Assembly (NCBI RefSeq): GCF_002252505.1
Contig: NZ_NNRL01000147.1
Coordinates: 1-64,000 of the forward strand
DNA length: 64,000 nucleotides
Reading direction: 5' to 3'
DNA from: Brucella grignonensis
GTDB lineage: Bacteria; Pseudomonadota; Alphaproteobacteria; Rhizobiales; Rhizobiaceae
In this document: positions 1 through 64,000 of the stretch, piece after piece
Numbering within the stretch: the first letter of the stretch is position 1
How the letters are laid out: every line of letters begins with the position of its first letter
Program-made: the position numbers and the translations under genes
Notes under the pieces: model-generated
Databases searched by the model: none
Told to the model about the DNA's origin: nothing
The model's input: only the letters and a program-made list of their open reading frames with translations

Positions 1-177
1 CAGGAAGCGGCATAATCAGATACTCTCACCACCGGCATGATGCAGTTGGGGTAGCTTTTCCACAGCAATATACAGACGCACACATGGGCAAATGAGAGAT
101 GCGACAGGTTTTGCAGCGCGTGCCCTGTTCAAACCAAACCAAGAGAGGAAGACTGGGTTTTCAGATGCAAGCAGCGG

Positions 178-285
178 ATGGGAGTCGTCATGTCTTGTTT
201 GATCACGATGTCGCAGAAAGAACTCAACCGGCTGAAGATCAGAGACAACCATCTTACCGTGGTGCGGGCAGCAGCGCGGCTGCCT
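178..285 (+). mobile_element. Remnant of an ISNCY-type transposase N-terminus
   Basis: In one plus frame a short peptide begins MSQKELNRLK at 208, followed by HLTVVRAAARL. This pattern (MS-K-EL-RL, then a helix with AAARL) is what I recall from the N-terminal helix-turn-helix of ISNCY-family transposases. The rest of the expected protein is missing: the frame stops carrying anything recognisable within about 30 codons and a few residues between the two motifs appear deleted. I read it as a decayed scrap. No terminal inverted repeats were found. The rest of positions 1-317 holds no gene I can support; it lies downstream of the peptide ABC operon that ends at 318. Confidence 0.35.
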
Positions 286-317
286 GATCTAACGCCTCTT
301 CCGAGACCCGATTTCGG

Positions 318-1070
318 TCACGTTTCTCTCGGCATCCGGGGCAAACTGGCCAGTAGTTTTCGCGTATAGGCGTGTTGCGGATTAGCAAGAATATCTCGCG
401 TATTGCCCTGTTCAACGATCCTGCCCTGTTCCAGAACGATCAGTCGCTCGCAAAGTAAAGCCACAAGCGCAATATCGTGTGAAACGACCACAAAAGTCGT
501 GCGCTTTGACAAGGTTTGCATCAGTTCAATAATGCGGGCACGCGTGGTAAGATCGAGCGCGCTCACCACTTCATCGGCAATAATCAGCTCTGGATTGGAA
601 ACAATCGCCCGTGCAATCGCGATACGCTGACGCTGACCGCCGGAAAACTCATGCGGATAACGTGTCGCTGCATCTTCTGGCAGATCTACCGCAGCCAGCG
701 CCTGGGCAACAGCCTGCGCAATGTCTGTCTCGATTTTCAGTGAGCGCAGCGGTTCGGCGATGATGTTGAACACGCGCTGGCGGGGATCGAGCGATGAATA
801 AGGGTCCTGAAAAACCGCCTGTACCGAGCGACGAAAGCCACGCATAAAACTGCGGTCTTTGATGTTGAGCTTCTGGCCGCGAAAATTCACATCGCCGGAC
901 GTTGCAACCTGCAATCCCAGCAGCAGTTTAAGCATGGTTGTCTTGCCGGAGCCCGATTCACCCACAATGCCAAGATTGCTGCTGCTCTCAAGCGTGAGAT
1001 CGATGTCATGCAGCACGGTTTTGCCGCTGCTATAGGCAAAAGATACTTTGGAAAGATCAATGAGGCTCAT
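318..1070 (-). CDS. Peptide-type ABC transporter ATP-binding protein (DppF/OppF-like)
   Basis: The 250-residue protein is a cytoplasmic ATPase subunit of an oligopeptide/dipeptide-class importer. It shows Walker A GESGSGKTT near residue 37, the signature FSGGQRQR near 143 and Walker B LIIADEV near 163, then an H-loop with VVSHD. It is the last gene of a five-gene minus-strand operon (binding protein, two permeases, two ATPases). Its ATG overlaps the stop of the preceding ATPase by 4 bases, a sign of translational coupling. At 250 residues it is shorter than typical OppF (about 300), with only a short remnant (HAYTRKLLASLP) of the Opp-type C-terminal tail. The substrate cannot be told from this subunit. 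Confidence 0.92.
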   Translation of the reverse strand: MSLIDLSKVSFAYSSGKTVLHDIDLTLESSSNLGIVGESGSGKTTMLKLLLGLQVATSGDVNFRGQKLNIKDRSFMRGFRRSVQAVFQDPYSSLDPRQRVFNIIAEPLRSLKIETDIAQAVAQALAAVDLPEDAATRYPHEFSGGQRQRIAIARAIVSNPELIIADEVVSALDLTTRARIIELMQTLSKRTTFVVVSHDIALVALLCERLIVLEQGRIVEQGNTRDILANPQHAYTRKLLASLPRMPRET

Positions 1071-1876
1071 CGCGCCACCTCCAATGCAGCGTCGAAAGCC
1101 CGCGCGGCTGCAACCAGCCCTTTGGTATAGTCTTCTACCGGCTTTGCAAAAAGTTCGGTCACTGGCCCCTGCTCTATCAAGTTGCCATGTCTGAGCACGA
1201 GTGCCCGTTCGGCAATGCTTGCGACAACCGGCAGATCATGGCTGATGAACAAAAGCCCCATGCCTTCATCGCGAACCAACTGCTCCAGAAGCTTGAGGAT
1301 TTCGGCCTGCGTTGTCACATCGAGCGCAGTTGTCGGCTCGTCAGCGATCAGCAGTTTTGGCCGACACGCAAGCGCCATGGCAATGGCTGCACGCTGACGC
1401 TGGCCTCCTGAAATTTCATGCGGCCATGAGCGGGCAATGCGGGTCGGTTCCGGCAGGGAAACGCGTTCCAGAAGCCCAATAACTTCGCGTTCGAGTTCTG
1501 CTTTGCCAAGCTTGCCGCCATCGCGCGACGCACGGCGCTGCACCACTTCGGCTACCTGTTTGCCAATGCGCATCAGCGGATCAAGCGCGGTCATCGGTTC
1601 CTGAAAGACGGCGGCGACACTTCGTCCACGCAGCGGAACAAGCTCACGGTCACGCGCACCGATAATCTGATGGCCATCAAGCGTGATCGAGCCGGTTGAT
1701 TTCATCCCTTCCGCAAGCAGTCCCATGACGGCCAATGCGGTCAGTGATTTGCCGGAGCCTGATTCACCGATCAGCCCAACGCGTTCGCCCTGCTCAACCG
1801 AAAAAGACACGTCAGAAACGAGAACGCGGCCTGCTGTTTCGATCGCTAGATTTTCGACGTTCAACAATGGGCTCAT
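1067..1876 (-). CDS. Peptide-type ABC transporter ATP-binding protein (DppD/OppD-like)
   Basis: This 269-residue ATPase has Walker A GESGSGKSLTAL near residue 36, signature ISGGQRQRAAIA near 155 and Walker [13 protein letters not shown], followed by the H-loop FISHD. It pairs with the next ATPase (318-1070) to power the two permeases of the same operon. Both of its junctions are 4-base ATGA overlaps, so the four inner genes are tightly coupled. The protein ends soon after VEDYTKGLVAAAR, shorter than OppD/DppD proteins that carry a long C-terminal zinc-finger-like tail. The family assignment is firm; nickel, dipeptide or opine-like substrates all remain possible. Confidence 0.92.
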   Translation of the reverse strand: MSPLLNVENLAIETAGRVLVSDVSFSVEQGERVGLIGESGSGKSLTALAVMGLLAEGMKSTGSITLDGHQIIGARDRELVPLRGRSVAAVFQEPMTALDPLMRIGKQVAEVVQRRASRDGGKLGKAELEREVIGLLERVSLPEPTRIARSWPHEISGGQRQRAAIAMALACRPKLLIADEPTTALDVTTQAEILKLLEQLVRDEGMGLLFISHDLPVVASIAERALVLRHGNLIEQGPVTELFAKPVEDYTKGLVAAARAFDAALEVAR

Positions 1877-2718
1877 CGTTGCCTCCTCCGCGTTGGGTCG
1901 GCTACATCGCGCAAGCCATCTGCAAAAAGGTTAAGCCCGATGACGAGCGAAACCAGTGCCAGTCCCGGCGCAATCGCACCAAAAGGTGCCGTGTAAACGG
2001 AAGCCTGCGCTTCCTGCAAAAGCCGTCCCCACGAAGCGTTTGGTGGCGGAGCACCAAGGCCAAGATAGGAAAGTGAGGCTTCAGCAATAACAGCCAGTCC
2101 GAACTGCAGCGCGAAATTGACAATCAGTGTCGGCCAGATATTCGGCAACACATGAATGCGGACGACGCCGAGCCATGAAGTGCCGGAAATGCGCGACGCA
2201 GTGACATAGTCCATCGCCAGAACACGTTTGGCGAGAATACGCGTCAGCCGAGCGACGATGGCTGATGCAGCAATGCCAATGGCTAGAATGGCGGTCGAAA
2301 GGCTTGCACCATCGCTTGAAGCGACAATCAGCATAGCGAGCAGCAATGTCGGGAAAGCAATCAGAATATCGAGCGTCGCGGCCAGCATATCGTCGAGCGT
2401 CTGTGTTGCAAAGGCAGCCAGAATGCCAAAGGTGACGCCAATCACAGCGCTGATGATGACGGCTCCAAGCCCGACAAAAAGCGCGATACGCGAGCCGACC
2501 ATAATCTGCGTCATGAGATCGCGACCGAGGCGATCCGTGCCCGCCCAGTGCTCCCATGATGGCCCTGCCAGTCGTCCGCCAACCATGTCGCCAACCCCAT
2601 AGGGCGTCCAGAACAGGGTGACTAGCGCGACGATGACATGAATGCCAACAAGAATACCGCCGACCACGAGTGGCCAAGGCAATCGGAAACGTTGCGAAGT
2701 TGTGGTGATGCTGCTCAT
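1873..2718 (-). CDS. Peptide-type ABC transporter permease (DppC-like)
   Basis: The 281-residue integral membrane protein has the DppC/OppC layout: an N-terminal membrane segment (about residues 14-40), a periplasmic loop containing GTDRLGRD near residue 61, then five hydrophobic segments. The EAA-type cytoplasmic loop is visible as the stretch around ASRISGTSWLG near 178. It should form a heterodimeric channel with the product of the preceding gene. The ATG overlaps that gene's stop by 4 bases and its own stop overlaps the next ATPase. Nothing looks degraded. Confidence 0.93.
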   Translation of the reverse strand: MSSITTTSQRFRLPWPLVVGGILVGIHVIVALVTLFWTPYGVGDMVGGRLAGPSWEHWAGTDRLGRDLMTQIMVGSRIALFVGLGAVIISAVIGVTFGILAAFATQTLDDMLAATLDILIAFPTLLLAMLIVASSDGASLSTAILAIGIAASAIVARLTRILAKRVLAMDYVTASRISGTSWLGVVRIHVLPNIWPTLIVNFALQFGLAVIAEASLSYLGLGAPPPNASWGRLLQEAQASVYTAPFGAIAPGLALVSLVIGLNLFADGLRDVADPTRRRQR

Positions 2719-3680
2719 GCGCGGGCTCCCGCAGACCGGCTGCGCAATCGCGGATCGATCAAACGTTGCACCAGATCAGCAGCGAAGCCCACCAGAAGAA
2801 CCAGAAGGGTCGAGACAAACAAGACGCCTTGCACATTGGGATAATCACGCTGCTCAATACCCAACAGCAGCATGGAGCCGAGTCCGGGGAGCGAGAAAAC
2901 GCGTTCCACCACCACAGCACCCAGAAGCGTTGATGCGAGTTCGATACCAAGGATTGAAATCACCGGCACCGCGCCATTGCGGATGCCGTGGCGGATAAGC
3001 GCTTGCGAGAATGTGGAGCCCAGCGCGCGCGCCGTGCGCAGATAATCGCTGCCCAATACATCCTGCGTTGCTGAACGAACATAGCGGATGAGCGATGCCG
3101 ACATGACGATGGCAATGGTGATGACCGGCAATGTCAGCGATTGAAATGCAGCAGGCGCGGATTGCCATCCACGCGATGGAAAACCGCCCGATGGAAACAT
3201 GCGCAGTTTCACCGCGAACACCCAGACCAGAAGAATGCCAATCCAGAAAACCGGCACCGCAATACCAAGCTGTGAGATCACTGAAATGATCGAGCCATAC
3301 CAGGTTTTCTGACGCACGACCGACAGGATGCCGAGCGGCACCGCAATGATGATTGCCAGCACAAAAGCCATCAGTGTCAGCGGCAGTGTCACGATCAGGC
3401 GTTTGCCGATTTCGGTCAAAACAGGTGCGCCGCTGACAAAGGAATTGCCGAGATCGAAGCGCACAAGTGAGCCGATAAACTGTGAGAATTGCTGATAAAG
3501 CGGGAGATCGGACCCGACCTGCTTGCGTGCAGCTTCAATCTGTGCAGCGTCCGCACCAACCGAAACCAGTGCATTAGCCGGATCGCCCGGCAAAAGGCGC
3601 AGCAGCAAAAACAAAACGATAGCTGCAATAAATACCGATAGGATCAGAATGGCCGAACGGCGCAGAATATAGGCAAGAAT
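2715..3680 (-). CDS. Peptide-type ABC transporter permease (DppB-like), probable ATT start
   Basis: The conserved body (RLLPGDPAN, then five membrane segments and the EAA-like RTARALGSTFSQ) is a DppB/OppB permease. An ordinary start is only available at TTG 3614, which would remove the first membrane helix that this family always has before LLPGDPA. Reading upstream in the same frame restores that helix and gives LAYILRRSAILILS, the standard DppB beginning, preceded by the codon ATT at 3680-3678. A strong ribosome site GAGAGG lies 8 bases before that ATT. No ATG or GTG exists in frame before the upstream stop. I therefore place the start at ATT 3680 (321 residues). A single-base sequencing error in an ATG is the alternative. 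Confidence 0.85.
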   Translation of the reverse strand: MLAYILRRSAILILSVFIAAIVLFLLLRLLPGDPANALVSVGADAAQIEAARKQVGSDLPLYQQFSQFIGSLVRFDLGNSFVSGAPVLTEIGKRLIVTLPLTLMAFVLAIIIAVPLGILSVVRQKTWYGSIISVISQLGIAVPVFWIGILLVWVFAVKLRMFPSGGFPSRGWQSAPAAFQSLTLPVITIAIVMSASLIRYVRSATQDVLGSDYLRTARALGSTFSQALIRHGIRNGAVPVISILGIELASTLLGAVVVERVFSLPGLGSMLLLGIEQRDYPNVQGVLFVSTLLVLLVGFAADLVQRLIDPRLRSRSAGARA

Positions 3681-3735
3681 GGCGAATACCTCTCGGGCAT
3701 GAGGGAGCAGTTTTTGGCCACTCAGAATGCGATAA

Positions 3736-3762
3736 CGCCGCCGGAAAATAATTCAGGCGGCG
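3736..3762 (-). promoter_or_regulatory. Intercistronic hairpin after the binding-protein gene
   Basis: The inverted repeat CGCCGCC / GGCGGCG with a 13-base loop lies between the end of the solute-binding-protein gene and the permease genes. There is no T-run after it on the minus strand, so it is unlikely to be a full terminator. Hairpins at this place usually stabilise the upstream mRNA or attenuate the operon, which would give more binding protein than permease. Confidence 0.5.
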
Positions 3763-3801
3763 ATCTCTGTCGAGTATCAGTCCATGATTATGGACACCAG
3801 A

Positions 3802-5328
3802 TTATTCGGCTGCTTTCGTAATATCATAGGCAAAGAACTGCGAGTTCAGACCATTAACCGGATAGCCGCTGACTGACTTTTTTGAGACCACGATCTGCGG
3901 ATAGAGATAGAACCAGTTGCTGGCTGCATCTTCTGCAATGATCTTGTTGGCTTCGGTCAGCTTGGCCGTCTGTTCATCGGTGGTGGAGCTGGCTTCGGCT
4001 TCCTTGATGAGATCAACGACCTTCGGGTTGTTATAGCCCCAGTAGAAATCCGGATTGCCATAGAACACGATATCACGGTGGTTTACATGCTCCTGCAAAG
4101 TCGCCTGGAAATCATGCGCCTTATAGACCTTTGTGTACCACTCATTGGCCGTAATGATGTTGATGTTCACCTTCACGCCGATCTTCGCCAGTTCGCTCTG
4201 GATGAACTGCGCTGCAATCGGGTGCGGGTCATAGTTCGGTGTATCGATGGTGAAAGTAAAGCCATCCGGATAGCCAGCTTCCTTCAAGAGCTTTTTGGCG
4301 CTTTCAGGATTATAGGCATCCACCCCGGTTAAATCGACATACCACGGATCTGTCGGCGGAACGAACGAGCCGATCAGCGTGCCATAGTCGCCCCAAACGG
4401 CATTCAGCAGCTTCTTGTCGTCGATGGCACGTGCCAGTGCCTTACGAACCTTCACATTGTCGAAAGGCGCAACACGGTCGTTATAAGCGAGAAGCAGCTT
4501 GGTCGTGGACTTACCTTCACTGACGGTGAAATCAGGATTATCTTTGAACTGAGCCAGCGAATCCGGGCTCTGAACCGAGGTGATGATGTCAACCGAGCCA
4601 GTCAGAAGCGCATTGTTGAGCGCGCTTGCATCGGTGAAATACTGGAAGACAACCTCTTCGTTTTTCGGCTTAGTACCCCAGTAACCGTCAAAGCGCTTGA
4701 TGGCGAGCGATGAACCGCGGCGCCAGTCTTCCAGCGCATAAGGTCCAGTGCCGTCTTCCTTCGACTGGAAATCAGTTGCTTCATCATTGGCAACCCAGAC
4801 ATAGCTGAGATTGTATGGCAGCGAGATCGAGCGGGACGAAAGCTTGACGACGACTGTTTCATCATCCGGTGTTTCGACGCCAACAATGGTCTTGAGGCTG
4901 CTTTTGCGCGAGCTTTTGGATTCAGGCGCTGCAACACGCTCGATAGAGAACTTGACATCCTTCGAGGTCAGTGGCGCGCCTGAATGGAATTTGACGCCCG
5001 GCTGAAGCTTGAACGTATAGGTCAGACCATCGTCGCTGACGGTGTATTCCTTCGAAAGAACTGGCTCAACCTTGCCATCGTCATCCAGACGGAACAATGC
5101 TTCATAAACATTGCCATTGAAGGCCTCGTTGATGCCCTGCCCTGCGCCTGCAGTGTTGTCGAGGTTCTGCGGTTCGTAGAGCGATCCAATGTTAATCGTA
5201 GCTTCTGGATCGCTTTCTTGTGCGTTCGCCTGAGCGAACGAACCGAATGCGAGCGCAACGGTCAGCGCCGTTGTCAGCCCCCAGTTGCTCAACTTCATTT
5301 TGCGATTGCGAATGGTCAAACCGCTCAT
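3802..5328 (-). CDS. Family-5 peptide-type ABC solute-binding protein
   Basis: The 508-residue periplasmic binding protein belongs to the extracellular family 5 (DppA/OppA/NikA). After a signal peptide (MKLSNWGLTTALTVALAFG, cleaved near AQANAQ) come the typical YEALFRLDDDGKVEPVLSKE, YTFKLQPGVKFHSGAPLT and DNVKVRKALARAID segments. I chose ATG 5328, 7 bases after GGAG, over an ATG-like start at 5355; another ATG at 5298 directly begins the signal peptide. It is first in the operon with two permeases and two ATPases and is divergent from an M24 peptidase gene. That pairing suggests import of proline-containing peptides or a creatine-like or opine-like compound, which is inference only. Confidence 0.92.
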   Translation of the reverse strand: MSGLTIRNRKMKLSNWGLTTALTVALAFGSFAQANAQESDPEATINIGSLYEPQNLDNTAGAGQGINEAFNGNVYEALFRLDDDGKVEPVLSKEYTVSDDGLTYTFKLQPGVKFHSGAPLTSKDVKFSIERVAAPESKSSRKSSLKTIVGVETPDDETVVVKLSSRSISLPYNLSYVWVANDEATDFQSKEDGTGPYALEDWRRGSSLAIKRFDGYWGTKPKNEEVVFQYFTDASALNNALLTGSVDIITSVQSPDSLAQFKDNPDFTVSEGKSTTKLLLAYNDRVAPFDNVKVRKALARAIDDKKLLNAVWGDYGTLIGSFVPPTDPWYVDLTGVDAYNPESAKKLLKEAGYPDGFTFTIDTPNYDPHPIAAQFIQSELAKIGVKVNINIITANEWYTKVYKAHDFQATLQEHVNHRDIVFYGNPDFYWGYNNPKVVDLIKEAEASSTTDEQTAKLTEANKIIAEDAASNWFYLYPQIVVSKKSVSGYPVNGLNSQFFAYDITKAAE

Positions 5329-5515
5329 TTTACTCTCCTGCTTCGAGGTCGCCATAAGGCCCTCAGTTGATACAGGTTATACAGCGACCGTCTGAGCATC
5401 GATAAGCGGCACAGCTGTGCTATACGGGGATTCTTTGGAAGATTATTCTATAATAAATAAAATTGGTAGATGATTTATCCTTCACGATAGACTGATATCC
5501 ACCCAACTTCAAAAA

Positions 5516-5545
5516 TTGAGTTACCAAGCGGACCGGTCTTATATA
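5516..5545 (+). promoter_or_regulatory. Candidate promoter of the M24 peptidase gene
   Basis: TTGAGT and TATATA are separated by 18 bases, about 65 bases upstream of the peptidase ATG, in the divergent gap between the ABC operon and the peptidase. The spacer contains the palindrome GACCGGTC (5531-5538), which could be an operator half. The gap is otherwise AT-rich. Assigned by pattern only. Confidence 0.35.
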
Positions 5546-5609
5546 AACGACGACAAACCAAAGGCTTCGCGAAGCCCCCATCACGGCCCGGTGGCATTGA
5601 GAGAACATA

Positions 5610-6836
5610 ATGAGCCAGATCAATCGCGATAGAACCCAGACACTTCTCGAAGCGGAAGGACTTGATGCACTTGTACTGTTTCAACCTGAAAACTTCCGCT
5701 ATGCAACCGGTGTAGCAGCTGGAGTCGCGACGATGTGGGGGCGTGCGGGTTCGGCAATTGCGCTGGTGCCAGCCGATGAAAAGGCAAAACTCGGTGCCGT
5801 CATCAGCGATCATGCATTTGCTGCGGCAAAGCATCTTGCGGATCAAATTGATTTCCGCACGCACCGCATCTGGATCGACATGGTGACAGTCGAAAATGCC
5901 AGAACAATTGAAGATATCAATGCAGCCTACAGGCAGGCAAACAATGTCGGTCCGCGTGCTGAAACTTTCGATCAGGATGCAGCTTTCAGGCTTTTGGGCG
6001 ATCTGCTGGCAGAGCGCGGGCTTTCCAAAGCAAAGATCGGTGTTGATCTCGAGTTCATGCCAGCGGCTGATTTCGCGGCTCTCAAAAAAACGCTTCCATT
6101 AGCTGACTGGCAGGATGCTTCAATTCTCGTCAAGCGCCTGCGCCTTATCAAGAATGCCCGCGAAATCGAGTATCTGCGCAATGCAGCCCGTTATACAGAA
6201 AGCGGGCTGGAAAATATGCTGAAAATTGCCCAACGCGGTTCAAGCTTGAGTGCGCTTTCAGCAGCCTGGCTTGATGGTGCTACGCGGGAAGCCAGCCGGA
6301 ATGGTCAAGCTCTTTCCGGGCATTGGGCTTATATCTCGACTGGCCCTGATCTTCAGGACATAAAGACCGAGCTCAAAGAAGGTGACCTTGTGAAAGCTGA
6401 TGTCGGCACCCTCATCAACGGCTATTCGTCGGATGGTGCGCGCACTTATGTCTGCGGCAAGCCTGATCCGCTTGCGAGTGAGATCTACAAGGTGTTGCAG
6501 GAGAGCTTTGCCGTGGGCGAAGCCCTGTTAAAGCCTGGAACGCGGTTCTGCGATGTTCATGCTGCGATGCTTGGCACCATGCGGCAGAGCGGTTTCAGCG
6601 AATATTATCGCGGCCATTTTGGTCATTCGGTAGGCGCTGCCGTTGGCATTGAAGAATGGCCGTTTATCTCAAGCAGCAACGAAATGCTGATCGAACCGAA
6701 CATGGTGCTGGCGCTGGAAACCCCGTTCTATGCTAACGGGCTAGGTGCTCTGATGATTGAAGAACAATTTCTGATCACAGAAAGCGGTGCGGAAAGCATG
6801 AACAGGCTTTCACGCGAATTGATGTCCATCGGATAG
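5610..6836 (+). CDS. M24-family metallopeptidase (Xaa-Pro dipeptidase/creatinase-like)
   Basis: The 408-residue protein has the creatinase-type N-terminal domain (residues 1-170) followed by the pita-bread M24 domain. All five expected metal ligands are visible: Asp264 and Asp275 in ADVGT...GYSSDGART, His339 in GHFGHS, Glu370 in LALETPFY and Glu384 in MIEEQF. This supports an active dinuclear metalloenzyme that cleaves an Xaa-Pro or similar bond in the cytoplasm. No signal peptide is present. It is divergent from a peptide-type ABC operon, which would supply the substrate. It could instead be an ectoine-hydrolase (DoeA)-like or creatinase-like enzyme; the sequence read alone does not decide. 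Confidence 0.85.
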   Translation: MSQINRDRTQTLLEAEGLDALVLFQPENFRYATGVAAGVATMWGRAGSAIALVPADEKAKLGAVISDHAFAAAKHLADQIDFRTHRIWIDMVTVENARTIEDINAAYRQANNVGPRAETFDQDAAFRLLGDLLAERGLSKAKIGVDLEFMPAADFAALKKTLPLADWQDASILVKRLRLIKNAREIEYLRNAARYTESGLENMLKIAQRGSSLSALSAAWLDGATREASRNGQALSGHWAYISTGPDLQDIKTELKEGDLVKADVGTLINGYSSDGARTYVCGKPDPLASEIYKVLQESFAVGEALLKPGTRFCDVHAAMLGTMRQSGFSEYYRGHFGHSVGAAVGIEEWPFISSSNEMLIEPNMVLALETPFYANGLGALMIEEQFLITESGAESMNRLSRELMSIG

Positions 6837-6856
6837 AAATATCCTATGAACGAGAT

Positions 6857-7051
6857 TTAATCACCGCTTGTGATGGCCCTGCCGCGGTGGCGACGTTTCC
6901 ATGGCCATTCGCCGTCGTTTTCCGCTTCCAGAGAAAAGCTGAGGAAGGTTCTGATCAGAACGATCAGGCCGAGTGCAATGCCGCGACCAAGATTGGCGCG
7001 ATAGCGCGTATAGGCTTTCTCGCCCGACAGTACGAACATGTCGTCGGCCAT
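6857..7051 (-). CDS. Small hypothetical protein with one membrane segment
   Basis: A 64-residue frame starts MADDMFVLSGEKAY, has a hydrophobic segment GIALGLIVLIRTFLSFSL (about residues 24-41) and ends in a basic tail rich in Arg. The amino-acid use is plausible for a small inner-membrane protein, but the ribosome site is weak and I know no family. It lies convergent to the M24 gene. A longer overlapping frame on the same strand looks like noise. Confidence 0.3.
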   Translation of the reverse strand: MADDMFVLSGEKAYTRYRANLGRGIALGLIVLIRTFLSFSLEAENDGEWPWKRRHRGRAITSGD

Positions 7052-7117
7052 TCGCCAAAAGACAGGTTTGTTGTGACAATGATTGATGTCTGCTCATAGA
7101 GCTTTCTGATGAGATAG

Positions 7118-7462
7118 AATAGCAATTGCCCGTATAGTTCTGATCATTTGAAGCAAATATCTCCTGAGATATCAGAGCTGTCCGGCAATGTCGTTATTAA
7201 AGATGGAAAGTCTGAGATAAAAACAGATAAAGCAAAAGTTAAGTTAAGCAAAAATACAATAACAATTACGACTAAAGAACTCGTGACGACCATCAAGAAG
7301 TGACTTTATTTGCTACCTGCCGATCTTTATGCAAATGACCGTAAACCAGTTGCAACCCAGCAGGTTGATAACACCGCAACCGCTTCCATTGGCCAGTCGT
7401 CGTTCCAGGATGGTTCGGCTCATCGTTTCGGTGATGCATCGCCATCGAGCTTCCAGAACTAA
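7118..7462 (+). pseudogene. Interrupted open frame, probable remnant of a small secreted-type protein
   Basis: One plus frame runs 61 codons to TGA at 7301-7303 and then, in the same frame, another 52 codons to TAA at 7460-7462. The first part is rich in Lys, Thr and Val (for example GNVVIKDGKSEIKTDKAKV); the second ends VDNTATASIGQSSFQDGSA, a composition I associate with small rhizobial secreted proteins of the DUF680 kind. There is no ATG; the only candidate start is TTG 7148 with no ribosome site. A decayed gene is the likely reading; chance continuity across the TGA is possible. Together with the small minus-strand frame before it, this is all I see in 6837-7480. Confidence 0.3.
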
Positions 7463-7482
7463 TATCGGCATCAGCACGTAAA

Positions 7483-7519
7483 ATACAAAAAGGCGAAGCC
7501 TCTTCAGGCTCCGCCTTTT
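7483..7519 (-). terminator. Rho-independent terminator of the LysR gene
   Basis: On the minus strand GGCGGAGCC and GGCTTCGCC pair (one G-T pair) around a 6-base loop and are followed by TTTTT. The site begins about 22 bases past the LysR stop codon. The hairpin is also preceded by an A-run, so it may act weakly in both directions. Confidence 0.8.
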
Positions 7520-7540
7520 GTTGTTCGTGGGAAGCGCCAA

Positions 7541-8440
7541 TTATTCCATCCGCATTATGATTGCTTTTACTTCCCGTTCAAAAAAGTCCGAAAATGCAGC
7601 GATACGCGGCGGCAATATCTGGAATGGCGGATAATAAAGTGTAAGCCAGAGCTGCGGCGGAGACCACTCCGGTAAAATCTGCACGAGCCGTCCCGTGCGC
7701 AAATGTTCAGCCACAATGAAGACAGGCAACATTGCGACCCCTGCCCCATCGGCCGCCATATTGGCCAGCACTTCACCATTATTCGCGCTGATCATACGTC
7801 CGGCGGAAACATTGACCGTCGAACCTCCATCAGACAAAGCCCAGTTTTCACGGCGGCTTTCAAAACTATAGCCTAGGCAACCATCAATAGTGAGCTCGGT
7901 CGGGTGCTTCACATCGACGAAAGCTGTACCGGGTGCCGCAACCAGAATGCGCTTGATTGCACTAATCTTGCGCCAGATTGTAAATTTATCCGACGGTGCG
8001 CCTGAAATGCGGATCGCGAGATCAAAATCCTGCTCGACCATATCCAGCATCTGATCGGTCAATGACAATTCTATTTCAATCCTAGGATAGAGCTCACGAA
8101 ATGCAGAGAGTATCTGTGGTAAAACCTGTTGACCAAGCGACATGGGCGCATTGATCCGCAAACGCCCCTGATCGGCCTTATGAACATTCATCAGCTCCAG
8201 CCGAGCCGCCTCCAGCGCTGTAACCGCTGGCTCGATACGTGCCGCAAACACAGCACCATCCGTTGTCAGAGAAACCTGCCGCGTCGTACGCACGAAAAGC
8301 TGGACGCCCAGCTCTTCTTCGAGTGCAGCAATTGTCCGTGTGACAGACGCTGGCGTCATGTCCAGCTCTCGCGAAACCTGCGCAAAATTACGCTTCTCAG
8401 CAGCCAGCAGAAACGTCTTGAGGGCTTTAAGCTCGTTCAT
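7541..8440 (-). CDS. LysR-family transcriptional regulator
   Basis: The 299-residue protein begins MNELKALKTFLLAAEKRNFAQ and has the N-terminal winged helix-turn-helix of LysR (SRELDMTPASVTRTIAALEE, residues about 20-40), then an effector domain from about 90 on. It resembles the CrgA/DsdC-like group that regulates a neighbouring gene, but both neighbours are unusual: the next gene (8513-10552) is on the same strand and upstream of it. I chose the ATG at 8440 because the helix-turn-helix starts at the usual distance; an upstream extension to 8482 is not family-like. No target site is evident. Confidence 0.9.
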   Translation of the reverse strand: MNELKALKTFLLAAEKRNFAQVSRELDMTPASVTRTIAALEEELGVQLFVRTTRQVSLTTDGAVFAARIEPAVTALEAARLELMNVHKADQGRLRINAPMSLGQQVLPQILSAFRELYPRIEIELSLTDQMLDMVEQDFDLAIRISGAPSDKFTIWRKISAIKRILVAAPGTAFVDVKHPTELTIDGCLGYSFESRRENWALSDGGSTVNVSAGRMISANNGEVLANMAADGAGVAMLPVFIVAEHLRTGRLVQILPEWSPPQLWLTLYYPPFQILPPRIAAFSDFFEREVKAIIMRME

Positions 8441-8512
8441 TCGTTCATTTCCACTGATACAATATACTTGCGACCATTGCATCCGTGGCGATTAACAATC
8501 AACCGGCCGCAG

Positions 8513-10552
8513 TTACTTGCTCACCGGCAAACCATTTCCGGTCCATGCTTCGAGACCGCCGCGATACCAGAAAGTCGTCCAGCCGAGCATGGCTGAACGC
8601 AGTGCGGCATTATAGGATGAACGGTCATTCATGCCCTTGCCGAAAAACACCACGCCAACACTTCTGTCACCACCAGCCTTCTCGTTAAGCCATTCGTCCA
8701 GTGCTTGCTGCAGACTATCTGCAACGCTGCCATCGCGCCCGGCATCTACGAGAGAATAGGCGTTCTGCATGGTTTCCTGCAGACCGCTGGTATCAACGAA
8801 AAGAGTTTTACGTCCATTCGCGACGATCTTCACAACTTCAACGGTCGTGATGATCGTTGCTTTGGCATGTTTGTTTGGTGTTGGCCCGGTATATGGCGAC
8901 TGGAACAGCACCATGCTTGCAGCCACACCGTCATCACGCAGTTCATCAAGAGCAGCACCTGTCGCGCCAGCTGAAGCTGGCGCCGATGCATTGGTTGGCT
9001 GGCCGGTAGAAGCTCCCTGACCACTTCCCATTTCAACATCGGAAATCATGACTGCCAAATGTTCGAACAGGTCATAACACATCGCAATCGAACCCTCTTT
9101 CGGGTCGTACCATGCGTTCAGCTGATCACAGTCGCGGAACGTGACTGTTATAGGTCGTGGCAGCACATAGGTCTGGGACAAGCCATCGAAATAACCTGTC
9201 AAAGCAGTCGAGAGCTTTGTAGCGTAGAAATCGCCCACTCTGCGCGAAGAAGGCTGAAAGACCGTCTTGATTGTTGCGCCCGGAGCATTTGCCGGTTGCT
9301 CGCCTTCCGGGTGCCATTCGCCAGAACGCGTGTGAGGGGCAAGGATTTTGCGCCAAGCGCGATTTTGCTTGTTGAATTCATCTGAACAACGAAAACGCGT
9401 GCGCTCATCCAGCTTGACCCCATCGGCAATAGAGCTGAAAACCTTCGGATTGCCGCCATACATAATGCAAAGCATATTACGAAAGCGCTTGAGATCGGCT
9501 GTATGCTCATCCTGCCATGGAGAAGGCGAGCTGCCCTTCATCTCGCTGATTTTGCCGCTGTAATACCACTGCAACGCCGCATAGCTCGCGCTGCCGATTG
9601 CCATGTCGTCGATTTCTTTATCACCGGACGGATACATTGTCGGTTCGACAATTTGCAAAGCGGAATAGATATCGACAGCATCCTCTTCAGGACCGGTCGA
9701 TGGAAGCTGCAATTCCCCAATCAACGCATGTCCAAATTCATGCGCAAAGATGCTGCGCACCAGTCCGTAATAAACTGACGCGATACGCCCCCCATCACCG
9801 CCAAAGTCGGGCAGAGGACCAGAAATCCCTCCGGCACCTGACGCAGGTTGAGAACCATTATCGGTAGTTTGCGGTGCGGGTTGGGAACCGGTATCTGCCG
9901 TTTGCGGTGCTGCACCGCCCCCCTGCACGTTTCCAACAATTGGTTGCGTCGGGAGGTTCTCGCCATCAGACGTGATGCTGAAATTAGCGATCCCGAACAT
10001 TCCAATATCGTACGCCATTACGCCGATTTGCGCGCCGAGCGCCGGTGAGCCCTGAACGTCGCCGATCATTCTTCCATTCAAAAGAAAACGCGTCACGCCG
10101 GGAACATCGACCATTTCGATAACGTCGGTACCGTCGAGCTTGGCTGCATTTGGTATAGTTGCAATATTGCGCTGCTGGCCATTTTCCATGCAGAAAAGCT
10201 TAACGCTCTTATCTGCGACGACCTCCATCAAACAGATCGCTTTATTGGCCGGATTCGATGCAATCAGGCCCAGCGAAGCACCTGGCTTGGACGAGTTAAC
10301 TGCAATCGTTACCTTCGTCGCGCGTCCGGCCTCAGGCGCAGGTCCGGCATTGACAACCAGTGTCTGCTCAGAGCCGCTGGCCTGCTGGTTGTTGAGAACG
10401 AACCATCCGTCATTGGCGGAACCGGTCCACCCCTGAACAATCTGCGTGGATACAGCTGACGCAAGAGGGCCAAGTTCCCTCTCAAATTCGGCATGGGCAG
10501 GAAGATTGGACGCGATAAAACTCGCGAAAAAAACCGCACCCAAAAGACGCAT
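8513..10552 (-). CDS. Secreted DUF4344-like metallopeptidase fused to a degenerate rhodanese domain
   Basis: The 679-residue protein has a signal peptide (MRLLGAVFFASFIASNLPAHA). Residues about 25-200 look like a beta-rich lectin/LamG-like domain. A low-complexity linker (210-245, repeats of PQT-D-GSQPA) leads to a zinc-metallopeptidase module with HEFGH at 271-275 followed by GPEEDAVD, the pattern of DUF4344 putative metallopeptidases. After a second Ala/Ser/Gly linker (about 530-550) the last 110 residues are a rhodanese fold ending FWYRGGLEAW. Both loop cysteines of the related FFC-LGPNC-type rhodanese are replaced (Gly638, Asp643), so sulfur transfer is unlikely. The product is predicted to be periplasmic or exported; its function is unknown. 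Confidence 0.8.
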   Translation of the reverse strand: MRLLGAVFFASFIASNLPAHAEFERELGPLASAVSTQIVQGWTGSANDGWFVLNNQQASGSEQTLVVNAGPAPEAGRATKVTIAVNSSKPGASLGLIASNPANKAICLMEVVADKSVKLFCMENGQQRNIATIPNAAKLDGTDVIEMVDVPGVTRFLLNGRMIGDVQGSPALGAQIGVMAYDIGMFGIANFSITSDGENLPTQPIVGNVQGGGAAPQTADTGSQPAPQTTDNGSQPASGAGGISGPLPDFGGDGGRIASVYYGLVRSIFAHEFGHALIGELQLPSTGPEEDAVDIYSALQIVEPTMYPSGDKEIDDMAIGSASYAALQWYYSGKISEMKGSSPSPWQDEHTADLKRFRNMLCIMYGGNPKVFSSIADGVKLDERTRFRCSDEFNKQNRAWRKILAPHTRSGEWHPEGEQPANAPGATIKTVFQPSSRRVGDFYATKLSTALTGYFDGLSQTYVLPRPITVTFRDCDQLNAWYDPKEGSIAMCYDLFEHLAVMISDVEMGSGQGASTGQPTNASAPASAGATGAALDELRDDGVAASMVLFQSPYTGPTPNKHAKATIITTVEVVKIVANGRKTLFVDTSGLQETMQNAYSLVDAGRDGSVADSLQQALDEWLNEKAGGDRSVGVVFFGKGMNDRSSYNAALRSAMLGWTTFWYRGGLEAWTGNGLPVSK

Positions 10553-10769
10553 TCGAAAGTCCCCATTCCGCTAAGGTCATCAATATGGCGCGGCACTTAT
10601 CCCGGATAGCAAGGTATCCGGCCGCCCAAAACCCTGATCTGCCATTCAATTCGTTTATTGCAATATGATTCAACAGATTGATGTCAATCAGTAATTGCTC
10701 ATTCACTTAAGCAGATAGTGGATTACCGCCCAATAAACTGGTCCTTAATCTACGATCTGGAGACCTGGG

Positions 10770-11261
10770 CTATCTGTGTTGCAATTCACGCCGACCTTTT
10801 GAAATCATCACCCAACCGATGACCGTCAATATTCCGCCAGCGATTGCCATTGGCAATACAAGGATGAACAACCAGAACAAAAATGCGGTAGCCGCATCGT
10901 TCCGGCCTGACGCTCCAAGATTCGCGCCCTCCTGCATGTCTGAACCGGATACAAATACCGTAGCGAGCAAGCCTAGGAGGATAACAGCTCCCAGCACGAA
11001 GCAGCCCCAACCAATTTGAAGTTTGCGGGTTGCAAATCGCGACGACCAAATAGCACCCACAACCACCACCAAAAGCTGGACAAGCACGGTGATGATAATT
11101 GCACTATCAAGACCGTCTGAATTGGCTGTTGCAGTGGTTATCGTGTCCATCTGTGTCGGGAAAAAAGCCATCGCTAACGGTGCCAGGAGGCCAAAGCCAA
11201 AACGTGCCAACAAAACGCCAAACACGATGCTAACAAGCCACTTGGTCCATACTGAGTTCAT
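10770..11261 (-). CDS. Hypothetical four-helix membrane protein
   Basis: The 163-residue protein has hydrophobic segments at about 8-34, 55-77, 85-110 and 128-155, separated by short loops, with a Gly/Ala-rich loop (EGANLGASGRND) before the last helix. It begins MNSVWTKWLVSIVF. I do not recognise a family. It is alone, with 217 bases to the metallopeptidase gene and 254 bases to the next gene on the other strand. Confidence 0.6.
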   Translation of the reverse strand: MNSVWTKWLVSIVFGVLLARFGFGLLAPLAMAFFPTQMDTITTATANSDGLDSAIIITVLVQLLVVVVGAIWSSRFATRKLQIGWGCFVLGAVILLGLLATVFVSGSDMQEGANLGASGRNDAATAFLFWLFILVLPMAIAGGILTVIGWVMISKGRRELQHR

Positions 11262-11515
11262 CAGACATCTTTCTTGTAGCCCGTTTCGATCTGATTGAAT
11301 CGGATCGGCACGAATTGCCTTACATTAGCGAACACTAGACGGAAGATTGGAGAAAGGTCAATTCAGTATTGTCCACAGAGCAGACAATTGACTCATCTGT
11401 AAATGTTTGTAATGCGACAGCGAATGATTGCTTTCGTGCCGACTAAAGATGCGGAAGTTCCAATTATCTATTGTGAGCCGTCATCAATGCTTACCAATAG
11501 TGCAGGCATTAGACC

Positions 11516-12019
11516 ATGATTACGAAAGCATCTGAAATGAACAGAACACTGCGCGCGCTTGTCATGATAGCGACCATCAATACAGCTCTCGCAATCTCCT
11601 TCGTTGGCATTGGAAAGGCGGGGGCTGCTGCAGGAGCCGAGGCGGCGGTCGCGCAGGCGGAAATACAAGAGCAACCAGCACCCGAAACAGACACTTTCGG
11701 ACGCTCGCAATTCATCTTGTCTGGCAATCCGATCATCCCGCCCCGCGATTATGGCAAGGGATTGCAGCTTCCTGATACAAATGATTACAGCCCGGATGAA
11801 AGCGGAACGATCTATGATATTGCTTTTCTCGGGATCGAAAATCGCGAAATGCAGTTTGAGATCCGCGGCTACTCAATCGCAGATTTGAACTCTCCGGCGA
11901 CAGGGCAGACTTTATCCTTCCCGCAAGATCAAAAGAACATCGAAATACGCAATATTGTTATTGAGATTGAAGAAGTCTTGGAAGGTAGCCTGACTTACAA
12001 AATCGTGTATCGCAAGTAA
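11516..12019 (+). CDS. Hypothetical exported protein
   Basis: The 167-residue protein has an N-terminal hydrophobic stretch (RALVMIATINTALAISFVGI, about residues 12-31) that may be a signal peptide or anchor, then an Ala/Glu-rich linker and a soluble C-terminal half with alternating beta-like segments (for example KNIEIRNIVIEIEEV). A second ATG at 11537 is also possible; neither has a clear ribosome site. It ends 8 bases before the convergent Rrf2 gene. No family recognised. Confidence 0.55.
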   Translation: MITKASEMNRTLRALVMIATINTALAISFVGIGKAGAAAGAEAAVAQAEIQEQPAPETDTFGRSQFILSGNPIIPPRDYGKGLQLPDTNDYSPDESGTIYDIAFLGIENREMQFEIRGYSIADLNSPATGQTLSFPQDQKNIEIRNIVIEIEEVLEGSLTYKIVYRK

Positions 12020-12026
12020 TCGGTCG

Positions 12027-12491
12027 CTATGCAGTGAGCTTGGCCCATTCAGGCGCTGTGCCATCATCTTCAAGCCCACCATTGAGAGCAAAGTGATCCA
12101 AAGTCATGGCGTCGAGAACACCAACGATTGCCTCGCGGACAAGCAACATCGAACGGCGAACCTGACAAGCCTTGTGATCCTCGCAATCTTCACAAGGTTC
12201 ATAAGCGGTGCGACTGGCACAACGGATAGGTGCTAGCGGTCCATCCAGAACGCGGATGGCCTGACCGATCGTGATTTCGCTGGCTGGCTTTGCCAAACTA
12301 TAACCACCACCCGGCCCCTTCTTTGAACGCAGAATACCGTCGTTGCGCAACTCCAACAGGATCGCGTCCAGAAATTTCTTCGAAATATTGTTCCTGGCGG
12401 CAATTTCCGCAACAAATGCGCTCTCACCTGGAGAAAGCAAAGCGAGGTGTGCCAACGCCTTGAGGCCGTATTTCCCCTTTTTCGTGAGCAT
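12027..12491 (-). CDS. Rrf2-family transcriptional regulator with a four-cysteine cluster
   Basis: The 154-residue protein starts MLTKKGKYGLKALAHLA, the canonical Rrf2/IscR/CymR winged helix start, with the recognition helix around NNISKKFLDAILLEL and the wing KGPGGGYSLAKP. Near residues 84-104 it has C-X8-C-X2-C-X5-C, a spacing suited to an Fe-S cluster or thiol sensing. The ATG at 12491 follows GGAGG by 4 bases. Rrf2 regulators control Fe-S, iron, NO or cysteine metabolism; CymR of Bacillus is one that controls sulfur genes with CysK. A cysteine-synthase-like gene lies 3 kb away, but no direct link is visible. Confidence 0.9.
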   Translation of the reverse strand: MLTKKGKYGLKALAHLALLSPGESAFVAEIAARNNISKKFLDAILLELRNDGILRSKKGPGGGYSLAKPASEITIGQAIRVLDGPLAPIRCASRTAYEPCEDCEDHKACQVRRSMLLVREAIVGVLDAMTLDHFALNGGLEDDGTAPEWAKLTA

Positions 12492-12597
12492 GGAACCTCC
12501 GCCGATTTGATACACGGTGCTTTTGCACTAAATCGAGCGGATTAATAGCCTATTGCCACAGGCCAAATGCCACATTCGGTCAGTGGCTGGATTTTAT

Positions 12598-12705
12598 CTA
12601 GAGTGCATCCCGAAAAGTGCGAAGCGGTTTTCGGAAGACGATGCGCGTAAAAATCAATGCGTAGCGCATTTCCGATGATGCAATCAAAACAGGAAATGCT
12701 CTAGG
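12598..12705. repeat. Mosaic palindromic intergenic repeat
   Basis: About 108 bases between the Rrf2 and ChaC genes contain the core cccgaaaagtgcgaagcggt with the inverted tttcgg, and near-inverted ends (ctagagtgcat at the left, atgctctag at the right). Relatives occur at 32971-33011 and 40205-40317. Elements of this kind (RIME/Bru-RS-like) are common in Rhizobiales genomes. Confidence 0.75.
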
Positions 12706-12714
12706 CATATCAGT

Positions 12715-13464
12715 TCAGTGAGAGGCGCACAGGTCACCCGAATGCAACTTGGCGGATGCTGGCTTGTTCAGCTCATAAAGCTCGGCGATTTCCGTCGCAA
12801 CGAGCTCCTGGAGCTTCCATAGATTGCGGTCGCGGATGCCCTTTTCTTCCAGATGCTTGACTGTAAGATAGAGGTATTCCGCGCAGGAACCAATGTGCCC
12901 ACAGGCACGCGCCAGAGTTCGGGCCACTATCTCGAGCGGCAAGCCGTTCAGCACCCGCTCTCCGCGTGGACCCGCCCAGAATGTAAGCGCCCTTACAGGC
13001 CCCTCAGGCGTTTCAAGAGATACCCAGCGAATGCTCGATGCATCGCTAATTGAGCTGATCTCGCGGCGGATCATGCGTTGAATCTGGCCCAACCTGTCTT
13101 CGTCAGAGAGCCGAAAGGCAATACCATTGCAACTGCCGCCGCGCCTTAGAGCAAGCATAAGACCCGGCTGGCTCTGAGTGCCGCGCCAGCGTGTCAGCCG
13201 CAAGCAAAACGACCTGTGCCAGCCTTTCAATCCACCATAACGCCAGTCGACGGCATTGAAATCAGGTTTCCAGATCAGAGAGCCATAAGCGAACACCCAC
13301 AATGGATCTTCACCGCTTTCAAGATATAGTTTTTCTGAAAGTTGTTGCACGTCAAGATCAGTTATCGGAACTTTGTTCGGCTCCGGCCCCCGATCTACTT
13401 CCGCCCGAATGCTTAGCGAAACCAATTCTTCAGTCAGCGTCATTCTGGATGCAAAATCAGTCAA
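12715..13464 (-). CDS. chaC: ChaC-like glutathione-specific gamma-glutamylcyclotransferase
   Basis: The 249-residue cytoplasmic enzyme has the substrate-loop motif VFAYGSLIWKPDF (about residues 57-69), followed by GWHRSFCLR, GTQSQPGLMLAL and the catalytic glutamate region RREISS. The C-terminal CGHIGSCAEYLYLTVKHLE is typical of the ChaC family, which releases 5-oxoproline and Cys-Gly from glutathione. The start is TTG at 13464, 8 bases after AGGAAG; an internal ATG at 13443 has no ribosome site. It is monocistronic. In this sulfur-rich neighbourhood it may help recycle glutathione sulfur, which is inference. Confidence 0.85.
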   Translation of the reverse strand: MTDFASRMTLTEELVSLSIRAEVDRGPEPNKVPITDLDVQQLSEKLYLESGEDPLWVFAYGSLIWKPDFNAVDWRYGGLKGWHRSFCLRLTRWRGTQSQPGLMLALRRGGSCNGIAFRLSDEDRLGQIQRMIRREISSISDASSIRWVSLETPEGPVRALTFWAGPRGERVLNGLPLEIVARTLARACGHIGSCAEYLYLTVKHLEEKGIRDRNLWKLQELVATEIAELYELNKPASAKLHSGDLCASH

Positions 13465-13541
13465 TGCACTTCTTCCTGTTCAAACTCACTTCGAGCCGGG
13501 CCATGCAACTCGGTCATTATGAAATGAATATGCCGTCATGC

Positions 13542-13817
13542 TCAAGCCCGCAAAGATGCTTTTGCGTCGTCGAGCTGCCGGATTTTTGAGAATAAAACTT
13601 CACGATCAGATAAATGGCGCTCAAACAGAGCAATGAAAACCGTATTATCAGCGATATGCGGCAGTGGAGCGGACTGAGCACGACGCAAGCTCTCATTTGC
13701 TGCCTGCTTGGCGGTTTCAACTGCAGCCAATAGTGACGCAATCGTCCCTCGCGCTTTCCCGCTATCGGCGTAGCTCGGTGATGAAGAATGCTGATAGTCT
13801 GACTGCGCTTGCATCAT
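13542..13817 (-). CDS. Small hypothetical cytoplasmic protein
   Basis: The 91-residue protein begins MMQAQSDYQHSSSPSY and is otherwise helical and Ala-rich (ASLLAAVETAKQAANESLRRA, then FIALFERHLSDREVLFSKIRQ). ATG 13817 is 8 bases after AGGAG, which is why I prefer it to the longer frame from 13841. I do not know the family; a coiled-coil or regulator-like peptide is possible. It is transcribed with the same polarity as chaC but lies upstream of it with about 80 bases between. Confidence 0.55.
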   Translation of the reverse strand: MMQAQSDYQHSSSPSYADSGKARGTIASLLAAVETAKQAANESLRRAQSAPLPHIADNTVFIALFERHLSDREVLFSKIRQLDDAKASLRA

Positions 13818-13964
13818 AATCACATCTCCTATCAATGACATTTACGATTTAAGGGCTGACATCGATTGTAGTCTCTAACGTGCGGGAGAAACGAGGCACT
13901 TCAAGCTATTCGTGCGCGGAAATCTGGAATTTCAGCCTTTGATAGGCCAAGATCAATGGAAAAA

Positions 13965-14002
13965 AGTCCCATACGAGAAGTGGCGACCAGAACCGCCACT
14001 TC
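13965..14002 (-). terminator. Terminator of the porin gene
   Basis: A perfect 9-base stem, GAAGTGGCG / CGCCACTTC, with an 8-base loop (13977-14002) lies about 37 bases beyond the porin stop. On the minus strand it is followed after 11 bases by a run of six T. Confidence 0.6.
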
Positions 14003-14038
14003 ATTACTCACAGTGTGAAAACTGATTTCACTGCCAGA

Positions 14039-15211
14039 TCAGAACGAACGCTGGAAGCGGACCACACCCTGCCAGGCGTCCTGACCCTTAAGGATCGAGT
14101 TCTTGTCATCCCATTTGGTGTAGGAAACCTGTGGTGTGATGGTGAAACCTGGAACCAGCTGATAGGCAACATTTGCACTGGCTGCGAAGGTCTTGGCATC
14201 TTCATAGGCCAGCTGAACGTTAAAGACCGCCTTGTTGGTGGCCTTGAACTTGGCACCACCCCAGACTGCCCAGTCGCCGCCCCATGTTCCATAGAAACTG
14301 TCGATGACACGCACACCGCGATAGGTGCTGCTACCACCGTCATGGACGACAGTACCTCCAGCATCGTAGTGGACATAGTGATCATCATTCGACTTATATG
14401 CGCCGAGCAGCCAGAGAGAGAACTGCTCGGTTACATTGACATCGAGACGAACCTTCCCGGCCCACTCTTCGTTGACGGCATCATAGGCGGCAACACCGGC
14501 AATCGACCCCCAGCTCTGTGCATATTTCAAACCACCGACCACATGTGGTGTGTAATCATCAATCACGCCATTCCAGTCGACATCAACATTATTGCCTTGC
14601 TCAAGCGCGATGATGGCCGAAAAGCCGTTTTCACCCTTGAAAGTGTAGCTGATCTGGTTGGTGCGATAGCCACCGGCGCTGATAACGTCGTCATTCAGCA
14701 CATCACCGAAATATCCGGTGAAGGTATAAAATGCGGTGTCATCCAGACCAACGCGAAGACCGCCCAGTTGAATATAAGCGCGGTTGAGGGTGGTGCCGGC
14801 ATCCACGCCATTGCCGAAGTTAAAGCGCGTTTCGGTAAAGGTCGAAAGCGTGCCGAGTTCGGTTTCCGAAGCCGTCGATGTGCGTAATGTGAAACGTGTG
14901 TTGTTGGTCCAGGTATCATAAGATTTGCCGCGCGGGCTCAGATTATAGGCACTTCCGTCTGGAGCACGACTGATACCTGCACCGCGGTAGTAGACGTTAT
15001 CACCACCCCTCAGGTCATAACGAACATAACCATGGATACGTAGGCAAGTTTCAGTGCCCGGAATGTAGAAATATCCCGCTCCATACGCATCGCAGACGCG
15101 GACATATTCTACAGCTTCTGGTTCCGGCGCGACGATTGCATCGGCGGCATTTGCATTCGTCACCCCGAGAACAGCAAATGCCGAACCGAGTACAGTGTTT
15201 TTCAGAATCAT
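14039..15211 (-). CDS. Omp2-type outer-membrane porin
   Basis: The 390-residue protein has a signal peptide ([16 protein letters not shown]..., cut after NANA), then [41 protein letters not shown], split here for clarity: [16 protein letters not shown] and [14 protein letters not shown]. These are hallmarks of rhizobial and Brucella porins of the Omp2a/Omp2b family, with the two conserved cysteines. It ends in a beta strand with a terminal Phe (VRFQRSF), as outer-membrane barrels do. Sixteen strands are expected. ATG 15211 follows GGGGA. It passes small hydrophilic solutes across the outer membrane. Length is slightly above Omp2b. Confidence 0.93.
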
Positions 15212-15461
15212 AATTATCCCCACTAACAATAAACAAAATTGTTCTATTTCAGAGGGATAATTCGATTAAGGTAATTATATCTAATTATTATAAAATATAT
15301 GACAAATAATATTTTATATAATAACATTCAAAATTGATATAATTACATAACTCAACAAAATTGTATTCTATGGATTTGACCAAAAGAACCAATATAAATT
15401 ATATAATATTGATTACTTGCCCATTATTTTCTTTTGAATTCAATTATATTCGAACCAGCCG
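15212..15461. promoter_or_regulatory. Very AT-rich regulatory gap upstream of the porin gene
   Basis: The 250 bases between the porin start and the end of the cysteine-synthase-like gene are extremely AT-rich with many TATAAT-like words (for example ataatattttatataataac near 15307). Several minus-strand promoters could lie here; I cannot pick one. Such gaps often bind nucleoid proteins and regulators of porin expression. Confidence 0.4.
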
Positions 15462-16427
15462 CTAATCTGCTATGACTGGTTCTTGAAACAGCGACAAATA
15501 GCGCTCTCCGCTATCGGGCAGAACGGCAACGATGGTCTTTCCCGCATTCTCCGGGCGCTTCGCGATTTGAAGGGCCGCAGCAATGGCCGCCCCGGAAGAC
15601 GTGCCGACCAGAAAGCCCTCTTCGCGCGCAACTGATAATGCAGCACGGCGCGCTTGCTCTGTCGTCACGGCAACGATTTCATCGACAATAGCCTTGTCGT
15701 AATTCTCTGGTAAAATTGTCTCATCAACTTCGGTGACTTTATGAACGCCTTCAATAGTCTCTGCTCGCGGATTATCGATTGAAGGCACGGAATCCGCCGT
15801 CGGCTCCACCAGAAGGACACGAAGAGAAGGCTTCTTTTCCTTGAGATATTTACCCACGCCGGAAATGGTGCCTCCCGTACCCACTGTGCTCACCAGAATA
15901 TCCACGTTGCCATCCGTATCCCGCCAGATTTCCGGGCCAGTCGTCTCAAAATGGATTGCTGGATTGGCAGGATTGGACCGTTGACCGGTATAGTAGGCGT
16001 CAGGATTTTCGTTGCGAATACGATCCAGCACCTTTTGCAGCGCTCCAGGCTCCAAAAGCTCATCATTGTCAATCAGTATAATCTCTGATCCGAACTGGCG
16101 AAGAATATTGATTTTATCTTCGCTGATCGTGTCACGCAGATAAAACTTTGTTCGATAGCCTTTTGCAGCGGCAACAGCCGCAATACCGATACCGGTGTTT
16201 CCGCTTGTCAGGTCAACCAGAAGATCGCCCGGCTTGATTTGACCTCCGCGTTCGGCATCACGAATAATCCCCCATGCCGTGCGGTCTTTGATGCTTCCAG
16301 CAGGATTGAGATACTCGATCTTTGCGAGAATGCGCACAGAGGAACCATTTAGCTTCTGTAAGCGCGAGAACGAAACCAGAGGCGTATTACCGACAAGATC
16401 CGAAAAGCCATTATATATTTTACCCAC
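15462..16427 (-). CDS. Cysteine-synthase-like PLP enzyme (CysK/CBS family)
   Basis: The 321-residue fold-type II PLP enzyme has Lys47 in NPAGSIKDR (Schiff base), the phosphate loop SGNTGIGIA near 90, GTGGTISGVGKYL near 185 and the C-terminal PDSGERYLS. GTG 16427 follows GGGGAG by 6 bases. It would use O-acetylserine (or homoserine/phosphoserine) plus sulfide or thiols to make cysteine or related amino acids. The substrate-loop region reads YLRDTISEDKINILRQFG in place of the usual MPETMSxERRxLL, so its donor or acceptor may differ from standard CysK. It stands alone between the porin and the CopD-cytochrome fusion. Confidence 0.85.
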   Translation of the reverse strand: MGKIYNGFSDLVGNTPLVSFSRLQKLNGSSVRILAKIEYLNPAGSIKDRTAWGIIRDAERGGQIKPGDLLVDLTSGNTGIGIAAVAAAKGYRTKFYLRDTISEDKINILRQFGSEIILIDNDELLEPGALQKVLDRIRNENPDAYYTGQRSNPANPAIHFETTGPEIWRDTDGNVDILVSTVGTGGTISGVGKYLKEKKPSLRVLLVEPTADSVPSIDNPRAETIEGVHKVTEVDETILPENYDKAIVDEIVAVTTEQARRAALSVAREEGFLVGTSSGAAIAAALQIAKRPENAGKTIVAVLPDSGERYLSLFQEPVIAD

Positions 16428-16593
16428 GATCTACTCCCCTTACTGACAGCATCAATATTCAGCGCTTAATTTTCATCAGGCATTGAATTTTATTAAGAAA
16501 ATTATTCACTTAGTTCATTCCGCTCATAGATTTTCAATCCACTGTGGGCGATCACTTAGCATTTATATTCGCGTACCGGTGCCATTCGGATCA

Positions 16594-18402
16594 TCATGAA
16601 TGATGTCCCTTATTCGATAGACTGATCGGATTCGCACGAACCTTCCTGATTGCGATCTCAATGATGGAAGCCGACGGCTTTTCATGCTCTGACCATCGAA
16701 ACCGTATCCAGCCATTTTCATCCGCGAGAAAACTTACCCCATCGGCGGTTGGTGCCAGAAGCTGCACAGCCACAGCCGCAGTCTGATCGGAAACATCGCA
16801 TTGGGTTGAGCCATTGCTGCCAACGGAAAAGACTTCGAGATGTTCGTTCTGAAGATGAAGCAACCAGAAATTGTCGGATTGCCGGCCGAGTTCATACCGC
16901 TTACCATTGCAATAGACCGTGATCCGTGGACTTGCAGCCGGATAAACTTCGCCGTCAGGCGCAGGCAGACCGATCATCCGGGCGGAAGCTATCGTGCGGA
17001 TATAGTCCACGAGTGACCATGCGGTTTTCGCATCCAGCGCCGTTTCAAAACCGGGCATGGATTGCCGACCGTCTTCAAGCTCTTTGCCATGCATGATCGT
17101 CCAGAATATTTCGCCATCACTACGGTCAGCAAACAAGGACGCGGTCAGATCGGGTGGCCATACCGGATCGCCAGTGGCCTTCTCCCCACGCCCCCGCCCG
17201 TCATTGCCATGACAGGAGGCACAATTGCCTCCGAAAGCCGCTGCGCCGCGCGAAATTGCGATAGATGTGTAGGATGTGGGTGAACGCAGAAAACTTGCTT
17301 CATTGGCATCCTGAACAAACAATCCGATGCGTGGTGGCTGAAACAATGCAAAGCCTGTAACAGCAACGACAATGATCGCTGGCCAACGCCATTTCGGCAG
17401 AGATAGACAGCCGACACCGATCAGAAACGCCAGCAGAAGCGGCCTGAAACTGCGCCATGCAGCATCGACGAGAAATGCATCACTGAGAATATTATCGCGC
17501 AAACGATAGGCAAAAGGCCAGATAATGTCCTCATGCACGCCGGGCGGCTGGGTTGCGAGAAGAGACGCTGTGAGAAACACCGCCAAGCCGATTATTGTCT
17601 CAACAATCAGCGCATAGCGAAGCCCCTGCCCGCTGCGGCCTTCATGGCTCAGCCAGAAACGGTTGAATGCTGCAATTGTCAGCATGGCAGCCAGGAGTAC
17701 GATCTTCACGATCATGATCCTGCCGTAAGTTGTGCCAACCAATCCCGGCAAACCACCTGTCAAAAGCCATCCTGCAATTGTGGCGCCAACAACAAGAATT
17801 ATAACAAAAACAATGCCATATAGCGAAAATCGACGCGCGGCTTGCAAGCCGTCATCCCGCGAAACACGTAAGAGAAGATAGAGCGGAGGCAGCGAACCAA
17901 ACCATAGCGCGCCTGCAATCACATGCGCAGAAACTGCCAGGGGTAGCCAGATAGTATGAGCTGCTGCGGCGTGTCCCATGCGTATCTGGAGACCTAATGC
18001 AAGAACAGCTATCAAGAACAACAGGATACGGATGGTTTGAGATTTTTCCGCATAAGGCAGAAGCAAAACCGCAATCACGATAGCCAAGGCGCGCAGGCAA
18101 GATGCAATGCCGAAGGCAGTTCCAAAAAGCCCGCGTGGGAGAAACGCGAATGCATCAGAAAAGCTATTCGCACCAGACAGCAGTGAGAATTGAAATGGCA
18201 CCCACAGGACCAGTCCAAAAGCGCTGATTGCCACGGAATAGCCACAAAACTGGCGCCAGATTCTCACAAAAGCCGCAAGTTTGCCTTCGCTTATTGCGCT
18301 TGGAACAAGCAAAATGCGAAAAAACAGAGCGCCAGCGAGCAGTGCAAGGCCAGCAAAATTGAGGCATCGCACAAGCGCAATGACGATATCAATTCCAGTC
18401 AT
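16594..18402 (-). CDS. CopD-domain membrane protein fused to a c-type cytochrome domain
   Basis: The 602-residue protein starts MTGIDIVIALVRCLNF, with about nine membrane helices forming a CopD domain (HVIAGALWFGSLPPLY near 160-175). After a last helix comes a periplasmic c-type cytochrome domain with CASCH at about 394-398, a probable distal Met in SMPGFE, and a C-terminal soluble beta domain of about 130 residues. The start codon lies 15 bases past the copC stop, so copC and this gene form one transcript. CopC/CopD pairs handle periplasmic copper and its import. The cytochrome fusion suggests a redox step, perhaps Cu(II)/Cu(I). An upstream extension in frame is not CopD-like. Confidence 0.85.
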   Translation of the reverse strand: MTGIDIVIALVRCLNFAGLALLAGALFFRILLVPSAISEGKLAAFVRIWRQFCGYSVAISAFGLVLWVPFQFSLLSGANSFSDAFAFLPRGLFGTAFGIASCLRALAIVIAVLLLPYAEKSQTIRILLFLIAVLALGLQIRMGHAAAAHTIWLPLAVSAHVIAGALWFGSLPPLYLLLRVSRDDGLQAARRFSLYGIVFVIILVVGATIAGWLLTGGLPGLVGTTYGRIMIVKIVLLAAMLTIAAFNRFWLSHEGRSGQGLRYALIVETIIGLAVFLTASLLATQPPGVHEDIIWPFAYRLRDNILSDAFLVDAAWRSFRPLLLAFLIGVGCLSLPKWRWPAIIVVAVTGFALFQPPRIGLFVQDANEASFLRSPTSYTSIAISRGAAAFGGNCASCHGNDGRGRGEKATGDPVWPPDLTASLFADRSDGEIFWTIMHGKELEDGRQSMPGFETALDAKTAWSLVDYIRTIASARMIGLPAPDGEVYPAASPRITVYCNGKRYELGRQSDNFWLLHLQNEHLEVFSVGSNGSTQCDVSDQTAAVAVQLLAPTADGVSFLADENGWIRFRWSEHEKPSASIIEIAIRKVRANPISLSNKGHHS

Positions 18403-18416
18403 TGCGCCCGGCAACC

Positions 18417-18776
18417 TTACTTTACAATCTTGAACTTGAATGAGCCTTCGGTGCGATGCGTATCGACCGACGCAGCGCCCCACTCGACCGTGTAAGTCCC
18501 CGGCTTCAAGGCTGGCGGTGTGACCGAAAGCGTCTTTGTGTTTCCGTCGATATGCTCCAGCTTGCCGGTCTCGATAGCGGTCCCGTTTTCATCTTTCACA
18601 ACAAGCTTGCTTAGACCAAGCTCCAGCGGCTCGGTATATTCGATGGAAACAACCGCCGGTGCTTTATTGAGCACGGCGTCTTCCGCTGGCTCGGATTGTG
18701 CGAGATGCGCATGCGCGTAAAGTTGTGTCATCGACCCTAACAAGAGGGCCGTTGTGAGAACTGTTTTCCTGAACAT
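18417..18776 (-). CDS. copC: Periplasmic copper-binding protein CopC
   Basis: The 119-residue protein has a signal peptide ending at YAHA; the mature protein begins HLAQSEPAEDAVLN, giving the N-terminal histidine typical of CopC copper sites. The C-terminal VDTHRTEGSFKFKI supplies a second conserved His. The fold is the small cupredoxin-like beta barrel. ATG follows AGGAAAG by 5 bases. It lies 15 bases downstream of a sulfonate-type ABC ATPase gene and 14 bases upstream of the CopD fusion, so all five genes may be one operon. Confidence 0.9.
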   Translation of the reverse strand: MFRKTVLTTALLLGSMTQLYAHAHLAQSEPAEDAVLNKAPAVVSIEYTEPLELGLSKLVVKDENGTAIETGKLEHIDGNTKTLSVTPPALKPGTYTVEWGAASVDTHRTEGSFKFKIVK

Positions 18777-18791
18777 TTTTCTTTCCTGATT

Positions 18792-19598
18792 TTACCAGTC
18801 AGCGTCCAGCCCGAGATGCCCAAGCGCCTGCCTGCGCAGTTCCGCCAGTCGCGGATCGCCGCGATGGCGTGGATAGCTGAGATCCACTTTAAGTTCGGCT
18901 TCGATGCTTGCCGGACGGTTACCAAAGATGATGACTCGCTGCGCAAGGAAAATCGCTTCCTCGACATCATGCGTGACGAGCAGTGTGGTAAAGCCATTGC
19001 GCTGCCACAGATCCAGAAGTTCAGCCTGCATGGCAAGCCGCGTCAAGGAGTCGAGCTTCCCCAACGGCTCATCCAGAATGAGCAACTTTGGATCATTGAC
19101 AAGCGCACGCGCCAAGGCTGCGCGCTGCGCCATACCACCCGAAAGCTGGCGCGGATAGGCATTGGCAAAAGCCGACAATCCCACCAACTCAATCGCTTCA
19201 TCGATGCGGTGTCCGTGGGTTTTCAGCACGCCGCGCGCCTGAAGCCCCAAAGCCACATTGTCCCGCACCGTGCGCCACGGATAAAGTGTGGGGTCTTGGA
19301 AGACCACCACGCGCGACGGATTAGGACCGAGGATTTCCTCGCCATCGGCAAGAATCCTCCCTTCGCTTGGCGGCTCAAGTCCGGCAGCAAGCCGCAAAAG
19401 CGTGCTCTTGCCGCAACCCGAAGGACCCAGAATGGCGACAAACTCACCGGGTTTCACATCAAGCTCGATATGGTTGAGAACCGGCAATGACTTGCCTTCA
19501 AGACCAAAGCGATGGCTTACATTCTCAACCTGAATATGGAAACCACGGCTTTCATCAGCGGAAGCGGCAGGCGTTTGTTTGAGGGCAGCATTCACCAT
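18792..19598 (-). CDS. Taurine/sulfonate/nitrate-type ABC transporter ATP-binding protein
   Basis: The 268-residue ATPase has Walker A GPSGCGKSTL near 62, signature LSGGMAQRAALARAL near 150 and Walker B LLILDEPLGKLD, all typical of the SsuB/TauB/NrtD group, and the H-loop VTHDVEEAIFLAQRV. ATG 19598 follows GGGGGA and overlaps the permease stop. It powers the permease encoded just upstream. The following genes are copC and a CopD fusion, an unusual partnership for this importer class. Confidence 0.92.
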   Translation of the reverse strand: MVNAALKQTPAASADESRGFHIQVENVSHRFGLEGKSLPVLNHIELDVKPGEFVAILGPSGCGKSTLLRLAAGLEPPSEGRILADGEEILGPNPSRVVVFQDPTLYPWRTVRDNVALGLQARGVLKTHGHRIDEAIELVGLSAFANAYPRQLSGGMAQRAALARALVNDPKLLILDEPLGKLDSLTRLAMQAELLDLWQRNGFTTLLVTHDVEEAIFLAQRVIIFGNRPASIEAELKVDLSYPRHRGDPRLAELRRQALGHLGLDADW

Positions 19599-20614
19599 TT
19601 CACGTCCCCCTTCTGCCAAGTCAAAACGCGATCACGCACCGTAAAGAGCAGCGTAATCAGCCCGGAAAACACAATCGCCATGATGATGAGCGCGCCATAG
19701 AGATTATTATAGGCCGCCCAGCCTTGCGCCCATTGCAGATACCAGCCGAGACCGGACTTGACGCCCATCATTTCGGCGGCGACCAGCACCGAGAAAGATG
19801 CTCCCAACCCCATGAAAAGACCGACAAAAACATGCGGCAATGCGGCGGGAATTGCGACGCGCAGGATCAGAAACAACTGACTGGCGCCCAAAGTGCGGGC
19901 AACATCGTAATAGGCTTCATCGACACTCGCCACGCCCGACCATGTCAGAACCGTAAGCGGGAACCATGTTGCCAGCGCAATCAAAAAGACCGCAGCTGAA
20001 AAGCCCGATGGAAAGAAATAGAACGCCATTGGCAACAGTGCAGTCGATGGAATTGGCCCCAGAAACCGCAACACCGGATGAACCCAATAGCCGATTGCCT
20101 GTACCCAGCCGATGGAAACACCGGTCAGAAAACCTGCAATTGCACCAAGCACAAAACCCGAAGCCAGCAGCTTGAACGAGTTATACAGGCTGTCGAGCAG
20201 ACGCGGCCAGTCATCCAGATAGACTTCCAGCAGAGACGATGGCGGCTGGAAAAATGGCACAGGAAGCACTGCGAATTTTGCCGTCAGCAATTCCCAAACA
20301 CCAAAGAATATCGCCAGAGCCGTCAGCCATGGCGACCAGTAAACCAGCCGTTTGCCAAATGCCGGATAGACTGCAACCAAAGCCGCACCGATTGCCAGAA
20401 GGATCGTCCAGCCAATGAACAAGCCATTGGTTTCACGAACATAAAGCGGCTCGGCAAACCCAACCACCACATTGGGCAAGAAGACGGAAATAGCACTCAC
20501 GACGGCCCAGGCGATCACCGCCACGAAAGGCCATAGCGACCGGCGAAGCGCGGAGGGCAGAGCCTCCCGCGCATCGTCCTTTGACGAGATATAGACAGCA
20601 TCAGGTGATGACAT
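19592..20614 (-). CDS. Taurine/sulfonate/nitrate-type ABC transporter permease
   Basis: The 340-residue membrane protein starts MSSPDAVYISSKDD at ATG 20614, overlapping the end of the binding-protein gene by 14 bases; the longer upstream frame is the shadow of that gene. The C-terminal 250 residues are a standard SsuC-type permease with the EAA loop ARTLGASQLFLILRVAIP. In front there is an additional segment of about 85 residues with two or three extra hydrophobic helices that ordinary SsuC (about 260 residues) lacks. It is the sole channel gene and would act as a homodimer. Confidence 0.9.
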   Translation of the reverse strand: MSSPDAVYISSKDDAREALPSALRRSLWPFVAVIAWAVVSAISVFLPNVVVGFAEPLYVRETNGLFIGWTILLAIGAALVAVYPAFGKRLVYWSPWLTALAIFFGVWELLTAKFAVLPVPFFQPPSSLLEVYLDDWPRLLDSLYNSFKLLASGFVLGAIAGFLTGVSIGWVQAIGYWVHPVLRFLGPIPSTALLPMAFYFFPSGFSAAVFLIALATWFPLTVLTWSGVASVDEAYYDVARTLGASQLFLILRVAIPAALPHVFVGLFMGLGASFSVLVAAEMMGVKSGLGWYLQWAQGWAAYNNLYGALIIMAIVFSGLITLLFTVRDRVLTWQKGDVKW

Positions 20615-21635
20615 TGGCGACGATCTTTTCGGCAAATGCATCCGTATTGGTGTTTGGCCGGATGACATTGATGATCTTGAGTTCATCCACGAACAAGGCG
20701 ACATCCTTGCGCAAGGCATCACCCGTTGAATGGTGGTCATGCGTGTGACTGCGCAGGATGCGCGCCACATCTGTCGCAGAAACATTACCCGGAACGAATG
20801 GCGCGAAGATTTCAGCGCTTTCATCCGGATGCGCCGCAGTCCATGCCTGCGCTTCTACGATTGCGCGCGAAAGTGCTCCGGCAACTTCCGGCTCATCACG
20901 AACCAGACTACCGCGCAGACCCAGCACACAGCAGGCGGAATTGACATATTGTCCATCAAGATTGGTCGCGACTTCTTTCAGACCGTCACGCTCGCGCTGG
21001 AGGAAAGCGTGCGGATCGTCACCAGCCACGGCCTGCACCTCACCCTTCTTCAAGGCTTCCGCAAAGAGGTCGGCGGGATATTGCAGCCATTCGATTTCCG
21101 TATCGGGATTGATACCCTGTTTTGCCGCCTGAATGGCGAAGAAGTTGCGGATCGGGCTTGCCTGATCGCTGACGGCAACTTTCTTGCCTTTCAGATCAGC
21201 GATGGAATTGATGCCTGAATCGGGTGCTGCCAGAAGACGCATGCAGCCGCCATGCGTTCCGACGGTCAGCGATACGTCGAATCCCTGCTCCAGCGGCTTC
21301 AACCAGCGCAGCGCCATGCCGATGCCGCCATCTGCCTTGCCTGTGGCGATTGCTTGAAGCAACTGGTCAGTGGGACCGGAGAAATTAACCGGCTCGACAG
21401 TTAGACCATATTTCTCGAACAATCCTTGCTTGAGCGCGACAGAAATTGGCGACTGACACACAGCCGTCTGCCCCCAGGCCAGCTTGATCACTCTCGGAGA
21501 AGATGACGTGCTCTGTGCAAACGCCTTGCACACCAAACCATCGGAACTACCAAATGCTGCCGCACCAAGACCAACTGCGGATGCCCCCAGAAAAGCACGC
21601 CGAGATAGATAAGATTTCTTATTTTCGGAAGTCAT
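20601..21635 (-). CDS. SsuA/NMT1-like ABC solute-binding protein with Tat signal and His cluster
   Basis: The 344-residue protein begins with a twin-arginine signal (SRRAFLGASAVGLGAAAFG) and so is probably exported folded. The body is an SsuA/TauA/NMT1-like periplasmic binding protein (WGQTAVCQSPISVALKQGLFEKYGL is the usual N-lobe start; I note only WGQTAVCQ and KQGLFEKYGL as markers). Near the end is HTHDHH (His297, 299, 301, 302), and there is a Cys pair at 235-236. These could bind a metal, and the operon continues into copC. Sulfonates, thiamine-precursor-like pyrimidines or a metal complex are possible ligands. Confidence 0.88.
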   Translation of the reverse strand: MTSENKKSYLSRRAFLGASAVGLGAAAFGSSDGLVCKAFAQSTSSSPRVIKLAWGQTAVCQSPISVALKQGLFEKYGLTVEPVNFSGPTDQLLQAIATGKADGGIGMALRWLKPLEQGFDVSLTVGTHGGCMRLLAAPDSGINSIADLKGKKVAVSDQASPIRNFFAIQAAKQGINPDTEIEWLQYPADLFAEALKKGEVQAVAGDDPHAFLQRERDGLKEVATNLDGQYVNSACCVLGLRGSLVRDEPEVAGALSRAIVEAQAWTAAHPDESAEIFAPFVPGNVSATDVARILRSHTHDHHSTGDALRKDVALFVDELKIINVIRPNTNTDAFAEKIVANVIT

Positions 21636-21769
21636 GCAATCACCCTGTTTACAAAGAAAGATGATTTAACTTATTTATATAATTAAAATAATGTCAGAAA
21701 TTTATATTCAAAATTATATAGGCGGTTGAAAATTATTTCTTTTTAAATTTTTATATACTTAAAAAAACA

Positions 21770-21800
21770 GAAAAATCCGAAGATATATACTTCGGCCTTT
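21770..21800 (-). terminator. Terminator of the flavin reductase gene
   Basis: CCGAAG / CTTCGG (21777-21795) with a 7-base loop is followed on the minus strand by TTTTT, about 25 bases past the flavin reductase stop. The gap from here to the binding-protein gene at 21635 is strongly AT-rich and probably carries that operon's promoter. Confidence 0.75.
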
Positions 21801-21824
21801 TGATATTATTGACGTTAACCAAGG

Positions 21825-22373
21825 TCATAGTCCAAGCAATCGATAGCCACCACCATGATAAAGAAGCGGTTCGCCACCACCGGTGACGATCTTTAATGCA
21901 CGTCCAATTATGATCGCATGCGTATGCCGCTCAATAACATCTTCGACAGCACAATCTACTGAAGCCAATGCGCCACGAAGTGCAAGCGCGCCGCTTTCCA
22001 GAGCATACCACGCAGCGCCCTCATATCGGGCAGCGCCCTTTACGCCATCTTTTCCTGCAAAACGGTCCGCAATAGCCTGCTGACCAGCAGACAGAATATT
22101 GACGCAGAAATGGTTGTGACGGCTGATCACCGGCCAGACAGAGGAACCGCGATTGATGTTGACGATAATCGTTGGCGGATCCACCGAAAGTGCTGTAGCA
22201 GAGGTCACGGTCGCGCCGGTACGTCCCTCATCAAAACCCGCAGTTACAACGCTAACGCCGCCCGCAAGCTGTCGCATTGCGGCTTTGAGTTCACCTGGAG
22301 AAACCTCAATATCTGCGGGTTCTTCAACATATTGCGGAATACTCTCGCGGAGATATGTTACTGTTGATCCCAT
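21825..22373 (-). CDS. NAD(P)H:flavin reductase of the FMN-binding split-barrel family
   Basis: The 182-residue protein has the small-component flavin reductase pattern: AMRQLAGGVSVVTAG, GATVTSATALSVDPPTIIVNI, a HNHFCVNILS strand and GEPLLYHGGGYRLL at the end. These enzymes reduce FMN for two-component monooxygenases such as the NtaA/SnaA/DszA and SsuD families. Several such monooxygenases are encoded at 22.5-26.6 kb and 36.8-39.2 kb, none with its own reductase in this window, so this is the likely reductant source. It ends at a clear terminator. Confidence 0.9.
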   Translation of the reverse strand: MGSTVTYLRESIPQYVEEPADIEVSPGELKAAMRQLAGGVSVVTAGFDEGRTGATVTSATALSVDPPTIIVNINRGSSVWPVISRHNHFCVNILSAGQQAIADRFAGKDGVKGAARYEGAAWYALESGALALRGALASVDCAVEDVIERHTHAIIIGRALKIVTGGGEPLLYHGGGYRLLGL

Positions 22374-22548
22374 GTCAGTTTATCACTCCACATTTTCTTT
22401 CAGCTACACGGTAACAGCCCTCGGCAAACAGGCCGAGAATGCAGTTTCTATATTCGACTGAATTTGTAGAAAATTAAAATCTACATCCAAAAGGGTCGTA
22501 GATAAGGAACGGCGCAGTCATGCGCCGCTGCAAACGTTGCGGACAATA

Positions 22549-22959
22549 TCACTGAGATAGTCCGAGATTATCTTTCAGTGTCTGCCCAGTATAGTCGTCT
22601 CGAAACACGCCTTTGTCCTGAAGAAGCGGGACATTTTTTCGACAAACTCGTCAAACCCTCCGGGAGTAAGATGCAGTGCGAAGACAAAGCCGTCCGCTGC
22701 ATCGGCCTGAACATAGGTGTTTATTTCATCCGCAATTGTCTGTGCTGTACAGACAAATTGCTGCCGAGCAGTTACCGCCACGCCCTTCGTTGACATAATC
22801 AAGCGTCGCAATCGCGGTTGAAATATGAAAAGGCTCCAGAAAGTTAACCCGCGCACCGGCAATGATACCAATGTTGGTGAGACATGGCGCCAACCAGTTT
22901 GCCAGCAATATGGCATCCAGCCCATCGCCACCCAAGAGCAGAGCTTTGGACTGCGTCAT
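22549..22959 (-). pseudogene. Decayed NtaA-family FMN monooxygenase
   Basis: On the minus strand an N-terminal-side piece (MTQSKALLLGGDGLDAILLA..., to LDYVNEGRGG) breaks off near 22770 and is followed in another frame by an obvious C-terminal piece: TIADEINTYVQADAADGFV, then FDEFVEKMSRFF. A second frameshift near 22610 leads to the family's end GVFRDDYTGQTLKDNLGL and stop at 22549. About two thirds of the usual 440 residues are missing. The same C-terminal pattern ends the intact gene at 25285. It is a relic with an internal deletion and at least two frameshifts. Confidence 0.8.
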
Positions 22960-22995
22960 AATTGGGTTCCGATCGCAAATGAGTGGATTGGTTGA

Positions 22996-24024
22996 CTAAC
23001 CTGCCCGAACAACACTGAGCTCTGGCTTCCTTGTGCCTGCAGCCGGAAGAAGTCGTGCAAAATCCGTGAGGATCTGCGCATAATCCTCCGCGTAAAACTC
23101 GTAAGGCAGCTCCAGCCGAAATTCAGAGACAAGCGGCAGAACAGGATCGGCTGCGAGCGTTTCCAGAATTTCTTCGGTCGTGCTCACAATATCGGGCAGG
23201 AACAGCGTGCGGCGTGGACCATGGGCGAGACCCGTTCGCTTGTCGCGCTCGGCGGCAAATTCCGCATAGCGACGGCGAGCGTCTGGACTTGCGCTATCGG
23301 TTGGCAAAATCACCCGACCAAGTGCGACACGCGGCGCACGTTCATGCACCCATTCCTGACGGAAACGTTCAATCAGCGCTTTCTGTGTTGTCAGAAAGTC
23401 ATCCGTATTCTCACCGCTGACGATGTTACCCGTCAGAAGGTTAAACCCCGCCTGACCCGCCCAGCGCGCAGAATTCTGTGATCCGCCACCATACCACAAG
23501 CGGTCGGTCAGCCCTTCGGCAAAGGGCCTTAAACGCGGAATTTGCGCGCCAGCAACATTGCCTGCTTCGGTCTCGCCCGAAAGTGGTTCTGACCTCAGGG
23601 CCTGTGCCAGTTTTTCTGCGCGCGTATGGCTGTAATCGGCGATTGGAGCTGCATCAACAAAATCAGCAATCAGATGCGCAAAGGGCGGCGCTCCTACTGA
23701 AACACCGACATTGAGCCTGCCATGCGAAAGCAAGTCGACGGTTGCCAGATCCTCAGCCAGCCGGAATGGATTTTCATAGCCAAGCTGGATAACGGCAGTG
23801 CCGAGACCGATGTGTTTCGTCCGCTGCGAAGCGGCAGCGAGGAAGGTAGAGGCGGATGAAATACCGCGCTCAAGATGACGCTGCCGTACCCATGCGCTGT
23901 CGTAACTCAGTCGCTCTCCATGCTCGAAGAGCTGAAGCGTATCTTCCAACCCCTGTGCAGGATTATTCTCGCGATGACTACCGGGAATGAGGAAGGCGAA
24001 ATGTTCAATGTGCGAAAGAGGCAT
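22996..24024 (-). CDS. Luciferase-like (LLM-class) flavin-dependent monooxygenase
   Basis: The 342-residue protein has the bacterial-luciferase TIM-barrel pattern: YDSAWVRQRHLERG near 40, IGLGTAVIQLGYENPFRLAEDLATVD near 72 to 97 (key stretch GLGTAVIQ) and LWYGGGSQNSARWAGQAGFNLL near 175. It needs FMNH2 from a separate reductase. ATG follows AAGGGA. It is 15 bases downstream of a GNAT acetyltransferase gene on the same strand, and a decayed NtaA-family gene follows. The substrate is unknown; the context points to an acetylated organosulfur compound. Confidence 0.87.
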   Translation of the reverse strand: MPLSHIEHFAFLIPGSHRENNPAQGLEDTLQLFEHGERLSYDSAWVRQRHLERGISSASTFLAAASQRTKHIGLGTAVIQLGYENPFRLAEDLATVDLLSHGRLNVGVSVGAPPFAHLIADFVDAAPIADYSHTRAEKLAQALRSEPLSGETEAGNVAGAQIPRLRPFAEGLTDRLWYGGGSQNSARWAGQAGFNLLTGNIVSGENTDDFLTTQKALIERFRQEWVHERAPRVALGRVILPTDSASPDARRRYAEFAAERDKRTGLAHGPRRTLFLPDIVSTTEEILETLAADPVLPLVSEFRLELPYEFYAEDYAQILTDFARLLPAAGTRKPELSVVRAG

Positions 24025-24039
24025 GGTTTGTTTCCCTTC

Positions 24040-24666
24040 TCACGCAGCAGTGTCGCGATAGCTTTGAAGCCGCGCCAGAATTTTTGCTTCCTGCACCGCC
24101 TTGCGCTCCTGCACACGCTGTGTTGCCTCTTCAAAAGAAGGCGATGAAGGATAAAGCGGCGAGGAGATCTGCTGGCCCAGTTTCGCACCAATATGCTTTT
24201 CAAAGGGCAGTGAACGGTATTGCTGTACATCAACCGATGTGTCGAACAGCGGCCGATAGCCGAGCGAAATATAAAGCGCTGTTGCTTCTGGTTGACGGAA
24301 GCCCGTAGAAAGATAAGCGCGTGTATAGCCTAAGTCGCCTGCACTTTCTTCCAGTGCCAGCACAATGCGGCGCGCCAGTCCCTGCCTGCGCAAATGCGAT
24401 GCGGTCCAGATACGCTTCAGCTCCACGGTTTCGTCATCATGGCTCATGTAAGCGCCACCAGCGATTGTTTCTCCATCACGCTGAAGAAGCAGAAAACTGC
24501 CCAGCGGCGCCGAAAATGCCTCTATCGGATAGCGTAGGATTTCTGCTCGCGCACCACCGGGACGATCAAGATTGCCGTACCGGTCGCCATATTCTTGTAC
24601 CAACCCATCGATGAGGGGCTGCGCTGCCGGGTCCAAAGGAGAAGACTGGATAATAGTATCAACCAT
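24040..24666 (-). CDS. GNAT-family N-acetyltransferase
   Basis: The 208-residue protein has the GNAT core: GGAYMSHDDETVELKRIW, then the acetyl-CoA loop LRRQGLARRIV (about residues 93-103) and LYISLGYRPLFD. ATG 24666 follows GGAGG by 7 bases, so I reject the 53 extra residues of the longer frame. It is clearly a paralogue of the GNAT at 35017 (shared SFLLL/NFLLL-RDG-TI-GGA, KRIWT, LRRQGLAR, TGFRQPEA), with a 35-residue C-terminal extension. Both sit with flavin monooxygenases, so I infer N-acetylation of an S-substituted cysteine or similar amine before oxidation. Confidence 0.88.
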   Translation of the reverse strand: MVDTIIQSSPLDPAAQPLIDGLVQEYGDRYGNLDRPGGARAEILRYPIEAFSAPLGSFLLLQRDGETIAGGAYMSHDDETVELKRIWTASHLRRQGLARRIVLALEESAGDLGYTRAYLSTGFRQPEATALYISLGYRPLFDTSVDVQQYRSLPFEKHIGAKLGQQISSPLYPSSPSFEEATQRVQERKAVQEAKILARLQSYRDTAA

Positions 24667-24883
24667 AGAAGGCCTCCGCAAAAACAAATCCTGTCCGATT
24701 TGCAATGAGTGGAAGCAAGAAGCCGCCATCGAACAGTATCTCTCTTTAACGGTGCCTCTTTGCTCGCACGTTTGCACGGCATGAACGTTTAATGAGCGTG
24801 CAAATATTGGAAGATCGTTGCTCAATTAATATTCTATAGAAAACATAGATTATCTCGTCATTAAAATTGCTGGCAAGGATCAG

Positions 24884-25311
24884 ATGCCCAACGCACTCAG
24901 TTTTCTCAATAAAAGTCCAATTCAAGACGGCGAAGCGGCCCAAACGGCGCTGAACCGCATGGTAAAACTTGCGCAGAAGGCAGAAGTTGCGGGCTTTCAC
25001 TACTTTTGGGTTGAAGAGTACCACAACTCACCGTGCCCGCCAGTTCGTCACCGGAAGTGCTGATCGGCTTTTTGCTGGCTTACACCTATCATATCTGGAT
25101 CGGTTCGGACGGCGTAATGCCTCAGATGTTTCCATCGGGCCTGGAAGACTTTGCCGAGCTAATTCTGCCGGAATTGCCTCGCCGCGGGCTTGCCCGCAGC
25201 GATTATGATGGTCCGACATTGCGGGACAATCCCGGCTTGAAGATACCGACACATCCTGCAACTTGGGTTCAGAGTTCAGACACCTTAACTGCCATCAAAA
25301 AAGCGGTTTGA
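24884..25311 (+). pseudogene. Decayed, chimeric LLM-class monooxygenase remnant
   Basis: From ATG 24884 the plus frame reads MPNALSFLNKSPIQDGEAAQ and FHYFWVEEYHN, matching the start of the intact LLM gene at 38169 (SLLDKSPVAQ, RFWVAEHHH). A frameshift near 25025 leads to SSPEVLIGFLLA and IWIGSDGVMPQ in another frame, again matching (PSPEVLVSYLLA, IRIGSGGVMLQ). Then, in place of the rest of the barrel, it jumps to LEDFAELILPELPRRGLARSDY, an NtaA-family C-terminus. So the front of one monooxygenase class is joined to the tail of another. The end overlaps the 3' end of the convergent gene at 25285. Confidence 0.75.
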
Positions 25312-26610
25312 AGGGCGTGGAAGGCCCAGGTGTTCACGCAGCGTGCCGCCCTCGTAATCAGTGCGGAAGATACCACGGCGCTGCAGTTCCGGCACCAGTC
25401 TTTCCGCCACATCGTCAAGACCTGCCGGCAGGAAGGGAAATACAACCGTGAAGCCGTCGCTGGCATCCTCTTCCAGCCACTTCTGCATTTCATCGGCAAC
25501 GCTTTCAACGGTTCCGACGAAAGCAAGACCTGAATAACCGCCGTAACGCTGGGCAAGCTGACGGACAGTCAGCTTTTCCTCTTCGGCCAGTTTAAGAACC
25601 TGCGCCCTACCCGACTTACTTGCATTTGTTTCGGGAATTTGAGGCAAATAGTCGTCTGGATCAAAGCCTGATACATCATGGCCCAGAGCAATCGACAGCG
25701 ATGCGATACCGCTATCATAGTGAACAAGACTATCGAGCTTCGCACGTTTCTGCTTGGCTTCCTCAAGGCTATCGCCAAGGACGATAAAGGCTGCAGGCAA
25801 TATCTTCAACGATGATGGCGCGCGACCGGCGGCAGCCAACCGAGATTTCAAATCAGCATAAAGCTTTTTTGATTCAACGATGTCTCGCGGCGCGCAAAAT
25901 ACCACTTCCGCAGTTTCCGCTGCCAGTTGGCGACCCGGTTCTGATTGGCCAGCCTGAACAATCACCGGCCATCCTTGTACGGGACGCGCGATATTGAGTG
26001 GCCCACGCACATTAAAATCATCGCCATGATGATCCAGAACATGCATCTTGGATGGATCAAAGAAGATGCCGCTTTCCTGATCCCGGATGAATGCATCATC
26101 CGCAAAGCTGTCCCAAAGACCTGTTACTACATCATAGAACTCGCGCGCACGCTTATATCGTTCGCCATGCTCGACATGCTCTTGCCTGCCGAAGTTAAGT
26201 GCTGAGTCCGGGTTGGATGTCGTGACGATATTCCACGCTGCACGCCCCTGGCTGATATGGTCAAGTGAGGCAAAACGTCTGGCAATATGATAGGGCTCAT
26301 CAAATGTGGTGGATGCGGTTGCCGCCAACCCGATCTTGTCAGTCACAGCAGCCAAAGCCGACAGCAGCGTGAAGGGCTCAAAGGAAGTAACCGTATGGCT
26401 GCGCTTCAGCGCCTCGACCGGCATGTTGAGGACTGCGAGGTGATCCGCCATGAAGAATGCGTCGAATTTTGCCGCTTCAAGTTTCTGGGCAAAGGTCTTC
26501 AGATGCTTGAAATTGAAATTGGCGTCCGCATAGGCACCGGGATATCGCCAAGCACCAGTATGCAGGCTTACAGGGCGCATAAACGCCGTAAGATGAAGAG
26601 ACTTGTTCAA
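25285..26610 (-). CDS. NtaA/SnaA/DszA-family FMN-dependent monooxygenase
   Basis: The 441-residue protein has the family order: LHTGAWRYPGAYADANFNF near 16, FFMADHLAVLN near 52, FEPFTLLSALAAVTDKIGLAATAS near 78, FASLDHISQGRAAWNIVTT near 112, then GPLNIARPVQGWPVIVQAGQSEPG near 203 and the C-terminal RRGIFRTDYEGGTLREHLGL. I list these as landmarks, each a well-known family stretch. Start is TTG, 7 bases after AGGAA. Such enzymes cleave C-S or C-N bonds using FMNH2 and oxygen; a flavin reductase gene is at 21825. It is second in class to the CmoJ-like gene at 36781 but clearly distinct. Confidence 0.9.
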   Translation of the reverse strand: MNKSLHLTAFMRPVSLHTGAWRYPGAYADANFNFKHLKTFAQKLEAAKFDAFFMADHLAVLNMPVEALKRSHTVTSFEPFTLLSALAAVTDKIGLAATASTTFDEPYHIARRFASLDHISQGRAAWNIVTTSNPDSALNFGRQEHVEHGERYKRAREFYDVVTGLWDSFADDAFIRDQESGIFFDPSKMHVLDHHGDDFNVRGPLNIARPVQGWPVIVQAGQSEPGRQLAAETAEVVFCAPRDIVESKKLYADLKSRLAAAGRAPSSLKILPAAFIVLGDSLEEAKQKRAKLDSLVHYDSGIASLSIALGHDVSGFDPDDYLPQIPETNASKSGRAQVLKLAEEEKLTVRQLAQRYGGYSGLAFVGTVESVADEMQKWLEEDASDGFTVVFPFLPAGLDDVAERLVPELQRRGIFRTDYEGGTLREHLGLPRPSNRFFDGS

Positions 26611-26984
26611 TTGATTGTTCCTGAGGCTATTGCGAAATGAGGTGGGCGCTTCTCGATGAGCGTTGGTCAGACCAGTGATTTTACGACTGTCTACTCACTG
26701 AGCTAAGAAATATGATTGCGCAGCCCGCGCCACTCAAGGAATTTGCGCTTCATATTTCCGTGATTCATGGATCATCGTGCTAAGCACCCGTCACAGAGCA
26801 ATGTTAAACTTTATCCCAATATCTTTCGTTTGCTTTATTGGGTTTTATCGACAAACTCGACATGGCATATTTCAAAGTGGAACGAGCATCGACCTTTTGA
26901 CGTTGAAGATGACGATCCAACGCGTACCGGAGGACGGAGACGTTTCACTGGAAATATAGAGTGGATTGAAGGGAGGTCAGAGAG
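26611..26984. other. Gap without a supported gene
   Basis: The 374 bases between the NtaA-family gene and the divergent gene at 26985 should hold promoters for both. A 73-codon plus frame at 26767 has no ribosome site and no family look, so I leave it out. I see no hairpin or repeat of note. Confidence 0.4.
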
Positions 26985-27440
26985 ATGAAAGCACGAACAG
27001 CGAGTGTTGGTGATCTTGAAAGCGTTTTTCACGACCTTTCAGAGCGAATGGCCACAGAATATATTGCGGCCGGTAAAGACGTGAGGTCTGCCTACGACAA
27101 TCTTACCATGAACCTGCGTGAAGGACGCGCGCATGCGTTGATCGAAAACGACAAGGTCGTTGCGATCATTGCGTGGCAGGAAGCGGACGAAGCAACGGAT
27201 ACACTGTTTGCGGCAAAAGAAGATTTCTTCAATGCACGATCCGTTCGGTTCTGCAGAAAACACATAAAGCAGATTCAAGCATTATCGGGTGATCGTCCGA
27301 TACATTCCAGAAGCTGGCTTGATCGTCCTGACGTTGTGCGATGGTTCAAGATCATCGGCTATCAGGAAGCGGGACATGAAGATGGTGCCCAGCTTTTTGA
27401 GCTTTTGCCACCCGAAGGAAACAGCCTCTCAAGCCAGTAG
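26985..27440 (+). CDS. GNAT-like hypothetical protein (possible phage-type origin)
   Basis: The 151-residue protein starts MKARTASVGDLESVFHDLSE with a clear GGGAGG site 8 bases upstream. The order of segments (N-terminal helix pair, IENDKVVAIIAWQ strand, late VVRWFKIIGYQEAG) looks like a degenerate GNAT fold without the usual acetyl-CoA loop. Proteins of this look occur in phages near structural genes, but no other phage gene is present here. I cannot name a substrate. Confidence 0.55.
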   Translation: MKARTASVGDLESVFHDLSERMATEYIAAGKDVRSAYDNLTMNLREGRAHALIENDKVVAIIAWQEADEATDTLFAAKEDFFNARSVRFCRKHIKQIQALSGDRPIHSRSWLDRPDVVRWFKIIGYQEAGHEDGAQLFELLPPEGNSLSSQ

Positions 27441-27494
27441 TTTTGTTTCCAATCGTGTTTTTTATTACGTCGTGCGGATTCCGCGCGACGCAGC

Positions 27495-28393
27495 TCAACG
27501 CAATGCTTTTGCGATTGCATCAATCGTCACCCGAACGCGGGATGTTAAAGCACGTCCTCCCGGCCATATGATATGAATAGGCAATGTGGGCATTCTGACG
27601 TTTGACAGCACGGGGATCAGTGCTCCAGAGCTAAGCTGGTTCTCAACGAGCCAGTGCGGCACCTGTGCCAGCCCCAACCCGCGAGCCGCGCGTCCACAAT
27701 CATGTCCACCGCGGCAAAACTATGGTTCGACGGAATATTGCGTCGGACCTCTTCTCCCCGCTCATTTAAAACAATCCAAGGTTCACGCTGACCACCACGA
27801 AACTGTGTGACACAGCGATGTCGCTCAAGATCGTCCAGCATTGTGGGGGCACCATGAACCGCAATATACGAAGGCGACGCACATATAATCACCTCCTGCT
27901 GACCAATATATTTGGAGATAAGGTCTGCGCTATCAGGGAGTTGGCCAATCCTGACAGCAAGGTCATAGCCTTCGTCGATCAGATTCACGATGCGGTTTTC
28001 AAAGGAAACTTCAAAATGGAGCTCATGATATTCAGCAGCCAGTTGCAACAAGACCGGCGCTACACATCTGCGTCCATATAAATCCGGCAGATTAATTCGC
28101 AGCCGTCCGGCCGGAATTTCCCTTCTCGCGGAAAGTGCAATTTCCGCAGCCCCCAACTCTTCGAGCGCACGGCGGCAGCTCTCGAGGTAGACGCGTCCTT
28201 CATCAGTAAGGCGCAAACTGCGCGTGGTGCGATGAAACAACCGCACCCCAAGACGCTCTTCAAGGCGCGCAATTGACTTGCTGACCGCAGATTGTGATAG
28301 CCCCAACAATGCTGAGGCCGCAGCAAAACTGCCCGACTGTTCTGCCTGCACAAAAGCTCTGATACCGTTGAACCGCTCGGTGGAAATCATCAT
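27495..28393 (-). pseudogene. LysR-family regulator gene with a frameshift
   Basis: The first 240 codons are an intact LysR regulator: MMISTERFNGIRAFVQAEQSG, recognition helix LLGLSQSAVSKSIARLEERL and an effector domain through NHSFAAVDMIVDARLA. Near 27690 the frame slips by one base. The slipped frame continues exactly as the family expects, RGLGLAQVPHWLVENQLSSG to the stop at 27495. Read straight, the protein would end at 27617 with about 20 unrelated residues. Either a sequencing error or a recent inactivating indel explains it. It is divergent from an SDR gene 105 bases away, the usual arrangement for a LysR regulator and its target. Confidence 0.8.
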
Positions 28394-28498
28394 TCGATCT
28401 TTTTTGTCATGATTGAAGATAATTAATGCCCGAAATGCGATTTCAACTCCATGATAAGTTGCCCTTCACGAAAAGTCCTGAGCTGTGAAAGATGAGCA

Positions 28499-29221
28499 AT
28501 GTCAGAAGCACTGCAAGATAAGACCGTTGTCGTAATCGGCGGTAGTACCGGCATCGGGTTTGCCGTTGCACAGAAGGCTATAGAAGCAGACGCTAAGGTT
28601 GTGATAGGCGCACGCGATGCCGCAAAGCTTGCACAAGCTTCTGCAGCGTTAGGGGAAAGATCAACCGCACTGGAAGTCGATACCTCCGACACCAGTTCTC
28701 TCGCCACATTCTTCGGAACAATCGGTGCTTTCGATCACCTTTTCATTCCAGCCGCGACCTACACAGTGGTTGGCCTCGACTGCGATGACATAAAGGCTAT
28801 CGAAAGCCCGTTCCGCTCAAAGTTCTGGGGCCAATACTGGGCTGTGAAGCTCGCTGTTCCCTATCTGGCAAAAGATGGCTCCATTACTCTGATGGCCGGT
28901 GCGGCCAGTGCGAGACCAATCAAGGGCAGTGCAGTTTATGCTGCATGTAACAGCGCGATTGAGGGGCTTGGACGTGGGCTGGCGATCGACCTCGCTCCCA
29001 TCCGGGTAAATACGATATCACCCGGTACAATTGATGGTCATCTTTGGCAAAATCGTCCGCAGGACATTCGCGAAATGGCCTTTGAACACTATCGCCAAAA
29101 TTCGCTTGTCGGCAGACCAGGCACTGAATCCGAGATTGCCGATACCGTACTTTACCTGATGGGAAACAGGTTTGTGACCGGATCTAACCTTTATCCGGAC
29201 GGCGGATACGCACTTCGTTGA
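28499..29221 (+). CDS. Short-chain dehydrogenase/reductase with Asn in place of the catalytic Lys
   Basis: The 240-residue protein has the Rossmann nucleotide loop GGSTGIG (14-20), D61 in EVDTSD, Ser137 and Tyr147. At the position of the catalytic Lys (YxxxK) it has Asn151 (YAACN). The NNAG motif is replaced by PAAT. The rest (IRVNTISPGTIDG, VTGSNLYPDGG) is standard classical SDR. A subgroup of SDRs with YxxxN exists, so this may be a genuine variant, not decay. It is divergent from the frameshifted LysR gene that probably controls it. Confidence 0.88.
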   Translation: MSEALQDKTVVVIGGSTGIGFAVAQKAIEADAKVVIGARDAAKLAQASAALGERSTALEVDTSDTSSLATFFGTIGAFDHLFIPAATYTVVGLDCDDIKAIESPFRSKFWGQYWAVKLAVPYLAKDGSITLMAGAASARPIKGSAVYAACNSAIEGLGRGLAIDLAPIRVNTISPGTIDGHLWQNRPQDIREMAFEHYRQNSLVGRPGTESEIADTVLYLMGNRFVTGSNLYPDGGYALR

Positions 29222-29277
29222 AGAATGATATAGTAAGTGACTGCATTATCTGAGGTTTATAATGCAGCCACTTGAAG

Positions 29278-29874
29278 TTAAAAGGTTTCTCCGCGCAGAT
29301 GGCTCGCAAGAAAGCCGAGATTATCCTGCCCCCAATAGGTTTCAGTATCGTAGATATAGGTCGGAAAGCCAAAAACGCCCTTGTCGACAGCGCTTTCACG
29401 ATCTGACTTCCACTTGGCCTGAACGTCGTGATCATTCTCACGCCCAACCAGATACTGACCGTTGAAGCCAGCTTCATCCGCAACGGCTCGTCGAACTTCG
29501 GACTGGCCAATATCCTTTGCGTCCACCCAGAAGGCTTGCTGGAGCGCACGGGTCAGTTGCAACCAATTCTGATCCTCAAGATAGGCGGCAATCACCGTAA
29601 AAGAAGCAGGTGTCGGATCGCTTAAAGTTGGGCGATCATCAATGAAAAGCGGCTTGCCACGAAACTTTGCCCAACGCTTGAGATCCTGCGTGCCATAAGC
29701 GCGACGGGCTTCCGGCCGGTTGCGCGAAAAGATGCCGCCATTTTCCTCGATGACGGTAGCAAGATAAGGCTTGATTTCAACCACATGCCGCTCTGCCAGT
29801 TCCTCAAGCGTATCAAGCCCGAGATATGACCAGGGCGAGCCGATGGAAAAGAAATAATCGATAGTTTTTGGCAC
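29278..29874 (-). CDS. DsbA-fold protein, 2-hydroxychromene-2-carboxylate isomerase/GST-kappa-like
   Basis: The 198-residue protein starts at GTG 29874, 3 bases after AAGGACAG..., and reads PKTIDYFFSIGSPWSYLGL, the signature start of the HCCA isomerase/kappa-GST branch of the thioredoxin-DsbA fold. The active residue is the Ser of GSPWSY; no CxxC is present. Later landmarks are FGSPLF-like RGKPLFIDDRPTL, NGQYLVGRENDHDV and VFGFPTYIYD with YWGQDNLGFL at the end. Such proteins usually use glutathione. It lies 34 bases after the third binding-protein gene and closes the long operon; a role in glutathione-dependent steps of S-conjugate turnover is inferred. Confidence 0.88.
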   Translation of the reverse strand: MPKTIDYFFSIGSPWSYLGLDTLEELAERHVVEIKPYLATVIEENGGIFSRNRPEARRAYGTQDLKRWAKFRGKPLFIDDRPTLSDPTPASFTVIAAYLEDQNWLQLTRALQQAFWVDAKDIGQSEVRRAVADEAGFNGQYLVGRENDHDVQAKWKSDRESAVDKGVFGFPTYIYDTETYWGQDNLGFLASHLRGETF

Positions 29875-29908
29875 GTTCTGTCCTTCGCTATAAGCTTCAC
29901 TCAAGAAA

Positions 29909-30838
29909 TTATTTAAACTTCGGCAATCCAGGCGGATTGGTTTCCGATTGCTCCAGTGCTTCCTCTTGGAGATGCCAGCGATCAAGAATGCGCGTATAGT
30001 CTCCATTCTTGATCAAACCATTGGTCGCGATGGTCAAAGCATTGGCAAGTCCGCTGCCTTTGCGCGTTGTAATTGCCACGTCCGAGCGATCCGGCCAGCC
30101 TGCACTCAGCGTGCCGACACGTTTGATATTCTTATCGCGGGAGGCGATGAACACGAGCTGCGCGTGGGGCTGCACGATCACATCAGCCCGGCCTGATTGC
30201 AGAGCCAGAAGGCTGGCAGCCTCATCATCGTAATATTGCAGCTCAAGCGGCTTCAGCCCGGCCTTTTCGTTTTCCTCGCTCCACTTGACGAGGATACGCT
30301 CCTGATTGGTCCCGGCACCCACGATGATGCGGAGACCTGCAGCATCCTTTGGTTCCTTGATGGAGATAACGCCACTGTCGGCTTTCACGAAGAAGCCATG
30401 CAGGCCCTGCCGATAGGTCGAAAAGTCGAACTTTTCCTTACGCTCTTCGGTTACTCCAACATTGGATATCACGGCATCATATTTGCCCGATGCGAGACCT
30501 AGCGGCCAATCGATCCATGCAACCGGAACGCTTTCGAGTTCGACCCCAAGGCTTTCCGCAATGGCCGACGCATAGTCTGCATCCGCACCCACAACGGTCT
30601 TGGCATCCGTCGCATAGGCTGCAAGCGGCGGACCGCCCGGTGCAACAGCAACAGTCAGTTTGCCCGGCGTGACGAACTTGAAATCAGCAGGAATGGCAGC
30701 GATTGCTGCGGCATCTTTCTGCACATGAATGCGGCCGGTCTGTTCGGGCGACAAATCAAAATCATCTTCCGAAAAGGCTGGCAGAGATAAAGCACTTACC
30801 AATGCCCATGTAGCTATTAACAGAACACCTGCTCTCAT
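29909..30838 (-). CDS. Family-3 amino-acid-type ABC solute-binding protein (third tandem copy)
   Basis: The 309-residue periplasmic protein starts MRAGVLLIATWALVSAL (signal peptide, cut near AFS), then EDDFDLSPEQTGRIHVQKD. It shares with the next two genes the tract DLSPEQ, then VTEERKEKFDFSTYR and the C-terminal TRKGSGLA and NPPGLPK. ATG 30838 is 8 bases after GGAG, so the extra 56 residues of the longer frame are rejected. It is the most diverged of three tandem copies (YRQGLHGFFVKADSG instead of YRKDELGFYVKADS), suggesting a different ligand. Confidence 0.9.
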   Translation of the reverse strand: MRAGVLLIATWALVSALSLPAFSEDDFDLSPEQTGRIHVQKDAAAIAAIPADFKFVTPGKLTVAVAPGGPPLAAYATDAKTVVGADADYASAIAESLGVELESVPVAWIDWPLGLASGKYDAVISNVGVTEERKEKFDFSTYRQGLHGFFVKADSGVISIKEPKDAAGLRIIVGAGTNQERILVKWSEENEKAGLKPLELQYYDDEAASLLALQSGRADVIVQPHAQLVFIASRDKNIKRVGTLSAGWPDRSDVAITTRKGSGLANALTIATNGLIKNGDYTRILDRWHLQEEALEQSETNPPGLPKFK

Positions 30839-30908
30839 GAACCATTCTCCATTTATGTAAAGTACGGCGGGCCGGTACAAACGTCCCCTCTTATGCCGGC
30901 CCTGCCCC

Positions 30909-31853
30909 TCACGAACCGCTCTTCGGCAGGCCCTGTGGATTGGTCTTGGCCTCACTGATGGCCTCCGGTCCGAGGTTCCACGTATCGAGAACCTTGTTAT
31001 AGGCACCGCTTGCGATCAGATCGTTGAGAACATTGGTCAGCGGCGCTGCAAGTCCGCTGCCCTTACGCGTTGTGACCGCAATCTCGGCGGTGATCGGCCA
31101 GCCGCCACTGACCGTGCCAACCAGCTTGGTCTTGCCATTGATGCCAGCGGAATAGGCCTGTGTTGCGTTCACGCTGAACACCGCATCGGCACGGCCACTT
31201 TGAATGGCGAGATCTTTGACCGCGTCATCGTCGTAATATTGCACCTCAATCGGTTTCAGACCGGCTGCAACATTCTGGCGATCCCATTCCAGCAGCACCT
31301 TTTCCTGATTGGTGCCTGCATCGGTGATGATCTTGAGGCCTTCAATATCCCTGGGCTGTTTCAGCTCCTTGATCGCGCTGTCAGCCTTGACGTAAAAGCC
31401 AAGCTCATCCTTGCGATAGGTAGAGAAATCGAACTTCTCCTTCCGCTCTTCCGTCACTGTGACATTGGAAATCACCGCATCGAATTTACCGGAAGCAAGC
31501 CCAAGAGGCCAATCGGCCCATGCAACCGAAACCAGTTCCAGATCACGTCCGAGACTGTCGGCAATGATCTGCGCCAGATCAACATCGTAGCCGATGACGG
31601 TCTTGGAATCTGACGCATAGTCATGCAGCGGCAGATGCCCGCTGGTGCTGATCCCGATGGTCAGAACACCGTCTTTGACGAATTTGAAATCCTTGACCTC
31701 ATCGATACGCTTATCGAGTTTTTCAACCCGCAAACGGTTTGGCTGTTCGGGGCTGAGATCAAATTTGCCCTCACTCCATGCAGCATTCGTCATCAGCAAA
31801 GCCCCTGAAATCAGGCCTGCAGTGACGTATCCCGCTTTTCTGATATAAGTCAT
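30909..31853 (-). CDS. Family-3 amino-acid-type ABC solute-binding protein (second tandem copy)
   Basis: The 314-residue protein has the signal peptide YVTAGLISGALLMTNAAWS and then GKFDLSPEQPNRLRVEK. Its middle is nearly identical to the first copy across VISNVTVTEERKEKFDF, STYRKDELGFYVKADS, ITDAGTNQEKVLLEWDRQ and SGGWP. The ligand-side segment near residue 70 (STSGHLPLHDYASDSKTVIG) differs from its neighbours. ATG follows AGGAG by 8 bases. It sits 70 bases from each neighbour. Confidence 0.92.
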   Translation of the reverse strand: MTYIRKAGYVTAGLISGALLMTNAAWSEGKFDLSPEQPNRLRVEKLDKRIDEVKDFKFVKDGVLTIGISTSGHLPLHDYASDSKTVIGYDVDLAQIIADSLGRDLELVSVAWADWPLGLASGKFDAVISNVTVTEERKEKFDFSTYRKDELGFYVKADSAIKELKQPRDIEGLKIITDAGTNQEKVLLEWDRQNVAAGLKPIEVQYYDDDAVKDLAIQSGRADAVFSVNATQAYSAGINGKTKLVGTVSGGWPITAEIAVTTRKGSGLAAPLTNVLNDLIASGAYNKVLDTWNLGPEAISEAKTNPQGLPKSGS

Positions 31854-31928
31854 ATTCCCATCTCCTTGAGTGTAAAACTCTGTGTAATGAACTGATTTCT
31901 TTACATTTCGCCCCGTTACGAGCGGATC

Positions 31929-32870
31929 TTACGATCCGCTTTTCGGCAATCCGGCAGGGTTGGTTTTGGCCTCGTCAACGGCTTCTGAACTCAGGCTCCA
32001 ACGCTCAAGCACCTGATGATATTTGCCGTTCCTGATGAGTTCATTGAGCGACCGCGTCAGTGCATCAGCCAGACCGCTGCCCTTGCGCGTGGTGATTGCC
32101 ACTTCAGCGGTCTGTGGCCAGCCGCCGCTTACCGTTCCGACGAGCTTGGTTTTGCCGTGCTGCGATGCAGCATAGGCCTGCACTGCATTGACGCTGAAAA
32201 CCGCATCCGCACGACCGGATTCAAGCGCGAGGCTCTTGACCGCATCGTCGTCATAATACTGCACCTCGACGGGCTTCAGACCGGCGGCAACATTCTGCTT
32301 GTCCCACTGCAGAAGGATGTTTTCCTGATTGGTGCCTGGATCGGTGATGATTTTGAGACCCGCAATGTCCTTTGGCTCTTTCAGCGACGTGATCGGACTG
32401 TCCGCCTTGACGTAAAATCCAAGCTCATCCTTGCGATATGTTGAAAAATCAAACTTTTCCTTGCGCTCTTCGGTCACGGTCACATTGGAAATCACAGCAT
32501 CGAACTTGCCGGATTCAAGCGAAAGCGGCCAGTCAGCCCAGGCGATTGGCACCAGCACAAGCTCACGGCCCAATGTATCGGAAACCAGCTGAATGAGATC
32601 GGGATCGAAGGCAACGACAGTCTTTGCATCCGTTGCATAAGTGCTGATCGGAGGCACCCAAGGATTAATGCCGACGACGAACTTGCCGTCCTGCACGAAC
32701 TTGAAATCCTTGGGGACAGCATTGACGACGGCTTCGCTCTTTTCCGCGCGCAGACGGTTTGGCTGCTCCGGGCTCAAATCGAGTTCTGCGGAAAAGGCTG
32801 GTGCGCTGAACAGCGTTGCGGCTGCCAGAAAGCTGCCCAATATTGCGTTCTTGTAGTTGCCTGTTTTCAT
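31929..32870 (-). CDS. Family-3 amino-acid-type ABC solute-binding protein (first tandem copy)
   Basis: The 313-residue protein begins MKTGNYKNAILGSFLAAATL (signal peptide, cut near AFSA), followed by ELDLSPEQPNRLRAEKSE. It is a FliY/TcyA-like periplasmic amino-acid-binding protein with DLIQLVSDTLGRELVLVP and SGKFDAVISNVTV. ATG 32870 follows GGAGTC; the longer frame is not supported. It lies directly after the fused permease-ATPase gene, with a perfect palindrome between, and is followed by two paralogues. Amino acids or cystine/S-substituted cysteines are the likely ligands given the operon. Confidence 0.92.
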   Translation of the reverse strand: MKTGNYKNAILGSFLAAATLFSAPAFSAELDLSPEQPNRLRAEKSEAVVNAVPKDFKFVQDGKFVVGINPWVPPISTYATDAKTVVAFDPDLIQLVSDTLGRELVLVPIAWADWPLSLESGKFDAVISNVTVTEERKEKFDFSTYRKDELGFYVKADSPITSLKEPKDIAGLKIITDPGTNQENILLQWDKQNVAAGLKPVEVQYYDDDAVKSLALESGRADAVFSVNAVQAYAASQHGKTKLVGTVSGGWPQTAEVAITTRKGSGLADALTRSLNELIRNGKYHQVLERWSLSSEAVDEAKTNPAGLPKSGS

Positions 32871-32970
32871 TGAATGACTCCTGAGAATAATCTGAATTTT
32901 GGACAAACAATTCCCGTCGATTGCCCTGATCAGGCAATCGTGATTGTCGGGAGCTGTGGTTTGGATCCTG

Positions 32971-33011
32971 AGCGCATCCCGAAAAGTGGAAACCGGTTTT
33001 CGGGATGCGCT
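32971..33011. repeat. Perfect palindrome of the mosaic repeat family, inside an operon
   Basis: AGCGCATCCCGAAAA and TTTTCGGGATGCGCT are a perfect 15-base inverted repeat with an 11-base spacer. It lies between the permease-ATPase gene and the first binding-protein gene, so it will form a strong mRNA hairpin. The core matches the repeat at 12598. Confidence 0.8.
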
Positions 33012-33034
33012 TAAAAACAACGGGCGTTCTGGCG

Positions 33035-34837
33035 TCAGAGGACTTTTGCGAGAAACTCCCGGGTTCGTGGATGCGTTGCCGCATTGAAAAGCTGCTCTGG
33101 CCTGCCGGTTTCGAGAATACGGCCCTCTTCCATGAAGACCACCGTGTCCGCCACTTCACGGGCAAAGCCGATCTCATGGGTTACGATGACAAGCGTGGTG
33201 CCAGAGCGCGCAAGCTCCTTGATGACATCCAGCACTTCACCAACCAGTTCCGGGTCGAGCGCTGAGGTTGGCTCGTCGAACAGGATGACTTTTGGATTGA
33301 GTGCCAATGTACGGGCGATGGCGACACGCTGTTGCTGACCGCCGGAAAGCTGACGCGGATAGGCATTGACTTTTTCGCTGAGACCAACGCGGGCAAGCAG
33401 GCGTTTTGCAATCACGGTCGCGGCATCGCGGCTCAACCCACGGACAATCATCGGTGCTTCGATGATGTTTTCCAGCACGGTCAGATGCGGGAAGAGATTG
33501 AAGTTCTGAAACACCATGCCGACATCGACGCGCTTTTTCAGAATGTCTTTTTCTTTCAGCTCGTAGAGGGTGTTGCCGCTCTGGCGATAGCCCAGCAGTT
33601 CGTCATCAATCGAGATAAAGCCGTCATCCACACGTTCCAGATGATTGATGGATCGCAGCAATGTCGACTTGCCCGAACCCGATGGGCCGAGGATTGCAGT
33701 CACACTACCGGGCTTGATGTGCAGGCTGACATTGTCGAGAACGAGATTGTTGCCGAAGCTCTTCGATACCCCGTGAATATCCACCGCACCGCGTCGCGTG
33801 CCTGTGAACCCGCTGACAGCAAGTGTTTCGGTAATCCGCGCATCCTGTTCGCTCGCTGCAACATTCTCCGCTTTGCTCGATACGGGACTTTTTGCTGGAA
33901 CGAAACGAGCGAAAAGGCGCGTCAGAATGGCTGGCGGCGGGTTGCGCAATGCACCGCGCGAGAAATGGCGTTCGATGTAATATTGCGCGATCGACAGCAC
34001 CGTCATGATGATCAGATACCAGACGGTTGCGACCATCAGTAGGGGAATGACTTCGAGGTTGCGGCGGTAGATGACCTGCACCGTGTAGAAGAGTTCCGGC
34101 AGCGCAAGCACGTAGACCATCGATGTGCCTTTGGCGAGACCGATGATCTCGTTGAAGCCCGTTGGAAGGATCGTGCGCATGGCTTGCGGAAGCACGATAC
34201 GGAAGGCTTGTCTGCGTCGTGGCAAGCCGAGAGCGGCGGCAGCTTCGAGCTGCCCCTGATCGACCGACAGAATGCCGCCACGGATAATTTCGGATGAGAA
34301 CGCAGCCTGATTGAGACTCAATCCCAGAAGAGCAGCAGCGAACGGACTTAGGATCTGAACGGTTGGATATTCGGCAAAGGTGATATCCGTATAAGGCACA
34401 CCAAGCCTAACAGTTTCATATAGATAGCCGAGATTGTTCAGAACGAGAAGTAAGACGATCAGCGGAATGGATCTCAGCAACCAGATATAGGCCCAGGAAA
34501 GACTCGATAGCAGCGGAGAGCGTGAAACGCGAGCAAGCGCCAGCGCGGTTCCCAGCGCAAATCCAAGCACTGTTGCAAGCGCCGTCAGCCACAGCGTTCG
34601 CATCAAACCGACAAGAACGGGCTCGGAGAAAAACCATTCAGCAAAGACCGGCCAACCCCATTTCGGATTCGTTAAAACGGACTGGATAACTGCGATAATC
34701 AGGCCTGCTGCAAAGATTGTTCCAATCACGCGCGCCGGATAACGCGCCGGAACGATCTTGTAGTGCTTGAAGTCGCCCGGACTTACGCGGGAAGTATCTT
34801 CCCTATCTGTCCCTACAAAATCTGTAGCAATTGCCAT
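33035..34837 (-). CDS. Fused amino-acid ABC permease and ATP-binding protein
   Basis: The 600-residue protein joins two subunits normally encoded separately. Residues about 30-295 are a HisM/GlnP-type permease with membrane helices and the EAA loop EAAAALGLPRRRQAFRIVLP near 198. A hydrophilic linker (about 300-350) follows. Residues 350-600 are a GlnQ/HisP-type ATPase with GPSGSGKSTL near 386, LSGGQQQRVAIARTLAL near 490 and VILFDEPTSALDPELVGEVL. The start is ATG 34837 or TTG 34843; GGAG stands upstream of both. The transporter would be a homodimer with two full sets of domains, served by three binding proteins encoded next. Confidence 0.93.
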   Translation of the reverse strand: MAIATDFVGTDREDTSRVSPGDFKHYKIVPARYPARVIGTIFAAGLIIAVIQSVLTNPKWGWPVFAEWFFSEPVLVGLMRTLWLTALATVLGFALGTALALARVSRSPLLSSLSWAYIWLLRSIPLIVLLLVLNNLGYLYETVRLGVPYTDITFAEYPTVQILSPFAAALLGLSLNQAAFSSEIIRGGILSVDQGQLEAAAALGLPRRRQAFRIVLPQAMRTILPTGFNEIIGLAKGTSMVYVLALPELFYTVQVIYRRNLEVIPLLMVATVWYLIIMTVLSIAQYYIERHFSRGALRNPPPAILTRLFARFVPAKSPVSSKAENVAASEQDARITETLAVSGFTGTRRGAVDIHGVSKSFGNNLVLDNVSLHIKPGSVTAILGPSGSGKSTLLRSINHLERVDDGFISIDDELLGYRQSGNTLYELKEKDILKKRVDVGMVFQNFNLFPHLTVLENIIEAPMIVRGLSRDAATVIAKRLLARVGLSEKVNAYPRQLSGGQQQRVAIARTLALNPKVILFDEPTSALDPELVGEVLDVIKELARSGTTLVIVTHEIGFAREVADTVVFMEEGRILETGRPEQLFNAATHPRTREFLAKVL

Positions 34838-35016
34838 GATCAATTTTGCTCCGAAATATAATTCAACTTACGATCCAATGCATACATGCCTGCAATGGAA
34901 GTTACTGAACTCGATATTCGGAGAATATAGGACAAGTTTCAAAACAAATAAGTCTATTTAAACACTGTTGAATGGATGTTTTTTCCATTATTCACGGCCA
35001 TCGTCCACGCATTAAC

Positions 35017-35559
35017 TTAACCTAAAGCCACCTGCTTCAACTCATTGTTGACAGTTTGAAAATCGACCTCATGAATATTATGAAGGTTCTTCTCAAAAGG
35101 AAGCGTTCCATAAATTTCCGGATCGGCGGACACATCAAAGAGCGCCGTATATCCGTTTCTGAGATACAGCTCCTTCGCCTCCGGTTGTCTGAACCCGGTA
35201 GTGAGATAAACTCGCTTATAGCCCTGACGATGGGCCTGTGCTTCAAGTTCCTTGAGCACTTTGCGCGCCAGCCCCTGTCGCCGCAGATCGCTATGTGTCC
35301 AGATGCGCTTGAACTCGGCCGTCACATCGTCATAGCGCATGAATGCACCGCCACCGATTGTCTGGCCATCACGCAGCAGCAGCAGGAAATTGCCGTGCGG
35401 AAGCGCAAAGGCTTCCGGCGGATATTTGTTCATTTCGGCTGCTGCACCCTCTTCATTGAAATAGGTGCCGTAGCGCGTGTCATACTCGATTGTCAGCGCC
35501 TCGATCAGCGGCACCGCACGAATATCGGTCGTTGAAGTGTAGAGAAATTCATCCGCCAT
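35017..35559 (-). CDS. GNAT-family N-acetyltransferase in the sulfur-amino-acid operon
   Basis: The 180-residue protein has the GNAT core NFLLLLRDGQTIGGGAFM, EFKRIWTHSDLRRQGLARKV (acetyl-CoA loop RRQGLA near 92) and LRNGYTALFDVSADPEIYG. It is a paralogue of the GNAT at 24040. Its place between the M20 amidohydrolase and the transporter gene matches YtmI (SnaA), the N-acetyltransferase of the Bacillus S-substituted-cysteine operon. I therefore infer acetylation of the amino group of imported S-substituted cysteine. The gap to the transporter start is about 180 bases, so an internal promoter is possible. Confidence 0.9.
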   Translation of the reverse strand: MADEFLYTSTTDIRAVPLIEALTIEYDTRYGTYFNEEGAAAEMNKYPPEAFALPHGNFLLLLRDGQTIGGGAFMRYDDVTAEFKRIWTHSDLRRQGLARKVLKELEAQAHRQGYKRVYLTTGFRQPEAKELYLRNGYTALFDVSADPEIYGTLPFEKNLHNIHEVDFQTVNNELKQVALG

Positions 35560-35593
35560 GATGGGCCATCCATGTTGAAGAAATCGTGCAATC

Positions 35594-36784
35594 TCAGATC
35601 AGCGAGGCTTCTGTCAGCCGAACCCAGAACAGCGCGGCTGGAAGCAGGATTTCATCGTTGAAATTGTAGTTTGGGCTGTGCAGGCCTGCACTGTCGCCAT
35701 TGCCGACGAAGAAATACGTCCCCGGCTTCTGTTCGAGCATGAAGGCAAAGTCCTCGCTTGCTGTGCGCGGACGGAAATCTTCAATAACGGTGTCTTTGGC
35801 GAAAGTGTTGAGTGCAACCTGTCGCGCAAATTCCGTCTCGGCTTTTGCGTTGATCAGGGCAGGAAAGCCCCACTGATAATTGACATCAGCAACAGCACCA
35901 AAGCTTTCTGCCTGAGAACGCGCGACAGCTTCAATCCGCCGCCGCAATTCCTCGCGCACAGTTTGCGAGAACGAGCGGATGGTAATGCCTAGGTCGACAT
36001 GCGCCGGAATGACATTCAGCGCATCGCCGCCATGAATGGACGCCACCGTCACCACACCCATGTCAAGCGGATCGAGATTGCGCGCGACCACCGTTTGCAG
36101 GGCCAGAACAATGGATGAGGCAACCACAACCGGATCGACCGATTTGTGTGGTTCAGCACCATGCCCCCCACGTCCATTCACGCGAATTCTTGCCCGGTCT
36201 ACCGATGCCATTGCCGGTCCGGTGACAAAGCCAAACTTTCCTGCGGGCACGCCCGGCCAGTTATGCAGCCCATAGACGGCATCGCACGGAAAGCGCTCAA
36301 AGAGGCCCTCTTCGATCATGCGTCGGGCACCTGCCCCGATTTCCTCAGCGGGCTGGAAAATCAGATGCACCGTGCCAGAAAAGCGACTGAACTGGGCGAG
36401 ATAACGAGCCGCTGCCAGCAGAATGGTCGTATGTCCGTCATGGCCACAGGCGTGCATCACACCGGAATTGCTGCTTGCGTAATCAAGACCAGTTTCTTCG
36501 ATGATCGGCAGAGCATCCATGTCCGCCCTGATGCCAATGCTCTTGCCGGAGTTGCCACGCTTCAATGTGCCAACCACGCCAGAACCGCCAACGCCGGTTG
36601 TAACGTCATAGCCCCATTGCTTCAGATAATCTGCCACCAGAGCAGACGTCCGGGTTTCCTTGAACGCCAGTTCCGGATGGGTATGAATGTCGCGACGCAA
36701 AGCGATAAACTCGTCGATAAACGAGGCAAGACCTGCCTCGATTTCCAGTTTACGGTTTACGTCTGGCGACCGTTGAATATTCAT
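35594..36784 (-). CDS. M20D-family amidohydrolase (N-acyl amino acid deacylase)
   Basis: The 396-residue cytoplasmic metallo-amidohydrolase shows [10 protein letters not shown] near 85, HACGHDGH near 112, the catalytic Glu in QPAEEIG near 145, GLHNWPG near 174, the dimerisation-domain motif [13 protein letters not shown] and [10 protein letters not shown] near 340. These are the metal ligands and catalytic residues of hippurate/N-acetyl-amino-acid hydrolases. Its ATG overlaps the CmoJ-like monooxygenase stop by 4 bases. By context it would remove the acetyl group after the C-S bond is broken, as YtnL/SndA does in Bacillus. Confidence 0.93.
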
Positions 36785-38136
36785 GCCGCACCCTTTCGGT
36801 GACTTCCGGCATCATTGTTTTCAACGGGCTTCGCATAACGGCTCCGCGGATGCTCCAACCCAAGATTACCGCGCAGCGTATCGTGTTTCAGGCTGCCTTC
36901 ATGATATCCGCGCTCTTCCAGAATTGGCAGAACATGGGCAATGAAATCATCCAGCCCTTCGGCAATCACCGGGAAGCCAAGGATAAAACCGTCAGCAGCC
37001 TTCTGCTCTTTCCAGAGAATGATTTCGTCGGCAATCTTTTCTGCCGTGCCGATGAAGGACGTGCGCGGTGTCGCCACATTCAGCGCCACTTCACGCAAAC
37101 TGAGCTTGTTTGCGGCCGCGTCGCGCTTGATGCGATCCGTTGTCGAACGAAAGCTGTTCTTGCCGACGTCACCAAGATCAGGGAAAGGCGCATCGAGATC
37201 ATAGGCGGTGAAATCATGGTGGTCGAAGAAACGTCCGAGATAGGACAGCGCTTCGTTGATGCTTACGAGATTGCGGATCGCCTGATATTTCTCTTCGGCT
37301 TCTGCATCGGTTCGTCCAACGATGGGACCGATGCCGGGATAAATGCCGATATCGTCCTGCGAACGCCCATGGGCAACAGCACTTGCTTTGATCTGCGCAT
37401 AAAATGTCTGGCTGTCCTCGATGGTGCCCGCATTGGTGAAGACGGCGTCCGCGTGTTTGCCCGCAAGTCCGACACCCGCTTCGGAAGCACCGGCCTGAAA
37501 GATGACAGGCTGGCCCTGAGGTGAACGCTGGATATTGAGCGGCCCTTCAACCGAGAAGAAGCGTCCTTTGTGGTCGAGCCGATGGAAACCTTCAGGCTTG
37601 TAAAACTGCCCGTTCTCACGATCACGAACGAAGGCATCTTCATCCCATGAATCCCAAAGACCTTTGGTCACTTCAAGATATTCATCGGCGATTTCATAAC
37701 GCAGAGCGTGCTCGGGATGTGGCTTGCCATAATTGCGGCCTGAGCCCTCGAGTGGTGATGTCACCACGTTCCAGCCCGCACGCCCGCCGGAAATGAGATC
37801 AAGCGATGCGAACTGTCGTGCAACGGTGAACGGATCACTATAGGACGTCGAAACCGTGCCTGCGAGACCAATGCGTTTCGTGTTCGCCGCGAGCGCCGAA
37901 AGCACGGTCAAAGGCTCAAAGCGATTGAGAAAATGCGGAATGGAAATCTCGTTGATATAAAGCCCGTCTGCGATGAAGGCGAAGCTGATACCAGCCTCTT
38001 CAGACTTGCGTGCCGCATCAATGAAAAACTGGAGGTTCACGCTGGCATCTGCCGGCCCGGATGGATGTTTCCAGGCATTCATATGCCCGCCTGCACCCTG
38101 CAGCATCACACCGAATCTAATCTGCTTGGAACTCAT
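36781..38136 (-). CDS. NtaA-family FMN monooxygenase resembling Bacillus YtnJ/CmoJ
   Basis: The 451-residue enzyme carries [20 protein letters not shown] near 52 and [54 protein letters not shown], then [39 protein letters not shown] and the C-terminal [11 protein letters not shown] recall near-identical landmarks in YtnJ (CmoJ), which cleaves the C-S bond of N-acetyl-S-alkyl-cysteine. ATG follows GGAGT. It is coupled to the M20 gene by a 4-base overlap and is 32 bases from the LLM gene upstream. A free flavin reductase (21825) could supply FMNH2. Confidence 0.92.
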
Positions 38137-38168
38137 TTGAGGTACTCCCTATAGCCAATGGCTTTGGA

Positions 38169-39170
38169 TCAGGCGGCAATAGCCAGACGTTCGCCTGCGA
38201 GGCTTTCGATGGCAGCTAATCTTTGCTCATGTGAAACTGCGGGGAACTCGAGCACAAACTCTGTCACCCCATATTGCTCGTGCAGCTCATCGAGCTTCTG
38301 CTTCACCTGCTTGGCCGAGCCTACGAGCACATTTGGATGCTTTTCTTCAACCCGGTAATCAGTCTCTCCAGCCTGCCGCGCAAACTCGGCCGCGGCCTCC
38401 TGTGTGCCAACCGAAACTGATTGTCCGGAGGCGAGATGAACCTTGAAGATTTTGATTTTCGAGACCGCGGCATCAACCGCGTCTTGGCTCTCGGCAACGA
38501 CCGCACCAAGCGCCAGAACGGGCACTTTTCCAGTCACATTGCGATAGGCGTCGAAGGTCTTCTGCAGATTGGCAGTATCGCCATTCAAATGACCGGCATA
38601 GACAAAATCCCAGCCGGAATGTGCGGCGAGCAACGCGCTCTCCGGGCTTGCGCCAAGCACAAATTTTTCCGCAGACACCTGTGGTTTCGGGGTTGCGGCC
38701 AGTCCTTCAAACGGACCCGATGCGATCTTGTCACCGCCAAGAAATGCGCTGAGCTGTTCAAGCTTGCTGTTGAAATCGAGCCGCTTTTCGCTGCTTGTTT
38801 CCTGCTGCAAGGCCTTGGTTGATAATGGAAGCCCGCCCGGAGCCTTGCCGACACCGAGATCAACGCGCCCGCGCCCAAGGGCCGCCAGAAGGTTGAAGTT
38901 TTCGGCAACTTTGTAAGGGCTGTAATGCTGAAGCATCACGCCGCCAGAACCAATTCTGATCCGCTTTGTCGATGCCAGAAGATAAGAAACAAGCACCTCA
39001 GGCGAAGGCCCGGCCAGTTCATCCGCGTGATGATGTTCCGCGACCCAGAACCGCTTGTAGCCCGCCTGTTCGGCAGCCTGAGCATAAGACACGGTATTGG
39101 CAAGAGCGGTTTCCGCGCCCCCTGTTTGCGCCACAGGGCTCTTGTCGAGAAGACTTAACTGATAGGGCAT
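38169..39170 (-). CDS. LLM-class flavin monooxygenase resembling Bacillus YtmO/CmoO
   Basis: The 333-residue protein begins MPYQLSLLDKSPVAQTGGAE, then YKRFWVAEHHHADELAGPSP, RIRIGSGGVMLQHYSPYKVAENF and later DFVYAGHLNG and SVGTQEAA. This is the single-component-like luciferase-family subgroup (YtmO/CmoO, MsnO8 group) whose first 60 residues are strongly conserved. It is the first gene of the long operon. I place the start at ATG 39170; a GTG four codons before is possible. A relic of the same type lies at 24884. Confidence 0.92.
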   Translation of the reverse strand: MPYQLSLLDKSPVAQTGGAETALANTVSYAQAAEQAGYKRFWVAEHHHADELAGPSPEVLVSYLLASTKRIRIGSGGVMLQHYSPYKVAENFNLLAALGRGRVDLGVGKAPGGLPLSTKALQQETSSEKRLDFNSKLEQLSAFLGGDKIASGPFEGLAATPKPQVSAEKFVLGASPESALLAAHSGWDFVYAGHLNGDTANLQKTFDAYRNVTGKVPVLALGAVVAESQDAVDAAVSKIKIFKVHLASGQSVSVGTQEAAAEFARQAGETDYRVEEKHPNVLVGSAKQVKQKLDELHEQYGVTEFVLEFPAVSHEQRLAAIESLAGERLAIAA

Positions 39171-39405
39171 TGGCACATCCACTTTCGCTGAGCATCAGAA
39201 TTTCGAGGCGGAGCCTTCTGTGCAGCGCGCACGAGCACGGATCAGCCGAACATAGTTTCTCGGCTTCGCAACAAAATCTCAAAGATCAGGCGACTGAAAT
39301 ATGCAGTGTTGAGGCAAATTTATTCTGTGTGGGCGGAATATGTTGAAATGGGCAGCTTGGTGACTGCTCCTCCACCAGTCTTGATAAAAAATGATAGATA
39401 GATTC

Positions 39406-39436
39406 TCGCAGCGGCTAAAATGAACTGCCGCTGCGA
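39406..39436 (-). terminator. Strong hairpin after the racemase-like gene
   Basis: TCGCAGCGGC / GCCGCTGCGA is a perfect 10-base stem with an 11-base loop about 20 bases past the stop of the racemase-like gene at 39455. There is no immediate T-run; a TTTTTATC stretch follows about 25 bases later. It probably ends the 45.1-39.4 kb operon. The remaining bases to 39183 hold the promoter region of the monooxygenase operon and no gene. Confidence 0.6.
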
Positions 39437-39454
39437 TCCATTCTCGTGTCGATT

Positions 39455-40180
39455 TCAGAGATAACGGCGTGGGTTGGCTGCCAGATAGAAAGTATTGATC
39501 AGCGTGTTGATGTCGAACACCGGTAAACCGGATTCAGCAGCCACATAGGACGAAAACGGGCACATATTTGTGCATTCAAACAGAATAGCGCCCGGATTTT
39601 CACAGCTTGCCATGAACTCCCGCGTCATTTCCAGCATCTCTTCCTTCAGCACTTCCGTGTCAAGATAATCGCGGCCTTCAATATAGGTCTGCGGAAATTC
39701 AGCATTCTGCTTCATCCCCTGCACCTGCACGGGAATGACCTCAGATGACCAGCCAACGCCTTTGAAATGTGCATCATTCATATGATGCGCGCGCTCGGTA
39801 AAAACGCCGATGACTTTGCCAGGAGCCAGCATTGCATGAATGATCGGTGCCTGCATCAAGGATGAAGTAAAGACCGGAATGTTGACCGCTGCCGCGATAT
39901 CCTTTTGAAACGGCCCAAGAAAGCCGCAACTCGTGGTAATGGCGCGAACGCCTTCCGCTTCCAGCTCGCGCGCGGCTTCGATAAAAGGCTCAATCAGCTT
40001 GGGATCAGGATTATTGCCCATAATGCGTGTGGCATGAGCACCTTTCACCGTCTTGTAACGCACAGGAAAATCATAGGACAGGGCATTGCCAATATCGCCA
40101 GCCGGACGAGGAAAAATCGTATCCAGCATCAGTACGCCGATCTGCTGGCCATAATTGGTGTAGCCACCTTTGAGCATCAT
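39455..40180 (-). CDS. Asp/Glu-racemase-family protein (copy 1)
   Basis: The 241-residue protein has two conserved catalytic-type cysteines: TTSCGFLGPF near 82 and FECTNMCPFS near 200, as in cofactor-independent aspartate/glutamate racemases and related hydantoin racemase or decarboxylase enzymes. ATG follows AAGGA. It is the last gene of an operon with an amino-acid ABC importer and a D-amino-acid dehydrogenase-like gene. It is a paralogue of the product of 43061 (shared IGVLMLDT-FPRP-GD-GN, then TSCGF, ECTNM). The substrate is unknown. Confidence 0.85.
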   Translation of the reverse strand: MMLKGGYTNYGQQIGVLMLDTIFPRPAGDIGNALSYDFPVRYKTVKGAHATRIMGNNPDPKLIEPFIEAARELEAEGVRAITTSCGFLGPFQKDIAAAVNIPVFTSSLMQAPIIHAMLAPGKVIGVFTERAHHMNDAHFKGVGWSSEVIPVQVQGMKQNAEFPQTYIEGRDYLDTEVLKEEMLEMTREFMASCENPGAILFECTNMCPFSSYVAAESGLPVFDINTLINTFYLAANPRRYL

Positions 40181-40204
40181 AGTTTCAGTCCTTCGAGTTC
40201 GGGA

Positions 40205-40317
40205 TAATCAAAGCATTTCCAGCAAAAGTGCGAAGCGGTTTTGCGTAAGGATAATGCGTAAAAACAAAAAGATAGAGCAGTTCCAACTGTTCAATATTAA
40301 CTGGAACCGCTCTAACA
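40205..40317. repeat. Mosaic palindromic intergenic repeat
   Basis: Between the racemase-like and dehydrogenase genes a block of about 110 bases has the same core as 12598 (gcaaaagtgcgaagcggttt, then gcgtaaggataatgcgtaaa) and a second inverted pair, agagcagttcca / tggaaccgctct, at its right end. The right end runs into the last codons of the dehydrogenase gene. Confidence 0.75.
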
Positions 40318-41568
40318 GCCGAAGCGCGCTGGCGAGAAGACGCGAGCGCTTTCGGAAGGTAAGTTGTTGATTTCATCGAGCACCATATCGGCGGTTTTGG
40401 GGGCTGCAGCGATCCCGATATGACCGTGACCGAAGGCGGCAACGATCCCCTGATGGTGCGTGAGTTTGCCTATCACCGGAACGCCATCTGCAGGCGATGG
40501 CCGGTGCCCCATCCAGAGTTTGAGATTCTGCAGATCCTGCTTTGCCAGGTCGGGATAGCTCGCCAGCGCGTGTTTCAGCAGCACTTCTGAACGTCGCCAA
40601 TCCGGGGCTTTCTCCACAGTTGCCAATTCAACCTGGCCGGATAGACGCAAACCCATATTGGTCGGCGTATTTCCCATTCGCCCGGTGCTCGGCATGATCG
40701 GGATATCGAAAGGAAGCTCATTCATCGGCAAGGTTACATGATAGCCGCGCTCGCTTTGCATGGGCACATGCATGCCGAGATCCTGCATGATACGCCCGGA
40801 ATGGATGCCTGCTGCCAGCACAATATGGTCGGCGGCAATACTCTCATCATTATCGAGCACAACACGCGGTGAAACACCGGTGAGAACTCTCACGACATTT
40901 CTTCGGATGAAGCGAACACCGGCTTTTTCAGCTTGCGCTGCGATACCCGCAACATAACCTCCGGTATCAAGGCAATGCGCACCTTCCGTCACATGAATGG
41001 CAAAACGATAGTTACTCCCAAGAGCAGGAATACGTTCGCGCAGCTCCGTCTCCTGCCATTCGTCGAACAGAATGCCGTTATCACGACGCAGCTGCCAGCT
41101 AAGCGCTTCAGCTTCAAAGGCTGCACGATCAGGATAAGCGTAAAGCAGGCCTTTCTGCACGATGAGATGTTCCTGCCCGGTCTTGCTGGCCAGCTCAAGG
41201 TGGCGTTTCGGTCCATCATGAAGCAACCAGTTGAGCTTGGCCGCAGTTTTCGTCACGCGCGATTTGGTTGCACCCGCAAGCAAAAACCGCATCAACCATG
41301 GCGTCAGTCTTGGAACCGATTTCCAATCAAGGGTCAGCGGCCCATTGCGATCAAGCAGAAAGCCCGGCACCTGCCGCCATAGTCCCGGCATACTCATTGG
41401 AATGATCGAAGCTGGGCTGATCCAGCCACCATTCCCGTAGCTTGCACTTTGCTCGCCGCCCGGTTCTGCGCCGTCGCACAGCGTTACTTTCAGACCAGCC
41501 TCTGCGAGCCGCAAAGCGGTGGTGGAGCCGATAATGCCAGCCCCGACGACAATAACATTGCCTGTCAT
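40312..41568 (-). CDS. DadA-like FAD-dependent D-amino-acid dehydrogenase
   Basis: The 418-residue flavoprotein starts with the dinucleotide motif VVVGAGIIGSTTALRLAEAG (residues 5-24) and ends with GHGHIGIAAAP near 385, the pattern of DadA and related DAO-family dehydrogenases. The middle has GYVAGIAAQAEKAGVRF. It would oxidise a D-amino acid (or imino acid) to the 2-oxo acid and pass electrons to the membrane. It lies between the ABC ATPase and a racemase-like gene in one operon. Together they suggest uptake, racemisation and oxidation of one amino acid. Confidence 0.9.
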   Translation of the reverse strand: MTGNVIVVGAGIIGSTTALRLAEAGLKVTLCDGAEPGGEQSASYGNGGWISPASIIPMSMPGLWRQVPGFLLDRNGPLTLDWKSVPRLTPWLMRFLLAGATKSRVTKTAAKLNWLLHDGPKRHLELASKTGQEHLIVQKGLLYAYPDRAAFEAEALSWQLRRDNGILFDEWQETELRERIPALGSNYRFAIHVTEGAHCLDTGGYVAGIAAQAEKAGVRFIRRNVVRVLTGVSPRVVLDNDESIAADHIVLAAGIHSGRIMQDLGMHVPMQSERGYHVTLPMNELPFDIPIMPSTGRMGNTPTNMGLRLSGQVELATVEKAPDWRRSEVLLKHALASYPDLAKQDLQNLKLWMGHRPSPADGVPVIGKLTHHQGIVAAFGHGHIGIAAAPKTADMVLDEINNLPSESARVFSPARFGC

Positions 41569-41594
41569 GACATTTATCCGTTCTGCGCGCGCAT

Positions 41595-42365
41595 TTATGC
41601 GAGACCGCCATGGAAATGACTCAGAAACTCTCGGGTTGCAGCTTCGCGCGGCTCATTGATCACCTGACGAGCATCGCCGGTTTCAACGACGTAACCGTCC
41701 TGCATAAAGATGACTTTGTCAGCGACATCGCGCGCGAAAGCCATTTCATGGGTCACAAGGATCATCGTCATGCCCTGCTCGGCCAATTGCCGAATGACCG
41801 CCAGAACTTCGCCGACCAGCGCCGGATCGAGTGCCGATGTCGCTTCATCAAACAACATCACGTCAGGACGCATTGCGAGTGCTCTCGCAATCGCCACACG
41901 CTGTTTCTGACCGCCGGAAAGCTGCTCAGGTCTGGCATCGGCACGAGCTGCAAGCCCAACCTTCTCCAGCAGTTCCATAGCCAGTTGACGCGCTGCCCTT
42001 TTGTCCTGCTTGAGAACAGTGACCGGCCCGATCATCACGTTATCGAGGACACTCATATGCGGAAACAGGTTGAAGTTCTGGAACACCATCCCGGTATTGG
42101 CGCGGAATGCCGCGAGATATTTGTCTTTAAGCGACACGTTCCCGGACGAGAAATCTATCTTCTGCTCACCAATTGCGATGTACCCCCCATCGGGCAGCGA
42201 AAGCAGATTGAGACTGCGCAACAGCGTTGATTTGCCGGAGCCGCTTGGCCCGATAAGCGCTACCACCTGTCCGCGCTCGACAGTGAGGCTGATATTGCGC
42301 AGCACCTCGATGTCGCCGAAAGACTTTTTCAGCCCACGCACTTCAATCATCGGTTCAGCACTCAT
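41595..42365 (-). CDS. Amino-acid ABC transporter ATP-binding protein (GlnQ/HisP-like)
   Basis: The 256-residue ATPase has GPSGSGKSTLLRSLN near 37, MVFQNFNLFPHMSVLDNV near 92, LSGGQKQRVAIARALAM near 148 and VMLFDEATSALDPALVGEVL, then LVTHEMAFARDVADKV: the polar-amino-acid transporter group. The ATG follows GGAG. The Walker B proline of LFDEPTSALD is Ala (DEATSALD), which is common and harmless. It serves the single permease encoded upstream. Confidence 0.93.
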   Translation of the reverse strand: MSAEPMIEVRGLKKSFGDIEVLRNISLTVERGQVVALIGPSGSGKSTLLRSLNLLSLPDGGYIAIGEQKIDFSSGNVSLKDKYLAAFRANTGMVFQNFNLFPHMSVLDNVMIGPVTVLKQDKRAARQLAMELLEKVGLAARADARPEQLSGGQKQRVAIARALAMRPDVMLFDEATSALDPALVGEVLAVIRQLAEQGMTMILVTHEMAFARDVADKVIFMQDGYVVETGDARQVINEPREAATREFLSHFHGGLA

Positions 42366-42404
42366 GGCTTATCTCCACAATGACGGTTCGCTCAATACGG
42401 TTCA

Positions 42405-43061
42405 TCATTTCAGCCTGCCCTCCAGCCCATGGGCGAGCCGCGTCAGAGGGAAGAGAACGACGAGATAAAGCACTGCAATCAGGGTGTAGGTTTCAAGCGG
42501 GCGATAGGTTGCCGAGGTGACAAGCTGGCCCTGATAAAGAAGGTCAGGCACAGCAAGAACCGATAAAAGCGATGTGTTTTTCAGCTGAAGCACGGACTGG
42601 TTGACCAATGGCGGCACCATGCGGCGCAGTGCTTGCGGCAATATGATCTTGCCCATAAGCTGGCCGCGGCGCATACCGATTGCACGTCCTGCATCCCACT
42701 GCCCCGCATCAATGGAAACGATGCCACCACGGATGATTTCTGCATAAAAGGCCGCACCATAGAAGGTAAGCGTAATGAAAGCCGCCATGGCTGGCGAAAT
42801 TTCAAATCCGATCAGCATCGGGAGTGCGTAGTAGCACCAGACCAGCTGTACCAGCACCGGCGTACAGCGAAATATCTCAACGACCGTCATGATGGGGACG
42901 GTTATGATCTTGTTGCCTGAAAGCCTGCCGAGAGCAAAAACCGTTCCAACGAATATGCCCGAGAGTACGGTTATAATCGTGAAACCGACGGTGTAGGCCA
43001 GGCCCTGAAGGAATAAACCCCGATACTGCCAGAGGCCGGAAAAGTCCCATTGATAGTCCAT
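42405..43061 (-). CDS. Amino-acid ABC transporter permease
   Basis: The 218-residue protein begins MDYQWDFSGLWQYRGLFLQG, a standard HisM/GlnP start, with about five membrane helices and the EAA loop DAGRAIGMRRGQLMGKIILP near 150. The ATG shares bases with the stop of the racemase-like gene before it (TAATG), so translation is coupled; the longer frame from 43202 is a shadow of that gene. Only one permease gene is present, so a homodimer is expected. Confidence 0.92.
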   Translation of the reverse strand: MDYQWDFSGLWQYRGLFLQGLAYTVGFTIITVLSGIFVGTVFALGRLSGNKIITVPIMTVVEIFRCTPVLVQLVWCYYALPMLIGFEISPAMAAFITLTFYGAAFYAEIIRGGIVSIDAGQWDAGRAIGMRRGQLMGKIILPQALRRMVPPLVNQSVLQLKNTSLLSVLAVPDLLYQGQLVTSATYRPLETYTLIAVLYLVVLFPLTRLAHGLEGRLK

Positions 43062-43774
43062 TAATTCACTCTTTCTGACATCCCGGTAAAGGCGCGGGAA
43101 GACGTTGAGCTGAACAGCCAATGTCCAAGCGACAGAACATCGAACACAGGCAAGCCGCATGTTTTTGCAACGGCTTGAGCGAATGGCGGCATGTTCGTGC
43201 ACTCAAGAACAACGGCACCGAGATCAGGTTCGCGCGACTTCAGTTCTTGCGCCGCATGTGTGATTTCCGCTTCAAGCGCAGCGTGGTCATAAGTTCCACC
43301 GCCTTCAATCAGTTCACGAAAGGCCCCACCGTCTGGCATGCCAATCCGTGGCGTCCTGACGTCGGCACCACAAGCAGCAAAGATCGCATCATCGAGGCTC
43401 GCTTCATCATAGGTGATCACACCCACTTTGCGTTGCGGTCCGATCAGTGTGCTTACCATCGACAACTGAAGCAGGCTGGAAGTGGCAATCGGCACCGAAA
43501 GCTTTGCACTCAGCGCGCTTTGGTGACGGGCCATGAAACCGCAAGACGTCACCAACGCGCTACAGCCTTCAGCGATCAAGGCTTCACCCGCAATGACGAA
43601 GTCTTCGATCAACCCGGCGCCACCCTGACGAATGATCTTATCAGGCGATGCTCCTGTTACCTTTTTGAAACGCACTGGCGTCTCCCAGGATGCCGGATTA
43701 CCGACATCTCCAGGCGGACGCGGAAAGCCGGTGTCAAGCATGATGACACCGAGTGACCTTTGCTGATGCTGCAT
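43061..43774 (-). CDS. Asp/Glu-racemase-family protein (copy 2)
   Basis: The 237-residue protein is a paralogue of the one at 39455, with cysteines in VTSCGFMARH near 77 and LECTNMPPFA near 193. It begins QRSLGVIMLDTGFPRPPGDVG. It sits between the binding-protein gene (14 bases) and the permease gene (stop-start overlap), embedded in the transporter operon. Two copies in one operon suggest either a heterodimeric enzyme or two steps, for example racemisation of two related substrates. Confidence 0.85.
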   Translation of the reverse strand: MQHQQRSLGVIMLDTGFPRPPGDVGNPASWETPVRFKKVTGASPDKIIRQGGAGLIEDFVIAGEALIAEGCSALVTSCGFMARHQSALSAKLSVPIATSSLLQLSMVSTLIGPQRKVGVITYDEASLDDAIFAACGADVRTPRIGMPDGGAFRELIEGGGTYDHAALEAEITHAAQELKSREPDLGAVVLECTNMPPFAQAVAKTCGLPVFDVLSLGHWLFSSTSSRAFTGMSERVN

Positions 43775-43787
43775 GATGGTGGACGCG

Positions 43788-44621
43788 TCAGAACTTCAGA
43801 GTCGGCGGCAGGTCAGATGGCTGGACGCCGACAAGCGAAAGGCTGCTGACGATCCATTCGTTGACCTTGCCCTCCTCGCGACGCTTTTTAAGCCAAACAT
43901 CAACGTAGTCGCGGAATTCGCCCTTTTCGTCTTTGCGCACACCAATCGTCGTTGGCTGGCTATCCAGCGGCTCCGGAACAAAAACCTTAAATTTGCTGCC
44001 AAGCTTGTGCGCCGTTACCACAGACATCAGCGCAACCTGCACAATCGCATCGGCCCGGCCAGACTGTAGTGCGATAACTGTTTCATCCGCACCTTTGAGC
44101 GCAACGAGCGTACAATTAGGCAATGTCTTGCGGGCGAAGAGATCCTGTGTTGATCCGAGATCAACCGTGACGCGGATTTCCGGCTTGTTCAATTCTTCCC
44201 AATTTTTGACCTCGCGGTCTTTGTTGGTGATGACGGTGAAGACGTTATCCATCATGGCTTCGGTGAAATCGACGGATTTCGCGCGCTCAGGATTGTTGCT
44301 GAGGGCAAACATGATGTCGATTTTGCCACCCTGAAGGTCCATGACGGAATTACCCCAGGTTGTTTCGACCATTTCCAGCGGCACACCAATATACTCTGCA
44401 AGATCCTTACCCATGGAAACACAGAAACCATCCCATTCGCCAGTGGCGAGATTTTTCTGATAGTAGGGAGCGGTGCCGTTGAATACACCTATGCGTAGAG
44501 CGCCCCGGTCCTTGATGGATTTCAGTGTCGCACCTTCCTCGACAGCCCACGAAAAGCCGGGGGCAAGCACGACCGCCGCGCCACCCAAAAGCGTTGTCTG
44601 GATAAACTTACGTCTATTCAT
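43788..44621 (-). CDS. Family-3 amino-acid ABC solute-binding protein
   Basis: The 277-residue protein starts with MNRRKFIQTTLLGGAAVVLA, a Tat-like signal, and continues as a polar-amino-acid binding protein (GALRIGVFNGTAPYYQKN, IDIMFALSNNPERAKSVDFT, ALQSGRADAIV). ATG 44621 is 8 bases after GAGGG; the 73-residue upstream extension overlaps the Lrp gene and is rejected. It lies 40 bases after the Lrp regulator gene and heads the transporter part of the operon. Confidence 0.92.
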   Translation of the reverse strand: MNRRKFIQTTLLGGAAVVLAPGFSWAVEEGATLKSIKDRGALRIGVFNGTAPYYQKNLATGEWDGFCVSMGKDLAEYIGVPLEMVETTWGNSVMDLQGGKIDIMFALSNNPERAKSVDFTEAMMDNVFTVITNKDREVKNWEELNKPEIRVTVDLGSTQDLFARKTLPNCTLVALKGADETVIALQSGRADAIVQVALMSVVTAHKLGSKFKVFVPEPLDSQPTTIGVRKDEKGEFRDYVDVWLKKRREEGKVNEWIVSSLSLVGVQPSDLPPTLKF

Positions 44622-44661
44622 TGTTGTTTCCCTCTTTTTGAATCGAGCATTCCATTGAGCA

Positions 44662-45126
44662 TTATTGGGCACTTGAATGCGCCAGGCTGCTTTCTCTATT
44701 AAACTTATTGGAAAGTACCACCGAGTAACTGACGTTCTCGATCCCTTCGATTTGTGCCAGCTCCTCGATGAGTGCTTCCAGATCTTCGAGAAATCCGACA
44801 TGAACCCGACACAATATATTGGCTGGGCCACTGATGGCATCAGCGGTCAGGATTTCCGGATAAGCGCGCAAGGCTGCAAACAGGCGCTGCACAATACGTT
44901 GCGAGGCCGTGATGAACAAATAGGCCGAAATGCTGTTGTCATCCTTCCCCCTGCGGACGATAGCCCGATATCCCAATATGACGCCGCGACGCTCCAGACG
45001 GCCTATCCGCTCCTGAACACTTGATCGGGCAAGACCCACGCGCCGCGCCAACTCACTCGCCGGGAGACGCGCATTTTCTTCCAGGATACTGACCAGATTT
45101 CGGTCGATACTATCACCGTAGTCCAT
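44662..45126 (-). CDS. Lrp/AsnC-family transcriptional regulator
   Basis: The 154-residue protein starts DYGDSIDRNLVSILEENARL and has the Lrp helix-turn-helix LASELARRVGLARSSVQERIGRL-type stretch (landmarks SELARRVGLARSS and RIGRLERRGVI), then the RAM effector domain (DAISGPANILCRVHV). ATG follows AGGGA. As the first gene of the amino-acid operon it most likely controls that operon in response to the transported amino acid. It is divergent from the LysR gene at 45241. Confidence 0.92.
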   Translation of the reverse strand: MDYGDSIDRNLVSILEENARLPASELARRVGLARSSVQERIGRLERRGVILGYRAIVRRGKDDNSISAYLFITASQRIVQRLFAALRAYPEILTADAISGPANILCRVHVGFLEDLEALIEELAQIEGIENVSYSVVLSNKFNRESSLAHSSAQ

Positions 45127-45150
45127 CGTGTTCCCTTATGTTTATTTTTA

Positions 45151-45219
45151 ATGAGAATGCGGCGCTTTCTCATCAAATAAAAGCATTGAAAATTGGATTA
45201 TGCATGACTTAAACTCATG
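45151..45219. promoter_or_regulatory. Two inverted repeats between the divergent Lrp and LysR genes
   Basis: ATGAGAA / TTCTCAT (45151-45173, 9-base spacer) and CATGA / TCATG (45203-45219, 7-base spacer) lie in the 114-base gap between divergent regulator genes. Either may be an operator; the second has the ATGA-N7-TCAT look of a LysR site just upstream of the LysR ATG. Confidence 0.4.
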
Positions 45220-45240
45220 ATGAAATTCTGAGGTTACCCA

Positions 45241-46155
45241 ATGCGCCGCTTTCTTCCATCCCTTTCGGCTCTGCACGCTTTCGATGCTTCGGTACGCTAT
45301 CTGAGCTTCACGCGCGCATCGGAAAATCTTGGGATGACCCAAAGCGGAGTGAGCCGCCAGATACAAAATCTTGAATCTTTTCTCGGGCTTAAACTGTTTG
45401 AACGCGCTGGACCGCGACTGGTTCTGACCGAAGAAGGGCAGAACTATTATGAGGAAGTTTCGCGCATTCTGGCAAAGCTTGAAGAAGTGTCGATGGATGC
45501 AGTGCGCGGGTATAAAACGCAAAGCCTGCTCAAAGTCGGCTTGCCGCCGACACTGATGCGGAAATGGGCGCCGGGTATTATCAGCACCTTTGCGAGATCT
45601 CATCCGCAGATTTGGTTTGAGGTGTTTCCCTGCTCACATGATCTTGACTGGGGGAAATCCGATCTCGATCTTGCCGTACTGCGCGGCATCGGCAACTGGG
45701 CCAATGTGCGTAGCCATCTACTGTTCCCTGAAGAGCTTGTCGTGATCGGATCGCCTGACATCGTGCCCGAAAACGGACTGTCCGGAGATGTCGAATTGCT
45801 CGATTTCCCACTGATCCAGAACTCAAACAGGCCCAGCCTGTGGCTGCATTGGCTGCGCGGCGCGGGTATCCATTACAACAAGCGTATCTTTGGTCCGCGT
45901 CTGCCAACGCATGACGTTATTATCGAATGTGCTGTTGCAGGTATGGGGCTCGCCATCGCGCCCAGAATTTTTGTGCAGGAAGAATTGCGGTCAGGAAAAC
46001 TCAAACTGGCACTTGAGCGCGTGCAGACATCTGGCGAGAGCTATTTTCTTTGCTCAGCGCAGGCGCGGCAGGGTTCAAAAAATGTCCGCTTGTTCCGCGA
46101 TTGGTTTATCACTGAAGCAAAACGCCACAGACATTCTCTGCCGGTGGCGTCGTAA
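45241..46155 (+). CDS. LysR-family transcriptional regulator (GcvA-like)
   Basis: The 304-residue protein begins MRRFLPSLSALHAFDASVRY, the distinctive GcvA-group start, with the helix-turn-helix SENLGMTQSGVSRQIQNLES (about residues 27-46) and a standard effector domain (for example GSPDIVPENGL, AVAGMGLAIAPRIFVQEEL). It is divergent from the Lrp-led amino-acid operon and convergent with the TPP enzyme gene, with 21 bases between stops. Its target could be either. Confidence 0.92.
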   Translation: MRRFLPSLSALHAFDASVRYLSFTRASENLGMTQSGVSRQIQNLESFLGLKLFERAGPRLVLTEEGQNYYEEVSRILAKLEEVSMDAVRGYKTQSLLKVGLPPTLMRKWAPGIISTFARSHPQIWFEVFPCSHDLDWGKSDLDLAVLRGIGNWANVRSHLLFPEELVVIGSPDIVPENGLSGDVELLDFPLIQNSNRPSLWLHWLRGAGIHYNKRIFGPRLPTHDVIIECAVAGMGLAIAPRIFVQEELRSGKLKLALERVQTSGESYFLCSAQARQGSKNVRLFRDWFITEAKRHRHSLPVAS

Positions 46156-46176
46156 ATAATGGCAGTCAAAAACGGC

Positions 46177-47928
46177 TCAGACGTATGAGCGTTCAACCGG
46201 TTTCAGATTAAGCGGGTCTTCACCGCGCTTTAAAAGCCATGAATAGACCGGCGGTACACGGTCAGCGATCGATTCAACATGAATATCGACAAAGCAAGGG
46301 CCATCCTTCCACGCGAAAGCTTCCGCCAAGGCTATATCAACCTCATCGGCGGTTTTTGCCGTCCATGCTTTCAGGCCATAAGCTTCGGCAATGGCTTGCC
46401 CCTTTGGCGCAAGAAAATCGACGCCAAAACATTGATTGTGCCCCTTCAATCTGTGCAAACCTTTGATCCAGCCAAATGTCGCATTGTTGAACAGGATAAG
46501 GATCGCCGGCACCTGCAAGCGCACCAGCGTTTCAAGCTCGCCCACCGTCATGCCGAAAGAACCATCACCGAACAGTCCGATGGGACGCTTGTCTGGATCG
46601 GCACGCCATGCACCCACCGTAGCTGGAAGTGCTGATCCAAGACCACCAAAAGCACGCGGAATGGCAAACCGTGTTTCCTGATCGTTGATCTTGAGAAAGC
46701 GTGTCATATAGGGCGTCGGTGTACCTGCATCAGAATAAATCAGGGCTGGCTGTCCCGATTGACTCAATGCATCATTGAAGGAACGCACAACCCGTTCAGG
46801 ACGCAAAGGCACACGCTCATCATTCAAAGCTTCCTCAGCATGTTCCCAGAATATGCGCCTGCGAGCATTCAATTCCTCGATCCAGCTATCATGCTTTTTC
46901 GGTTCAATCGTCAGCTCGATCTGCAGTAATTCTTCAAGAACAAGCAATGCATCGCCCTGAATGGAGAGCAAATTCTCATAGTTGTTGGCCATGATCTCGG
47001 GCGAAATATCGATCTGTGCAAGGCGCCGATTGAGTGTGATCTTGGGAAAGGTCCAGCCAATCGTCACGACAGAGCCGATGCGTGATCCGACAAAAAGGGT
47101 AAAATCAGAATGTTCCAATGCCCAATTGGCATGGGGATGATAACCATTGTCGCCGATCACCCCGATGGCCAGACGATGATCATCATCAATCGCGCCCTGC
47201 CCCGTCATCGTTGTGCACATGGGAATGTTGTATTTCTCGGCCAAGCTCGAAATCTGATCCCCCGCTCTGGCACGATTGACACCGCCACCAGCAACAATCA
47301 AAGGTCGTTCCGCCTTTGCAATCAGTTCAAGCAGTTCATGCAGCTTCTGTTTTGGCGGCAATGTCGGAAAAGCCGGGAAGGTTTTGCATTCTTCTTCGAT
47401 GTGCAGTGAAATGCGTGCGGGATCAACCTCAGCGAGAAGCATATCCTCGGGGATCTGGAGATGCACCGCACCCGGTTTACCGGAACAAGCGACGCGAAAC
47501 GCGCGACGGATGATTTCTGGCAGTTTCTCGGCAGATTTTACCTGAACGGATAGCTTTGTTACAGGCTCGAACAATTTGGCGCAATCAAGCTCGGTGAGAA
47601 CACCGCGCCCTTCTCCCGGCAAAGGAATATCAATGGTCAGAAGAATGACAGGTATCGATGATCCATTGGATTCAGCGACAGGTGGCAGCGAATACATAGC
47701 ACCCGCACCTGACGGACACTCGAAAACACCAGGCTTATTGGAAAAACGGCCATAGGCATCCGCCATATAACCGGCAGAGCGTTCATCACGCGCCATGATA
47801 TGGCGGATTTCGCCTTCGCGCTGCTGCAGGGCTTCATAGAGAGGCACGTTGGTATCGCCCGGCACCCCGAAGATTGTCTCCACGCCATAGCCAATCAACA
47901 TTTGGACCAAAATATCTGCGCCGCGCAT
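46177..47928 (-). CDS. Thiamine-diphosphate-dependent enzyme of the acetolactate synthase family
   Basis: The 583-residue protein has the three TPP-enzyme domains: N-terminal (YGVETIFGVPGDTNVPLYEA, with the catalytic Glu in RDERSAGYMADAYGR near 48), central (PLIVAGGGVNRARAG near 210) and the C-terminal cofactor domain (LFGDGSFGMTVGELETLVRL ending in LFNNATFG near 480). ATG follows AGGAG. It could be a carboligase or a 2-oxo-acid decarboxylase. The D-amino-acid dehydrogenase nearby would produce a 2-oxo acid, but the genes are not in one operon, so substrate linkage is speculative. Confidence 0.88.
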   Translation of the reverse strand: MRGADILVQMLIGYGVETIFGVPGDTNVPLYEALQQREGEIRHIMARDERSAGYMADAYGRFSNKPGVFECPSGAGAMYSLPPVAESNGSSIPVILLTIDIPLPGEGRGVLTELDCAKLFEPVTKLSVQVKSAEKLPEIIRRAFRVACSGKPGAVHLQIPEDMLLAEVDPARISLHIEEECKTFPAFPTLPPKQKLHELLELIAKAERPLIVAGGGVNRARAGDQISSLAEKYNIPMCTTMTGQGAIDDDHRLAIGVIGDNGYHPHANWALEHSDFTLFVGSRIGSVVTIGWTFPKITLNRRLAQIDISPEIMANNYENLLSIQGDALLVLEELLQIELTIEPKKHDSWIEELNARRRIFWEHAEEALNDERVPLRPERVVRSFNDALSQSGQPALIYSDAGTPTPYMTRFLKINDQETRFAIPRAFGGLGSALPATVGAWRADPDKRPIGLFGDGSFGMTVGELETLVRLQVPAILILFNNATFGWIKGLHRLKGHNQCFGVDFLAPKGQAIAEAYGLKAWTAKTADEVDIALAEAFAWKDGPCFVDIHVESIADRVPPVYSWLLKRGEDPLNLKPVERSYV

Positions 47929-48098
47929 TCTTTACTCCTTTGGAATCGTGTTGGCGCAGCTTAGGAGCAATTAACTGCGGGCTGGACCGGCGGATCGGTG
48001 GCTTTATCGTATAAGCGCCGACGAAACGCAGGCAAGCAACGGCGATACCGCATTTTTACAGCGGTTCCATCGGACGAGTTGGCGTGGCATTTACGAGG

Positions 48099-49232
48099 TT
48101 ATATCCCTGCGCCCCGAAGCAGATTGAGCCGCGATTTGCGCTTCTTTGGTGGCTCTGGTTCCTGAAACCGTAGCGAACGGGCCAACGAACTCAACAAGTC
48201 CGTCTGCGAAATTAGCCCCTGAACGACGTTGTCCAGATCCGTAACAATAACCGCATGGGAACGGCCATCTGTCAGCAGCGGCACCAGTTTCACAACCGGT
48301 TCGTCTTTCTGAGCTGTTATAGCCTCAATCATCAGCGAACTGACCTTTGCCGTAGATTGGCTCAACTCGCGCAACCCCACAGTACCAAGCAGTTTTCCTT
48401 GCTCGCCAATCACGGGTAAGGTGCGAATATTGTGCTCAAGTAACAAACGTCGCGCTTCGTCTGCGCTGTCGTGCTCCGCAATGCTGATAACATCGCGCGA
48501 CATGATATCTTTGGCCGTCACTGTGCCATGGGTGCGGATAAGCGCCTGCAACTCCACCTGCCTCAACAGTCGATCCAGATCGCCCGGATCAATATCAAAC
48601 GTCTCATCAACTTCCTTCAGCGCCGAGGCGATATCATCGGACGTAAAGCCTACCCGCAAAGGTGCGGGAAGATCGTTGGTCTTGTGGGTATTGGCCGGAG
48701 CTGCAACCGGCACATGCGGATATTTTCGCCCAGCCAGTTTGTGAAAGGCGACACCAAGGACGACCAGCAGTACAGAGTTGAGCCCGACAGGTATGAAGGC
48801 AAAGTGATAACCCAGGTCGGTCACGCTTGAACCGCCAATAACAGCTGTCAAAGCGGCCGCTCCACCGGGCGGATGCAGGCAACGCGAAAGCGACATGATT
48901 GCGATAGCGAGAGCAACGCCAACCCCGATGGCAATCAACGGATTACCTATAAAACGGGCCACTGTGATGCCTACAAGCGCTGAGATCACATTTCCACCAA
49001 TGACCGACCAAGGTTGCGCCAGTGGACTTGCGGGAACTGCAAATATCAGCACAGCAGAAGCGCCGATTGGTGCCACGATCAAAGGAAGTTCGATCCCCCT
49101 GCCCACAATGAGAGCGGTTATCAGACCCGTCAGGCATATGCCGATCAATGCGCCCAGACTGCCGATCAGCCGGTCACGCAAATTGGCACCAGCCAATATG
49201 GGCATAAAAAGCCGAAAACCGTTGAACATCAT
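48099..49232 (-). CDS. HPP-family membrane protein with C-terminal CBS pair
   Basis: The 377-residue protein has four or five membrane helices with the HPP motif CLHPPGGAAALTAVIGG near 112, then a cytoplasmic pair of CBS domains (AKDIMSRDVISIAEHDSADE near 240; VVKLVPLLTDGRSHAVIVTD near 318). ATG follows AGGAA. HPP proteins have been linked to nitrite transport in plastids and cyanobacteria; the CBS pair may sense adenine nucleotides. It is monocistronic. Confidence 0.9.
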   Translation of the reverse strand: MMFNGFRLFMPILAGANLRDRLIGSLGALIGICLTGLITALIVGRGIELPLIVAPIGASAVLIFAVPASPLAQPWSVIGGNVISALVGITVARFIGNPLIAIGVGVALAIAIMSLSRCLHPPGGAAALTAVIGGSSVTDLGYHFAFIPVGLNSVLLVVLGVAFHKLAGRKYPHVPVAAPANTHKTNDLPAPLRVGFTSDDIASALKEVDETFDIDPGDLDRLLRQVELQALIRTHGTVTAKDIMSRDVISIAEHDSADEARRLLLEHNIRTLPVIGEQGKLLGTVGLRELSQSTAKVSSLMIEAITAQKDEPVVKLVPLLTDGRSHAVIVTDLDNVVQGLISQTDLLSSLARSLRFQEPEPPKKRKSRLNLLRGAGI

Positions 49233-49513
49233 CGGTTCCTATTTCTAACCGTGAGCAAGAATATCTATCGATTCCAGCAATTTCAGTAACGGGAACGAGG
49301 AACGATGTCGCGCAGGCTTATATCAAATTGTTCTAGATTACGAGAATACATTTTCGTCGGCGACACAAACCTTGAACCAGCCATCCTGATCAAAGCAAAC
49401 TCGATCAGTTTGATATTTAGTTGCTCCAAGCTTCGCAAAAACAAACAGATAGCGATAATTTTGAGAACTCGTTAAAGAGCTTCTGCCTGTTTCAAGTATC
49501 AAGGACGACTCGC

Positions 49514-50332
49514 ATGAAATCGCGCATCATCACTTCTCAGGGCCGTGTCGCAGATCGTACTCCCGGCGCCATTCCGGGAGCTCTGGCCGTCGCAAAAGCT
49601 CTGGCAGCGCGCTACGATCTTTCGATCCAAACTGTTGGCACACCTGCATCTGCTGTCTCCGATGACTGGAGCGAAGCACTGCCGCAAGCTCGTGCAACGC
49701 TCAAAGGTCTCGCTGCGGCCGTTTCAGAAGAATTGACTGCTGGACGCCGACCTCTCCTTGCCACCAACACCTGTTCGGCGAGCCTTGCGACGATCCCACA
49801 AGCAGCAAGCCAGATAGATGGACTGACTGTTCTTTGGGTCGATGCACATGGTGATTTCAATACGCCTGACACAACAGAGTCTGGTTACATGGGCGGAATG
49901 GCGCTTGCTGGCATTTGCGGACTTTGGGACAGCGGACATGGCGGCAATGTAGCGCCGGAAAAGGTCGTGATTTTTGGAGCGCGCGACATTGATCCGGAAG
50001 AAATGGAAACGCTTGAGCGCAAGAATGTCACGGTAATCAGGCCCGAGATAGCCAACGCACAGTCGCTTTTGGCGGCAATCGGCACAAGTCCGGTCTGGGT
50101 TCACATTGACTGGGATGTTATGGAGCCTGGGCTAATTCCTGCGGCCTACGCAATCGAAGACGGATTGCTCGCACCACAACTGCGTGATGCACTGGCCGCA
50201 ATTCCGGCCTCTCAAATTGCGGCAATCGAACTTGCAGAATTTGAATTGCCTGAAGACAAGCAGGCAGCTGACCGTGCGCTTGAATTGATCCTTGAAATCA
50301 CCGCACCGCTTTATGAAAGCATTGGTATTTAA
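49514..50332 (+). CDS. Arginase/agmatinase-family protein with a Cys in place of the first metal His
   Basis: The 272-residue protein has the ureohydrolase metal motifs DAHGDFN (Asp110, His112, Asp114) and HIDWDVMEPG (Asp199, Asp201). At the place of the usual GGDHS motif, whose His is a metal ligand, it reads TNTCS (Cys87). The start ATG 49514 follows AAGGAC; the upstream extension has no family match. A functional enzyme with an altered metal site, or a non-arginase amidinohydrolase, is possible. It is monocistronic and ends at a strong terminator; the 281 bases upstream hold no other gene. Confidence 0.85.
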   Translation: MKSRIITSQGRVADRTPGAIPGALAVAKALAARYDLSIQTVGTPASAVSDDWSEALPQARATLKGLAAAVSEELTAGRRPLLATNTCSASLATIPQAASQIDGLTVLWVDAHGDFNTPDTTESGYMGGMALAGICGLWDSGHGGNVAPEKVVIFGARDIDPEEMETLERKNVTVIRPEIANAQSLLAAIGTSPVWVHIDWDVMEPGLIPAAYAIEDGLLAPQLRDALAAIPASQIAAIELAEFELPEDKQAADRALELILEITAPLYESIGI

Positions 50333-50341
50333 TGCAGATTG

Positions 50342-50384
50342 GAGCACCAGAATTGAACAGGATTCAGCTCTGGTGCTCTTTTTT
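50342..50384 (+). terminator. Rho-independent terminator of the arginase-family gene
   Basis: GAGCACCAGA / TCTGGTGCTC, a perfect 10-base stem with a 17-base loop, is followed by TTTTTT, starting 10 bases after the stop codon. Confidence 0.92.
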
Positions 50385-50391
50385 ATGATAG

Positions 50392-51612
50392 TCAGAAGAT
50401 GGAAGCAATGCGGGCAGGCTTTGCTGATGACGACATACTGGTCACAACGACCATCTTATCAAATTCGCCGCGTTTGAATGCGTTTAAGAACCGCTTATAG
50501 TCCTTGAAGACGACGCAGCCATTTGAATCGCCGGCGCGGCGTAGCATATAGGTGTGGGCCAGCAGCCCATCCCGATTATACGGATTACGTCCATCGGCGG
50601 GGAGTAAGCGCACAGCTTCGACGCCATGGAAAAGACTTTCGCGCATACGAAGTTTATAGGTGCTGGGTGGTGTCGCACCCCGCATCTTCTGATCAACATA
50701 GCGCGGGTTGTCACGCATGTGGCCCATGCCCGAATGCGCTTCCAGTTTTTCACCGCTCGGCAGATAAACTGTTGCTGCGGAAATATCATAAATCGCCGTC
50801 TTGTTGCGGGCTGCCTGACCAAAGAGCCGACCAAAAAGCCCGCGTTGAATATTTTCGGTTTGGCCGCTTGGGGGCGCATAAGCCAGCTGTGTTTTTTCCT
50901 GTTTTTCAGGCTTTGCAATTGTTGGCTTATCGATGATGGGCTTCTGGCCAGGAAACGGCACGTCATCAGGCAGGAAACTGTCTGTATCGTTTTCAATTGG
51001 CGCGCGAGCTATTTGGGTATCCGGTGCAGCCATCGGAACGGGAACCGCATCGTTGGTTGGCAGCCCAACCTGTAAACGGGCGCTATAATCCTGTGCTGCG
51101 GTCTGCGCCGCAACAGAGGCCGAGGCGAATATGGCGGGTGAAACGACATCCTGGGTGGGTGCAGGCTGTGCCACGCGCTCGTCGCGCGGTTCAACCACCT
51201 CGGCCGTTGCCATGGGCTGATCTTCTATAACCGATTCAGGACCAACATCTGCAATGATAGGTGCATCCGCAAGTGCCTTGTTGCGCCGCCAGTCAAGATT
51301 GGAATATGGCGCGTCGGCAGTATAGGCTTCGATGAAGCGTTGGCGGATAACGTGACCCATGCCGATTTTTTGATCCACAACGGCCAATTGATGTGGTGTC
51401 ACCGTCGGAAGACGGCGCATGACAGGCGCTAAAGGCACAAAGGCTGGCAGCACGGCTTCCACAGTACCCAAGGCAGTCATAAGGCAGCTTCCCGCCAGAA
51501 GGCCCGCGCCCAAAAGACCTGCAACACGCAAAATACCTTTAAATACAAAAGGGTTGGGGATTTTAATCCCACGCGGCAAAGCGAAATCATACGTTTCTGT
51601 GACGAACGCCAT
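50392..51612 (-). CDS. DUF2778-domain protein (Tlde1/L,D-transpeptidase-like), membrane anchored
   Basis: The 406-residue protein has one membrane segment near residues 30-50 (AGLLGAGLLAGSCLMTALG), a long Pro/Ala/Asp-rich low-complexity region (about 130-260) and a C-terminal DUF2778 domain (about 270-400). In that domain IYDISAATVYLPSGEKLEAH opens the fold and HTYMLRRAGDSNGCVVF gives the L,D-transpeptidase-like His and Ser-x-Gly-Cys. The family includes Tlde1, a type VI effector acting on peptidoglycan, but most rhizobial members are housekeeping cell-wall proteins. No type VI genes are in the window. Confidence 0.82.
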   Translation of the reverse strand: MAFVTETYDFALPRGIKIPNPFVFKGILRVAGLLGAGLLAGSCLMTALGTVEAVLPAFVPLAPVMRRLPTVTPHQLAVVDQKIGMGHVIRQRFIEAYTADAPYSNLDWRRNKALADAPIIADVGPESVIEDQPMATAEVVEPRDERVAQPAPTQDVVSPAIFASASVAAQTAAQDYSARLQVGLPTNDAVPVPMAAPDTQIARAPIENDTDSFLPDDVPFPGQKPIIDKPTIAKPEKQEKTQLAYAPPSGQTENIQRGLFGRLFGQAARNKTAIYDISAATVYLPSGEKLEAHSGMGHMRDNPRYVDQKMRGATPPSTYKLRMRESLFHGVEAVRLLPADGRNPYNRDGLLAHTYMLRRAGDSNGCVVFKDYKRFLNAFKRGEFDKMVVVTSMSSSAKPARIASIF

Positions 51613-51804
51613 ACTACTCGTCCTGAATAATAATTGGTTTTCTCGCTGTCGCTTTGCATGAAAGTTCGGCGGAAAAGCGAAGCAATCATGGCGAAAGTGC
51701 TAACTTGAAAGTCACACCAAGCATGGAGAATTATGGTAACTAAATTCTTTACAATCGCTCGGCGGTAGCAAAGAAAGTATGGCTGCCACTCTCAGACCGG
51801 CTCT

Positions 51805-52974
51805 CTATGCCGTGAGCAAATAATCGACATGGGTGGTGTTTTGAAACTCGAAACCCTCGACCGCCACGCGGTTACGTCCGCGACGTTTCACTCCGAGAAG
51901 GGCAATATCTGCGCGTTCTGCAGCATCCCAAATGCTCTCATGCTCGCGCATGAGCGCCACGCCAAAACTACTGGTAAGTTTGCGCCCATTCGGCAGCATT
52001 GAGAAACTATAGCGTGCCACATGATTGCATAGACGGTTGGCAAAGACTTCACATTGTTGCGCGCTGCCTTCCACAATCAGGATGAACTCCTCTCCGCCAA
52101 CGCGGCCAACAATTGCGCCATCTTCGGCCATTGAACGAAGGATAGACGAGAACTCTACCAACACCTGATCACCGATAGAGTGTCCAAATTCGTCGTTGAT
52201 CGCTTTGAAATGATCGATATCTGCGATGATGACAGCGCGTCTGCTCGTATCCGAGGCAGTGAATTTCCGTCTAGCTGTCCGTTCCAATCCACGGCGATTA
52301 AGGACACCTGTCAGTGGATCTGAGTCCCGTTCCCCCTGCAATTCGTTGATCACGTCAGCAGTCGCAACGACCAGGATCATGAGACCGAGCAAGACCCCGA
52401 TAAAAGAGACAGAAATCGTAACAAGGACCCAATATTGGGAATTGATCAGTTGTTCGCTGCTTTTGACACCGTCAAGCATATTGAAGGTCAGTACGCTTCG
52501 GAGATAAAAATGCATCGCAAATATCACAAGAACACTGTGCAATGTCCGTTCGATCCAATTGCCGTCAGCTAGTTTCCCGGACTTTATACAGAGAACAGCA
52601 ATCATTGTTCCAAGCCCGAAGTTTGAAGCAATCGCCATATATTTGTAAGCAATGCCAGCTTGCGCGAGATAAGCAATTATCGCCAATGTCAGCACGCTGA
52701 TCGACGCCCCGGCAAACGGGAAAAACGGCTGGCCAAGACGAGTCATGACAGCTTCACAGAAAAAAAGTCCGGCCAGAAGATAGAGGGCAGTTGCAGCAAA
52801 TACCGCCCCGTTCAGGCTCGGAAAAGGGTGCAAAACCTGAATCAACAAACCAGCCGCAAAGGTTGCGAAACCCAGTCCGAATAACAGTATATGTCTGCGT
52901 TTTGTGTCGAGCACCCATACGCCCGTCATCGTCGTCGCAAACAACATAATCAAGAGAGGCGGAACAAATTTCAC
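51805..52974 (-). CDS. Membrane-bound GGDEF diguanylate cyclase
   Basis: The 389-residue protein has about six membrane helices (to residue 207) and a C-terminal GGDEF domain with DIDHFKAIND (252-261) and the active loop GGEEF (293-297), so it should make cyclic di-GMP. No RxxD inhibition site precedes GGEEF. The start is a GTG without a clear ribosome site; an ATG nine codons later is also possible. It is alone. The membrane part is not a recognised sensor. Confidence 0.9.
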   Translation of the reverse strand: MKFVPPLLIMLFATTMTGVWVLDTKRRHILLFGLGFATFAAGLLIQVLHPFPSLNGAVFAATALYLLAGLFFCEAVMTRLGQPFFPFAGASISVLTLAIIAYLAQAGIAYKYMAIASNFGLGTMIAVLCIKSGKLADGNWIERTLHSVLVIFAMHFYLRSVLTFNMLDGVKSSEQLINSQYWVLVTISVSFIGVLLGLMILVVATADVINELQGERDSDPLTGVLNRRGLERTARRKFTASDTSRRAVIIADIDHFKAINDEFGHSIGDQVLVEFSSILRSMAEDGAIVGRVGGEEFILIVEGSAQQCEVFANRLCNHVARYSFSMLPNGRKLTSSFGVALMREHESIWDAAERADIALLGVKRRGRNRVAVEGFEFQNTTHVDYLLTA

Positions 52975-53340
52975 AACAGATGATACCGTTAAATTAAAAA
53001 TTCATCAAAATCGAAATTGAGCACCCTTAAAACGACAATAAATAATTTAAATCAAGTGGACTTACAGTATTAATAGCTGGGATTTTTATATAATTACATT
53101 ATTATAAAATAATGATTTACTAATAATTCTCTACAATCAACAAGATCGCAGCGGCGATAGAACCGTTTGAATTTTAAAGACCGATATTTATCCCCAGATA
53201 CTGATTTCACAAAATCACCAGTACAAGGTGATGAAAGCCAAAAATGCCTACATTACCTGTTACTAAATTTATTGAGGGCTTGGTGGCGAGGTTCTGAAGT
53301 GCCATTTTATCACTACGCACAGCCCCAGCGGAGAAGACAT
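52975..53340. other. AT-rich gap without a gene
   Basis: The 366 bases between the divergent diguanylate cyclase and exonuclease genes are AT-rich, especially 53030-53130 (tattaatagctgggattttt and tataattacattattataaa). Promoters for both genes should lie here. A frame continuing the exonuclease upstream to 53167 has no family match. Confidence 0.45.
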
Positions 53341-54339
53341 ATGCGCCATCAGTTCGACCTTTTTGCTCCTCCAGCAGTGGACGGAGATAAACGGGCAGAA
53401 CTGCGCCCTGCCCGCGCCAAGCCCGGCAAGACGACCGGCATCGATGAAGCGGAAATGGTGCAGCGCCTAAAAGACAGCGGACGTTACCGCATCCTGCAGC
53501 GGCTTGATCCACCACCGACAGTACCGGATGCCGACCGGATCGCCTTTCCGCGACTGGGTGTCGTCGTCGACACGGAAACGACCGGCCTCAATCCCGCGCA
53601 GGAAGAAATCATCGAGATCGGTGCGGTTGCTTTCCGCTATGCGGATGACGGCTCCATTGGTGATGTCTGCGCCACGTTCGGTGCGCTGCAGCAGCCATCC
53701 AAGCCAATACCCGCTGACATTACCCGCATCACCGGCATTACCGACGACATGGTGAAGGGCCAGACGATCCCGCGCGAGAAGCTGGATGCGCTCATCGCCG
53801 AAGCCGACATCATTATCGCGCATAATGCCGGTTTTGACCGCCCATTTCTCGAGCGTTTCTCAATCGCTTTCGCCAACAAGCCTTGGGCCTGTTCGGTCAA
53901 GGAGATCGACTGGACCGCACGCGGTTTTGAAGGCACCAAGCTTGGCTACCTGATCGGCCAAAGCGGCTATTTCCATAATGGCCACCGGGCCGAAGATGAC
54001 TGTCAGGCCCTGCTCGCGGTACTGAAAGAACAGTCTGGCGACACCACGCCCTTTGCCGAATTGCTGAAAGCAAGTCAGCGCGCGCGTATGCGCATCTATG
54101 CAGAGAACAGCCCGTTCGAAATGAAAGACCACCTGAAGGCGCGCGGCTATCGCTGGTCGGATGGCACGGATGGACGTCCGAAATCATGGTGGACGGAAAT
54201 CGGCGAAGAGGAACTCGAAGCCGAGCTCGAATATCTGCGCACCGAGATTTATGGATGGCGCGACGCCGATCCGCTGATCCAGAAGCTCACCGCCATGGAC
54301 CGTTACAAGGAACGTGCGCCGCTTCGCCCGAAGAAATAA
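53341..54339 (+). CDS. DNA polymerase III epsilon-like 3'-5' exonuclease (DEDDh)
   Basis: The 332-residue protein begins MRHQFDLFAPPAVDGDKR at an ATG preceded by GGAGAAG. The exonuclease domain has ExoI DTETTGLNP near 80, ExoII HNAGFDRPFL near 163 and ExoIII HRAEDDCQALL near 216, giving the DEDDh set. After it, a 100-residue C-terminal domain (MRIYAENSPFEMKDHLKARG, RWSDGTDGRPKSWW) is a fold seen in stand-alone exonucleases of this group. It is not the replicative DnaQ, which is shorter. Function in repair or nucleic-acid trimming is inferred. Confidence 0.9.
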   Translation: MRHQFDLFAPPAVDGDKRAELRPARAKPGKTTGIDEAEMVQRLKDSGRYRILQRLDPPPTVPDADRIAFPRLGVVVDTETTGLNPAQEEIIEIGAVAFRYADDGSIGDVCATFGALQQPSKPIPADITRITGITDDMVKGQTIPREKLDALIAEADIIIAHNAGFDRPFLERFSIAFANKPWACSVKEIDWTARGFEGTKLGYLIGQSGYFHNGHRAEDDCQALLAVLKEQSGDTTPFAELLKASQRARMRIYAENSPFEMKDHLKARGYRWSDGTDGRPKSWWTEIGEEELEAELEYLRTEIYGWRDADPLIQKLTAMDRYKERAPLRPKK

Positions 54340-54364
54340 AAAGGCGGTTTGAAATCGCCTTTTT
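54338..54364 (+). terminator. Terminator of the exonuclease gene
   Basis: AAAAAGGCG / CGCCTTTTT with a 9-base loop starts at the stop codon; the T-run is part of the stem, as in many bidirectional terminators. Confidence 0.85.
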
Positions 54365-54378
54365 CTCGCAACGCGAGT

Positions 54379-54498
54379 GATTCCGTCTATGGGTAGCCGA
54401 AAATGGTGGCACTCGAGAACTGGAGCGGAGTGTACTTAACGTACATGAGCACCGGAAGCGTAGAGCGAGGCCATTTGCAGGTAGCCAGAGGCGGAATC
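54379..54498. repeat. 120-base imperfect palindrome between convergent genes
   Basis: The block starts GATTCCG and ends CGGAATC, with its centre at 54438 in GTACTTAACGTAC. The left arm (gattccgtctatgggtagcc, gaaaatggtggc) and the reverse complement of the right arm (gattccgcctctggctacct, gcaaatggcctc) match at most positions over the first 30 bases, then diverge toward the middle. It lies between the exonuclease terminator and the amidase stop codon, which it touches. Confidence 0.75.
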
Positions 54499-55883
54499 TA
54501 GAGAACTGGCCAGGAGCGCTGCGCTGGCCGCATCTCTTCATATGCCTTGGCGAGGCGCAACACACCCAGATCATCAAAACGCTGGCCGAAAATCTGCAGG
54601 CCGATGGGCAGTCCTGTCGACGTATAACCGCAATTGATTGAAATCGCAGGTTGCTCGGACATATTCATTGCCACGGTGAAAGCGATATGCTCGAACGGAC
54701 GCTGGGGATCGTTGACCGGCGATGCCCATTCCGCCGGATAGGTCGCCATTGGCGAGGTAGGCGAAATGATGAAGTCGAAGCCCTTGGAAGCTGCAAGTGC
54801 TGCATTGCGCATGGCATCAATCTGGGCGAAACCCATATAAACTTCTTCGCCTGACAGGCCTTCGGCGGTTTCGGTCCACTGATAGATATAAGGCAGGATT
54901 TTCGCACGGTTTTCCGGCGTCATCTTTTTGATGTCCGACCATGACCGTGCACGCCAGAAACGATCCAGACCGTCGATCATGGTGCGATTGAGGAACGGTG
55001 CAACCGGCTCGATGATCGCACCAGCATCGGCGAAAAGTTTCGCAGCGGCTTCCACGGCAGCTTTCGTTTCTTCGCCAACTTCTTCGCCAAAACCGGCGTC
55101 CAACCAAAGGCCGATCTTCAAACTCTTGACGTCGATATCGAGGTTCATCCAGTCGATATCCTGCGGGGGCAGGCTCATGCCGTCGCGGCGATCCGGTCTC
55201 GACAGAACCGACATATAAAGCGCGCTATCGGCAACTGTGCGGGTCATCGGCCCGGCAACGCGACCGAGAAACGCCGGATCGATCGGGATACGCCCGAAGG
55301 ACGGCTTCAGACCGACGAGACCGCACCAGCCCGCAGGCAGGCGAATGGAGCCACCAATATCCGTACCGATATGCAACGGCCCGTAACCGGCCGCACCGGC
55401 GCTGCCCGCACCGGCGCTCGATCCACCCGGATTGGTGTTCAAATCCCACGGATTGCGCGCGAGCTTGTGGAAGCTCGACAGGCCTGAAGACAACATGCCG
55501 AGATCGGGCATGGTCGTCTTGGCGAGCAGCACGCCGCCAGCCTCGCGGGTGCGCGCCGCTGGCGGTGCGTCAGCGACGGCAGGCTTCAGCGGCAGCGCCG
55601 CGCAACCAAGCGGAACAGCTGTGCCTTCAGTCGCGATATTTTCCTTGATCGTCAGCGGCACACCATCGATGGGACCGGCAGGTTCACCCTTCCCCCAGCG
55701 TGCTTCGGAAGCCTTTGCCGAAACCCGCGCCGCATCCGGATCGTAAGCCCAGAGTGCATTGAGCTTCGGCTCATAGGCTTCGATACGGGTGATGACGGCT
55801 TCCGTGACCTCGACCGGCGAAAGCGACTTCGCCTTATAGGCAGACACGAGTTCAACAGCTGACAAATCGGCTAGATTCGACAT
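54498..55883 (-). CDS. Amidase-signature-family amidase (GatA-like)
   Basis: The 461-residue enzyme has the Ser-cisSer-Lys triad: Lys in LTIKENI near 83, cis-Ser in NPGGSSAGAGSA near 156 and the nucleophile Ser in GTDIGGSIRLPAGWCG near 182. ATG 55883 follows GAGGA by 7 bases. It is the last gene of the second peptide-type ABC operon, 17 bases from the ATPase gene, so it probably hydrolyses an imported amide. It is not the glutamyl-tRNA amidotransferase subunit, which would sit with gatC/gatB. Confidence 0.92.
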   Translation of the reverse strand: MSNLADLSAVELVSAYKAKSLSPVEVTEAVITRIEAYEPKLNALWAYDPDAARVSAKASEARWGKGEPAGPIDGVPLTIKENIATEGTAVPLGCAALPLKPAVADAPPAARTREAGGVLLAKTTMPDLGMLSSGLSSFHKLARNPWDLNTNPGGSSAGAGSAGAAGYGPLHIGTDIGGSIRLPAGWCGLVGLKPSFGRIPIDPAFLGRVAGPMTRTVADSALYMSVLSRPDRRDGMSLPPQDIDWMNLDIDVKSLKIGLWLDAGFGEEVGEETKAAVEAAAKLFADAGAIIEPVAPFLNRTMIDGLDRFWRARSWSDIKKMTPENRAKILPYIYQWTETAEGLSGEEVYMGFAQIDAMRNAALAASKGFDFIISPTSPMATYPAEWASPVNDPQRPFEHIAFTVAMNMSEQPAISINCGYTSTGLPIGLQIFGQRFDDLGVLRLAKAYEEMRPAQRSWPVL

Positions 55884-55899
55884 TGGATATTTCCTCAAA

Positions 55900-56744
55900 T
55901 CACTCAGGCAATTTCAGTGTGGAGCTTGGGCGTCGCACGCGCTTGCGGCGACCGGAGAAAGGCTTTGGCACGGCATCAACCAGCGCGCGCGTATAATCAT
56001 GCCGCGGATTGTCGAAGACCTCATTCGTTGGCCCCTGCTCAACGATATTCCCGCGATAGATGACAGCCACGCGGTCGGTGATGGCGCGCACGACGCCTAA
56101 ATCGTGGCTGATGAAAAGATAAGACAGGCCAAACTTTTCCTGCAAATCCATCATCAAGTTCAACACCTGCGCCTGAATGGAAACGTCGAGCGCGGAGACC
56201 GGCTCGTCGGCGACAATCAGCGCCGGTTTGGTGATCAGGGCGCGCGCAATGGCAATGCGCTGGCGCTGCCCACCGGAAAACTCATGCGGATATTTTTCCG
56301 CCGAAGCCTTGGGCAGCCCAACCGCTTCCAGCACTTCCGCAACGCGGTCGTCGCGGTCTTTGGAACTGGTGCCGCTTTCCAGCGACACGATCGGTTCGGA
56401 AATGATGCGCTTGACCGTATGGCGCGGATCGAGCGAACCGTAAGGGTCCTGAAAGATCGCCTGAAAGCCTTTGCGCGCTTCACGCAAGCCCGAGCGATCC
56501 AGCGCATAAATATCCTGACCGTTGATGAGAATCTGCCCCGATTGCGGGCGTTCCAGCCCCATCACGGCGCGGGCCAGCGTGGACTTCCCGGAACCGCTTT
56601 CGCCAACAATGCCAAGACTTTGACCTGCTTCAATCTCGACATTCACACCGTGCAGAACGCGCAACGCGCTCGTTCGTGAAAAGAATGATGCGCGCGGCAA
56701 TTGATATTCGCGCACCACATCGCGCACCTGCAAAATCATGTTGC

Positions 56745-56748
<4 letters not shown>
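55900..56748 (-). CDS. Peptide-type ABC transporter ATP-binding protein (OppF-like)
   Basis: The 282-residue ATPase begins with MILQVRDVVREYQLPRA and has GESGSGKSTLARAVMGLERP near 50, QAIFQDPYGSLDPRHTV near 95, FSGGQRQRIAIARALI near 156 and VADEPVSALDVSIQAQVLNL. The ATG overlaps the OppD stop by 4 bases. It powers the DppB/DppC-like pair encoded upstream. The C-terminal zinc-finger tail of OppF is mostly missing. Confidence 0.93.
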
Positions 56749-57754
<1,006 letters not shown>

Positions 57755-57758
<4 letters not shown>

Positions 57759-58615
57759 CTCTGCCTCCTGACGCGCGGATCAAGCACATCGCGCAATCCG
57801 TCGCCCAGCATATTGAGACCGAGCACGGCGAGCGTGATGGCAAGGCCGGGGAAAATGGCGAGCCATGGCGCGTCGTAGATAAAGGTCTGTGCATCGTTGA
57901 GCATCTTGCCCCAGCTCGGCATCGGCGGTTGGGTGCCAAGCCCGACATAGGAAAGGCCCGCCTCGGCAACGATGGCGAGTGCGAACTGGATCGTCGCCTG
58001 CACGATCAGCACATGGTTGATATTGGGCAGCACATGCAAAAGCGTGATCGACACATCGCCACGCCCGGCGCAACGTGCTGCCTGCACATATTCGCGCTTC
58101 CACAGGCCCAGTGATGCGCCACGCGTGACACGCGCAAACACCGGGATATTGAAAATGCCGATGGCGATCATCGCATTGACGGCGCCGGGCCCGAAAATAG
58201 CGGTGATGATGACGGCGGTAAGAAGCGCCGGAAACGCAAAGGCCAGATCGGTCATGCGCATGACGAAGCCGTCCACCATGCCGCCGCGTGCAGCCGCGAA
58301 GGCACCAAGCGGAATCCCGATACCGGCACCAACCAGCACGGCAATGATGGAAACGGCGATGGAATTGCGCGCGCCGACCATAATCATGGAAAACACGTCG
58401 CGCCCGAAATTATCCGTGCCGAACAGATGGCTGAAACTCGGACCTTGCAACTTGTCCCGGAAGTTCATGGCGGTCGGCGAATAGGGCGTCCAGACATATG
58501 AGATGACAGCCATAGCGACGAGGATAACCGTGATCAGTGTACCGACAGCCAGGCTGCGGCTCAGCAGCACTGTTTTGAACACACCCGGTTTCAGAAGAGC
58601 TTGCGTTTCACTCAT
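57755..58615 (-). CDS. Peptide-type ABC transporter permease (DppC-like)
   Basis: The 286-residue membrane protein has an N-terminal helix near 22-46, the loop FGTDNFGRDVFSMIMVGARN near 64 and five more helices, with EAA-like YVQAARCAGRGDVSITLLH near 174. This matches DppC/OppC. It overlaps its neighbours by 4 bases on each side. Nothing looks degraded. Confidence 0.93.
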
Positions 58616-59565
58616 CGGCTGCCTCCCGTCGAAAGGCGCGGGTCGATAAAGCCATAGACGAGATCGACAATGAAATTGACCGCGATCACGGAAGCGGCAA
58701 GCAGCGTCACCAGCGACTGCACGGTGACGAGATCGCGCTGCGCGATGGCCTGAAATACCAGCCTTCCAAGGCCGGGCAGATTGAAGACGTTTTCGATGAT
58801 GATGGTTCCTGCCAGCAGAAAGGAGAATTGCAGGCCGATGATGGTGACAACCGGGATCAGTGCATTTGGCACCGCATGGCGCCAGAGTGCGGCCTTGCGT
58901 GTCAGGCCCTTGGCACGCGCAGTCCGCACGAAATCCTCACCCAGCGTTTCAATGACGGCAGATCGGGTTACGCGAGCGAGAATTGCAGCAAGCGGCAAGG
59001 CAAGGGCCAGCGCAGGCAGAAAAAGTGAGCGTATCCCTATCCAGAAACCATTCTCCCATCCGGCGAAACCCGAAGCCGGAAACCAGCCGAGCTGTAGCGC
59101 AAACAGAAGGATCAAAAGCAGGCCAAGCCAAAAATTCGGGATTGCAACGCCGACCTGCGCCACGCCCATGGAAAGCACATCGCCGGTCTTGCCACGCTTG
59201 GACGCCGCATAGACGCCAACCGGAATAGCAACAGCAACGGACAGGATCATGGAAAGCAAAGCCAGCGGCAGCGTGACCATGACGCGAGGTCCGAGCAATT
59301 CGCTGATCGGCACGGAGTATGTGTAGCTCGTGCCGAAATCACCTTTCAGAAAACCGCCAATCCACGAAAGATAGCGCCACCAGAGCGGCTGATCGAAGCC
59401 GAGCTGCTTGTGAAGGGCTGCCAGCGTTTCAGGCTGCGCATTGATGCCAAGGATCACGGCTGCCGGATCCCCCGGCAGCACCTGCATCAGCAGAAAGACG
59501 ATGACGGAAGCCGCAAGCGTCGTCAGCAAGAGCGAGACCAACCGCCCGGATATATAAGCCAGCAA
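58612..59565 (-). CDS. Peptide-type ABC transporter permease (DppB-like), TTG start
   Basis: The 317-residue membrane protein starts at TTG 59565, which follows a perfect AAGGAGG by 5 bases and reads LAYISGRLVSLLLTTLAAS, the usual DppB first helix, then VLPGDPAAVILG. The 18 extra residues of the longer frame are not family-like. Later landmarks are FGTSYTYSVPISELLGPR and RTARAKGLTRKAALWRHAVP (EAA loop). It pairs with the DppC-like subunit. Confidence 0.92.
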   Translation of the reverse strand: MLAYISGRLVSLLLTTLAASVIVFLLMQVLPGDPAAVILGINAQPETLAALHKQLGFDQPLWWRYLSWIGGFLKGDFGTSYTYSVPISELLGPRVMVTLPLALLSMILSVAVAIPVGVYAASKRGKTGDVLSMGVAQVGVAIPNFWLGLLLILLFALQLGWFPASGFAGWENGFWIGIRSLFLPALALALPLAAILARVTRSAVIETLGEDFVRTARAKGLTRKAALWRHAVPNALIPVVTIIGLQFSFLLAGTIIIENVFNLPGLGRLVFQAIAQRDLVTVQSLVTLLAASVIAVNFIVDLVYGFIDPRLSTGGSR

Positions 59566-59664
59566 AGCGACCTCCTTGAAAAGACGGATATCCGCTTTCC
59601 ACATTCCAACTCGCCGCACGCCCTCCCCTTATATTTATGGGGTGCGCGGCTATTCGCGTAAAAC

Positions 59665-59690
59665 CGCCCCGCCGAGCAAACGACGGGGCG
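59665..59690 (-). promoter_or_regulatory. Intercistronic hairpin after the second binding-protein gene
   Basis: CGCCCCG / CGGGGCG with a 12-base loop lies 8 bases past the stop of the binding-protein gene and before the permease genes. There is no T-run. The position is the same as in the operon at 3736, again fitting retained, more stable binding-protein mRNA. Confidence 0.5.
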
Positions 59691-59697
59691 AACCTTG

Positions 59698-61176
59698 TTA
59701 TTCAGCCCAATAGGCTTGCGTCAGGTCGTCAGCCGGAATCGGCATGTTCTTCCACAGACCCTTCACATTCTTGTTCCACACACCGATTTTCGGCAGTGCA
59801 TAGAGGAAGATATTCGGCTCGTCGGCAGCAAGTTTTTCCTGCAGCTTCTTCACGAGTTCAAGCTGTTCCTCATCGCTACCGGCCTCGGCATAGGCCTTGT
59901 AGAGCGCCTTATAATCCGGGTTGTTATAGTTGAAGTAGTACTTGTCGCGGGCATAGATATCGAGATCGCGCGCTTCGGTGTGCGCGATGATCGTCGCATC
60001 GAAATCCGACCGCTTGAACACCTGATCCAGCCATTGCGCAAATTCGATCGGCACGAGATTGGCCTGAATGCCGACTTCCGCCAGCATGGCCGCAATGATC
60101 TCGCCGCCGCGGCGCGCATAAGCCGGAGGTGGAAGCGTGATGGTGATCGATGTGCCAGCCGGCACGCCAGCCTCTTCCAGCAACTGCTTCGCCTTGGCCG
60201 GATCATATGGATAGGTTTCCGACAGATCGACATAGCCCGGATCGACCGGCGCATAATGCGAGCCAATGGGCGTGCCGAAACCTGAATAAACACCTTCGAT
60301 CAGCGCCTTGCTGTCGATGGCATGAGCCAGCGCCTGACGCACCTTCACATTATCGAAAGGCGCCTTGGCATTGTTGAGCGACAGCAGCACCTTGCCTGCC
60401 GTATCGCCCACTTCGACCTGCAGCTTGTCGTCGCTCTTGAAGCGGCTGATAAGCTCCGGCGCCTGAAACATCGGGAACACGTCGATGTCACCGGCAAGGA
60501 TGGCAGCGGCAGCAGCCGACGGATCGCTCACGAAGCGGAACGTGACGGCGGAGAGCTTTGCCGGTTCGCCCCAATAATCCGGATTGCGTTCCAGCTCAAC
60601 GCGGTCGCCCTGCACCCAGCGCTTGAACTTGAACGGACCCGTGCCAACCGGCTTGGTCTTGTTGTCGGCAGCCGAATTCGGCGCGACCATGACCGCGTCA
60701 CCCCAGCCCATATTGAACAGGAAATTCGAGGTCGGGCGCTTCAGCGTGACAACGGCGGTCGCTGGATCAGGGCATTGCGTGCTTTCAATCGGCGCGAACA
60801 GGCCCTTCTGCGCATTGGTGGAATCCGGCGCGACAGCGCGCTCATAGGAGAATTTCACCACCGAGCAGTCGAACGGTGTGCCGTCGTGAAACTTCACGCC
60901 CTGACGCAGCTTGAACGTATAGGTTTTCTTGTCGTCGGAGACAGTCCAGCTTTCGGCCAGAAGCGGCTTCACCGTGCCGTCTTCGACAATGCGCACCAGA
61001 CCTTCATAAAGGTTGGCATAGGTAACCTGCCGGATACCGGCGGCGGCGGCGGCGGTCGGGTCCAGACCCGGCGGCTCCAGCACTTCGCCGACCACCAGCG
61101 TGTCTTTCGCGAAGGCACCGTTGATTGATGCCAGCATCGTAGCCGTTATAAGCCCGGCTTTCAGTAAGTTACCCAT
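59698..61176 (-). CDS. Family-5 peptide-type ABC solute-binding protein
   Basis: The 492-residue periplasmic protein has a signal peptide (LLKAGLITATMLASINGAFA) and the family-5 landmarks EVLEPPGLDPTAAAAAGIRQ, YANLYEGLVRIVEDGTVKPL, YTFKLRQGVKFHDGTPFDCS, GTGPFKFKRWVQGDRVELER and DNVKVRQALAHAIDSKALIE. ATG follows GGGGA. It leads the transporter genes, preceded by dehydrogenase genes, and is distinct from the binding protein at 3802, so a different ligand is expected. An amide-containing compound is suggested by the amidase at the operon end. Confidence 0.92.
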   Translation of the reverse strand: MGNLLKAGLITATMLASINGAFAKDTLVVGEVLEPPGLDPTAAAAAGIRQVTYANLYEGLVRIVEDGTVKPLLAESWTVSDDKKTYTFKLRQGVKFHDGTPFDCSVVKFSYERAVAPDSTNAQKGLFAPIESTQCPDPATAVVTLKRPTSNFLFNMGWGDAVMVAPNSAADNKTKPVGTGPFKFKRWVQGDRVELERNPDYWGEPAKLSAVTFRFVSDPSAAAAAILAGDIDVFPMFQAPELISRFKSDDKLQVEVGDTAGKVLLSLNNAKAPFDNVKVRQALAHAIDSKALIEGVYSGFGTPIGSHYAPVDPGYVDLSETYPYDPAKAKQLLEEAGVPAGTSITITLPPPAYARRGGEIIAAMLAEVGIQANLVPIEFAQWLDQVFKRSDFDATIIAHTEARDLDIYARDKYYFNYNNPDYKALYKAYAEAGSDEEQLELVKKLQEKLAADEPNIFLYALPKIGVWNKNVKGLWKNMPIPADDLTQAYWAE

Positions 61177-61200
61177 GGGTTCCCCTATCCCTCCAACTTT

Positions 61201-61947
61201 TTAAATCGAACGCCCGCCATCCACGTCGAGCGCAACCCCGGTAATCATAGAGGCAGCGGGCGAGCAAAGGAAAGCCGCAGCTTCAGCCAGATCGTCGGGT
61301 TTCAACAGACGGCCCATCGGGATGGAATCGCGGAACTTCTTGCGGATTTCCTCGGTGTCTTCGCCCATGAAGGTGGTGAGAAGCGGCGTCTCACCGGCAA
61401 CCGGGTTCAATGCAACCACGCGAATCTTCGCTGGAGCAAGCTCGATAGCCAGCGCCTTGGTCACGGAAACGACCCAGCCCTTGGTGGCATTGTACCAGGC
61501 GAGGTTCGGACGCGGGCGACCGGCACCAGTCGAAGCGACGTTCAGAATGACGCCTTCACCGTTCTTTTTCATATGCGGGATGAGCTTGCGCGTCATCAGA
61601 TAGACGCCGCGCACATTGACGCCGAGAATGCGGTCGAATTCTTCCGGCTCCACCAGTTCGGCATTTTGCGGCTTGTGACCGATACCGGCATTGTTGATGA
61701 GGATATCGACCTTGCCGAATTTTGACAGAGCAGCTTCCACTGCTGCATCGACATCGGCTTCCCTGGAAATATCAGCAGCAACGGCGAGTGCCGCATCGCC
61801 GATTTCGCCTGCGACGCGCTCGGCTCCCGCCTTGTCGCGGTCAACGATGACGACTTTCGCGCCACCATCAGCGAAGCGCTTTGCCATGCCTTCGCCAAAC
61901 CCCGAACCTGCTCCCGTGATGAGCGCGACCTTACCTTCAAGCGACAC
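61201..61947 (-). CDS. Classical short-chain dehydrogenase/reductase
   Basis: The 248-residue protein has TGAGSGFG (11-18), NNAG near 87, Ser of NVASTG near 138 and the catalytic YNATK near 152, with the proline-rich PVAGETPLL and the C-terminal VALDVDGGRSI. It belongs to the FabG/3-oxoacyl or glucose-dehydrogenase-like group. It lies between an aldehyde dehydrogenase and the binding-protein gene in the same operon. An alcohol oxidation before or after the aldehyde step is likely. Confidence 0.92.
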   Translation of the reverse strand: MSLEGKVALITGAGSGFGEGMAKRFADGGAKVVIVDRDKAGAERVAGEIGDAALAVAADISREADVDAAVEAALSKFGKVDILINNAGIGHKPQNAELVEPEEFDRILGVNVRGVYLMTRKLIPHMKKNGEGVILNVASTGAGRPRPNLAWYNATKGWVVSVTKALAIELAPAKIRVVALNPVAGETPLLTTFMGEDTEEIRKKFRDSIPMGRLLKPDDLAEAAAFLCSPAASMITGVALDVDGGRSI

Positions 61948-61964
61948 TGTAATTCTCCCGAATG

Positions 61965-63443
61965 CTATTTCCAGCCGTGATACACGGAAATCGTTTTCAG
62001 CGAGGCAAACCCGTAGAGCGCCTCAAAACCCTTCTCGCGGCCGTGGCCTGATTTCTTCACGCCGCCGAAGGGCAGTTCGATGCCGCCGCCAGCGCCATAA
62101 TTATTGATGAACACCTGACCGGCATGGATGGCATGCGCGAGGCGAAACTGACGTCCGCCGTCATTGGTCCAGATGCCGCAGACGAGGCCATAGGATGTGC
62201 CATTGGCAATCGCGATGGCTTCTTCTTCGGTATCGAACGGCAGGATGACCTGCACCGGACCGAAGATTTCCTCCTGCGCCAGACGATGATCGGCAGGAAC
62301 ATCGCGGATCAAGGTCGGTAGAACATAAGCCCCGCCTTCCGGCGCGTCTTCGGTCAACACACCTTGCGCGGCAATGGACAATCCGCCTTCCTTCGCCAGA
62401 TCGAGATAGCTTTCGACAATCGCCTTCTGGCGCTGCGACACGACCGGCCCAACGGACGGATCGGCACTTGCTGGCCCTACCTTCAATGCGCGATAACGCT
62501 CGCTCATACGGGCGACAACTTCTTCATAAATGCTGCGCTCAACCAGAATGCGCGACGCAGCCGAGCAGGTCTGACCGGCATTCTGGATACCGGCATTGAC
62601 CAGAAACGGCAAAGCGCGATCGAGATCGGCATCGGCGAAAACGATCTGCGGCGATTTTCCGCCGAGTTCCAGCGTCACTGGCACGGTGTTTTTCGCAGCT
62701 GCGGCCTGAACGAGTTCACCAGTGCGCACCGATCCGGTGAATGAGATGTGATTGACGTCAGGATGTTCGGAGAGCGCCGCACCGGCCTCCGCGCCGAGTC
62801 CGGTCACCACATTCAATGCGCCTTTCGGAAGGCCCGCCTTCTGAGCAATCTTCGCGAATTCCAGAATCGTCAGGCAGGCTTCTTCGGCAGGCTTGACCAC
62901 GGCTGCATTGCCCATGGCCAGCGCTGCGCCAAGGCTTCGGCCCAAAATCTGCATCGGATAGTTCCACGGAATGATATGCCCCGTGACGCCATGCGGCTCA
63001 TAGATCGACAGAGCCGTAAAGCCGTTCTGATAGGGCAGCGTGTCGCCATGCACCTTGTCTGCGGAAGCACCATAAAACTCGAGATAACGCGCCAGTGCCA
63101 CCACATCGGCGCGGGCCTGTGTGACCGGCTTGCCGACATCTTTCGATTCCAAATCGGTCAGGAGATCGATATTCTTCAGCACTTCTTCCGAAATGCGGTG
63201 CAGCACACGACCACGCTCGGTCGCCGTCAGCTTCCCCCAATCGCCGGAAAGCGCGCTACGGGCCGCAGCCACTGCCAGATCGATATCAGCCTTGGTGCCG
63301 CGCGCAATCAGCGCAAGATCGCTGCCGTCGGAAGGATTTCGGAGCGTGATATGCTCGCCGCCAACTGCATCCTGCCATTCGCCTGCGATGAAATTGCCAT
63401 AACGGAGCAAGCCGGCTCCTCCCGTCTTGTTCTCATGCTTCAT
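61965..63443 (-). CDS. NAD(P)-dependent aldehyde dehydrogenase
   Basis: The 492-residue enzyme starts MKHENKTGGAGLLRYGNFIA at ATG 63443 after GGGAGA; the longer frame is a shadow of the GntR gene. It shows YEPHGVTGHIIPWNYPMQIL near 150, the catalytic Glu in TLELGGKSPQIVF near 255 and the catalytic Cys in NAGQTCSAASRI near 288, and ends GFASLKTISVYHGWK. This is a betaine-aldehyde/aminobutyraldehyde-like dehydrogenase. The start overlaps the GntR stop by 11 bases. Confidence 0.93.
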   Translation of the reverse strand: MKHENKTGGAGLLRYGNFIAGEWQDAVGGEHITLRNPSDGSDLALIARGTKADIDLAVAAARSALSGDWGKLTATERGRVLHRISEEVLKNIDLLTDLESKDVGKPVTQARADVVALARYLEFYGASADKVHGDTLPYQNGFTALSIYEPHGVTGHIIPWNYPMQILGRSLGAALAMGNAAVVKPAEEACLTILEFAKIAQKAGLPKGALNVVTGLGAEAGAALSEHPDVNHISFTGSVRTGELVQAAAAKNTVPVTLELGGKSPQIVFADADLDRALPFLVNAGIQNAGQTCSAASRILVERSIYEEVVARMSERYRALKVGPASADPSVGPVVSQRQKAIVESYLDLAKEGGLSIAAQGVLTEDAPEGGAYVLPTLIRDVPADHRLAQEEIFGPVQVILPFDTEEEAIAIANGTSYGLVCGIWTNDGGRQFRLAHAIHAGQVFINNYGAGGGIELPFGGVKKSGHGREKGFEALYGFASLKTISVYHGWK

Positions 63444-64000
63444 TTTCGTTCTCCCGAAGAGGCATTTCCGCCTCCAGTCTCGCGGTTGTGGCGCGAATAT
63501 GCGCCCGCGCCAACCGCTCGGCTTCTTCACCGTCGCGCGAAGCGATGGCTTCGACAATGGCTCCATGTTCGCGGATCGCATCGCGCGCCCTGTCCACAGA
63601 CAGTGAAAACGAAGGCGCAAAGACCTGCGATGTCATCCGCAGAAGCGGCACGAAGGCGATCAGCGAGGCATTGCCCGCCGTATTCATCACCGCCATATGA
63701 AAATCGACATTGGACTGGGTATAGGCTTTCGGGTCCCACGGATCGACGACCGTGCCCTGTCCAGCAACATGCGCACGCAGTTTTGCAATATCCGCATCGC
63801 TCGCCCGTTCGGCGGCAAAGCGCGCGGCCACACCGTCCAGCACTTCGCGCACGGCATAAGCATCGATCAGACGGGTGAGATCGGCGGAAGCGACACGCAC
63901 CCCCCGACCTGGCAGGTGAATGACGAGCCCGTCACGCTCCAGAACGCGCAAGGCTTCACGCAAGGGCGTCCGGCTGATGCCGAACTCAGCCGCTATATGT
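63433..64000 (-). CDS. GntR-family (FCD) transcriptional regulator, cut by window end
   Basis: The visible part, about 188 residues, runs off the right edge. It begins in the winged helix (AAEFGISRTPLREALRVLER, GLVIHLPGRGVRVA) and continues with the FCD effector domain (YAVREVLDGVAARFAAERAS, VDFHMAVMNTAGN, metal-binding His in DAIREHGAIVEAI and RAHIRATTARLE). It is the first gene of the second peptide-ABC operon and probably its repressor. The N-terminal 30-40 residues are outside the window. Confidence 0.92.
   Translation of the reverse strand, partial: HIAAEFGISRTPLREALRVLERDGLVIHLPGRGVRVASADLTRLIDAYAVREVLDGVAARFAAERASDADIAKLRAHVAGQGTVVDPWDPKAYTQSNVDFHMAVMNTAGNASLIAFVPLLRMTSQVFAPSFSLSVDRARDAIREHGAIVEAIASRDGEEAERLARAHIRATTARLEAEMPLRENENEA

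What the first reader, a model, noticed from the sequence alone, without database searches (positions are those of the whole stretch)
29278..39170. Alphaproteobacterial S-substituted-cysteine salvage operon, counterpart of Bacillus ytmI
Seen: one minus-strand run of CmoO-like LLM monooxygenase, CmoJ-like NtaA-family monooxygenase, M20 deacetylase (4-base overlap), GNAT acetyltransferase, amino-acid ABC importer and a thioredoxin-fold isomerase-like gene. Known: the B. subtilis ytmI operon has an N-acetyltransferase (ytmI), a cystine-type ABC importer (tcyJKLMN), ytmO, ytnJ and an M20 hydrolase (ytnL), and salvages sulfur by acetylation, oxidative C-S cleavage and deacetylation. Inference: this locus does the same for S-substituted cysteines, with a DsbA/HCCA-isomerase-like protein in the place of the glutaredoxin-like YtnI and without ribR. 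I do not know this arrangement described in Brucellaceae.
Basis: partly seen in the sequence, partly recalled or inferred. Interest (0 to 1): 0.85.

Follow-up and report, generated by a model that had tools for sequence, protein, structure and literature searches.

The report
Rhizobial operon salvaging S-alkylated cysteine
A bacterium that looks like a relative of rhizobia carries a gene cluster that probably takes up damaged (S-alkylated) cysteine, caps it, cuts the carbon-sulfur bond with two flavin enzymes and returns cysteine, using the same two cutting enzymes as Bacillus but different helper genes around them.

Summary
The observed genes are there. On the minus strand, 39170 to 29278, nine genes run: MsnO8-type LLM, NtaA-type LLM, M20 (4-base overlap), GNAT, fused ABC permease/ATPase, three binding proteins, DsbA-fold protein. 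The two flavoenzymes match the Bacillus pair YtmO/CmoO (41%) and YtnJ/CmoJ (54%), best in both directions. In a tree the NtaA-type protein sits with YtnJ, apart from YxeK/ScmK, and the same genome has a separate YxeK-type locus; so S-alkylcysteine dealkylation is the best reading, S-(2-succino)cysteine less likely. The rest is not a copy of ytmI: acetyltransferase and binding proteins are not orthologues, and YtnI and RibR relatives are missing. The DsbA-fold protein has no cysteine (17 of 17 sequences) and resembles 2-hydroxychromene-2-carboxylate isomerase and GST-kappa, so it cannot be a dithiol stand-in. The cluster is kept in ten of ten opened Rhizobiaceae plasmids (picked from the best hits), with a third monooxygenase gene whose window orthologue lies 5 kb away, outside the finding's span. 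One Phyllobacterium plasmid carries the pair with a YtmI-family acetyltransferase, which suggests that the two acetyltransferase types replace each other. Verdict: real, a new variant of a known pathway; substrates and the DsbA-fold protein's role are untested.

The parts
38169..39170 (-). MsnO8-family LLM monooxygenase, CmoO/YtmO-like (proposed N-acetyl-S-alkylcysteine sulfoxidase)
   Evidence: TIGR03558 312 bits; YtmO 41.5%/311 aa; best in both directions
36781..38136 (-). NtaA-family FMN monooxygenase, CmoJ/YtnJ-like (proposed sulfoxide C-S cleavage)
   Evidence: YtnJ 54.5%/426 aa; PDB YtnJ 533 bits; best in both directions; YtnJ clade 95/97
35594..36784 (-). M20 amidohydrolase (proposed N-acetylcysteine deacetylase)
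   Evidence: YtnL 41%, YxeP 38%; HACGHD and PAEE motifs kept; two other M20 genes in the genome score nearly as well with YtnL
35017..35559 (-). GNAT acetyltransferase (proposed S-alkylcysteine N-acetyltransferase)
   Evidence: PF00583; not an orthologue of YtmI: 25%/100 aa
33035..34837 (-). fused ABC permease and ATPase, polar amino acid type
   Evidence: PF00528+PF00005; TcyN model 314 bits, below its cut-off of 406; TcyN 50%/252 aa
31929..32870 (-). SBP1, family 3 solute-binding protein
   Evidence: PF00497; 68% to SBP2, 57% to SBP3
30909..31853 (-). SBP2, family 3 solute-binding protein
   Evidence: PF00497
29909..30838 (-). SBP3, family 3 solute-binding protein
   Evidence: PF00497
29278..29874 (-). 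cysteine-free DsbA-fold protein, HCCA-isomerase/GST-kappa-like
   Evidence: PF01323; profile search finds only HCCA isomerase and GST kappa chains (5 of 5 hits); no Cys in 17 of 17
22996..24024 (-). third LLM monooxygenase (LLM3); its orthologue sits inside the operon in Rhizobiaceae
   Evidence: 53-60% to the LLM gene after the binding proteins in 8 of 8 rhizobial plasmids and 57-58% in two more
24040..24825 (-). second GNAT gene, next to LLM3 (long ORF; true start probably downstream)
   Evidence: 54.7%/159 aa to the operon GNAT
25285..26610 (-). second NtaA-family monooxygenase, outside the YtnJ clade
   Evidence: 46% to YxeK, 40% to YtnJ; tree, placement weak (81/89)
39252..39350 (-). conserved 5' non-coding block upstream of the operon, candidate promoter/operator
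   Evidence: alignment of the window with 10 same-genus upstream regions

Best explanation
This is an operon that imports S-substituted cysteines and recovers cysteine by the N-acetylation, S-oxidation, C-S cleavage and deacetylation route. Proposed steps: the fused permease-ATPase with three paralogous binding proteins imports the amino acid; the GNAT protein N-acetylates it; the CmoO-like MsnO8 enzyme makes the N-acetyl-S-alkylcysteine sulfoxide; the CmoJ-like NtaA enzyme cleaves it to an aldehyde and N-acetylcysteine sulfenic acid; this is reduced, most simply by glutathione, possibly with help from the cysteine-free GST-kappa/HCCA-isomerase-like protein; the M20 enzyme deacetylates N-acetylcysteine to cysteine. 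Shown here: gene identity, reciprocal best matches of the two flavoenzymes, conserved gene neighbourhood. Inferred: every substrate, the acetylation and deacetylation specificity, the role of the DsbA-fold protein and of LLM3, transcription as one unit, and regulation.
For: Two flavoenzymes adjacent and matching YtmO and YtnJ, best in both directions; YtnJ clade placement at 95/97 with YxeK outside; more columns shared with YtnJ only (81) than with YxeK only (49). CmoO and CmoJ chemistry is experimental in B. subtilis (PMC10863075, parts 1 and 2 of 3), and N-acetylcysteine deacetylase activity of ScmP, YhaA and YtnL is experimental (PMC12757645, abstract, section 4 and discussion). Gene set kept in 10 of 10 opened Rhizobiaceae plasmids; four of them (L058, L078, L090, L091) list an MsuE-type FMN reductase and a gamma-glutamylcyclotransferase downstream, two (L054, L055) a cystathionine beta-lyase. 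Same set reshuffled in a Pantoea plasmid, and in part (no M20) in a Burkholderia plasmid. In Phyllobacterium the MsnO8/YtnJ-type pair stands with a GNAT that is 44%/183 aa to YtmI, so window-type GNAT and YtmI appear to exchange. A separate YxeK-type locus (55%, 498 bits) with a YxeQ-like gene, ABC importer and flavin reductase may cover the succinocysteine route in the same genome.
Against: No substrate was tested. GNAT and SBPs are not orthologues of the Bacillus parts. The M20 match is not specific: with YtnL as query two other own-genome places score 283 and 277 bits against 298. B. inaquosorum has a second MsnO8-type gene almost as close (210 against 230 bits). Two of 14 same-genus loci (L075, L077) have the CmoJ-like gene without an MsnO8 gene. 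The fetched Burkholderia and Phyllobacterium stretches hold no M20 match at E 1e-5. A Hyphomicrobiales contig (L007) has a YtnJ-like gene (45% to NtaA) without MsnO8, GNAT, M20 or DsbA-fold matches in 14 kb. No sulfur-control element was found: no Rfam hit in 22000-45000; promoter-like sites 7 against 6.9 expected. Gaps of 179 and 164 bases mean one transcript is not proven.
Confidence: 0.75

Rival explanations
1. The operon breaks down S-(2-succino)cysteine, as B. subtilis scm/yxe does: one monooxygenase cleaves N-acetyl-2-succinocysteine without prior sulfoxidation.
For: NtaA is 46% identical to YxeK; acetylation and deacetylation genes are common to both routes; scm loci are found in diverse bacteria (PMC9706529, section 4 read).
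Against: NtaA is closer to YtnJ (54%) and in its clade. A sulfoxidase-type gene is kept next to it in 12 of 14 same-genus regions, and the YxeK route uses none. A YxeK-type gene of 55% identity with a YxeQ-like neighbour lies elsewhere in the genome.
Confidence: 0.1
2. The operon uses another organosulfur or amino-polycarboxylate compound (nitrilotriacetate, sulfonate, thiophene type), and the CmoJ resemblance is family-level only.
For: The top PDB hit (3sdo, 620 bits) is named nitrilotriacetate monooxygenase by its depositors; the family is broad (TIGR03860).
Against: YtnJ scores 533 bits; a chain named for the nitrilotriacetate family (7e36_B) 321, DszA 256, riboflavin lyase 219, EDTA monooxygenase 208, dimethylsulfide monooxygenase 205. 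The acetyltransferase and M20 genes beside the flavoenzymes fit no nitrilotriacetate or sulfonate route that I know (recalled). 3sdo falls in the same clade as the window protein; whether its name rests on an assay was not checked.
Confidence: 0.08
3. A version of the best explanation, not exclusive of it: the natural input is already a sulfoxide (plant S-alk(en)ylcysteine sulfoxides), or S-methylcysteine from plants, so that the operon serves use of plant sulfur more than repair of damaged cysteine.
For: Many of the listed plasmid carriers are legume nodule isolates; common bean stores gamma-glutamyl-S-methylcysteine (PMC6572574, abstract); a gamma-glutamylcyclotransferase gene lies downstream in 4 of 10 rhizobial plasmids opened; a Pantoea carrier came from onion bulb; two same-genus loci lack the sulfoxidase-type gene.
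Against: Sulfoxidase-type gene present in 12 of 14 same-genus regions and 10 of 10 rhizobial plasmids opened; the ecological links are associations only, in records picked for matches.
Confidence: 0.35
4. The DsbA-fold protein is a thiol-disulfide enzyme that replaces YtnI.
For: DSBA Pfam domain; it lies at the end of the operon.
Against: No cysteine in 17 of 17 sequences; profile search finds only HCCA isomerase and GST kappa chains; no match in 3 of 10 rhizobial operons. Replacement of YtnI by a glutathione-using protein is not excluded.
Confidence: 0.03

Closest known systems
B. subtilis ytmI operon (ytmI-tcyJKLMN-ytmO-ytnI-ytnJ-ribR-ytnL-ytnM; CmoO = YtmO, CmoJ = YtnJ, names recalled), S-alkylcysteine salvage
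   Same: CmoO-type and CmoJ-type flavoenzymes, M20 amidohydrolase, a GNAT, a polar amino acid importer with more than one binding protein
   Different: Acetyltransferase and binding proteins not orthologous; fused permease-ATPase; no YtnI, RibR or YtnM match in the window; extra HCCA-isomerase/GST-kappa-like gene and, in Rhizobiaceae, a third LLM gene
B. subtilis scm (yxe) locus, S-(2-succino)cysteine breakdown
   Same: Acetylation-cleavage-deacetylation logic, NtaA-family monooxygenase, M20, importer
   Different: ScmK acts without a sulfoxidase partner; window NtaA groups with YtnJ; no YxeQ match in the window; a scm-like locus exists elsewhere in this genome
2-hydroxychromene-2-carboxylate isomerase (2imd) and GST kappa
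   Same: Similar length (198 against 203 aa for 2imd), profile match over 188 residues (E 1e-11), serine-type SPxS motif, no CXXC
   Different: Distant match; no activity known; its partners here are monooxygenases and a deacetylase-type gene

Membership tests
ytmI-type (CmoO/CmoJ) S-alkylcysteine salvage | CmoJ/YtnJ orthologue | tested here: met
   (520 bits, next own-genome place 383)
ytmI-type (CmoO/CmoJ) S-alkylcysteine salvage | CmoO/YtmO orthologue next to it | tested here: met
   a second Bacillus gene scores 210 against 230 bits
ytmI-type (CmoO/CmoJ) S-alkylcysteine salvage | YtmI-family N-acetyltransferase | tested here: not met
   GNAT fold but 25%/100 aa; best matches in the B. inaquosorum genome are 24 and 20 bits, at other genes; YtmI has no tblastn match in the window at E 0.01. 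A YtmI-type enzyme occurs with the pair in Phyllobacterium
ytmI-type (CmoO/CmoJ) S-alkylcysteine salvage | M20 N-acetylcysteine deacetylase | tested here: inconclusive
   41% to YtnL, but other own-genome M20 places score close
ytmI-type (CmoO/CmoJ) S-alkylcysteine salvage | TcyJKLMN-type importer | tested here: inconclusive
   ATPase 50% to TcyN; SBPs 21-25% to TcyJK
ytmI-type (CmoO/CmoJ) S-alkylcysteine salvage | YtnI glutaredoxin-like protein and RibR | tested here: not met
   no tblastn match of YtnI, RibR or YtnM in the window at E 0.01 or in the 14 same-genus regions at E 0.001
ytmI-type (CmoO/CmoJ) S-alkylcysteine salvage | Growth on S-alkylcysteine, repression by sulfate or cysteine | not testable with these tools
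   needs strains
scm/yxe S-(2-succino)cysteine breakdown | ScmK/YxeK orthologue | tested here: not met
   window NtaA groups with YtnJ; the YxeK-type gene is on another contig
scm/yxe S-(2-succino)cysteine breakdown | 2SL lyase in place of ScmK | not tested
   no lyase domain in the operon's genes by Pfam; genome not searched for it
DsbA/glutaredoxin thiol-disulfide enzyme | CXXC active site | tested here: not met
   0 cysteines in 17 of 17
HCCA isomerase / GST kappa | Sequence profile, and a serine where thiol enzymes have the first active-site cysteine | tested here: met
   the role of that serine is recalled
HCCA isomerase / GST kappa | Glutathione binding or use | not testable with these tools
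   structure prediction never ran, queue full

The most novel reading that the evidence does not exclude
In glutathione-making bacteria the CmoO/CmoJ pathway has recruited a cysteine-free GST-kappa-like protein that uses glutathione to reduce (or release from a mixed disulfide) the N-acetylcysteine sulfenic acid made by CmoJ, doing by a non-homologous mechanism what a glutaredoxin-like protein may do in Bacillus, which lacks glutathione (recalled); the acetyltransferase and importer were likewise assembled anew around the conserved flavoenzyme pair.
Probability: 0.3. Interest if true: 0.6.

Novelty: new variant of a known kind. Interest (0 to 1): 0.45.

Why it matters
CmoJ carries out a C-S cleavage that its authors call, to their knowledge, the first enzymatic Pummerer rearrangement (PMC10863075). 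If this operon works as proposed, the route extends to symbiotic rhizobia and their relatives, often on plasmids, with exchangeable acetyltransferases and a new candidate sulfenic-acid-handling protein. That gives a direct test for two open points: how the sulfenic acid is reduced, and what the natural S-alkylcysteine is. Legume hosts that store S-methylcysteine (PMC6572574, abstract) make the second question ecological. It would also correct annotation: in the records opened these genes carry only the names LLM class oxidoreductase, M20 aminoacylase or DsbA family protein.

Tried and rejected
Nitrilotriacetate or sulfonate use: rejected on scores. Succinocysteine as main substrate: rejected mostly because of the separate YxeK-type locus. 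CXXC redox role of the DsbA-fold protein: rejected. Riboswitch control: nothing at Rfam gathering scores in 22000-45000. Promoter and terminator scans: no more than shuffles (7 against 6.9; 5 against 12.4). Structure prediction of the DsbA-fold protein was asked six times and never ran. Literature: ten searches, judged from their listings, some of them capped (8 of 17 shown; 15 of 597), showed no paper on this operon in alphaproteobacteria; only the open PMC library was searched. The two primary papers on the Bacillus pathway (Chan 2014; Hazra 2022) are not held and were not read, so their taxon surveys may already include rhizobia.

Rows dropped or chosen: in the NtaA tree seven of the 37 rows left after de-duplication (101 candidates and two window proteins) were taken out as partial, long or fused, and the 3sdo chain was added, giving 31. 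One search used 17 DsbA-fold sequences; L076 (no match), L072 (cut) and L077 (match in pieces) were not used. The plasmids opened were picked by hand from the NtaA and MsnO8 hit lists, mostly because they carried annotation. The first residue of the DsbA-fold query was set to M for its GTG start in scripts.
Full report
What is there. The minus strand from 39170 to 29278 holds nine ORFs with small or moderate gaps. Pfam and NCBIfam give: MsnO8-family LLM (TIGR03558, 312 bits, cut-off 167), NtaA/DmoA-family monooxygenase (TIGR03860, 508 bits, cut-off 280), M20 amidohydrolase (TIGR01891, 358 bits, cut-off 154), GNAT, a fused ABC permease-ATPase whose ATPase part scores best with the TcyN model (314 bits, below that model's cut-off of 406), three family 3 binding proteins (52-68% identical to each other), and a DSBA-domain protein.

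Comparison with Bacillus. I used the Bacillus inaquosorum locus L001, whose YtnJ is 96% identical to the query taken from the solved YtnJ. The gene names are recalled from the known order of the B. subtilis operon. BLASTP: NtaA with YtnJ 54.5%/426 aa, MsnO8 with YtmO 41.5%/311 aa, M20 with YtnL 41.4%/382 aa, ABC with TcyN 50%/252 aa. Searches in both directions: YtmO finds the window MsnO8 first (229 bits, next 149) and the window MsnO8 finds YtmO first (230, next 210). YtnJ finds the window NtaA first (520, next 383) and NtaA finds YtnJ first (520), then YxeK (432). YtnL finds the window M20 first but only just (298, then 283 and 277). The window GNAT's best matches in that Bacillus genome are 24 and 20 bits, at other genes; with YtmI it is 25% over 100 aa, while YtmI and YxeL are 44% to each other. 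The binding proteins are 21-25% to TcyJ and TcyK. YtnI, RibR, YtnM and YtmI have no tblastn match in the window at E 0.01.

CmoJ or ScmK. In a 31-row tree the window NtaA lies in a 12-row group with YtnJ (support 95/97), YxeK outside it. In the aligned trio NtaA, YtnJ and YxeK, 81 columns are shared by NtaA and YtnJ only, 49 by NtaA and YxeK only. The own genome holds a second cluster on contig 53 (L084): binding protein, permease, ATPase, YxeQ-like (40%), YxeK-like (55%, 498 bits), a flavin reductase (PF01613) and a GntR regulator. By the rule of PMC9706529 (section 4; at least three of five components) this would count as a yxe locus if its importer is taken as YxeMNO. tblastn with GNAT, GNAT2, YtmI, YxeL, M20, YtnL and YxeP showed no match in that 20-kb stretch at E 1e-5. 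The succinocysteine route thus seems to have its own locus, and the window operon is best read as the S-alkylcysteine route.

Conservation. The window NtaA has a relative of at least 69% identity in 14 of 34 same-genus genomes and in 0 of 25 others of the same call. In a wider family sample 11 of 199 genomes, own included, reach E 1e-150, so the operon is sparse. I fetched 14 same-genus regions around those matches. Ten have the whole run from MsnO8 to the DsbA-fold gene (L070 with two binding proteins). L076 has the run without a DsbA-fold match, L072 is cut by its contig end, and L075 and L077 lack MsnO8; L077 is also in broken pieces, from a genome of 85% completeness. In plasmids, 1317 records match NtaA, 157 of them at 60-80%. 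Of the ten Rhizobiaceae plasmids opened, all ten keep MsnO8-NtaA-M20-GNAT-ABC-SBP-SBP-LLM3 in order (in L056 the LLM3 and in L057 the M20 and SBP3 matches come in pieces; in L090 and L091 the importer genes are by annotation only) and seven add the DsbA-fold gene; L056, L057 and L079 show no match for it. Downstream extras: an MsuE-type FMN reductase and a gamma-glutamylcyclotransferase in L058, L078, L090 and L091; a cystathionine beta-lyase in L054 and L055. Outside Rhizobiaceae three plasmids were opened. Pantoea (from onion bulb) has the set reshuffled, with NtaA 56% to YtnJ. Burkholderia has GNAT, SBP, MsnO8, NtaA and ABC, without an M20 match in 23 kb. Phyllobacterium has MsnO8, a GNAT that is 44%/183 aa to YtmI and has no match to the window GNAT, a peptide-type ABC importer and a YtnJ-type enzyme (56%), also without an M20 match in 23 kb. 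None of the three has a DsbA-fold match at E 1e-5. A Hyphomicrobiales contig found (L007) has a YtnJ-like gene without the partners in 14 kb, so a YtnJ-like gene alone does not prove the operon.

What follows from this. The two flavoenzymes are the fixed core; acetyltransferase and importer vary. The Phyllobacterium case, where the YtmI type replaces the window type beside the same pair, is the best evidence found here that the window GNAT does YtmI's job. This is inference from neighbourhood, from one record.

The DsbA-fold protein. Its true start is probably the GTG at 29874 (198 aa), matching the 198-aa rhizobial versions. It has no cysteine, nor has any of 16 relatives. A ten-sequence profile finds five solved chains at E 0.001 or better, all HCCA isomerase or GST kappa. 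Kept residues include GSPWS and FGFPTY...YWGQDNL. The alignment places the first serine of SPWS opposite the corresponding serine of the HCCA isomerase; that this serine binds glutathione sulfur there is recalled. The protein cannot be a dithiol substitute for YtnI, whose sequence has a CSYC motif. A glutathione-dependent role in handling the sulfenic acid is my guess. Its absence from 3 of 10 rhizobial operons means that it is not essential to the route, or that another gene can replace it.

The wider locus. LLM3, inside the operon in Rhizobiaceae, lies at 22996-24024 in the window, next to a second GNAT (55% to the first) and a second NtaA-family gene (25285-26610). In G022 (L068) LLM3 stands directly after the DsbA-fold gene. 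So the finding's span leaves out a likely partner. What LLM3 does is unknown; it matches no NCBIfam model above its cut-off.

Known chemistry used. CmoO sulfoxidation, CmoJ cleavage to sulfenic acid and aldehyde, and the order acetylation, oxidation, cleavage, reduction, deacetylation are from PMC10863075 (parts 1 and 2 of three read; passages). N-acetylcysteine deacetylase activity of the YtnL family is from PMC12757645 (abstract, section 4, discussion). [quoted passage not shown] Ten searches of the open library showed no description of this operon in their listings; the two primary Bacillus papers could not be read.

Verdict. Real, ordinary in logic, new in composition: a new variant of a known pathway.

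Noticed in passing
window 24841-24980 and 25114-25300, + strand: Remnants of LLM-type genes: 25114-25300 matches the end of an NtaA-family gene in 5 of 5 relatives compared (82-87%); 24841-24980 matches L067 only of the five, and a YtmO-like head is seen at 24896-25030. Looks like a deletion.
   Followed up: partly
window 27617-28393, - strand: LysR-type regulator near the operon; the 258-aa ORF is short for the family and its end looks broken. Described only.
   Followed up: no
window 32974-33008: Near-perfect palindrome between the ABC and SBP1 genes; one exact copy and four copies with three mismatches in the genome, so a dispersed repeat rather than an operon-specific element.
   Followed up: partly
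window 39455-44840, - strand: Upstream same-strand cluster: Asp/Glu-racemase-like protein, FAD-dependent oxidoreductase (DAO domain), amino acid ABC importer. The racemase-like gene is kept upstream in L064, L065 and L069.
   Followed up: no
L084 8171-15520 (own genome, contig 53): Separate YxeK/YxeQ-type locus with flavin reductase, without an acetyltransferase or M20 match nearby; it may share those with the window operon.
   Followed up: partly
L089 11001-22479 (Phyllobacterium zundukense plasmid): MsnO8, YtmI-type GNAT, peptide-type ABC importer and YtnJ-type enzyme in one run: a hybrid between the Bacillus and rhizobial versions.
   Followed up: partly
L075 and L077: CmoJ-like operon without the sulfoxidase-type gene but with LLM3 upstream; LLM3 might take its place, or the input is already a sulfoxide.
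   Followed up: no
L079 21324-21920 (Sinorhizobium fredii plasmid): A nitroreductase-family gene stands where the DsbA-fold gene is in other rhizobial operons.
   Followed up: no
upstream of the operon in rhizobial plasmids: An A+T-rich stretch with a short inverted repeat GTCTA...TAGAC, exact in L058 and L080 and nearly so in L056 and L078, unlike the block conserved in the window's genus.
   Followed up: no
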